Shown here one piece after another: positions 1 to 25,507 of a stretch of DNA of 25,507 nucleotides. Position 1 is the first letter of the stretch, and each line of letters opens with the position of its first letter. The position numbers and the translations under genes are program-made. This DNA comes from a virus, in IMG/VR virus record IMGVR_UViG_3300024259_000143, positions 1 to 25,507 of that record; one strand, written 5' to 3'. The notes below the pieces were generated by a model. It had not been told where the DNA came from and made no database searches. It worked only from the letters and a program-made list of their open reading frames with translations.

Positions 1-357
1 TTGATCTACTTTGTATTTCTTAGCCAGTTTAATGACTAAATCTTTTGTAAGTTTTGAATTAGGTAAGTTATCAATAGCTTTTGAAAATTTAGCATCTACG
101 AATTCACCGGGATTTTTCTTCAATACGGATTCTGCATAAAATCCTAATTTTTCATATTTTTTAATTACATCTGGTTTATCTGTAATGACAATGCTTTTTC
201 CAGATGTTTTGTGTTTGACTTTTACTGTCTTACCTTTTTTATATGTAAGTCCTAAATCATCTTCATTTATGGATTCTGCCTGAAATGGTGGTCTATCTTT
301 ATCAGTATAGACTTTGCCTAATTCTAAATCTTTTATTATATCTTTTATCTTAATCAT
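1..357 (-). CDS. Hypothetical head-region protein, C-terminally truncated by window edge
   Basis: The frame opens at ATG 357-355 and stays open to base 1, giving 119 residues without a stop, so the C-terminus lies outside the window. The start overlaps the stop of the upstream gene as ATGA, which suggests translational coupling. The first residues, MIKIKDIIKD, closely resemble the MIKLKDILKE leader of the protein at 1562-1870. Position 10 is Asp here, so the T4-type cleavage Glu is missing, but a SINE-D motif follows near residue 32. Residues about 38-75 form a basic block with a TSGKSIVITDKPDVIKKYEKLG core that looks like a small beta-alpha module. The remainder is rich in Lys and predicted helical. 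I recognise the general type from marine T4-like phage contigs but know no function. A minor capsid-internal or core protein is the likeliest reading. Confidence 0.75.
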   Translation of the reverse strand, partial: MIKIKDIIKDLELGKVYTDKDRPPFQAESINEDDLGLTYKKGKTVKVKHKTSGKSIVITDKPDVIKKYEKLGFYAESVLKKNPGEFVDAKFSKAIDNLPNSKLTKDLVIKLAKKYKVDQ

Positions 358-1427
358 TTCATCAATTTCCAAGCTACATTCGCCATTTGTTTAATAGGCA
401 GTTTTTCAAATTTCTTTCTATTAGCCTGACCAAGAGCATCCCAAACTTTCATAATCACATTAGCAGTTTGCATATCAACCATCACACCATCTATCTTTTT
501 ATATTGCTTTCTCTTTACAATATCTTTTATTTTATCAATGTTGTTACCTTCATTTACGGATTCTTTAAGTGATTTTACAACATCAGTAAAGTTACCCTTA
601 CCACTAAATGCTATTTTCTTATAAGCATCAACCCAAGCTTTGTCGCCATCAACTTCTATATATGCAGTCTTCATTCTACCTGTCTTTCCAACTTCTGACC
701 AAGACCTTACAGTAACTCTTGGATGACCAATTTGACTACCCCATATTCTTAGACTATCTTTATCCCTAGCAGTTATAGATTTATATGTTTGTTTATATGT
801 AGCTTCATACAAAACACCTTCATTTACGGATTCTCCAGCATATTGTCTTTTATAAAAATCTGCATCTGATTTAGATTGTTTCTTTGGTTTCTCATCTTTC
901 TTTTTTGCAAATTTATCTTTAAGTCTTTGAAAAATACTTTTAGCTTTCTTATGAGTAGCAGGATCTTTTTTAGCATAATCAGATTTAGCAGCAGTAGCAG
1001 CTGAAACTTCTTTACCAGCTTTATTTTTTAATTTGACAGCAGCAGCCGCACTAAAAACAGAAGCTGGAATTTCATAAATTAATGATTCCTGCTTTAAACG
1101 ACTCTTCTCAGCTCTTCCTCGATTTTTAGATTGTGATTCAAATCCCACGATTTTTCCTCCCTTGTGTGAAGCATCCTTGCCATCACCATTTCCATAAGTA
1201 CCTTTCTTACGATTATACTTATTTAATTCTGCTCTGTATTTCTTTGACTTTGTAGAAGATTGAAACTTCTTATACTCAGCCTTGTAATCTCTTTCTTCAT
1301 TCATACCTAATTTTTTTCGTAAAGCGCCAATCTTCTTTACAAGTTCTTTTTGTTGAGAAGAACCAGGCATCATTTTCATAGCCCTAGCATACATCTTATA
1401 CAATTCTGCTTTAGTATTTTCATCCAT
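354..1427 (-). CDS. Basic composite protein with three linked modules, probably virion-associated
   Basis: This 357-residue, Lys-rich protein has no assigned function. Residues 1-113 carry a motif of the form LNKYNRKKGTYGNGDGKDASH followed by SKNRGRAEKSR (split here at residues 68-88 and 100-110). It is a conserved block I associate with marine phage proteins, and its Asp-Ser-His and Asn-Arg pattern could suit nucleic-acid binding or a degenerate nuclease, which I cannot prove. Residues 116-195 are an Ala/Lys-rich, low-complexity, histone-like linker. Residues 209-288 form a compact mixed module, and residues 295-357 a C-terminal module with DGVMVDMQTANVI and a final AWKLMK. The modules are separated by ESVNEG (199-204 and 289-294) and by LYE-A (208/209) and LKE-S (289/290), which resemble T4 prohead-protease sites. 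The start is supported by AGGA ten bases upstream. The gene follows the 34-residue protein and is coupled to the next gene by ATGA. A DNA-binding head-core or internal protein is plausible. Confidence 0.8.
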   Translation of the reverse strand: MDENTKAELYKMYARAMKMMPGSSQQKELVKKIGALRKKLGMNEERDYKAEYKKFQSSTKSKKYRAELNKYNRKKGTYGNGDGKDASHKGGKIVGFESQSKNRGRAEKSRLKQESLIYEIPASVFSAAAAVKLKNKAGKEVSAATAAKSDYAKKDPATHKKAKSIFQRLKDKFAKKKDEKPKKQSKSDADFYKRQYAGESVNEGVLYEATYKQTYKSITARDKDSLRIWGSQIGHPRVTVRSWSEVGKTGRMKTAYIEVDGDKAWVDAYKKIAFSGKGNFTDVVKSLKESVNEGNNIDKIKDIVKRKQYKKIDGVMVDMQTANVIMKVWDALGQANRKKFEKLPIKQMANVAWKLMK

Positions 1428-1457
1428 GTGTTCGTCATCCTGACTATGAGTATACCC

Positions 1458-1562
1458 TCATGTCTCACACAGATTATTTTCGTTCTTCTTTTCCCAATCC
1501 TTTGCCATTTCAGGTTCGTTTGCGTGCATCCACTTTCTCTGTTTATCAGATTTAAATGGCAT
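1458..1562 (-). CDS. 34-residue small phage protein (MPFKSxKQRxWMHANxP type)
   Basis: A short frame of 34 codons fills most of the gap between the 102-residue gene and the 357-residue gene. Its ATG (1562-1560) shares one base with the upstream stop, as TAATG. It begins MPFKSDKQRKWMHANEPEM and continues with a KDWEKK segment. This pattern, a basic SxKQRxWMxAxxPxxAxxWE peptide, is a recurrent very small phage protein that I recognise from many phage genomes, usually as a stand-alone ORF or as the C-terminus of a larger protein. Its function is unknown. The good match over the first 25 residues and the exact fit into the gap make chance unlikely. The ribosome-binding site is weak (GAAG just upstream), so translation probably depends on coupling to the upstream gene. 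Confidence 0.7.
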   Translation of the reverse strand: MPFKSDKQRKWMHANEPEMAKDWEKKNENNLCET

Positions 1563-1870
1563 TACTTCAATTTTCTTAATTCTTTATCACATCTGTCAAG
1601 CAATTTATCAATTGGTTTTGTATACTTTTTAATAATAGCATAGGCTTCTTTATTTTCCATAATTTTAGTAGTACCTCTCCATGCTCTTCCATCCGCACTA
1701 ACTGAACTTTCCAAAGCATCTATAGCCATTTCATTATAATCAAATACATCTGTGGATTCGTTTACTTTTCTATTCTTCTTTATATCTGCCAATGTTGGTA
1801 ATGGATCACCAAATTGTCTATTCTCAAATCCTGGAGAACTTTCTTTTAATATATCTTTTAATTTAATCAT
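1562..1870 (-). CDS. Small protein with T4-type capsid-targeting leader (candidate internal head protein)
   Basis: This 102-residue hydrophilic protein begins MIKLKDILKE-SSPG. T4 internal proteins carry a ten-residue capsid-targeting sequence (MKTYQEFIAE) cut by the gp21 protease after Glu10, and T4 gp24 begins MAKINELLRE-S with the same cut. Here Glu10 follows L8-K9, so both the (L/I)-x-E rule and the position match. The mature part would be about 92 residues, charged and mostly helical, ending in a Lys/Leu-rich helix, with no enzyme motif. A VNES motif sits near residues 37-40. The gene lies directly after the prohead protease, where T4 encodes the scaffold gp22, but it is far shorter than gp22. 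The Shine-Dalgarno AGGGGA lies within the last codons of the protease gene, which fixes the start at 1870. Packaging and cleavage are inferred from the leader only. Confidence 0.75.
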   Translation of the reverse strand: MIKLKDILKESSPGFENRQFGDPLPTLADIKKNRKVNESTDVFDYNEMAIDALESSVSADGRAWRGTTKIMENKEAYAIIKKYTKPIDKLLDRCDKELRKLK

Positions 1871-1873
1871 TTG

Positions 1874-2473
1874 CTATCCCCTTAGAATATCATTAATTAT
1901 AGCTTCTACCTTACCATACTTTGTATCACGAACAGCAACATTTTCTACACCCTCATTCATTGGATACATAAAAGCTCCATGCGTAGATGGATTAGATACG
2001 AAATCAAAAGCGATTAATTCAAAATCATCTTGCACTTCTTGTGCGCCACTTTCATTTACAGTTTCAACAGAACCCATACCACGAGAACTAATCCCCAACT
2101 TAATACCACTCTTAAATAATTCTTTTAGAATATTACCAGCCGGCGTTCCTAATACTTCAACCGTTCCTAGCAAATCATCACCATTCCAATTTATTTCTGT
2201 AATGTTATGTGATACATTGGATAAATTAACAACGGATGATTCCGGATGGTCTAACTCGCCCATAGCTCTTTTTTGTCCTATAAAATTTTGAAAATACTTC
2301 TTAGCTTCACGCATCAGTATTTCTTTTGGATATACTCTACCATTTTGATTTTTGGTGTCTGCCCTTTGCAATACACCTTTAACAACGAGCTTTCCGTTGT
2401 TTTCTTTCATAGACTCATTGATTTGGTCTGCTTGTATTTCAAATGGTAAATAATCTACTATTAATTGTTTCAT
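1874..2473 (-). CDS. 21: Prohead core protein protease (T4 gp21-like)
   Basis: This 199-residue protein matches the gp21-type herpesvirus-like-fold serine protease family, which degrades the scaffold core and trims head proteins inside the prohead. The T4 enzyme is about 212 residues long. Visible family signatures are LQRADTKNQNGRVYP (35-49), GELDHP with the likely catalytic His76, the SHNITEI strand (88-94), GISSRG with the likely nucleophile Ser129 or Ser130, and DFVSNPSTHGA (157-167). A QINE-S sequence at residues 17-21 fits the (L/I)-x-E rule and could be a self-processing site, as gp21 is known to process itself. VNES and MNEG motifs occur near 139 and 172. The start overlaps the upstream stop (ATGA), and GGAG lies eight bases upstream. 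Position among the portal, core proteins and leader-bearing proteins supports the call strongly. Confidence 0.93.
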   Translation of the reverse strand: MKQLIVDYLPFEIQADQINESMKENNGKLVVKGVLQRADTKNQNGRVYPKEILMREAKKYFQNFIGQKRAMGELDHPESSVVNLSNVSHNITEINWNGDDLLGTVEVLGTPAGNILKELFKSGIKLGISSRGMGSVETVNESGAQEVQDDFELIAFDFVSNPSTHGAFMYPMNEGVENVAVRDTKYGKVEAIINDILRG

Positions 2474-2658
2474 TTATCTTTCTCCATCATAATTTCGTGT
2501 TTGAGACTTTCCAATTGTTCTATCCATTGATTAAGTCTCCTTAACATATAATTCTTTGTCACATCTTTTTTCTGTATTTCAACCTGCCATCTTTTTAATA
2601 GAGTTGAAATACTAAAAAGAGTGTCCATATAGGATTTCTTTTTATCTTCAAATGCCAT
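2470..2658 (-). CDS. Hypothetical 62-residue head-core-position protein
   Basis: A short, highly charged, helical protein containing a FSISTLLKRWQVEIQKKD stretch and ending in a Lys/Glu-rich helix. I recognise no domain, signal peptide or membrane segment. It sits directly before the prohead protease and overlaps its start by four bases (ATGA). T4 encodes the small prohead core proteins gp67 and gp68 between portal and protease, so a core or assembly role is plausible from position, but sequence similarity to either is not evident to me. The ribosome-binding site is weak (AAGAG). Tight packing between two well-supported genes and the overlap with the protease start make it likely to be expressed. 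Confidence 0.7.
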   Translation of the reverse strand: MAFEDKKKSYMDTLFSISTLLKRWQVEIQKKDVTKNYMLRRLNQWIEQLESLKHEIMMEKDK

Positions 2659-2667
2659 AGCGAGCTC

Positions 2668-3096
2668 TTATTGTAACTGACCAACTTTGTTTGCTAGCTT
2701 AACTAACCTCTCACTTATTTTATTTAAAGCCTTATGTGTATTTTTCCAATATGACTGTGAATTGACATTCAATTCATTTTTTAGTTTAACATTCATTTTG
2801 ACAAGCCCTTCCAAACTATTCAGTCCGTCACGAACTTCTCTCATTGAGCGTCCAATTTTTTGTTTAGGTGTCAATGTCTCATCATTTCTATAATCATGAT
2901 ACTTTCCTTCCTTAACTACATTATATCCTGTAGAATTAGTAGAAATTTCCTTCTTTTTCTTCTTACCTTTGCCAGGACCGCCAGTAAAAGCGTTTGGAGT
3001 ATTGTATCCGGACGTAGCGCCTGAAGTTGTAGCCTCCGCAAGCTCTTTTTTAATCAATTCACGAATAATCTCTTTAAGCTTATCCATTTTAGACAT
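2668..3096 (-). CDS. Conserved small head-region protein with acidic/basic leader and coiled-coil C-terminus
   Basis: This 142-residue protein has three visible parts. Residues 1-21 form an amphipathic charged helix ending LAE-A, a match to the T4 gp21 cut pattern (L19-A20-E21, then Ala22). Residues 22-50 are a Gly/Thr/Lys linker with a TPNAFTGG motif and a poly-Lys run. Residues 70-142 are a conserved helical block with TPKQKIGRSMREVR, then YWKNTHKALNKISERL. I recognise this block as common in marine T4-like phages, where it is annotated as hypothetical. It lies between portal and protease, at the place of T4 gp67/gp68, so a prohead core role is the best guess. Start 3096 is supported by AAGGAG about seven bases upstream, inside the end of the previous gene, with an eight-base overlap. 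Confidence 0.8.
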   Translation of the reverse strand: MSKMDKLKEIIRELIKKELAEATTSGATSGYNTPNAFTGGPGKGKKKKKEISTNSTGYNVVKEGKYHDYRNDETLTPKQKIGRSMREVRDGLNSLEGLVKMNVKLKNELNVNSQSYWKNTHKALNKISERLVKLANKVGQLQ

Positions 3097-3940
3097 TTTT
3101 AAGCTCCTTTAAAAGTTCATAATACCTCATTAAAGTAATAACGTGCTTATCTTCAACTATTCTACCCTTCAAAAGTTTATCCGACTGGTTTATTGCTTCA
3201 CTCAATTTAATTTTAGTAACTTTATCTCCAATCTCAGGTAAAAACGAATGAAGTTGCTTTTTCACGTCACCGATTTCTTTTTTAATAAATTCTTTGAGAG
3301 AATTTGTATTTGAAATATTATATATATACTTTCTCAACAAACCTTTTTGAGATTCATTAAGTGATTTATATTTTTTATTAAACTTCTCAACTAATACTGT
3401 ATATGCTAGCAACCGTAAATCTTTTTCCTGTTTTTTGTAATTTTCGATTACACTATCCGCCTTCCTCTCCGTAATATCAGCACGTTTAACTATATTTTCG
3501 ATAATTATAAATCTGCTCTGCGTTTCCTGTGTTGGATCGGAGATTTTTGTGGATTCAAATAGTTTATATATAGAAGCATACATTTTATAATTTAATATCC
3601 GAGCCATAAAAAAATCATCAACTTTATATGAGTTGCGTATCTCATTGACAAGATTATATTTTTCTCGACGCAATTGATTTTTATTGATTTTTCTAGATGC
3701 GGTTAGCACAGCATTAACAAGGTGATTAGCTTTACTTTGAGATTTGTATTTTTCAGTTGTAAGTATTTTATACAATTCATACTCCTTCCCAAGCTCTTTG
3801 TTGGGGGAAAAATAAGATTTTAACATATTAACAGCCTTCCCATCTTTATTATTCAACACATCTACTGTAATCTGTCTTGTTAACAACTCAAATAAAATAC
3901 CCGTATTCTTTATTTTTGAGTGTTTAATTTTTGCATTCAT
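3089..3940 (-). CDS. Conserved helical head-module protein of unknown function
   Basis: This 283-residue protein is Lys-, Asn- and Leu-rich and looks almost entirely alpha-helical. The N-terminal block with SKIKNTGILFELLTRQIT is one I recognise from marine T4-like phages, where it usually sits just after the portal gene and has no assigned function. Three (L/I)-x-E plus small-residue sequences are present (LFE-S, LNE-S, LSE-A). This would suit a core protein degraded by the prohead protease, although a helix-rich protein can show some by chance. There is no signal peptide, membrane segment or enzyme motif. GGAG lies a few bases before ATG 3940. The gene starts a new transcription-translation unit after a 50-bp gap that carries an AT-rich promoter candidate. 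A scaffold/core role is inferred from position only. Confidence 0.8.
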   Translation of the reverse strand: MNAKIKHSKIKNTGILFELLTRQITVDVLNNKDGKAVNMLKSYFSPNKELGKEYELYKILTTEKYKSQSKANHLVNAVLTASRKINKNQLRREKYNLVNEIRNSYKVDDFFMARILNYKMYASIYKLFESTKISDPTQETQSRFIIIENIVKRADITERKADSVIENYKKQEKDLRLLAYTVLVEKFNKKYKSLNESQKGLLRKYIYNISNTNSLKEFIKKEIGDVKKQLHSFLPEIGDKVTKIKLSEAINQSDKLLKGRIVEDKHVITLMRYYELLKELKNV

Positions 3941-3990
3941 ATTTAACTCCAGTCATTTATACAATACTTCATATATAAATATATGATTAA
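3941..3990 (-). promoter_or_regulatory. AT-rich intergenic promoter candidate upstream of the 283-residue gene
   Basis: This 50-bp gap is one of only two of its size in the window. On the coding strand it reads TATATTTATATATGA (3983-3969), and the identical 15 bases occur before the 1513-residue gene. A second element, TATAAATG (3961-3954), is one base from the T4 late promoter octamer TATAAATA, but it sits so close to the start codon that the leader would be very short. The opposite strand has an exact TATAAATA at 3974-3981, which would point into the portal gene as antisense. No terminator hairpin is apparent. Confidence 0.4.
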
Positions 3991-5808
3991 TTAACTTTTA
4001 TTAGAATTTAAAGAATTGATCTCAGTTTTATATACTTCATTAACCTCATCAGATTCATTTATTAACTCTTTTCCCTTACTACCCATATTTTTCAATAAAT
4101 TTTCATATTTTGAAAGCGAAGCCTTCCCATAAGCTGTATTTTTATCGTGCGCGCCCAATGGATCTCTCCCTCTTGCACCACTATCCTTACCATACTTATC
4201 AGCTTCTTTAGGACGACCAGCGCCATCCCAACCACCTTCAGGTGAACCACCTTCATCATCTAACTCATGACCAGTTCTTCCCATCGATTGATCGGACGGC
4301 GTTCCTTGAGATTGCCCACTTTTAGCAGGATCATTACCCTCATTCTCAATTTGCGCCCGGCGGAATTTATTTTTATAGTCAAATGTAATTTGCTCATCCA
4401 ACTCTTTTATATCAGCGTCTGAAAAATTGTAAATATTTTTATAAATCCATTCCGTTGAAAGAATACCATCTCTTAACATACTTTCCGCCAATGACGTTTT
4501 GTTATTCCACAATTCAACCTTCTCTTGTTCATAGATTGTGGATGGATTTGTAAGTTTTAATTCAAAGTTTACAAGATCTTGGTCTCTAAAACCTTGAGCA
4601 TATAAATGAACTACAGCAATTTTTTGTAATTCACTAACCAGTATTCTCTGTATTCTTTCAATTGTTCTAGCAAATCTAACATCTTCTGCCGCTAAAGTTG
4701 CTTTAGAACCCAAACCTTCTTCATATCCTAAGAAAGCCTTCGGAACGTGAAGTGAAGCCAATAACTTATTCTTCAAATATTCAATATCTTCTATTGCTTC
4801 ATATGTCAAACCTGGAAGAGCATTTATTTCTGTTCCACTATCTCCGCCACGCACTGGTAAAAAGAAATCTTCTGTGAGATTTTGGATGTTATAACGTAGG
4901 TTATAATCTCCAGTATTTTCATCTATAACAGGAGCCTTTTTCATCTTATTTATTACTTGTTGCATGTAGTTATCAACTTCTGCTGGCGGTATATTACCAA
5001 TATCTAATTTGAACACTCTCTTTTCGGGTGCCCTCATAATACGATGTATTAACATAGCATCTTCCATAAGAGTTAATTGCTTCCAAACTTTTCTACCACC
5101 TTCTAAAATAGAACGACCATATGGTACAAAATTAGAATCTGAAAGTAATCTGAAATGTGCTATTTCATAATTTTCCAACATCGTTGTTTCTGCACCCCTC
5201 TGTGTATGTCGTGCGCCAACCACACCACTTGATTGCTGTGGTATAAATTCGAATTGTACTAAATTTGGATTGGATGGATCGTGGCCCTCAAGACGCGTTA
5301 TATCATAAGCCGATATTGGCATTACGTTTGTAATACCATATTTTTCATTTATATCCAGTTTGAGAAAGAAATCACCATATTTTGTCATGTTTCTAACCCA
5401 TGGCCACAAATTAAATTCTATGTTAAGAACATCATAAAATAGATTATGTAATATATCATGCACATTATTATTATCTGTAGTAATTTGTAGTACTTTTCCA
5501 TATTCATTTTTCATAGTTGATTCATCTGAATATACATCTAATGCGGAAGCTACAATAGCATCCGAATCCATTGATTCATAATCCCCAAATAATCCCAATC
5601 TAAGTTGTTGGACTTGCATAAGCTCGTTATATCCATATTTTTGCATATTAGAATATAATTTTGTAAACCTATCCACCAAAGTGTTCTGTGCAATCGCTTG
5701 AACGTGTCCAGTATCAACTATCTTTAACTTTTTGCCACCAATATTTCTAACAATAGTATTAGTTGAAAATAATCGTTTTAATCTTGAAAATATATCTTGT
5801 TGTGCCAT
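3991..5808 (-). CDS. 20: Portal vertex protein (T4 gp20-like)
   Basis: At 605 residues this is somewhat longer than T4 gp20 (about 524). It forms the dodecameric ring through which DNA is packaged and to which the neck attaches. The body shows the order expected of the marine gp20 group: a variable N-terminus, the DIVASALDVYSDE-like helix (seen here as SDAIVASALDVYSDES, near 83-98), FNLWPWVRNMTKYGDFFLKL (133-152), the PYGRSILEGGRKVWKQL segment (about 229-245), EKRVFKLDIGN (about 262-272), the LPGLTYEAIEDIEYLKNKL region (about 334-352), and LGSKATLAAEDVRFARTIERIQ (about 367-388). The last 120 residues are a Gly/Asp/Ser-rich disordered tail, and INE-S at 583-585 matches a gp21-type site. A clear AGAGGT Shine-Dalgarno lies six bases before ATG 5808. 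The terminase stop is only ten bases upstream, so the two are co-translated from one message. Confidence 0.93.
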   Translation of the reverse strand: MAQQDIFSRLKRLFSTNTIVRNIGGKKLKIVDTGHVQAIAQNTLVDRFTKLYSNMQKYGYNELMQVQQLRLGLFGDYESMDSDAIVASALDVYSDESTMKNEYGKVLQITTDNNNVHDILHNLFYDVLNIEFNLWPWVRNMTKYGDFFLKLDINEKYGITNVMPISAYDITRLEGHDPSNPNLVQFEFIPQQSSGVVGARHTQRGAETTMLENYEIAHFRLLSDSNFVPYGRSILEGGRKVWKQLTLMEDAMLIHRIMRAPEKRVFKLDIGNIPPAEVDNYMQQVINKMKKAPVIDENTGDYNLRYNIQNLTEDFFLPVRGGDSGTEINALPGLTYEAIEDIEYLKNKLLASLHVPKAFLGYEEGLGSKATLAAEDVRFARTIERIQRILVSELQKIAVVHLYAQGFRDQDLVNFELKLTNPSTIYEQEKVELWNNKTSLAESMLRDGILSTEWIYKNIYNFSDADIKELDEQITFDYKNKFRRAQIENEGNDPAKSGQSQGTPSDQSMGRTGHELDDEGGSPEGGWDGAGRPKEADKYGKDSGARGRDPLGAHDKNTAYGKASLSKYENLLKNMGSKGKELINESDEVNEVYKTEINSLNSNKS

Positions 5809-5818
5809 TTTTTACCTC

Positions 5819-7396
5819 TTATTTTATTAGCCAATCCAATGATTCTCTCTTCTTATCAGGGCCAATTTCCCATTCCCAAGAATCATTTTCATATGTCGGT
5901 TTCTGTGGTAGCATCTGCGATGATATACCACTTAAAGTTTTTCTTTGCAATTCTATTCCTTCAGCCTTCAGCCTTAACGCTGTATCTCTAACCCACAATC
6001 CTATAGCAAGAGACATGACTAAATCATCGTTATATCCAGTCATCGCTTCTGCCTTATTGTTGTTATATATAAATACAAAAAGTTCATCAATTAATCTATT
6101 TGAGCGAACAATTACTGACTTTTCTCTAAAATATTCATCTAATTTAGCAATAACAAGCGGTCTTGTTTTCATAGTCATACTAAAGCCCGCCACCATATTT
6201 CTTTCCGTACTTCTATATCGATTAGTCATTTGATGTTCTGTATCCACATACTTCAAATCTTTGCTTGTATAAAATAAGTTTTCGTAACCTCTATCAATAC
6301 ATTGTTGGAGCGCAGCCCAGCCAATATTATTGTTTTCTACAACCAATAAAGCATTGTTATATTCTATTGCTGTGTTAACGCATAGGTTTCCAAAATCCTT
6401 TGTTGATATTTTACCTCTATATTCCGCTACTTGTTCTAAATTTTCTACATCTATTACGTGAAATGCTGAAAAATCAGAACCGTCCCCTCTACTAACATCA
6501 GCGCTAACTACATAATCTCTAGTGTAGTTTGCTGGTTGCCATATCCAAAGGTTACTGTCTATACCCCTCTTTTCCAATGGATCATAAACATGGGTTTGTT
6601 TATATTCATCTAATATAATACCATCAATAACAGTTTGTCCTGAAGTCAGGAAGTCACAATCACATTCTTGAGCAGCTAATGAAGGACCTAATAGCCTATC
6701 TTGCTCAGCTCTCCACCCCGTATCTCTTTCCGGGTGCAAGTCCCAATGCAATCTAATAAAGTTCCAATCATTTGTTCCTTCTTCGGCACCTACCCAAGTC
6801 TTATGAAACCAATTACCAATACCATTTGGAGTAGAAAGCGCAATACATTTTCCACCAGTTGATAATGTCTGTGAAGCAGCAGCCCATATTGGTTCAATCT
6901 TATCAATAAAGGCAGCCTCATCTAATATTAGTAGAGATAGAGCTTCTGAACGACCACTATCTTCGCCACTCGATACAGCTTTTACTTGTGAGCCATTATT
7001 GTATCTCAACGAGAGCTTGTTATCCTCAACACACTTCTGCTTTAACCAACTTGGTAAGTTAGCATGCATCACTCTTACTTTTGTAACTAAGTTTTTAGCA
7101 GTATCTTGTTTGGTAGCAATCACTAAGATGTTTTTATCATGATGAAATGTCATCAACCAAAGTGAGTATCCAGCAGTTAATGTTGATAATCCTAACTGAC
7201 GTGCTTTTAGAATAATATTAAATCTATGTTCCTCAAAAGTATTTAAAGATTTCTCTTGAAATTCCCAAAGATGAAAGGGTACTTTACCTTTTATCGGGTG
7301 CTGGACAACACAATACTTTTTCATAAAGTATGCTGGGTCTTTAGCGCACTTAACGTACTCTTTTTTAATGACTTCTTTTAGTGGCGTAGGTTTCAT
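5819..7396 (-). CDS. 17: Terminase large subunit (T4 gp17-like packaging ATPase/nuclease)
   Basis: This 525-residue enzyme powers DNA packaging and cuts the concatemer. The ATPase half shows a deviant Walker A, KARQLGLST (residues 64-72), Walker B LLILDEAAF with Asp159-Glu160, and the coupling motif STPNG (188-192). The RNase-H-fold nuclease half shows the acidic residues in VSADVSRGDGSD (first Asp at 300), VVENNNIG (Glu354) and YNDDLVMSLA (Asp457/458). The chosen start is ATG 7396-7394: it shares one base with the preceding stop (TAATG) and has AGGA eight bases upstream. The frame runs open for 12 more codons upstream, but that would lengthen the overlap and lacks a ribosome-binding site. 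In T4, sheath and tube genes lie between gp17 and gp20; here the portal follows directly. No small terminase is recognised in the window. Confidence 0.95.
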   Translation of the reverse strand: MKPTPLKEVIKKEYVKCAKDPAYFMKKYCVVQHPIKGKVPFHLWEFQEKSLNTFEEHRFNIILKARQLGLSTLTAGYSLWLMTFHHDKNILVIATKQDTAKNLVTKVRVMHANLPSWLKQKCVEDNKLSLRYNNGSQVKAVSSGEDSGRSEALSLLILDEAAFIDKIEPIWAAASQTLSTGGKCIALSTPNGIGNWFHKTWVGAEEGTNDWNFIRLHWDLHPERDTGWRAEQDRLLGPSLAAQECDCDFLTSGQTVIDGIILDEYKQTHVYDPLEKRGIDSNLWIWQPANYTRDYVVSADVSRGDGSDFSAFHVIDVENLEQVAEYRGKISTKDFGNLCVNTAIEYNNALLVVENNNIGWAALQQCIDRGYENLFYTSKDLKYVDTEHQMTNRYRSTERNMVAGFSMTMKTRPLVIAKLDEYFREKSVIVRSNRLIDELFVFIYNNNKAEAMTGYNDDLVMSLAIGLWVRDTALRLKAEGIELQRKTLSGISSQMLPQKPTYENDSWEWEIGPDKKRESLDWLIK

Positions 7397-7794
7397 TACA
7401 TTTTTCCTAAAATAAATCCTATACCTAACCAAAGGTATTGATTTTCATACCATTTTGGTTCAACTAACTTAACTAACTTTTCATTCATTTCATCTCGAGC
7501 TTTTAATAATTTAATCTGTGAATCCTTGACATTTAATAATAAAGAATCAACGTTAGCCGTTTCTTCTAATTTTGTTACTAAATTTTCACAATCACTAATA
7601 ACAACTTTTTGTGATGCAATTAATGAATCGGCCTTTTCTATCTTACCTTCCCATTGAGCATCTCGTTGTTTAATCATCTCCAACGCTTCAGCGTATGTAA
7701 AGGTAGTCGGCTTTTTGCCATCCTTCTTTATATCTTGCGCATCTGTCATTGATAACGCGAAGAAGAATATTATAAAATATTTTAGTATATTCAT
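7396..7794 (-). CDS. Exported coiled-coil protein with C-terminal hydrophobic anchor
   Basis: From ATG 7794 this is a 132-residue protein. That start is preferred over ATG 7806 because GAGG lies six bases before it and overlaps the stop of the upstream gene, and because the protein then opens with a clean signal sequence (MNILKYFIIFFFALSMTDA, then Gln). The middle 80 residues are predicted coiled coil. The C-terminus, from WYENQYLWLGIGFILGKM, is a short hydrophobic segment that could anchor it in the inner membrane. There is no lipobox Cys. I have seen this layout (signal peptide, coiled coil, KPKWYEN-type hydrophobic end) in phages of aquatic hosts, without assigned function. Together with the next membrane protein it could form a spanin-like envelope-disruption pair, but neither shows the defining Rz1 lipoprotein features. 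Confidence 0.75.
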   Translation of the reverse strand: MNILKYFIIFFFALSMTDAQDIKKDGKKPTTFTYAEALEMIKQRDAQWEGKIEKADSLIASQKVVISDCENLVTKLEETANVDSLLLNVKDSQIKLLKARDEMNEKLVKLVEPKWYENQYLWLGIGFILGKM

Positions 7795-7802
7795 AGTAAA
7801 CC

Positions 7803-8114
7803 TCATTTGTTCTTAGCAAATTGTCTTAAAAAATCTTCAGCGGATTCTACTTCATCGTTTTCATACGCCTCTTCCATCTTTTGAGTTTTCTTTTTTGAAG
7901 TGGTAAGTTTTCTTTTTAGTTTACCAACTTCTTTTTTAGAAACAGTTTTCTTTTCTTCCAAAACTTTAATTTCTTTTTCAACTTTCTTCTCTTCTTTTTT
8001 GTTTTCTTTGATAACCTTTTTAAGTTCTTTAACTTCTTTACTTTTAACAGCATTGGCTGCAAAAAGACCACCAAGTAAACCAAAAAATCCGAGTATTAAT
8101 TTCCAAATTTTCAT
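7803..8114 (-). CDS. Small membrane-anchored coiled-coil protein
   Basis: A 103-residue protein with an N-terminal transmembrane segment (about residues 4-22, KLILGFFGLLGGLFAANAV) followed by a long Lys/Glu-rich coiled coil (about 25-85) and an acidic tail with a SAEDFLRQF motif. This is the overall shape of an inner-membrane spanin (Rz-like) or of a membrane-tethered assembly factor. Sequence alone does not distinguish them. Its start overlaps the stop of the zinc-finger gene (ATGA), and its stop region provides the ribosome-binding site of the next gene, so the two membrane proteins are tightly coupled, which suits a partner role. Confidence 0.75.
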   Translation of the reverse strand: MKIWKLILGFFGLLGGLFAANAVKSKEVKELKKVIKENKKEEKKVEKEIKVLEEKKTVSKKEVGKLKRKLTTSKKKTQKMEEAYENDEVESAEDFLRQFAKNK

Positions 8115-8641
8115 TCCATGTTCTCCAATTCGTTTAAAACTTTTGTGTATTTTTCTAAAGCCTCGTCAGCTTCCTTTTGTATCGTACTCATATCAATATT
8201 CCACTTTTCCTTTTCTAATTCGGGATGATTAACGCCGACATTATTATACCACACCGGAGCAGATTGAGCTTTCCATTCTTTAATTTTCTCTATATTCTCT
8301 TTAAGAAAAGATATTTTATTTTGTTTTACCTTTTCCTTTTCCCACTCATCATATTTACCTTCTAATCTAAGCTTATGTTCAAATTGTAGTTGACAATCAA
8401 AGCAATGACCATACAATCCCCACATTTTATCGTCTAATCTCTTCTTCATAATCTTATCACACTTCTTACAAAAATGAGGCATTCTAACATCTTGCATAAT
8501 TTCTGTCATTTTTGGAATGATATCGCCCTTTTCTTTTTCATTACCTTTATAACCGACCATCACTCTTTTTTCTGTTTCACGACCAGCGAGAATATTACCT
8601 AATGCTTGATTTTGTCTTTGTGTTTCTTTACTATACGCCAT
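8111..8641 (-). CDS. Cys4 zinc-finger protein of unknown function
   Basis: This 176-residue protein has four cysteines arranged as C58-x2-C61 and C80-x2-C83 within FCKKCDKIMKK and GHCFDCQ, a typical treble-clef or zinc-ribbon layout able to bind one zinc ion. The rest is charged and helical, with a KYDEWEKEK segment and a long C-terminal helix (about 150-175). I recognise the KMWGLYGHCFDC pattern as a recurrent hypothetical protein near terminase genes in marine T4-like phages. Its neighbourhood, two genes upstream of the large terminase, makes a nucleic-acid-binding or packaging role possible, and it is one candidate for the otherwise missing small terminase, though without direct support. 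GAGGT lies just upstream of ATG 8641 within the stop region of the preceding gene. Confidence 0.82.
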   Translation of the reverse strand: MAYSKETQRQNQALGNILAGRETEKRVMVGYKGNEKEKGDIIPKMTEIMQDVRMPHFCKKCDKIMKKRLDDKMWGLYGHCFDCQLQFEHKLRLEGKYDEWEKEKVKQNKISFLKENIEKIKEWKAQSAPVWYNNVGVNHPELEKEKWNIDMSTIQKEADEALEKYTKVLNELENME

Positions 8642-8643
8642 AA

Positions 8644-11600
8644 TTACCTCGTAAACTTTAACATTCCTAAAATTTGATTAACAGGAGCAAATGCGCCTGT
8701 ATACTTATACAATTTCCCTTTAAACATAAATGTAATACCCTCACTTGGTACAACAGCATCCAATCCTCCAATAGCATTCAACCTATCCAATTGAGTTTTT
8801 AATGTATTTAATACTTTTGGATCTGTAGAATTTTTTACTTTGGATATTACACTTATTAAATCTTTTTTAATTTTTTGCACTGCCGCATCCGGATTCGCAG
8901 CAATAAAATCACTAAGATTTTTTAATATTTCCGCGCCAAGTTCAAAAAATAAAACTTCCCAATCTCTTATATGCTCTTTCTGTAATCTGGCGTGATCATT
9001 TTTATCAGTAGATAAAACCCATTCTAAAAACTTGGGATGATCTTCTTTTAAATCCTTTTTAATCTGTGGAATCTTATATGATTTATCGAAGAAAGCCCAC
9101 CTCTTAGTTAGTTTGACTAAAATATCATTTGTTATATTCATGAAGTCAGTTTGATTAGCACCATTTAATATATATTCCATCCAATATGCTTGATGATAAT
9201 CTGCTAATGTATCAGTACCTCTAAGAGCATAATTATTTTGTAACGCGTTCAACTTGCCCAAAAAATAACTTTGTCGTTGTGAAAAGTTTTTTACTTTTGG
9301 GAGTTTAGCTACAAATGGTCCAGTTACACTAAATGTCTTTTGTACATTTTGATTTATCTGCTTTATCATACCAGCTAATACTCTTGCACTGCTACTATCA
9401 GATCCAATTGGCGAACCAGCCGCATTATACTCTATTGTTCCATGAAATTGTAAAAGTGATTTATCATAAGGAATTACATTTGCTGTTTTCGGATAAATGA
9501 TTTCCAATGACATAAATTTCTTACCTTCTGCGAATATTTTATCTTTTTGTTTATCACTTAATCCACCAATCGCTTTTGATAAATCCACCATTGCACCAAC
9601 AAATGCCTTCTCAAGGTCTCCCCTTCCAGCAAACATACTCTTTACACCACTAATACTTAATGCCGCTGCACCAAAGTTTTTAATATGTCCACCATTTCTA
9701 GCCGCAATAAGTTTACCATTCTTCCAACTTATCATTATATTTTGACCGTCTGTTTTTTCTGTTACAGTCCCATCATTACTAAGATTACCTTGTAGTGTAT
9801 TAATAATTAGTGTTCTGAAATCTGAAAATGTAAGATTATTATTATCAAATGGATGATTTAAATGTCCGTACGCGCCGCCCATAAGCAGTAGCCCCTTTCC
9901 TTTATTTTTTTGTGTTAAAACACTTTTTGAATTTATTTGTTCGTGAAAATTATCCTTATCTTTAACTTCATAACTAAAGCCATCAGCGCCAGCCACCATC
10001 AAATCACCTATAATATTATCAATAGCAGCGTCAGTACCCATCCAATTTACTATTTCCCAGCCTAAAGGTTTTACAACATCCGTCATCCATTTTTTGTATT
10101 CTCCAACCGCTGCAACAGAACCTTTAGCTTGGCCTGCATCTAAATGAGTTACATCCGTTGATACATAATGCTTTTTACCCGGCTTCCTTCTAGAAAATTC
10201 CGATGGTGCATCATCATTATCCATTGGATCTATCGCGTTATTACTTACTATATAATCTATAATTTTCCAACCGGCTCCACTATATAAGTTATCTATCCAA
10301 TTTTTTGATGATTTTTCATAATCTTCAAAGTCTTTATAATAAGTTGAAGGACCATCATCAAGATTACCTCCAGGAGTTCCTGTAGCTTCCAGTAAAAACT
10401 CTTCTATTAACTCGTCCGTTAGCGTATAGGTTTCAAATAACTTTTTAAATTTATTTGTCATCATTTGAAAATTTCCCTTATCAAAATACCCAAATATATT
10501 TTTAAATCTTTTTTGTCTCTCGCTATCATCAATTTTAGGATCACCCAATAATTCTCTAGCTTTAGTACCACTAATATTACCAGATTGTGGAGCAGTTAAA
10601 ATATACCCATGCTCATCAAACCCTTTCATATCCTTCGTATAAGGTTTAAAATATTTACCACCAAGTCTACCAGAATCCTTTCCACCAACCACATAAACAA
10701 CTGCTGTAGTTTCTGGATCATATTTTCTAAGTAAATTTTTTGCAACATATGGTGATGTTTCTTGGATTATTCTATTTCTTGGAATGCCCATCTTTGTCAT
10801 ATGCCTGACTTTTTCTGAAAAATTCATTGGATGTCTAGGTGGTTGTTTTATATTAGATGTCGTTATATAAGCTTCATCTACCCTGCCTTTCAACCAATCA
10901 TATGTAGCAGCGTGGCCAGAATGAAATGGTTGGAATCTTCCGCCGAATACTCCGATTACTTTTTTAATTTGTTTAGCTTCATTCAATTTAGCTATTTGTT
11001 TTTCTATATCCTTTATTTGCAATTTTAACTTATGACTATTGGCTCCACTACCAAATCCTATAGCTTTTTTAATTAGTTTTTGCCTCTCATCTCTAAGTTT
11101 ATTTTGTTTTATTTGGTCTTTTCTACTTAATTTTTCATTTACGTCTTTCAAATTAGATGCACTATCCCCACTTTCTGCAATAGAATATACAACCTTTTGC
11201 ATATACAAGTCAAGGGTTTCTTTTATTTTTATTTTCTTATCTATAATATCTGGCTTTTTAACTTTATCAGTTGTAACAAAAGTATCATATTTATCGTCAG
11301 GAGAATGTTCATATTGTCTAACCTCTAAACTTATCTTTGGCTTATATCCTTCCGGCAGTTTATTAATAATCCCTTTGAAATGTACTTTTCCTGGAATTAA
11401 ATAAAGCATCATATTTAATTTATTTAAATTAACCAATAATTGACTTGATGTCCACAATTGATTTTGACTTCTCACCATATCATATTTTGGACCTAATTTT
11501 TGTGTATGATTGTAAAATTTTGGAAATACTTCTTTATAATTTTTTGTAGATTTAACTAATTCTTGAGCATATTTCATTCTTGTTTCGGAAGATATTCTGT

Positions 11601-13185
11601 CTGGTCCTCTTGTATATCCTTGTTCAGGATGTTTAATTCCATGATTAGTTCTTACGAGTGGCTTTTTTAAGTCATGTACAGTTACATGCGGTTTTACTCT
11701 TGAAGTGTTTTCAATTACAGCAACTTTTTTACCGTCACTAACAATTGTATGACCTTTAATTCCATCGTGAAATGTCACTAATGACCTAACCACATCAGAT
11801 AATTTTTTATAACCCAACGCCTCTCTAATACGAGCACCATCTTTTGACGGGGCTTTTATTTTTTTAGTTTTATCGAATTCTTTTTCATCTCTCTTTACAA
11901 ACAGTGCTGAATTCACAATACCGATTCCATATGAATTCATACCCTCACACCAATCCGTATCCTTATCCATTACATAACATATTTCCGTACCATATCCAGT
12001 AAGTTCTCTCACTACTAATAAATTAGGTGAATAATTTCTATCTCTGTTTTTACCCAGCACTATATCATTACCAAATTTATTAGCAAAAGTAATACATTCA
12101 TCAATTTCTTTATAACCACTTTTCTTATCCGTTTTATTTTTATTAATTCCTTTACGACTTGGAGATGGTAACATTCCAGCCGGCGCTCCAAATTCTTCAT
12201 CAAATGCATTTACTTTTTTAACTAATCTAAACTTTAATGCAGGCCTCCCATTGATAAGCAAATCACCCTTCTCATTCCAATCAATAGATTTAACAACTAC
12301 TTTCTTATTCTTAAATTTACCCATTTTAACGGTATCGCCTATTTCAACAGGAACATCTATACTTTCAAAGAAACGAGATTGACCTGGATCTTTGAATACT
12401 TTGTGAAATTTCTTTTCTTTTGCAAGCCAATCCTTTCCTATTTTACTCGATACGGGCCTACTAAGAAATTTAGTAATACCTTTATTGACTAACATTTTAA
12501 ATCTTTTTTTAGCTTGTTCAGCATCTAAATATCTATTATTATCAACTATTAGAAAATTAGATCCTCCAAATAAACCTTGGAAAAACGCTAAATTATTTTG
12601 GACATCCTGCCAACTTGTACGGACAATCGGTTCAGGTACTACTCTTGTTCGTTGCTCATTTCTTTCTAAAGCGACATCTAAAGAAGTATTTACAAAAACC
12701 ATATAAGTATCATAACCCAATGCTTCTAATTGTTTTTTCTGCGCTTTCACCGATTTGTATTTATGTCCAGTACCATCTATGATTACACCTAATCTACCTT
12801 GTGTATATAATCTTAATCTTTCCTTACTTAGCGATTTAGCAAAATTTCTCAAACCACTTGTAGCATAATCAACAGGATTTCCATTTCTATCCACACCAGT
12901 AAGGTCTTGAAATAGTTCATCTGGCATAACATCTAAATCTGTTGTTTGAAAATACTTTTTCATTAACATTTCAAGTTCAGAATCCTGATTTACCATTTTT
13001 AAACCAGTCCTAGATACATTGACGTTTTCAGGTATGCCGAATAGTTTAGAAGCAACATATGACTTTCCACTTCCAGGTCCACCAGCTAAAAAGATAGCCT
13101 TAAAGATACCTGGATCTCTAGCTCCCTCTGTTAGTATATCTGCCTCTATAAAAGGTTTTGTTAAAAATTCGGTAAGTTTATTCAT
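8644..13185 (-). CDS. 1513-residue multi-enzyme protein: P-loop kinase, beta-barrel, Ntn-hydrolase, NMNAT-like and RNA-ligase-like domains
   Basis: Domains in order. Residues 28-245 are a zeta-toxin/polynucleotide-kinase-like P-loop kinase with Walker A GGPGSGKS (35-42). Residues 275-325 are a small beta-barrel. Residues 364-628 resemble an Ntn-hydrolase of the acyltransferase/C45 group: Cys364 as nucleophile, KNRDR (379-383), GMNSYGIGIVNSAL (415-428) and RTNHG (512-516). Residues 680-736 are coiled-coil linker. Residues 742-916 are an NMNAT/cytidylyltransferase-like fold with GRFQPFHSGH (749-758) and ISGTKAR (871-877). Residues about 960-1513 are an RNA-ligase-like nucleotidyltransferase with EKTDG (Lys1144 nucleophile), SLEII (Glu1228), EGITFMFKG (1482-1490) and KLYKYTG (1491-1497). 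An insertion of about 225 residues lies between its motifs III and IV. (L/I)-x-E plus small residue occurs at 20/21, 363/364, 671/672, 736/737 and 933/934. AGGA precedes ATG 13185. RNA repair and NAD metabolism are plausible roles, unproven. Confidence 0.85.
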   Translation of the reverse strand: MNKLTEFLTKPFIEADILTEGARDPGIFKAIFLAGGPGSGKSYVASKLFGIPENVNVSRTGLKMVNQDSELEMLMKKYFQTTDLDVMPDELFQDLTGVDRNGNPVDYATSGLRNFAKSLSKERLRLYTQGRLGVIIDGTGHKYKSVKAQKKQLEALGYDTYMVFVNTSLDVALERNEQRTRVVPEPIVRTSWQDVQNNLAFFQGLFGGSNFLIVDNNRYLDAEQAKKRFKMLVNKGITKFLSRPVSSKIGKDWLAKEKKFHKVFKDPGQSRFFESIDVPVEIGDTVKMGKFKNKKVVVKSIDWNEKGDLLINGRPALKFRLVKKVNAFDEEFGAPAGMLPSPSRKGINKNKTDKKSGYKEIDECITFANKFGNDIVLGKNRDRNYSPNLLVVRELTGYGTEICYVMDKDTDWCEGMNSYGIGIVNSALFVKRDEKEFDKTKKIKAPSKDGARIREALGYKKLSDVVRSLVTFHDGIKGHTIVSDGKKVAVIENTSRVKPHVTVHDLKKPLVRTNHGIKHPEQGYTRGPDRISSETRMKYAQELVKSTKNYKEVFPKFYNHTQKLGPKYDMVRSQNQLWTSSQLLVNLNKLNMMLYLIPGKVHFKGIINKLPEGYKPKISLEVRQYEHSPDDKYDTFVTTDKVKKPDIIDKKIKIKETLDLYMQKVVYSIAESGDSASNLKDVNEKLSRKDQIKQNKLRDERQKLIKKAIGFGSGANSHKLKLQIKDIEKQIAKLNEAKQIKKVIGVFGGRFQPFHSGHAATYDWLKGRVDEAYITTSNIKQPPRHPMNFSEKVRHMTKMGIPRNRIIQETSPYVAKNLLRKYDPETTAVVYVVGGKDSGRLGGKYFKPYTKDMKGFDEHGYILTAPQSGNISGTKARELLGDPKIDDSERQKRFKNIFGYFDKGNFQMMTNKFKKLFETYTLTDELIEEFLLEATGTPGGNLDDGPSTYYKDFEDYEKSSKNWIDNLYSGAGWKIIDYIVSNNAIDPMDNDDAPSEFSRRKPGKKHYVSTDVTHLDAGQAKGSVAAVGEYKKWMTDVVKPLGWEIVNWMGTDAAIDNIIGDLMVAGADGFSYEVKDKDNFHEQINSKSVLTQKNKGKGLLLMGGAYGHLNHPFDNNNLTFSDFRTLIINTLQGNLSNDGTVTEKTDGQNIMISWKNGKLIAARNGGHIKNFGAAALSISGVKSMFAGRGDLEKAFVGAMVDLSKAIGGLSDKQKDKIFAEGKKFMSLEIIYPKTANVIPYDKSLLQFHGTIEYNAAGSPIGSDSSSARVLAGMIKQINQNVQKTFSVTGPFVAKLPKVKNFSQRQSYFLGKLNALQNNYALRGTDTLADYHQAYWMEYILNGANQTDFMNITNDILVKLTKRWAFFDKSYKIPQIKKDLKEDHPKFLEWVLSTDKNDHARLQKEHIRDWEVLFFELGAEILKNLSDFIAANPDAAVQKIKKDLISVISKVKNSTDPKVLNTLKTQLDRLNAIGGLDAVVPSEGITFMFKGKLYKYTGAFAPVNQILGMLKFTR

Positions 13186-13240
13186 AATTTCCTATATAGT
13201 TAGTCATATATAAATATAATATTTGTGAATTATATCTTTA
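13186..13240 (-). promoter_or_regulatory. AT-rich intergenic promoter candidate upstream of the multi-enzyme gene
   Basis: A 55-bp gap between the small fibre-adjacent gene and the multi-enzyme gene. On the coding strand it contains TATATTTATATATGA (13218-13204), identical over 15 bases to the gap before the 283-residue gene, followed by an AGGA ribosome-binding site. The distance from the shared word to the start codon is about 18 bases here and about 28 bases in the other gap. Both are compatible with a short-leader late promoter, but the word does not equal the T4 late consensus on this strand. No hairpin terminator is obvious. Confidence 0.4.
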
Positions 13241-13612
13241 TTACCAAGGAATTCCATAGCCTACTGATTCACTGTGTAGAGAAGAGCTCATAGAAGAAAT
13301 AAAGCTTCCCCAAGATCCAGTTGGATGAACTTTGCCGTGTGTTGCAACCTCTGTATTTCTACTAGCATATGAGCTAGTCACCCAACCTTTTACTGTATCT
13401 TCAGTTAAACTATTATATTCAATAAAAGAAGAAGAATCAACAGTTGCCCAAATATTGTCAATAAACTCCATAGGCTGTACAAGTTCAACAGATGAAGTAA
13501 CCTCCCCAACCGCCTCCGTAAGTTTGTATTTTACACTATAAACTACATTAGAAAAAGAACTTGTGAAATGTGGGTTCGTATCTAGATATAATTTTGTTAT
13601 TTTAAAATCCAT
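13241..13612 (-). CDS. Small fibre-adjacent phage protein
   Basis: A 123-residue protein beginning with a beta-rich half (KITKLYLDTNPHFTSSF, then VVYSVKYKLTEAVGEV) and continuing with FIEYNSLTEDTVKGWVTSSY near residues 63-82. The pattern of a VV-S-V-(K/R)-Y-(K/R) strand followed later by F-(I/V)-x-Y-x-x-L-T-E-(D/E)-x-V-x-G-W-(V/I) is one I recognise from a family of small phage proteins found next to tail fibre or tail tip genes. I know no firm function; a fibre accessory or assembly factor is the usual guess. The C-terminal 40 residues are Ser-, Gly- and His-rich. The Shine-Dalgarno AGGAG overlaps the stop codon of the giant fibre gene, so its expression is tied to the fibre gene. Confidence 0.8.
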   Translation of the reverse strand: MDFKITKLYLDTNPHFTSSFSNVVYSVKYKLTEAVGEVTSSVELVQPMEFIDNIWATVDSSSFIEYNSLTEDTVKGWVTSSYASRNTEVATHGKVHPTGSWGSFISSMSSSLHSESVGYGIPW

Positions 13613-13621
13613 TTTGTTCTC

Positions 13622-16600
13622 CTAAGTATCAAAAGTAACTTCCATAAATGCATTAAAGTCATCACATGTTACAGCAGAAGTAGCCCCCATATATCCACCA
13701 TTGTTAGTTATAGTCACATATAAAGTCAAAACATCACCTGCTGCAAATGTATCTGTACCTATTGCTTGAGTTGCTGAGTCGCCCTTATTACCCGTACTAG
13801 TTGGTGACTCGTCAACATAAAACACATTTGTTCCATTTTTTCGGACTTCAGTTCTCACGAGTGAGTAAGCCTGATCAAAGGGAGTATCGAAACCATCGGT
13901 TTGACTTGTAACATTAAACTGACACGAAACCCCAGTAATACTACCAGCTCTATGCATTCTATATCCTATTGTGGCTCCCATCTGTGTACCATTATTGAAA
14001 TCTAAATACCTACTTGTAGAAAATGTCCCACTTTCACCACCATCGAAATATCCACGTGTACCACCACCAGTCATATGACCGGAAATTGCTAAATCGCCTG
14101 CAGCATTTACTACCAGCAAATCACTCGAGGACAGTCTATCTTGAATTTTTAAAGGATAATGAGCCGTATTTCCGGCCACTCCCGCTTCTATAAGTAATCC
14201 ATGACCACTGGATCCACCATTGTGAATACCTGCGGCATACGCTCCATTTTCGTATATATTTAGATTCAAACCTTCAGCTGTTACAGATATAGCACCATCA
14301 CTACTCATAGTTCCGGCATTAGGACCTATTGTTAAACCTGGACTACTTTGAGCAGTGGTATTTCCTATTGAAACGCCTCCTTCAAAATATGAATTTCCAT
14401 CTGCAACATAAAGTCCATAACCAGAATCCGCATCGACGTAAATTCCGTAAGTTGAATCTGATGTTTCTGCTTTGACATATATCCCATATAACGCATTTGG
14501 ACTAACAGAACTATATCGTGTTGCTGCAAAATATCCTGCATATCCTATACCAGTTGTTCCTACGCCATTTACTTCACTATATATACCATAACCGACTGCA
14601 TTAGTCCTCTCATTGAATCCTACATATCTACTATAGATATTATAAAAAGTTTCAGATATCCCACCACCACTCGATTCCCTGGTTGATTGAATAAACATAT
14701 TATAGCTAACTTGATTATTTGCTCTCATATTAAAGTAATGGCCGTAGCTGTATGCTTCGACAGAACTTTCCCTCCAAGCAGTGCTTGAAAGTACAGGTCC
14801 AATTTGGTCTACTGCTTTAGCTGTATCACGTATAATAACCATACCATCAGAAATATCTACCCCTAATCCGTATCCAGAATATCCTGACGGATCTGAAAAT
14901 CCAGATCCTATGGTTAATTTGACATCATTGTTAGAATCAAAATATTGGAAATTATTATCTGTGCCGGATATTCTAACTCTTTCTCCAGTTGCCGCTGTGG
15001 AAATAATAGCTCCACTACTTCCTGTAAGTTGGTTATTAGCAAGTGTAAATCCACCGATAGCACCAGCAGTTGCAGTAACCGTTCCTTCCATCGATACATT
15101 ACCACTCGAATCAATGTTAAAATTAGATGAACTAATTTCAAGAGAGCCAGAATTACCGGATGTGCTGGTAGTAAATAATTTTATAAAAGTATTTTTAACA
15201 CCAGCTCTAAAGAATAAAGCTTCATCTGGTTGACCGACAGATGACATAAGCCATGCACTTCCTGAAAAAGTTGTTGGGTTTATAGACATCCCCTGACCAA
15301 CTCCAGAATTAGTACCATAAAGTATTCCCGAACCATCATTACCGTCATATTGAATTCTAGCTGAATGACCAGATTCTAATGTAAATGCAGTTGTTTTACT
15401 CGCGCCCGCTCCAATAGTTCCACGTATTTGATTTCCTTCAATATCAAATCCACCTATATCACCTTGAGTTATTTGTGCCGCAGAAGCAGTTATTTGTCCA
15501 GTGAGTCCTTTTAAAGTAAGTGTTCCAGCACCCGCAGTTAAATCACTTCCGATAGTAAATCCACCGATTTCACCTGCAGTAGCAGTAACCGTTCCTTGCA
15601 TTGTAACATTACCAGCATTAGTAAGATGAAAATTACTTGAACTTATTTCTATGTTGCCATTACTTCCACTAACAAATTGTCCACCGCCACCTAAGAAAAA
15701 GTTGGATGAACTTATATACATTAAGTTTTCGGCTGATGAGAATTTTAGATGTGCACCATCTGCTTTACCTATTTGATATTTTACAGCATTATTCTCATTT
15801 AGGAAATACATACCGGATGTTGTGGTTGTATCAGTTATATTTGTATTATAAGTTCCACCGTCAGTATTCCAGAGGAAAGAATTTGTACCATCTGCTTTTT
15901 GTACTGAAATAATTCTCATTCCACCTGTTACGCCAACCACACCAGGGGCTGATGCTGCTCCTATTGTGATTACGGCACCCACCTCAGGTGCACCAACTTT
16001 AGCAAGTACTTGGAAACCAGCACCAAGCGAACCACTCATACCAGTTAGTGCGATTACAGGTAAAGGGTTGGCACCATATTTTGTACGAAGCAAAACTGAA
16101 CTTGTCAGATATGAATTAGAGCCACCAGAGGTATCATATCCAATATAATCAGAAGTAAGTGCTTCATCTGTAATAGTAAATCCACCTATTGTACCACCAG
16201 TAGCAGTAATTGAGCCACTCATTTTCATCGTGTTATTAACAGTATCTAAATGAAAAGCACTTGAACTTATTTCTATGTTTCCATTACTACCACTTATGTA
16301 TTGAGCACCACCGCCTAAATAAAATGTTGAAGCCGACATGATAAGATTTGAACCATCAAATGATATTCTTTCTCCCGAACCACTACCAAATAAAAATGTG
16401 CCTGTTCCATCTACATAAAAACCATCACCACTATTATAAGCAGTTGGAGCAATTCCTGCACCTATTTTTATTTGACCACCACTTGAATCCGAATCTAATA
16501 TAAAAGTAGTACCTGATTTTATTTCATCAGCATCTATAGTCCAACCACCTATGGTTGCACTTCCATCTATTGTTAAAGAACCACCTGTATATCTGAATCC

Positions 16601-19600
16601 TGTTCCCATGGACATTCTACCATCACCAGTTGATCCATCAATATAAATTCTGTCTGCGGAATTATATGCGTCAGTTCCAGTGCCTAAAGATAATATACCA
16701 GCAGCTTTTAATTTTGCATTAGTTCCAGTTATTTCATCTGAATTAATTGTCCAACCAGCTATTACGTTTTGATTTTCTGATAATTCAAATAATAATGTAC
16801 CAGCCGAATTAAATCCCTCTATTCCATAATCGCCAGAATTAAGTCTACCCAGAGCGACTCTGGTATTATCTCTATTGGAGGGGCCGTAGTTGGCTTTACC
16901 AGCCGTGTCATGAACTGTAATCAACTTATTACTCGCGTCTATGATGATTCCTTGAGTATCGGCCGATGTTGAACTTGATATTAAATTATTACCAATTTCC
17001 CAACCACCAACACTCAAAACTCCACCAGTATATGTGAAATCTTCACCGATAGACATTCTATTACCCGGACCATCTAAGTATGTTCTATTAGCTTGAGCGT
17101 AATTATGTGTTCCACTTCCTAATGAAAGAACACCACTACCGCTTAATATTGCTTGTCCATTTGAAGATGAAATTTGTCCCTTACCAATCTTCCAGCCACC
17201 AGCAGTTAATACATCACTAACATAACTAAAATTTTCCCCAACAAAAAAGATTGGGTCTGCTGATGCACTTACGAAAAATAAACTTGCAGATGGACTCATT
17301 CCAGTATGAGTTGTCGCGTTTGTTCCCAGTGCTATCTTAGCCTGGTTGCCGTCTATTGTTGCGACTGTTCCACTTGTCAATTGACCTGGTCCCAATTCCC
17401 ATCCAGCCAATCTTGCTTTATTTGCAGTAATCAATACCGAAGCACTGGCTTCACTTCCTGAAACCGTTCCACTTCCACTAAAAACTGCGAATCCATAAGG
17501 ACTATCTACCGTACCATCATGTAGTGGTAATTTACCCAATACAAGTTTAGGTTGAGCTTCATCCATACTACCCGTCCAAATAGTAAGTGATTGTGAAATT
17601 GAACTTAATCTTACACTACCATCTACATTATCACTCTGTATATTACCAGGTATTAAATCCCATCCAGCTAATTTTGCTTTATCTTCTGTAATTAATACTG
17701 AATACCTATCCTCATGCAAAATGCTGGCATTATCAGTACCACTAAATACAGCGAAGCCATATCTATCATCGTCAGATGAACCACCAACTCTTGGTAGTTT
17801 CCCCATTACGACTTTTGGTTTTGCAGTATTTATAGAACCAGTATGAATTGATATTTGTTGGTTTGTTGCGTCAAGTGCTATTGAACCATCAGAAGAATCA
17901 TATTGTAATTTTCCTGGTACTATATCCCAACCAGCTAATTGATGGTTTCCATCTAATCTTAATCTAATGACTTCAGCACCGGCGGTATTATATCCAAATA
18001 ATCCTGAAGTGCTAGCTGTTCCAGTATTTGTTAATTTTAATGCTGAATTAGCCGTACCAGTTATATTACCAATCATAATAGTACTATTAACTAATGCTAA
18101 TGCGTTGTCAGATTTTACTGCAATATTTCCTTTTAAGTATATGTTACTTGAATAAAGACCATGACCTACTAATGGAGATCCACTAAAATCAGTATCAGTT
18201 ATTCCGGCAAGATTTCCCAAACGAGCTTCTACTGTTCCATCATCAATAACATCAACGAATGGGGAGTTAGCAGAACTAGCATCTATCAATACAGAACCAC
18301 CGGATGTTCTAACACACGTCATACCAATTTGTAAATCAGTAGAAGCACCTACCGAGTATGTTACGTTATAAGTATGGAATGCAGTTTCACCCGACCCACC
18401 TGTTGCACTCAATGAATCTATTGTAAAGATAACTGACGTAATCGTACCATCAGTAGAGTCAGCTTCCTTACACCACATAGTAACTGGAAATGAACTAAAA
18501 ACTGCTGATTTATCATCTCTTATTTTAAGTGTAGTTGTAGATGGTATAGATGATATAACGGCCGAATCCGAAACATATAAATAACCATTTGTGGCCTTAA
18601 CTACATCTTTTTGGAATATATGAGTTCGTAATGTATTTCTAACAACTATGTTATCAATTTCCATTGTTGTACCACTGGATCCACCATCGTCAATTCTAAA
18701 TCCATCACCCCCCACAAGTGCTGATACAAATGTGGATGTTCCAAAAGTACCTGTGTCTCCAATAGTTAATGCAGAACCATCAAAGGTAAGAGTAGATTCG
18801 GCAGTTAAGGCGCCATCCCCATTTCCTGTTAAAATATAATCCGTACCAACTGTAGATAATCCTGTTCCGCCATCTGCTACTAATAAATCTGTAATTCCTG
18901 TAATTGTTCCGCTATCTATATCAACATTAGTCATATTTTGACTATCAAAGTTTATTGCTCCGGCCGCTTGGAATGCTCCAATTTTAGTAACTGTTAAAGT
19001 GTCGGTAGCAAAGGTAAAATCAGAATCGTCTGTAAGTTGTCCATTTGTTGTAGAGAAAGGAACTCTTCCACTTGTTAAATCATCTGCAATAAGTGTGTTA
19101 GCTCGAAAGTCATAAGCCCCTATATCAATATTTGCTGTTGCAGTTATTCCTGCGGTTGTTAATGCAGAAATTGTTGTTGCTGCGATTGTACCGCCTTCAA
19201 CTTTATCACCACTTATTTGATTAGCTGCTAATGTTAAAGTTCCAGCACTTACATTTAATGTTTTTCCAGAACCTACCGTAATATTTGAAGTTGCTATTGT
19301 TGCCCCGTCTATATTACCACCATCTATATCTGGCGTATTAATATCAGGACTTGTTAAAGTTTTGTTTGTAAGTGTATCTTCTGAACTAATAGTTACTAAA
19401 TTAACTTCAGCACTTTTCAATCCACCTTTCCACCTATCTACAGCCACATCCCAAAGTAATGAACCAGTCTGAGCAGTTGCGGCATCATTTACATATATTC
19501 CACCATCTCCGGCAGACGAGCCCCCGTTCAATGTTAAAATTTGATCTCCAAGAACAACCTCATTAGTAGTAGTTGTAGTCATTGTTCCAGCTACACTTAA

Positions 19601-22600
19601 ATCACCAGTTAGTGTTAGTCCTACAAATGTTGGACTGTCCGCCGTTCCTATACCTAAATCTACTGTATCAGTTCCACCATCTATTTCAGTCATTGTTAGA
19701 ATACCAGTAGAAGATGCGAAGCCAACTCCTTGATAAGCATTATTTACGCCAAGTGTAGTTCTCATAGCAGTAGTTGATGCATCGTCAAGCAACGTTCTCG
19801 CAGTAGATGTTAATGCGGTTTCTGCAAAAGTATCAGCTGCTGTTGTATAAATCATTTTATCAGCCGCAGTTGTTATTGTACCTATGTTTCCTATAGTAGT
19901 TGTTTGTGCGGCAGTCCAACCTGCAACTGAAGTTAATTGGGTGTCATAAGCTTGAACATCAGTACCAATTACTAATTCTAAAGTTGTTCTTGCATTTGAT
20001 GCTGCTACATCATCTACAAGTGATGCTCCAAAGGTTGAAATTGTTGTATTTGTAGGAAGTGACAATGTCGTAATATCAGCATCTATAGAAGCCGTCATTA
20101 AAGCACCTGCTGCCTCTACATTGATTGTATCGGTTACATCCGCTAAAGCTTCAATAGCATTAAGTTTAGTATGATCTGTATCTGTAAAAACATTGGAATC
20201 CGTAGCCGCTTCAACAGCAGCTCTAATTTCTGCATTGGATTGATCAGCCGTTGCACTAGCTTCAATAGCATTAAGTTTAGTGTGGTCTCCATCTGTAAAA
20301 ACATTGGAATCCGTAGCCGCTTCAACAGCAGCTCTAATTTCTGCATTGGATTGATCAGCCGTTGCACTAGCTTCTATTGCATCTAACTTATCAAACATCT
20401 CATCTGACATCACACCCCAATTGGTTGTATCAGCTAAAGGAAGTACAGCATTTGTTCCATCAGATGACACTACATCTAATTTCGTGCCATCTCTACTTAC
20501 AGAAAGATTAGTAGTTACATTTGTTACTTTAGCAGTATTCGCTGTTACAGCAGAATTATTAGCTACCTCGGTATCGAAATCACTAATTGTTGAAGCTATT
20601 TGAGTTCCTGTATGATTTGCTCTTGCTAGTGGATTGGTTGCTAATTTAGTATTAGCAATCGAACCAGCCAACATAGCATTAGTAACTTCAGTCGAACCAA
20701 TAGAAATTGTTACATTACCTGTAGCACCCGTAACATCAATACCAGCTCCAGCAACTGCAGTTGCTACATAATTTCCTGTTGTATGTGTTCCTAATGTTAT
20801 TAAATTATTTAGAGTAGTGGCTCCAGTTCCACCCTGAGCTACTGCTATCGTATCACCTTCCCAAGTTCCATTTGAAATAGTTTGACCACTCATAAGAGTA
20901 TTAATCGTAGAAAATTCTAATGCATGCCTATGATTACCCATAGCATACTCCCCGACATTTCCTTGATATCCAGTAGCACTTACATTGGCTGTATCAGCTG
21001 TATATGCTTGTAAAGATGGCGCTGAAAGGGACCCAAAAACACCCGCATTTGTTGAATTTGCACTTCCAACTGTTGTAGTTCCGAAGGCTGCATTTCCCGA
21101 TCCCCCCTTAATATCAAGACCATCCGCTGTCATTTTAATATAAGACATATCAGATTGATATAATAAAAATCCGTCTGGAGATAACTCTACTCGTGGTTGA
21201 GACTGTCTAAGTCTGAAATTATCAAAAGTTAATTCTGTGTATGCATATTTTGGATCTTCACTAATAGTAACAAGTTCCGGAAATTGTGCGCCATTAGAAG
21301 GTGTCGGGCCAGCACCATTCCACCATTCGGGATATAAATATTCTTGACGTGTATATGAAGAATCTGGATTAATTGAACCACTAAGAACTACTCTAAGTTT
21401 ATGAGAATTGGCTGGTAATGCTGCTGCTCCACCAATAGATTGATATACACCACCTACCGAATAGCTCCCCATACCATCAGACCCAGTAATTTTGGGGATA
21501 AAATGTTTCCACGCAGACCCATTCCAATAATCAACTCTAAATTTTTGTGGTTTAAACCCCCTATCTACGCCCGCGCCTGCGAATGAATGAGACATTTTTG
21601 CTACACCAGCAAAAGAAACAACATTTCCTGCCTTCCAAAGATTTCCTGCAGCTGAACTCGCACTTACTATTTGAGTAAGTTCATATGTATTCAAGTCCCA
21701 GTTAGGTGTATAGCGATCATACTGCCCCATCGGCAATGTTCTAGAACCAGTTAGATATGAAGCACTCGCTTCTTCATAACTCCGACTAAAAGATGCAATT
21801 GGTGCATTCTGACCAGGATGAATAACATCAAATGTAAAATCGCCAAGAACTGCTGCATTATAGCCCCCAAATACTGCATCAGTAGTTCTCTTTGTAATAG
21901 AATGAGAAATAGGTCCAGTTGAACTAAATGACCAACTTGTAACTGTTAATGGCGACGCAGTAGTTCCTATATGATAACCATCGGTATGTTGGCCCGACTG
22001 AGTTACTTCAAAGCTATCATTCTTTGCTTCATCGGGATCAGATCCGATTTGAAACATTGTTTTCTCTGCAATCGCTACCATAGGATTACCATAGTCATCT
22101 TCAATATATAATCCCGGTTCAACCGAGCTACTTAATCTTGTTACTCCTTTAAATATAGCACCGTCATTAACTGTCCAACCACCGATATTTGCTTCGGATG
22201 ATGAAATAATACCTTGAAAAGTTGCATTACTTGCGGTTAGATTACCACCCACATCAACAAAAAAGTTGGATGCAGATATTTCACCACCACTTAATTTAAA
22301 AATCGGTACTCCACCAGTTCCACCCGTAGCATGAAGTAATATTTCTTGACTATCTCCAAATGACATTGAAGCTTGTGGTGAAGATAATGTAAATCCACTT
22401 GCACTTATATTAAGATCTGTAACATCAATATCTATATCAGCTCCAGTTAAAGAAAAGCTATCATCTTTAAATTGAATATAACTACTAGCATCACCAAATC
22501 TGAATTCTCCTGATCCAGATAAAAATGCTCCTGTCCCACTTGTAAGCGTTGCAGCATTTCCTATACTCATAGAAGCGTGTGTAGAAGAAACCTTTACCCT

Positions 22601-25507
22601 GTCAGTTCTCAATTCAAATTTATCTGTTTGAATTTCTCCTGATGATGAAATAAAAGACGTTCCATCTCCAACCTTAAAGTTTCCTGTATCATACCAAAAA
22701 TTGTTAGTGTTAATAAAAATTCCGTCATTTGTTGAAGAAACATTTTGACCAAATTTCATTGTTCCACCAGTACCAACATGAACGGCTCCTATAAATGAAC
22801 CAGTCTTTGCCGTAATAGAACCCTGTAGAAATATATTATCTGTAAATAAACCAAATCCTGGATTTGTTTCTCCATATAACAATCCACTACTTAACCCACT
22901 TAAATCACCAAGTCTCGCCTTTAATTCTACATCATAAATCGCACTCCCAGTTCTTTCTACAATATCAATATACGGTGTTGTGGGATCATTTGGGTTAGCA
23001 TTAAGTCTTATATAACCAGTATTTATTTTACCCGTAGAAACTATTACTTGACTGCCGGTATATTCTTGAGCGCTGCCAGGAGTATCTCCTAAAGATCCAG
23101 AATCGCCGGATACTCCCGAACCATAACCCCTCTGAACATAAAGTTTTCCACTATAATCGGTATCACTACTTGAGTCATTTCGAGATGAACTTTCAACATA
23201 AAAATATTCTGTTCCGAACCCAGCTTGACTGACTTTTTTAGCAGAAAGTATTTCCCCTACTGCAAATCCAGTTACATTTACTACCGACATTGTTTCTTCT
23301 GTAGCAGAATAGAAACCGCCTGGATTCTGTGCGGATCCTGTCAAAGTAGTGGAGTTTGCTACATATAACTGACCACCCACAGCATTAACCGATTCCTTTT
23401 CAAATACAGCAGTTGAAAGTGTACCACGAATTCTTGCATTTTCTACCTCAAGAAATCCGCCCGATGCTGCGGTTAATCTAAATCCACTCCCAGCAACATT
23501 ACTCGCAAATCCACTTGATTCAATAGTACCATCTTTACTGATAACCATATCGCCGCCAGTCATAGATACATCATCTATTGACCACCCAGCTATCGTTCCA
23601 GATTCAGCTTTTAATACACCAGCTTTAGTTACACTAAATGGTGCACTACCAAATGTACCATGACCGAGTTGTATCCCCTCATCTCCATCAGCTATAAAAA
23701 TATTAGTTCCAGTTCCAAGTGTTATTCTCTTTCCAGATGCATCTAATGTAAAATTTGTCGCAGTAAGAGTATTTCCTGATAATTCAAATCCGGCAATTTT
23801 TCCACCAGTAAATAATACAGTTGATCCAGTTATTTGACCACTCGATGATAATATTAAATTATTTGACGTTGCACTTAAAGTAGTTGAATCTAATTCAAAT
23901 CCCCCTATTTTTCCACCAGTAAATAATACAGTTGATCCAGTTATTTGGCCGCTTGATGATAGTATTAAATTATTTGACGTTGCACTTAAAGTAGTTGAAT
24001 CTAACTCAAATCCGCCGATTTTACCGCCAGTAAATAATACCTGTGAACCACTCACATCACCATCGGATGTAACTTGGAAGTTGGAAGATGAAATTACATA
24101 AGGCGTTCCCCCACCATACAATCTAACCCCATCGGGAATAGATCTCATATATGTTTGTTCAATTTGCCACCCGCCTATTTGACCAGCAGAAGCAGTAATC
24201 GTTCCTTCAAATTTAGCTCCACTAGCAAATAAAACACCACTTGAACTTACAGAAAAGTTCGGGCCAAATTTAACATAATATTTTCCTGCATTTGCAGTAG
24301 CACCCTCATTTGGCGTAAAATCTACATAATACTCATCTCTAAGTTGGTCAAATGTGGCTGATGTGTCTGAACCAGGTCCTTTCTGTGTGTGATATAGAGC
24401 AGCTCCCACCGCGTCTAATGTAGCATTCGAACCACTCAACTTACCATCTACTATTTTCCAATTTCCAATGTTACCGGCATTAGCAGTAATAGTTCCTGTC
24501 ATATTAACATCGCCGCTTGAAGAAAGATGAAAGTTTGATGAACTAATTTCTATTTTTTGACCTGAACCACTTATGAATTGCGTTGTAGTTTTTCCTACAA
24601 AAAATGAATCTGCTTGTACATCAAATAAGCTTGGGCTAGTTCTAAATTTTAATGAGCCACTCGCACCAACTAATTCTAAACCAACACCGGAATAGTTTTC
24701 TCCGCTGCCAGGTAAAACAGAACCACTGTAAATCATAAATCCATGACGTCCACCCAAACTAACATCAGATGCGGATGCGAATCCTAAATAACCAACTGAT
24801 CTCATAAACCCAGACCCCAGCGCTCCCTCTTCTCCTGTTTCTGGTAAAATAGAATCAACTCCCCCCATATGCATACCACTAGCAGTCGTATCACCCCCTA
24901 TAAATAAATCACCACTCATAGTATTATCATCACCCGTAATAACCAAATTAGCTCCTGTAAAAACTGAACCTGTACTGAAGGCGAGACTGTCTGCAATATT
25001 TTCATTCGAATCATAAAACTCTACTATAAATTCAAACGTATCAGGCCGCTTGTGCTGAAATTCCGCAGGCATTTCTTTTTGAAATGTGAAGGATGATGGG
25101 GAAAATCCGGTATCTTGAGATGGCTTAACCGATAAATCTGATATATACCACGACCCAGCAAGTATTCTAAACTGAACCACAGCCGTACCATTAACATCAG
25201 AAGTAAAAGTTTGTGTAACAAGCCCATAATCCTTTTCGGTGTGATTTATTAATTCTAATGATCCCAAACGCTTACCATATTGGTTTGGTTCTGTAATTAG
25301 ATTTTGTGTTTGTGGATCTATATAAGGATTACTGTTTTGATAAACTGAAGAACCCGATATATATAACAAGGCTATTGCGCTATTATCATTTTCTTTTTTA
25401 GCATACGCATTAAACGAGATAGTGTAATCCACACCAGCAGTTAGATTAAAAGAATACGTGTCTTTTGTTTGAAATCTTAATTGATTTGTAAAAGTGGAAA
25501 TACTGCC
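13622..25507 (-). CDS. Giant tail fibre/adhesin-like protein, 5'-truncated by window edge
   Basis: The frame is open through the window end, so at least 3961 residues are encoded and the true start lies outside. A GTG at 25432 is inside the reading frame, not a supported start. N-terminal window part (25507-24900): beta-sandwich-like region of tail-tip type, with GFSPSSFTFQKEMP and an EFIVEFYDSNEN strand. Arms 24480-22165 and 17950-15015 hold 18 degenerate copies of G-x-(I/L)-(G/A)-(G/N)-(W/F)-x-(I/L/V). Each arm is associated with one copy of a roughly 200-residue module (22785-23475; 18095-18690). A beta-sandwich-like segment (about 21200-21920) leads into a T4-fibre-like shaft (about 20880-18700) with GGTGATTLNNL and NKTLTSPDINTP motifs. 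YGIYV repeats (14390-14600) precede a roughly 150-residue C-terminal domain ending AFMEVTFDT. It is far longer than T4 gp34 or gp37. Host adhesion is inferred; no enzymatic motif is seen. Confidence 0.88.
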   Translation of the reverse strand, partial: GSISTFTNQLRFQTKDTYSFNLTAGVDYTISFNAYAKKENDNSAIALLYISGSSVYQNSNPYIDPQTQNLITEPNQYGKRLGSLELINHTEKDYGLVTQTFTSDVNGTAVVQFRILAGSWYISDLSVKPSQDTGFSPSSFTFQKEMPAEFQHKRPDTFEFIVEFYDSNENIADSLAFSTGSVFTGANLVITGDDNTMSGDLFIGGDTTASGMHMGGVDSILPETGEEGALGSGFMRSVGYLGFASASDVSLGGRHGFMIYSGSVLPGSGENYSGVGLELVGASGSLKFRTSPSLFDVQADSFFVGKTTTQFISGSGQKIEISSSNFHLSSSGDVNMTGTITANAGNIGNWKIVDGKLSGSNATLDAVGAALYHTQKGPGSDTSATFDQLRDEYYVDFTPNEGATANAGKYYVKFGPNFSVSSSGVLFASGAKFEGTITASAGQIGGWQIEQTYMRSIPDGVRLYGGGTPYVISSSNFQVTSDGDVSGSQVLFTGGKIGGFELDSTTLSATSNNLILSSSGQITGSTVLFTGGKIGGFELDSTTLSATSNNLILSSSGQITGSTVLFTGGKIAGFELSGNTLTATNFTLDASGKRITLGTGTNIFIADGDEGIQLGHGTFGSAPFSVTKAGVLKAESGTIAGWSIDDVSMTGGDMVISKDGTIESSGFASNVAGSGFRLTAASGGFLEVENARIRGTLSTAVFEKESVNAVGGQLYVANSTTLTGSAQNPGGFYSATEETMSVVNVTGFAVGEILSAKKVSQAGFGTEYFYVESSSRNDSSSDTDYSGKLYVQRGYGSGVSGDSGSLGDTPGSAQEYTGSQVIVSTGKINTGYIRLNANPNDPTTPYIDIVERTGSAIYDVELKARLGDLSGLSSGLLYGETNPGFGLFTDNIFLQGSITAKTGSFIGAVHVGTGGTMKFGQNVSSTNDGIFINTNNFWYDTGNFKVGDGTSFISSSGEIQTDKFELRTDRVKVSSTHASMSIGNAATLTSGTGAFLSGSGEFRFGDASSYIQFKDDSFSLTGADIDIDVTDLNISASGFTLSSPQASMSFGDSQEILLHATGGTGGVPIFKLSGGEISASNFFVDVGGNLTASNATFQGIISSSEANIGGWTVNDGAIFKGVTRLSSSVEPGLYIEDDYGNPMVAIAEKTMFQIGSDPDEAKNDSFEVTQSGQHTDGYHIGTTASPLTVTSWSFSSTGPISHSITKRTTDAVFGGYNAAVLGDFTFDVIHPGQNAPIASFSRSYEEASASYLTGSRTLPMGQYDRYTPNWDLNTYELTQIVSASSAAGNLWKAGNVVSFAGVAKMSHSFAGAGVDRGFKPQKFRVDYWNGSAWKHFIPKITGSDGMGSYSVGGVYQSIGGAAALPANSHKLRVVLSGSINPDSSYTRQEYLYPEWWNGAGPTPSNGAQFPELVTISEDPKYAYTELTFDNFRLRQSQPRVELSPDGFLLYQSDMSYIKMTADGLDIKGGSGNAAFGTTTVGSANSTNAGVFGSLSAPSLQAYTADTANVSATGYQGNVGEYAMGNHRHALEFSTINTLMSGQTISNGTWEGDTIAVAQGGTGATTLNNLITLGTHTTGNYVATAVAGAGIDVTGATGNVTISIGSTEVTNAMLAGSIANTKLATNPLARANHTGTQIASTISDFDTEVANNSAVTANTAKVTNVTTNLSVSRDGTKLDVVSSDGTNAVLPLADTTNWGVMSDEMFDKLDAIEASATADQSNAEIRAAVEAATDSNVFTDGDHTKLNAIEASATADQSNAEIRAAVEAATDSNVFTDTDHTKLNAIEALADVTDTINVEAAGALMTASIDADITTLSLPTNTTISTFGASLVDDVAASNARTTLELVIGTDVQAYDTQLTSVAGWTAAQTTTIGNIGTITTAADKMIYTTAADTFAETALTSTARTLLDDASTTAMRTTLGVNNAYQGVGFASSTGILTMTEIDGGTDTVDLGIGTADSPTFVGLTLTGDLSVAGTMTTTTTNEVVLGDQILTLNGGSSAGDGGIYVNDAATAQTGSLLWDVAVDRWKGGLKSAEVNLVTISSEDTLTNKTLTSPDINTPDIDGGNIDGATIATSNITVGSGKTLNVSAGTLTLAANQISGDKVEGGTIAATTISALTTAGITATANIDIGAYDFRANTLIADDLTSGRVPFSTTNGQLTDDSDFTFATDTLTVTKIGAFQAAGAINFDSQNMTNVDIDSGTITGITDLLVADGGTGLSTVGTDYILTGNGDGALTAESTLTFDGSALTIGDTGTFGTSTFVSALVGGDGFRIDDGGSSGTTMEIDNIVVRNTLRTHIFQKDVVKATNGYLYVSDSAVISSIPSTTTLKIRDDKSAVFSSFPVTMWCKEADSTDGTITSVIFTIDSLSATGGSGETAFHTYNVTYSVGASTDLQIGMTCVRTSGGSVLIDASSANSPFVDVIDDGTVEARLGNLAGITDTDFSGSPLVGHGLYSSNIYLKGNIAVKSDNALALVNSTIMIGNITGTANSALKLTNTGTASTSGLFGYNTAGAEVIRLRLDGNHQLAGWDIVPGKLQYDSSDGSIALDATNQQISIHTGSINTAKPKVVMGKLPRVGGSSDDDRYGFAVFSGTDNASILHEDRYSVLITEDKAKLAGWDLIPGNIQSDNVDGSVRLSSISQSLTIWTGSMDEAQPKLVLGKLPLHDGTVDSPYGFAVFSGSGTVSGSEASASVLITANKARLAGWELGPGQLTSGTVATIDGNQAKIALGTNATTHTGMSPSASLFFVSASADPIFFVGENFSYVSDVLTAGGWKIGKGQISSSNGQAILSGSGVLSLGSGTHNYAQANRTYLDGPGNRMSIGEDFTYTGGVLSVGGWEIGNNLISSSTSADTQGIIIDASNKLITVHDTAGKANYGPSNRDNTRVALGRLNSGDYGIEGFNSAGTLLFELSENQNVIAGWTINSDEITGTNAKLKAAGILSLGTGTDAYNSADRIYIDGSTGDGRMSMGTGFRYTGGSLTIDGSATIGGWTIDADEIKSGTTFILDSDSSGGQIKIGAGIAPTAYNSGDGFYVDGTGTFLFGSGSGERISFDGSNLIMSASTFYLGGGAQYISGSNGNIEISSSAFHLDTVNNTMKMSGSITATGGTIGGFTITDEALTSDYIGYDTSGGSNSYLTSSVLLRTKYGANPLPVIALTGMSGSLGAGFQVLAKVGAPEVGAVITIGAASAPGVVGVTGGMRIISVQKADGTNSFLWNTDGGTYNTNITDTTTTSGMYFLNENNAVKYQIGKADGAHLKFSSAENLMYISSSNFFLGGGGQFVSGSNGNIEISSSNFHLTNAGNVTMQGTVTATAGEIGGFTIGSDLTAGAGTLTLKGLTGQITASAAQITQGDIGGFDIEGNQIRGTIGAGASKTTAFTLESGHSARIQYDGNDGSGILYGTNSGVGQGMSINPTTFSGSAWLMSSVGQPDEALFFRAGVKNTFIKLFTTSTSGNSGSLEISSSNFNIDSSGNVSMEGTVTATAGAIGGFTLANNQLTGSSGAIISTAATGERVRISGTDNNFQYFDSNNDVKLTIGSGFSDPSGYSGYGLGVDISDGMVIIRDTAKAVDQIGPVLSSTAWRESSVEAYSYGHYFNMRANNQVSYNMFIQSTRESSGGGISETFYNIYSRYVGFNERTNAVGYGIYSEVNGVGTTGIGYAGYFAATRYSSVSPNALYGIYVKAETSDSTYGIYVDADSGYGLYVADGNSYFEGGVSIGNTTAQSSPGLTIGPNAGTMSSDGAISVTAEGLNLNIYENGAYAAGIHNGGSSGHGLLIEAGVAGNTAHYPLKIQDRLSSSDLLVVNAAGDLAISGHMTGGGTRGYFDGGESGTFSTSRYLDFNNGTQMGATIGYRMHRAGSITGVSCQFNVTSQTDGFDTPFDQAYSLVRTEVRKNGTNVFYVDESPTSTGNKGDSATQAIGTDTFAAGDVLTLYVTITNNGGYMGATSAVTCDDFNAFMEVTFDT
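15015..17950 (-). repeat. Distal array of 11 IGGW/IGGF-type protein repeats within the giant fibre
   Basis: Eleven degenerate copies of G-x-(I/L)-(G/A)-G-(W/F)-x-(I/L), such as LAGWDIVPGKL, VGGWEIGNNLI, IGGFTITDEAL and IGGFTLANNQL, follow one another at irregular spacing. Many are followed by a Ser-rich element (ISSSNFHL or similar) preceded by SGSNGNIE. Such alternation is typical of long trimeric beta-structured fibre stalks. The two arms share the repeat type but not the exact sequence. Confidence 0.75.
18095..18690 (-). repeat. Second copy of a ~200-residue duplicated fibre module
   Basis: Opens with MEIDNIVVRNTLRTHIFQK, then ATNGYLYVSDSAVI, and closes with VEARLGNLAGI, then GHGLYSSNIYLKGNI. 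The same order with related residues is found at 22785-23475 (LEVENARIRGTLSTAVFEK, VGGQLYVANSTTLT, LKARLGDLSGL, GFGLFTDNIFLQGSI). Lengths are similar, with the middle part strongly diverged. The ends of this module are familiar from phage tail-tip and fibre proteins. Confidence 0.7.
20149..20370 (-). repeat. 111-bp tandem repeat (two units, 37 residues each) in the fibre shaft
   Basis: Units 20149-20259 and 20260-20370 are nearly identical at DNA level, differing only at a few bases around the FTD(G/T)DHTKL segment. Each encodes ATADQSNAEIRAAVEAATDS followed by NVFTDxDHTKLNAIEA. A diverged third unit (KLDAIEAS) follows upstream in the protein. The near identity points to a recent duplication. 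Confidence 0.9.
22785..23475 (-). repeat. First copy of a ~200-residue duplicated fibre module
   Basis: Paralogous to 18095-18690; both ends align by eye over about 30-40 residues each. The interior here carries a Ser/Gly-rich insertion (SSSRNDSSSDTDYSGKLYV region) and the TGYIRLNANPNDPTTPYIDIVE segment, which corresponds to SSANSPFVDVIDDG in the other copy. Confidence 0.7.
23781..24041 (-). repeat. 111-bp tandem repeat (about 2.3 units, 37 residues each) in the proximal IGGF array
   Basis: Units begin at 23781, 23892 and 24003. Each encodes GGKIGGFELDSTTLSATSNN followed by LILSSSGQITGSTVLFT. Two of the three copies are almost identical in DNA and the outer ones diverge (the leftmost reads GGKIAGFELSGNTL). 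The period equals that of the unrelated repeat at 20149-20370. Confidence 0.9.

Follow-up and report, generated by a model that had tools for sequence, protein, structure and literature searches.

The locus described here raises the question of how a T4-like phage marks proteins for its head, and of where a gp21-like protease would then cut them. The window analysed is an entire 25.5-kb record of IMG/VR (IMGVR_UViG_3300024259_000143, 25,507 nucleotides), which is probably itself a genome fragment. Its main genes all lie on the minus strand and encode, from high to low coordinates, a giant fibre-like protein, a 1513-aa fused enzyme, TerL, the portal, proteins of 283, 142 and 62 aa, the prohead protease, proteins of 102 and 357 aa, and the product of a partial gene (Table). 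The T4-like portal, TerL and S77 protease are recognised by Pfam and PHROGs, and most of their neighbours are left unnamed. The portal is nearest, among cultured phages, to those of Microcystis phage Mel-JY01 and Flavobacterium phage immuto (51% identity) and farther from that of the Far-T4 reference RM378 (31%); the window carries the head cluster of an uncultivated T4-like marine phage which, judging from the order of these identities, probably belongs to the Far-T4 group.

It was originally predicted that several proteins of this cluster carry T4-like capsid-targeting leaders, that a motif of the form (I/V)NE recurs among them as a set of cutting sites, and that the protease specificity, perhaps relaxed to accept Val, could be read from the phage's own genome. 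Every motif quoted in that prediction is found in the window, and all are on the minus strand. The 102-aa protein begins MIKLKDILKE-S, with Glu at position 10, the 142-aa protein has a charged helix ending LAE-A, and the recurrent motifs are SINED in the partial gene, ESVNEG twice in the 357-aa protein, VNES in the 102-aa protein, QINES, VNES and MNEG in the protease, and LINES in the portal. The last of these, at about 4051-4065, lies outside the interval (1-3096) to which the prediction had been assigned. The pattern [IVM]NE[SGD] occurs 8 times in the 1,868 residues of the head cluster, compared with a mean of 0.28 (maximum 3) in 2,000 shuffles, and 0 times in the remaining 6,538 residues of the window; its recurrence in the head cluster is not due to chance.

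Table. Features of the window discussed in the text (hyphens before a final residue mark junctions).
Feature	Position	Strand	Remarks
Partial gene, 118 aa, cut by record end	1..354	-	
Leader of partial gene, MIKIKDIIKD	325-354	-	Asp at position 10
ESINE linker of partial gene	262-276	-	before module DDLGLTYK
357-aa mosaic protein	354..1427	-	phrog_6437, NPAA-like, ATYKQ and KRKQ C-terminal modules
Second ESVNE linker of 357-aa protein	549..563	-	DNA GAATCCGTAAATGAA
First ESVNE linker of 357-aa protein	819..833	-	DNA GAATCCGTAAATGAA
102-aa leader protein	1562..1870	-	leader MIKLKDILKE 1841-1870; RxFGDPLPTLxD stretch; VNES 1754-1765
gp21-like prohead protease, Peptidase_S77	1874..2473	-	Pfam PF03420 E 7e-29; PHROG 207; T4 gp21 structure 5JBL E 3e-16
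MNEG, candidate C-terminal self-cutting site of protease	1949..1960	-	relatives: Glu 65/65, P3 Met/Val/Thr/Ile
INES, candidate N-terminal self-cutting site of protease	2411..2422	-	relatives: Glu 65/65, P3 Ile/Val 65/65
142-aa core-type protein	2668..3096	-	leader helix ending LAE-A 3031-3042; module insertion site VKE-G 2905-2916
gp20-like portal	3991..5808	-	PF07230 E 9e-75
INE-S, candidate C-terminal site of portal	4051-4062	-	relatives: Glu 71/71, P3 Ile/Leu
1513-aa fused protein	8644..13185	-	kinase, GDTV module, cytidylyltransferase-like domain; ligase-like region by eye

Strong support for the leader comes from the relatives, taken as 80 IMG/VR loci with proteases 75-100% identical. In these, the consensus MIKLKx(L/I)(L/I/M/V)xE opens 93 distinct proteins, 86 of which have Glu-10, and positions 4 (L), 7 (L/I) and 8 (L/I/M/V) are hydrophobic; gene starts in the relatives are predicted, and some of the proteins have two or three additional residues ahead of the leader. 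The leader is thus present in relatives, where its absence from homologues had been proposed as evidence against the original prediction. The residue after Glu-10 is free and the continuations differ widely, although many of the proteins share the stretch RKFGEPLPTLxD before diverging, and in a set of 112 families MIKLK is strongly over-represented (12 families vs 0.09 expected). In T4 the leader is the sole part shared by Ip1-3 (PMC12373910), and residues 4 and 7 of IPIII serve in targeting while residues 8 and 10 are needed for cutting (PMC9026906). Here, too, about ten N-terminal residues are common to otherwise unrelated proteins, and the targeting positions 4 and 7 and the processing positions 8 and Glu-10 all match the T4 register. 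The claim that the partial gene also has such a leader stands in part: its MIKIKDIIKD is present, but Asp at position 10, where a cuttable T4 leader has Glu, makes the match inexact, and IPIII with Asp-10 is targeted without being cut (PMC9026906). Some contigs of relatives carry a second patch of leader genes, and a leader gene elsewhere in the relatives encodes a NUDIX-domain protein. The product of another resembles, by eye, an HD hydrolase.

What the original prediction treated as a list of sites is in large part a linker. When one protein was taken from each of the 112 families (34,470 residues), with glycine repeats and the overlapping KESVN set aside, ESVNE was the most over-represented 5-mer, with 34 copies in 16 families and 0.12 expected, and MIKLK was the other of the two strongest. 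Permuted controls gave 0-3 occurrences vs 62 for ESVNE itself, and NVE was found 7 times vs 127 for VNE. In the fetched loci ESVNE is confined to about -2 to +5 kb of the protease, with none in more than 120,000 residues farther upstream, and both ESVNE and the leader genes are most frequent 0-4 kb downstream of it; in most of the long contigs (96-216 kb) the ESVNE codons are all on one strand and clustered in a single small patch. In the relatives, proteins of 300-800 residues consist of modules strung together with ESVNE between them, and the residue that follows ESVNE is unrestricted. Local alignments between mosaic proteins tend to end at the linker, 20% and 17% of their ends lying within 8 residues of it vs 9% by chance; the strongest single position has about 12 times as many ends as the null predicts. 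The E and S of ESVNE are conserved beyond what cutting alone requires, and a binding peptide or a flexible joint is a possible meaning.

Division of the set at linkers and leaders yields 619 segments in 163 families, a few of these families being protease fragments that arise because the protease itself contains such motifs; segments bounded by linkers have a median length of 79 residues. For 46 of the 75 recurrent families, two or more different neighbours are seen, the phages being related by ancestry, so that counts across relatives are not independent events. Six module families occur both after a leader Glu-10 and after a linker, a movement between formats that was missed in the original prediction. 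In one case the same module, 98% identical, is preceded by a leader (VIKLKELLNE-RMDKRQ) and by a linker (DVNESVNE-RMDKRQ), and the ATYKQ module of the window's 357-aa protein is among those found in both formats. ESVNE thus joins small shuffled modules into mosaic proteins, of which the 357-aa protein is one. The possibility that these proteins merely form a K/E-rich family grown by duplication, with VNE motifs arising by chance, would suit their composition and the relatedness of the phages; it is made very improbable by the number of segment families, by their changing neighbours and by the near-zero permuted controls.

Database searches with these proteins returned little. The 357-aa protein has no Pfam match, the Pfam matches of the relatives' mosaic proteins are all below cut-off and give no effector or peptidase domain of the polyvalent type, and Pfam and PHROGs together give the modules nearly no functional annotation. 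Of the modules of the 357-aa protein, the phrog_6437-type one alone has matches in annotated phage genomes (T7-like cyanophages and one fosmid), and one module of a relative is found in phage C48C1. In the cultured relative immuto the head region contains only a few linker-like sites, of which a single 841-aa protein accounts for three. In an AF2 model of the 357-aa protein, of low confidence except at its ends, the C-terminal module after residue 292 folds alone (pLDDT about 86-93) and the stretch preceding it is below 50; a Foldseek search with this poor model gave no match at E < 0.001.

Modules also enter a protein of another kind. In relatives, one or more of them are inserted in frame into the 142-aa family, precisely between the Glu and Gly codons of a (V/I/L)xE-G site. 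In 55 distinct contexts this Glu, at P1, is invariant (55/55), P3 is V in 45, I in 7 and L in 3, and P2 varies. The inserts measured are 195-495 nt long, all multiples of 3, and each has its own terminal (V/I)NE. The AF2 model of the 142-aa protein, itself of low confidence, has a helix at 3-22, low confidence over residues 20-65 and a helical hairpin at 77-141, and would tentatively place the insertion site in a disordered stretch between leader helix and hairpin.

The linker is conserved as DNA as well as protein, a feature that the original prediction overlooked. In the 357-aa protein the two ESVNE linkers have one and the same 15-nt coding sequence, GAATCCGTAAATGAA, from which that of ESINE in the partial gene departs at one base. 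Conservation of these 15 nt is sharply bounded across 60 distinct junctions and extends to most synonymous positions; the linker Ser codon is TCC in 62% of cases, compared with 9% for Ser elsewhere in those proteins. When IMG/VR was scanned with nothing but the 15-mer, at least 80 loci were returned; ES[VIM]NE is in frame in 71 of the 80 listed, and most loci among the matches listed adjoin the same portal/protease cluster. The ESVNE linker is read, from these patterns, as having been propagated as DNA. The codon bias of linkers could also stem from recent common descent without a DNA-level role. It might be argued that the repeat is chiefly a DNA element, either a recombination joint or a mobile linker, to which any protein meaning is secondary: the sharp 15-nt conservation, the favoured synonymous positions, the otherwise rare Ser codon and the identity of the two window copies would all be expected of such an element. 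We consider this improbable, since the repeat is in frame and within this cluster in most loci, variant codons still encode ESVNE, and junctions of other sequence retain aliphatic-x-Glu.

This last feature, an aliphatic residue two positions ahead of Glu, is the main one shared by module starts in their varied contexts, though the module type GFGGEL has a loose P3. It also fits the two termini of the protease, the portal tail, the leader helix of the 142-aa protein and the propeptide end of gp23, which in relatives is LI(D/K)E-(A/S) at residues 62-68; Val stands at P3 of the gp23 site in immuto (VSE-A) and in contig G008 (VKE-A). The protease itself is a clear sequence homologue of T4 gp21, by both Pfam and the 5JBL structure. 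In the alignment, 5JBL has Ala opposite both the His and the Ser of the window's protease, at LNAPP and GVASRG; we take these two Ala to be catalytic-to-Ala mutations. The cutting rule of T4 gp21 is L/I-x-Glu (PMC9026906), and most of the junctions fit that rule widened to Val, the individual sites being candidates. The expectation that the specificity, probably with Val accepted, can be read from the genome is supported by these sites. The VNES inside the protease, also put forward as a site, was rejected: it aligns within the S77 fold of gp21 (5JBL), is missing in a distant relative and is probably part of the fold.

Taken together, these results have led to a model that we regard as fairly probable, in which the modules are internal-protein cargo carried in two interchangeable formats, some of it as polyproteins cut by the gp21-like protease. 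In the first format, a small gene would begin with ten residues (MIKLKxLLxE) that act as a capsid-targeting leader and are cut off after Glu-10. In the second, modules would be joined by ESVNE or another aliphatic-x-Glu within a mosaic polyprotein, or inserted in the 142-aa core-type protein. Once inside the prohead, the protease would process itself near each terminus and free the modules by cutting after aliphatic-x-Glu; candidate cut points lie after the Glu of ESVNE or ESLNE, in MADNFNLRSFLTE and MKKSQLRQIIKE, and in the gp23 IVSE of cultured relatives. Freed modules would be retained in the head and pass, along with the DNA, into the host, where some may have an anti-defence role, or they would in part be cleared as core peptides. 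The 15-bp ESVNE unit would give incoming modules a ready in-frame joint that is also a cutting site. A bolder extension of this model, possible but on balance doubtful, is a cassette system in which one 15-bp sequence serves both as a joint for module gain and loss and to encode a site for the head protease; any module arriving in frame would then automatically be packaged and released as a separate injected protein.

Two other explanations need to be weighed against cargo cut from polyproteins. The modules could be core peptides like T4 gp22, gp67 and gp68, which would be cut up and expelled rather than delivered to the host. T4 core proteins are indeed cut at many sites and mostly exit the head (PMC9026906), and the 142-aa insertion host sits where T4 has its core genes. 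Nevertheless, relatives have a separate acidic scaffold-like gene directly before gp23, the modules are extremely variable, and some leader-borne proteins, unlike scaffold, have enzyme domains (NUDIX), so that this explanation is unlikely, although it deserves real weight. Alternatively, ESVNE could be an uncut linker or a short core- or scaffold-binding motif, and the mosaics would stay whole as core proteins. The cutting that we propose is, after all, inferred, any residue is allowed after ESVNE, and the E-S before V-N-E is over-conserved for cutting alone. It is difficult to reconcile an uncut linker with the junctions lacking ESVNE, which mainly share the aliphatic-x-Glu of the known gp21 rule, with the interchange of leader cut residue and linker Glu ahead of the same module, or with the gp23 propeptide end, which obeys the same rule; we judge it unlikely.

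The preferred model, with its leader-borne and linker-joined cargo, has precedents in several known systems. T4 internal proteins (IPI, IPII, IPIII and Alt) likewise have a ten-residue N-terminal leader, in the same register and with Glu-10, on unrelated variable small proteins (PMC9026906, PMC12373910), and by analogy cutting by a gp21-type protease would be expected here. The present leader differs in being MIKLKxLLxE, several leader genes stand in tandem beside the protease, and many of the cargoes are not leader-borne but linker-joined in mosaics or inserted in the core-type protein. The protease, a homologue of T4 gp21, is encoded next to the portal, and gp23 and leader sites fit L/I-x-Glu; the predicted sites differ from the T4 rule in that P3 is often Val, as it is in gp23 of two relatives. 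In the giant phages phiKZ and SPN3US, head proteins are cut after Glu by a gp21-related protease, several of them at multiple sites, but what is removed is long propeptides, not interchangeable modules on a repeated linker. Polyvalent proteins of phages and conjugative elements are also multi-domain mosaics predicted to be packaged and delivered; they are enzyme fusions, some with their own peptidase (PMC5512222), whereas here the modules are small and their uniform linker fits a separate head protease. A zincin match (MPTase-PolyVal) in one relative is below cut-off. No earlier description of such polyproteins was found in the literature covered, although a subscription journal may contain one, and no virion proteomics was found for cultured relatives or the phage group.

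In T4, the internal proteins are few in number and are injected to inhibit host defences (PMC12373910). The present phage group appears to carry a far larger repertoire, rapidly reshuffled and comprising 163 segment families in what is a modest sample, and its members can easily be listed by means of the leader and the 15-bp linker. If the model is correct, injected proteins could be recognised from sequence in uncultivated marine phages, multi-protein delivery would have a natural design to draw on, and the specificity of a head protease could be read from genomes. A further question is how a joint that works as both DNA and protein evolved.

The 1513-aa protein of the window seems to follow the same aliphatic-x-Glu junction rule. 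Its kinase starts after ILTE-G, and homologous kinases start after MIPFILKE-G in Pelagibacter phage HTVC008M and after MKTFAELQE-G in phage Melnitz. The order of kinase and GDTV modules is reversed in the relatives L209 and L029. In the partial gene, the module DDLGLTYK that comes after ESINE follows x-x-Glu junctions in other relatives.

Both ESVNEG and ESLNED, the former containing the ESVNE linker that is a predicted head-protease site, are present in the 841-aa head-region protein of the cultured Flavobacterium phage immuto, which provides a tractable test case. T7-like cyanophages, P-SSP7 among them, also contain the phrog_6437 module of the mosaic 357-aa protein; the gene overlapping it there has been annotated as an HNH endonuclease.

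Features in the window and in related phage loci (L-numbers)
Feature	Location	Strand	Remarks
phrog_6437 module	residues 46-109 of 357-aa protein, window 354-1427	-	
1513-aa fused protein	window 8644-13185	-	zeta/AAA-type kinase, GDTV module, cytidylyltransferase-like domain, apparently ligase-like region
Fibre-like protein, 3,961 aa	window 13622-25507	-	open-ended
841-aa immuto protein	L084 6007-8532		
Small bS21-like gene	L014 12428-12655; equivalents in other relatives		between leader genes and scaffold gene
NUDIX-domain protein gene	L206 7563-8348		leader-type start MIKLKDVLLLE
Four tandem leader genes	L210 9361-11553 (reverse complement)	-	131-kb contig

In many relatives, a small gene lies between the leader genes (those starting with the T4-style capsid-targeting type of N-terminus) and the scaffold gene. 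Its product looks like ribosomal protein bS21, and one such gene is annotated as RpsU in the Microcystis phage Mel-JY01. Leader genes are also seen elsewhere. The L206 NUDIX gene belongs to a second leader cluster, ~30 kb from the head genes, and its product has a below-cut-off match to a zincin (MPTase-PolyVal). In L210, the four tandem genes, one of which by eye resembles an HD hydrolase, are followed by an ASCH-like gene.

Within the 1513-aa protein, one region looks ligase-like; the kinase and GDTV modules, its first two, occur in relatives in reversed order or as separate leader-like genes. The internal repeats of the fibre-like protein are almost identical (GKIGGFELDSTTLSATSNNLILSSSGQITGSTVLFTG).

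Follow-up and report, generated by a model that had tools for sequence, protein, structure and literature searches.

The established role of prohead proteases is to trim scaffolds and end-peptides. In phage T4, the capsid-targeting sequences are N-terminal propeptides of 10-19 residues that the gp21 protease removes by cutting after a Glu (PMC9026906). Enzymes have also been found in cyanophage virions: cytidylyltransferases were detected in those of S-CREM2 (gp154; PMC10665884), S-SZBM1 (S-SZBM1_140; PMC9146016) and S-SM1 (T4-GC190; PMC3037559), and the module-string protein gp160 was detected in those of S-CREM2 (PMC10665884), although the S-CREM2 authors point out that such proteins could have co-purified from the lysate as contaminants (PMC10665884). 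These virion-detected proteins share only the NMNAT-like domain or small modules with the protein described here and are not full-length orthologues of it.

From sequence comparison, we consider it likely that a 1513-residue protein of a marine T4-like phage is a polyprotein that is packaged into the prohead, processed by the prohead protease and shuffled in modules. Its open reading frame (8644-13185, minus strand, ATG start at 13185) lies in the window, by which we mean the whole analysed stretch of 25,507 nucleotides (IMG/VR record IMGVR_UViG_3300024259_000143). The earlier note on this DNA had recognised a real reading frame, the strand of which has to be corrected to minus, and its gp21-type protease is indeed a head maturation protease of the T4 type. 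The window is a T4-like head and packaging cluster in which TerL, portal and prohead protease are all encoded on the minus strand (Table 1). The slot of the polyprotein gene just upstream of TerL is kept in 19 of 19 relatives checked and, where the contigs of relatives reach far enough, the gene also lies upstream of portal and protease. Three small genes separate it from the terminase gene in relatives, one or two of them being undetected in a few. In the window, two overlapping minus-strand genes (7396-7806 and 7803-8114) encode small proteins, hydrophobic towards their N termini, which may be lysis proteins (spanin- or holin-like) or membrane proteins. Separate from the polyprotein gene, the minus strand also encodes a 3936-residue protein (13622-25432) with repeated ISSSG and GGWxIG motifs and no PHROG match that has the look of a giant tail fibre or adhesin.

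Table 1. Features of the window and parts of the 1513-residue protein, in window positions; a slash within a motif marks the bond predicted to be cut.
Feature	Position	Strand	Basis or remark
Second module-string protein, adjoins protease	354..1427	-	starts MDE/NTKAELYKMY...KLGMNE/E; module m3 match, 63% identity
Small 102-aa protein, candidate co-substrate	1562..1870	-	leader MIKLKDILKE/S and internal KVNE/S junction
T4-type prohead maturation protease, predicted cutter	1874-2473	-	phrog_207 head maturation protease, E=7.5e-55
Small lysine-rich prohead-core-like protein, candidate co-substrate	2668..3096	-	LAE/A near N terminus
Portal	3991-5808	-	T4-like head/packaging cluster
Terminase large subunit (TerL)	5819-7432	-	T4-like head/packaging cluster
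Ligase-like nucleotidyltransferase domain, residues 1099-1513, KTDG motif	8647..9891	-	EKTDGQN motif
Variable region before ligase-like domain, residues 934-1098	9892..10386	-	
Linker with conserved LFE (918) and LLE/A (933/934)	10387..10431	-	both Glu kept in 33/33 homologues
NMNAT/cytidylyltransferase-like domain, residues 737-918	10432..10977	-	PF01467, E=1.1e-9; phrog_395 cytidyltransferase
Linker, residues 628-736, sites IAE/S (671/672) and LNE/A (736/737)	10978..11304	-	
AAT/C45-type Ntn hydrolase, residues 364-627, likely nucleophile C364	11305..12096	-	NF040521, Foldseek
Small basic module EFGAP..PSPSRK..., residues 331-363, ending IDE/C (predicted cut 363/364)	12097..12195	-	
KOW/SH3-like small domain (fold name inferred), residues 272-328	12202..12372	-	conserved block
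P-loop kinase (AAA_33/zeta-toxin/polynucleotide-kinase-like), about residues 21-265	12391..13125	-	PF13671, E=1.4e-8; PF06414, E=4.4e-8
N-terminal leader, residues 1-20, MNKLTEFLTKPFIEADILTE/G	13126..13185	-	predicted capsid-targeting/propeptide element, gp21-type site at its end

The kinase domain additionally matches the polynucleotide kinase family phrog_505 (E=2.4e-6), and the PF01467 match of the NMNAT-like domain, at 39 bits, lies above the curated cut-off of 21. The KOW/SH3-like block directly follows the leader in five kinase-less homologues (L003, L004, L019, L024 and L043), the EFGAP..PSPSRK module occurs in many homologues at differing positions and with variable neighbours on both sides, and the linker element SI[AVI]E/[SN] is seen again in L003, L008 and L024. 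Three loci (L063, L066 and L067) carry an extra block of about 400 residues between the NMNAT-like and ligase-like domains, after LKE/S or LKE/N, and in three others (L050 at 9001-12656, L073 and L047) the polyprotein gene appears as two reading frames, either a real split or an assembly error. The EKTDGQN motif, with its KxDG core, is invariant in 33 homologues; the profile search returned no Pfam ligase match for this domain and Foldseek only a weak match, to T4 Rnl2 (1s68), and residues 1099-1513 are ligase-like only tentatively. In S-SZBM1, a gene with the ligase-like motif VTVKWDGAPA (S-SZBM1_141; L204, 978-2171) adjoins that of the virion-detected cytidylyltransferase, and thus the NMNAT/ligase pair that is fused here appears as neighbours elsewhere. 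AlphaFold2 models of residues 330-745 and 733-1513 had a mean pLDDT of about 45, too poor to judge the exposure of the linker sites.

A strict scan for [LI]xE followed by A, G, S or C finds seven sites in this protein, after residues 20, 363, 455, 612, 671, 736 and 933. The earlier note had listed six, each at the right residue, and had overlooked LPE/G at 612/613; it placed five of them correctly in the leader or linkers, while those inside a domain number two rather than one (455 and 612, both in the Ntn hydrolase). Its estimate of about four chance matches was too high: shuffling of the whole protein gives a mean of 2.0 sites (P=0.004 for seven or more), and shuffling of linkers and domains as separate blocks gives 0.66 linker sites against five observed (P=0.0004), although the borders were partly set after viewing the homologues, which calls for caution with this second figure. 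In a 165-kb relative, the motif falls in the first 30 residues of 7 of 136 genes, among them those for the core protein, protease, scaffold and polyprotein, against 6.7 expected, and hence is not enriched. Since the bare motif is at chance level proteome-wide, the real evidence is its conservation.

Conservation was assessed among relatives from 80 IMG/VR loci, and these counts come from related homologues, so that raw numbers overstate the independent events because of shared ancestry. The earlier note had named the linker Glu residues as the place to look, and the border Glu is kept in homologues even though the flanking modules have been exchanged. At the five border sites P1 remains Glu and P3 is usually aliphatic, and the NMNAT domain retains its preceding Glu behind very different upstream sequences. 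The sites inside the domain serve as an internal control: in close relatives IRE/A at 455 becomes RQA or RHA and LPE/G at 612 becomes LPD or LPK. With the Glu replaced by Gln or His and by Asp or Lys, we discarded both as cut sites, IRE/A at 455 probably being no site because it is not conserved. Retention of the border Glu and loss of the in-domain Glu is what one would predict were the border sites in use and the in-domain ones fortuitous. A further site close to the ligase-like domain, L[LI]E/GGAYGH, has Glu at residue 1102 in 27 of 33 homologues and Met in the other 6; in the window protein M1102 replaces the P1 Glu and this site is missing, thus the ligase part might not be severed from the segment 934-1098.

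What is most telling was missed in the earlier note, namely that a cut at 363/364 would expose the likely catalytic Cys and that modules are shuffled at the sites. Ntn hydrolases can only act when their Cys is N-terminal, and IDE/C stands immediately before C364, the likely N-terminal nucleophile. The match to NF040521 (NCBIfam C45; residues 364-554) starts exactly at C364 (E=4.8e-8) but falls short of the curated cut-off, and a relative (L145) matches PF03417 above cut-off. The top Foldseek matches, obtained with a weak model, are AAT (prob 0.99), bile salt hydrolases and NAAA, and the domain contains the motif C...G.N.D, in which the Cys nucleophile is followed by N-x-D; PDB sequence searches gave nothing useful. 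Profile positions 1-88 of C45 are absent, matches beginning at position 89-90, and the autoproteolytic propeptide region of C45/AAT is replaced by leaders or modules that end in [LIVMF]xE. This tripeptide precedes the Ntn Cys in 79 of 79 phage copies, the readable ones, which were collected with search patterns from inside the domain rather than upstream of it, and among which a few loci are the same contig twice. They comprise 38 distinct ten-residue contexts, of which 100% have Glu at P1 and 100% an aliphatic residue or Phe at P3; P2 and P4-P10 differ, so that P1 and P3 alone are conserved. GAA as well as GAG serves for the P1 Glu, and 13 codons are found at P3, indicating selection on the protein rather than a DNA recombination site; we therefore rejected a DNA recombination motif as the source of the junction Glu. 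Standalone Ntn proteins begin with a leader about 4-29 residues long, for example MEFKEFLFNE/C, MDFKDFLEIQINE/C and MIKLIDLLKE/C, and that of Chryseobacterium phage MA9V-1 has MTSANNNEFLNE/C. Cellular relatives of the Ntn domain, which would be a control lacking the protease, were not found in scans of 85,000 genomes. We regard the invariance of P1 and P3 across unrelated upstream sequences as the most persuasive evidence, and, as a reading of these alignments, it argues that the prohead protease probably activates the Ntn hydrolase by a cut at 363/364.

The same Glu marks the junctions at which the homologues have been rearranged. The 60 complete proteins fall into 26 architectures, for example NMNAT-Ntn-ligase, Ntn-NMNAT-ligase and KOW-Ntn-kinase, with modules swapped, reordered, duplicated or inserted. 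Between kinase and NMNAT lie varying series of small basic modules, which are 30-100 residues long and end in Glu. Module ends in relatives include VNE/A, KNE/E, MNE/A, LGE/S, LKE/A, LKE/Q and LME/Q. In ungapped comparisons of homologue with homologue the breakpoints cluster at module junctions; P3 is Val, Ile, Leu or Met in 67 of the 91 junctions near breakpoints, and some junctions (KKKNE, KKDE) have no aliphatic P3. Whatever lies upstream, a Glu directly precedes the kinase, m1, m4, m7, m8, Ntn and NMNAT modules in almost every instance. It appears that modules can be freely exchanged, duplicated and reordered because each carries its own cut site.

The leader behaves as a transferable element: depending on the homologue, the next domain is the kinase, KOW or NMNAT. 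It ends in [LI]xE/G in all 25 kinase-bearing copies, though its length is 15, 16 or 20 residues, while in kinase-less copies it runs directly into the KOW domain (MKKLTKYLTKPFLVE/D, that is LVE/D) and in other copies directly into the NMNAT domain (MDRLVKQLITPFITE/Q, that is ITE/Q). It resembles the T4 capsid-targeting sequences (PMC9026906) and the leaders of the virion-detected cyanophage proteins, MKNFSSFLTE/A in S-CREM2 gp154 and MRFRQFIIE/A in S-SZBM1_140. Standalone copies of the kinase, the hydrolase and the NMNAT-like domain also have short leaders that resemble capsid-targeting sequences of the T4 type; kinases of this kind in other lineages begin with MNF[KR]EF[CQ]QLDE/A in Cronobacter phage S13 (MNFKEFCQLDE/A) and Citrobacter phage Ci1, with MIPFILKE/G in HTVC008M and with MKTFAELQE/G in Melnitz. 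The modules of gp160 match 365 cyanophage records, and its gene often lies between gp16 and gp17, near the slot of the polyprotein gene here. A cyanophage module string, S-SZBM1_194 (L089, 35253-37376), has an internal YREFIAE/G. We take this to be nearly identical to the capsid-targeting sequence of T4 IPIII, but it lies within the chain.

Of 18 contigs or records that carry an Ntn gene or a polyprotein relative, 13 encode a Peptidase_S77 (PF03420) protease; it went undetected in the other 5, several of which may be fragments. The major capsid proteins of relatives have LIKE/A or LIDE/S near the N terminus, and the counterpart of the lysine-rich core-like protein in the 165-kb relative has LDE/A at 21. 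In the second module-string protein, the module DENTKAELYKMY...KLGMNE is common to homologues of the large polyprotein. The same protein contains further SVNE/G junctions, and the 102-residue protein beside the protease resembles, by its sequence, another small protease-delimited packaged protein.

How might such a chain function? By analogy with the T4 capsid-targeting sequences, the leader of 15-20 residues would direct it into the prohead core, where the T4-type protease, judging from the conserved sites, would cut after aliphatic-x-Glu, remove the leader and release the kinase, the Ntn hydrolase, the NMNAT-like and ligase-like enzymes and small basic peptides. The cut in IDE/C would expose C364, in which case the Ntn hydrolase would be a zymogen activated inside the prohead. 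As with other injected proteins, the pieces might then exit together with the DNA and go to work in the next host without delay. For the kinase, the NMNAT-like and the ligase-like enzyme the probable substrates would, speculatively, be RNA or nucleotides, in repair or modification. Cut marks at the joints of the enzyme chain, one of them placed so as to switch an enzyme on, suggest a pre-loaded toolkit that is delivered at the start of infection.

It is possible that the chain is packaged by its leader and cut only there, perhaps also at the Ntn site, and then delivered whole like the virion RNA polymerase of N4, which is packaged unprocessed (PMC5512222). T4 Alt, too, is cut just near its ends (PMC9026906), and the window protein has lost its ligase-proximal site. 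However, conservation of E918, E933 and the Glu in front of NMNAT equals that of the leader site, and we consider this scenario unlikely. Autoproteolysis is a distinct way in which the Ntn domain could free its own Cys, the rest being an uncut multi-enzyme, and the closest families (C45 of NF040521, and AAT and NAAA by fold) are autoproteolytic. Yet about 89 residues at the N-terminal end of the C45 profile have no counterpart here; unrelated leaders, some of only 4-10 residues, invariably place Glu at P1 and an aliphatic residue at P3 ahead of the Cys; and the same motif borders modules that have no autocatalytic chemistry, all of which makes self-cleavage very unlikely.

More improbable still is an ordinary cytoplasmic multi-domain enzyme whose pattern stems from Glu-rich linkers and from recombination at short conserved stretches of linker DNA. 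The linkers are rich in Lys, Glu and Asn (25 of the 73 Glu residues of the window protein lie in them), and domain shuffling by itself is common in phages. However, Glu sits exactly at -1 before modules with an aliphatic residue at -3, and ahead of the Ntn Cys these are the only conserved positions; codon use is diverse, with two codons for Glu and 13 at P3; a conserved leader stands ahead of whichever domain comes first; and standalone single-domain relatives retain both leader and site.

A processed, packaged polyprotein is thus the reading we prefer, and we lean, with somewhat less assurance, towards a broader version of it: a prohead polyprotein system in which exchangeable cassettes bounded by protease sites are strung behind one leader, and in which the protease switches on Ntn zymogens that are active only in the maturing head. 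Such a system would extend to several hundred cyanophage records and, in Ntn-only or kinase-only versions, to other T4-like lineages. If true, prohead proteases would also cut up polyproteins made of several enzymes and switch packaged enzymes on, a form of control under which an effector stays inactive until a head surrounds it, and the possession of its own release site by each module would explain the free shuffling. It would also follow that [LIVMF]xE immediately ahead of a domain or catalytic Cys can serve as a rule to find injected effectors among hypothetical proteins.

In the open-access literature we found no description of such a packaged polyprotein and no paper that joins an N-terminal nucleophile with a prohead protease; several known systems nonetheless share parts of this design. 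Polyvalent proteins (Iyer et al. 2017, PMC5512222) are likewise large mosaic multi-enzymes, presumed to be delivered alongside the DNA, but they have another domain set, whereas here the borders carry prohead-protease sites; by Pfam, none of the polyvalent-protein domains MPTase, DdrB-ParB and ArdC-N was detected, only kinase and cytidylyltransferase families. In SPN3US and phiKZ, head and ejection proteins are cut after Glu (A-x-E), sometimes at several sites, but these cuts remove propeptides, and neither an enzyme string nor zymogen activation is described there (PMC10052503). Enzymes of the C45/AAT group (isopenicillin acyltransferase, NAAA, BSH) share C...G.N.D, the fold matches and the predicted N-terminal Cys, but here a prohead-protease motif stands before the Cys in place of an autoproteolytic propeptide. 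T4 IPI-III and Alt have the short leader ending in aliphatic-x-Glu, the cognate gp21-type protease and the location in a head-core cluster (PMC9026906), but they are single proteins trimmed at their ends, whereas here a multi-enzyme chain has a site at each border. Among cyanophage proteins, the T4-GC119 module strings have xxE junctions and lie near terminase genes, and the T4-GC190 cytidylyltransferases place an NMNAT-like domain behind a leader ending in FLTE/A or FIIE/A and occur in virions. The latter, however, are encoded by separate short genes, whereas here the NMNAT-like and ligase-like domains are fused and joined by a kinase and an Ntn hydrolase.

Follow-up and report, generated by a model that had tools for sequence, protein, structure and literature searches.

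A C45-like cysteine Ntn-hydrolase domain of phages with a predicted prohead-protease site directly before its nucleophile

The viral DNA analysed here (25,507 nucleotides, referred to as the window) encodes a large multi-domain protein in which the predicted nucleophile of a cysteine Ntn-hydrolase domain directly follows a site resembling those cut by the prohead protease of phage T4; the arrangement recurs in many T4-like phages. It is likely, judging from the sequences and models compared, that this domain is a zymogen whose cysteine is freed by a gp21-type protease at head maturation, and the enzyme is perhaps packaged. The fold, the register of the nucleophile, the conserved site, the protease in the same genomes and the contrast with cellular relatives were all computed here.

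In the proposed mechanism, a cysteine Ntn amidohydrolase (or acyltransferase) would be made as an inactive precursor. The gp21-type prohead protease of the phage would cut after a hydrophobic-x-E motif, making the Cys the new N-terminus, and the freed Cys would switch the enzyme on at the head-maturation stage. In the window, where the Ntn domain is one module of a tagged polyprotein, the same protease would probably cut the linkers too, and the released modules would then likely reside in the head and reach the next host together with the DNA. Cleavage, its need for activity, packaging and delivery are the steps that we infer. Ntn hydrolases are known self-activators. A capsid protease that uncovers the nucleophile would tie the activation of an enzyme to virus assembly, and would be a clear case of a phage timing an enzyme via head maturation. 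The combination is new, while its parts are known: an Ntn fold like that of C45 enzymes, a protease site of the T4 type and, to some extent, tags like the targeting sequences of T4. A literature search, with most subscription journals outside its range, gave no report linking an Ntn hydrolase with a prohead protease.

The Ntn domain and the protein that carries it

The first-pass annotation, made from the letters of the window alone, had placed an Ntn-hydrolase-like domain at residues 364-628, and its coordinates are correct on the minus-strand ORF (Table 1). Of the motifs that it listed, KNRD, EGMNSYGI and RTNHG are present, but the Cys is followed by I-T-F and not by T-F. In the motifs given in the table and text, an arrow (↓) marks the boundary at which a cut would fall, or simply the boundary before the Cys.

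Table 1. Features of the window, with positions in nucleotides
Feature	Position	Strand	Evidence
Small ORF, start MIKLKDILKE↓SS, a tag type common on proteins of relatives	1562..1870	-	sequence
Prohead core protease, T4 gp21 type (S77, Peptidase_S77)	1874..2473	-	PF03420 7.4e-29, phrog_207 7.5e-55
I-N-E, protease residues 18-20, possible self-processing site	2414..2422	-	sequence and analogy with T4 gp21
Portal protein, gp20 type	3991..5808	-	PF07230 9e-75
Terminase large subunit	5819..7432	-	profile matches
Multi-domain ORF, 1513 aa, houses the Ntn-like domain	8644..13185	-	
C-terminal module, residues 1114-1513, EKTDGQN, weakly RNA-ligase-like	8647..9846	-	similarity from relatives
Nucleotidyltransferase (NMN adenylyltransferase-like) module, GRFQPFHSGH; Pfam match at residues 746-840	10666..10950	-	CTP_transf_like 1.1e-9
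Linker, residues 629-737; [IL]xE sites end at 656, 671 and 736	10975..11301	-	sequence
C45/AAT-like cysteine Ntn-hydrolase domain, residues 364-628	11302..12096	-	profile matches and predicted fold
Cys364, predicted Ntn nucleophile and P1' residue	12094..12096	-	invariant in alignments; on the catalytic Cys of solved Ntn enzymes
I361-D362-E363, predicted prohead-protease site (P3-P1)	12097..12105	-	hydrophobic-x-E in 144/151 distinct sequences
P-loop kinase-like module, residues ~26-250, border set by hand	12436..13110	-	Pfam AAA_33 1.4e-8, Zeta_toxin 4.4e-8
N-terminal tag, residues 1-20, MNKLTEFLTKPFIEADILTE↓G; resembles a T4 capsid-targeting sequence; [IL]xE sites end at residues 6 and 20	13126..13185	-	sequence

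The likeness to C45/AAT-type enzymes claimed by the annotation is also seen, weakly, in profile matches. The NCBIfam profile C45_proenzyme (NF040521) matches the domain with the Cys on profile position 90 of 313 (E 3.5e-9), at 36.5 bits and so under the curated cut-off of 85 bits; the AAT family profile PF03417 matches it at 19.7-20.0 bits, under the cut-off of 23.2 bits. With E values up to 0.01, C45_proenzyme matches 42 and AAT 17 of 46 aligned members, the window included. As the match starts at profile position 90, the region ahead of the Cys in the cellular C45 profile has no counterpart in the window.

Sequence searches of the PDB with the domain or its profile gave chance-level matches only, and comparison of folds was therefore needed. 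The annotation had also asked for this, and the result agrees with it: a model of residues 364-650, built with 44 aligned sequences, has a pLDDT of 86.6, a pTM of 0.86 and the alpha-beta-beta-alpha fold of Ntn enzymes, not some other fold. Foldseek placed 3gvz at the top and isopenicillin N acyltransferase second. In VIA-align, where rows within 1 Z of each other count as tied, the model gave Z 20.6 with 3gvz (3.1 Å over 221 residues), 19.1 with NAAA (3.2 Å, 202 residues), 18.8 with acid ceramidase (3.1 Å, 204 residues) and 18.5 with AAT (2.9 Å, 216 residues). Cys364, residue 1 of the model, superposes on residue 126 of human NAAA, as well as on residues 103 of AAT, 143 of acid ceramidase and 2 of bile salt hydrolase (BSH), which we take to be the nucleophile positions of those three enzymes. 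Among the aligned relatives the Cys never varies, nor do several Arg, Asp and Asn residues, and the invariant Arg/Asp and Asn lie in the expected Ntn motifs. In the alignments with AAT, NAAA and acid ceramidase, model residue 1 coincides with the nucleophile that starts the mature chain; for NAAA this is Cys126 according to the available part of PMC9140057. The C45/AAT enzymes (PF03417, NF040521) and the C89 enzymes (NAAA, acid ceramidase) are therefore alike with the viral domain in the Ntn fold, in the place of the Cys and in the invariant Arg/Asp and Asn (Z 18-19). The viral domain differs from them in scoring under the curated cut-offs, in having no pre-Cys region, in carrying Glu instead of mostly Gly before the Cys, and in that cutting by a separate protease is proposed for it.

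Solved relatives cut or form amides (PMC9140057 as far as available), and the substrate is probably an amide. A gamma-glutamyl-cyclotransferase domain gives only a weak hint of the substrate: 7 of 13 chosen records have one, but so do 9 of 14 control genomes.

The make-up of the protein around the Ntn domain varies. The nucleotidyltransferase module follows the Ntn domain in the window and precedes it in L007; a direct motif check of 150 loci saw this module near the Ntn gene as a fused part in 12 and as a separate gene in 2, and did not see it in 136. A first impression that a nucleotidyltransferase gene is present in 27 neighbouring loci was wrong, since that group had been chained together by tags and other shared parts. 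In locus L013 the head domain of the polyprotein is of the poly(A)-polymerase/CCA-adding type; by motif, a sequence of this type is a separate upstream gene in L028 and L032. For the conserved C-terminal module, 7 of the 11 members aligned gave a PF09414 match (E 0.0061 at best), and the window's own copy gave none.

Potential sites are common in the window protein and are concentrated outside its folded parts. With domain borders set by hand, the linkers make up 257 of the 1513 residues (17%) and hold 10 of the 15 [IL]xE sites (Fisher p 2.3e-5), the other 5 lying inside folded modules; for [ILVMF]xE the figure is 14 of 31 (Fisher p 0.0002), and four control patterns gave p 0.07-0.96 in the same test. 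The linkers are also richer in Glu as a residue (22 of 73), and composition thus accounts for part of the [IL]xE excess. Because [IL]xE occurs as often as 15 times, a single protein would prove little, and it is the comparison of relatives that carries weight.

The residues before the cysteine in viral and cellular relatives

Viral relatives were taken from contig scans (the best 80 of 98, 465, 463 and 463 relatives per scan), and two named Chryseobacterium phages were added. In all, 289 sequences were scanned; after L008 and L037, which could not be parsed, and the incomplete L056 had been dropped, 286 were left, the window included. Some contigs are represented by more than one locus, and these duplicates drop out when distinct mature sequences are counted, of which there are 151. 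The Cys is present in all 151 of these sequences from the best 80 per scan, and the residues directly before it are [ILVMF]-x-E in 144, Met in 7 and anything else in none. The sequences are related, so that these counts are not independent trials, although the leaders are otherwise unalike. When the first 81 sequences were clustered at 85%, Glu at P1 and a hydrophobic residue at P3 were found in 28 of 29 clusters, with an entropy of 0.22 bit at P1, 1.88 at P3, 2.75 at P2 and 2.75-3.62 at P4-P12. In a larger set clustered at 70%, P1 is Glu in 34 of 38 representatives and Met in 4. The annotation had remarked that the I-D-E before Cys364 would fit the prohead protease, and this agrees both with the viral pattern and with the specificity of T4 gp21, which cuts after L/I-x-E (PMC9026906, available part).

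Leaders differ greatly in length. Counted from the first ATG codon, with ATG starts only, the 138 leaders without loss at a contig end fall into 30 of 4-5 residues, 76 of 6-30, 3 of 31-60 and 22 longer ones, which are upstream domains or linkers, besides 7 without an ATG. The shortest are little more than the site itself (MINE, MIKE, MLNE, MKLSE, MKLLE, MQLTE). The existence of Met-Cys forms implies that a leader of 4-5 residues is dispensable for making the protein. In a model of a precursor with 14 leader residues (pLDDT 83.3), the first 13 residues lie below a pLDDT of 50 and order begins at about the Glu; such a predicted disordered leader is weak evidence for an accessible cut site.

A cellular control was drawn from 50 genomes found by a Bacteroidota-directed probe search, 29 of which have a C45 match. 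The residue before the Cys could be read in 25 of 30 loci (L233, L253, L257, L259 and L260 could not be read, and three further pattern matches were dropped as spurious), and it is Gly in 16, Ala in 4, Gln in 2, and Ser, Phe and Met in one each; Glu was found in none of the 25. L251 carries a second copy with Ala at P1, and L252 has a possible second Cys. The stronger cellular matches span the C45 profile from its start, unlike the viral ones, which begin at about positions 88-101. Other searches for relatives outside the viral contigs gave little: a tblastn search of plasmids with one relative (L041) found no match, a scan of genome contigs gave 38 pattern matches and 0 confirmed relatives, and a phage profile run against 296 genomes of one phylum, without a positive control, found nothing.

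These comparisons bear on the possibility that the viral domain cuts itself, as other C45/C89 Ntn hydrolases do, with hydrophobic-x-E as a self-cleavage requirement of the viral branch. Related enzymes are indeed autoproteolytic (PMC9140057 in its available part, and the family name of NF040521), and the Met-Cys forms in phages that bear the protease mean that the protease is not always used. The absence of Glu among the cellular relatives, the missing pre-Cys region, the predicted disorder of the leader and the identity of the motif with the capsid-protein site of the same phages (see below) all speak against self-cutting, which we regard as unlikely. Removal of the leader by a host protease is very improbable. 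Two cellular relatives do have a signal-peptidase-like context before the Cys (PAKA↓C in L255, SVA↓C in L256), which suggests that other proteases would be capable of the cut, but many phage lineages have kept the viral motif, which fits the phage's own protease as well as its capsid protein.

Bile salt hydrolases and penicillin V acylases are also Ntn Cys hydrolases, with the same fold as the window domain. In some of them the Cys stands right after the start Met or after a leader that is removed, and these leaders go by Met removal, self-cleavage or signal peptidase.

Prohead protease and capsid proteins in the same genomes

The neighbourhood of the polyprotein gene in the window is a head and packaging region, in which the protease, the portal protein and the large terminase subunit are encoded on the same strand (Table 1). 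For T4 gp21 itself, N-terminal self-cleavage has been proposed (PMC9958956, available part). Across the genomes compared, an S77 protease was found in 36 of the 38 records that show a Gp23 capsid gene, that is in 19 of 19 in a first set of 44 records and in 17 of 19 in a second set of 50, with the reservation that some records are near-copies of one another. In the two Gp23 records where it was not found, the capsid gene sits at a contig end. Five records of more than 100 kb with leadered Ntn genes (G016, G024, G036, G416 and G417) showed neither the protease nor Gp23, and are perhaps incomplete or too divergent.

It was expected that Met-Cys variants would occur only in phages without S77, but this failed. 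The protease was found in 0 of 4 Met-Cys records of the first set, where no capsid gene was seen either as far as tested, and in 4 of 11 of the second set (L420-L422 and L426, which correspond to G389-G392). Control by the protease is thus not obligatory. The annotation's proposal that the prohead protease exposes the nucleophile is, as a predicted mechanism, supported by the fold, the conserved P1 and P3, the capsid motif, the co-occurrence with S77 and the contrast with cellular relatives; it does not extend to every relative, with Met-Cys forms in 7 of 151 sequences and four such records encoding the protease.

The capsid proteins of these phages provide a comparison within the same genomes. 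By eye, the Gp23 proteins of all 18 loci inspected have hydrophobic-x-E ahead of the conserved shell domain, as in LIQE↓A, LIDE↓T, LINE↓A, LMNE↓V, LVVE↓T and FLNE↓S, and by analogy with T4 the capsid protein would be cut there. Chryseobacterium phage MA9V-2 has one and the same tetrapeptide, FINE, in the capsid protein and before the Ntn Cys; at the latter place phage MA9V-1 has FLNE↓C instead of FINE↓C. When the MA9V-2 genome was taken in 20-kb pieces, its 265 predicted proteins contained 11 copies of F[IL]NE. The capsid protein and the ORF that holds the protease have two each, and one stands before the Ntn Cys; four proteins of 82-268 aa have it at residue 8 or 10 (for example MKTFTYFINE↓A), and the other two copies lie inside further proteins, at residue 122 of a 443-aa protein and residue 59 of a 1044-aa protein. 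The idea of activation by a prohead protease is, as an inference from sequence, well supported far beyond this window, and the site could serve as a marker for more candidate head-delivered enzymes in many uncultured phages.

Tags on neighbouring genes and known head proteins

Many genes that neighbour the Ntn gene start with tags like MIKLxx(L/I)LxE, and some Ntn leaders are similar. This pattern was written after tags had been seen. In seven sequence sets, two of which have none, it fits 25 of 378 gene starts, compared with 8 of 1842 internal Met positions; among neighbours of the Ntn gene it fits 68 of 753 starts, compared with 9 of 2451 internal positions. A single pattern misses whole phages, such as G013 (0 of 61 starts, with 5 internal matches) and G027 (0 of 56); by eye, G013 seems to use other tags. 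The tagged proteins include HAD-like (FDFDDTL), gamma-glutamyl-cyclotransferase-like and kinase-like ones, these being names by motif except for PF06094. In the window the kinase module is joined to its tag as ADILTE↓GARDPG, and a stand-alone copy in G005 starts MIKLSELLHE↓GINDPG, which means that different tags join at the same point.

As tags ending in hydrophobic-x-E are borne by many unrelated proteins of these phages, the cut might serve only to take off a packaging tag or to separate the modules of the polyprotein; the adjoining Cys would then be a by-product and the domain maybe no active enzyme. Against this stand the invariance of the Cys and of several Arg, Asp and Asn residues in the aligned relatives, the position of the site, which directly adjoins the Cys in all leadered forms read, even with leaders of 4-5 residues, and the Met-Cys forms, which would likewise free the Cys. 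We consider tag removal alone to be quite improbable, and favour release of the nucleophile by the prohead protease.

The closest parallel is given by the internal head proteins of T4 (IPI-III, Alt), which have capsid-targeting sequences (CTS) and are cut by gp21. As in the phages studied here, a leader ends in hydrophobic-x-E and an S77 protease is encoded in the genome, and the window gene likewise lies in a head-gene neighbourhood. In T4, processing is inhibited when the CTS Glu is replaced by Asp (PMC9026906, available part). The viral Ntn domain differs in that its cut would create a catalytic residue, in that some leaders are too short to target, and in that packaging is only putative. 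Some Ntn leaders resemble T4 capsid-targeting sequences, and by this analogy packaging is suggested for proteins with such leaders only. Leaders of 4-5 residues are too short for T4-type targeting, which speaks against the proposal, since the protease works inside the prohead. Measured against a length of about 10 residues for such a targeting sequence, Ntn leaders of at most 8 residues number 41 of 138, while similar tags are common in several of these phages. In giant phages, many packaged proteins are processed at a short motif ending in Glu (S/A-x-E in phiKZ, A-x-E in SPN3US), which is a likeness even though the motif itself differs; the available parts of PMC9026906 and PMC7411985, where this is described, mention no Ntn enzyme whose nucleophile adjoins such a site. 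A wider reading, in which the chances seem to us evenly balanced, is that of a widespread viral zymogen system: the enzyme would be packaged, stay silent in the producing cell until heads form and be active on arrival in the next host, as one of a tagged, head-carried set that includes kinase-, nucleotidyltransferase-, CCA-adding-, HAD- and ligase-like proteins.

Several loci have individual arrangements worth recording. In L052 (3484-13116, record G019), at least 8 genes including the Ntn gene share a MIKLxx(L/I)LxE-like leader, as if an enzyme set were head-tagged. In L048 and L052 a tagged gamma-glutamyl-cyclotransferase-like gene follows the Ntn gene at a distance of one or two genes, and in L064-L067 a leaderless Met-Cys Ntn domain is fused to a gamma-glutamyl-cyclotransferase-like domain. 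HAD-like (FDFDDTL) proteins with MIKL-type N-termini occur near the Ntn gene in L051, L084, L386 and L381. In the window itself, the minus strand of 13622-25507 encodes a repetitive Gly/Ser/Thr-rich ORF of at least 3936 aa which, by its look, is probably tail-fibre-like.
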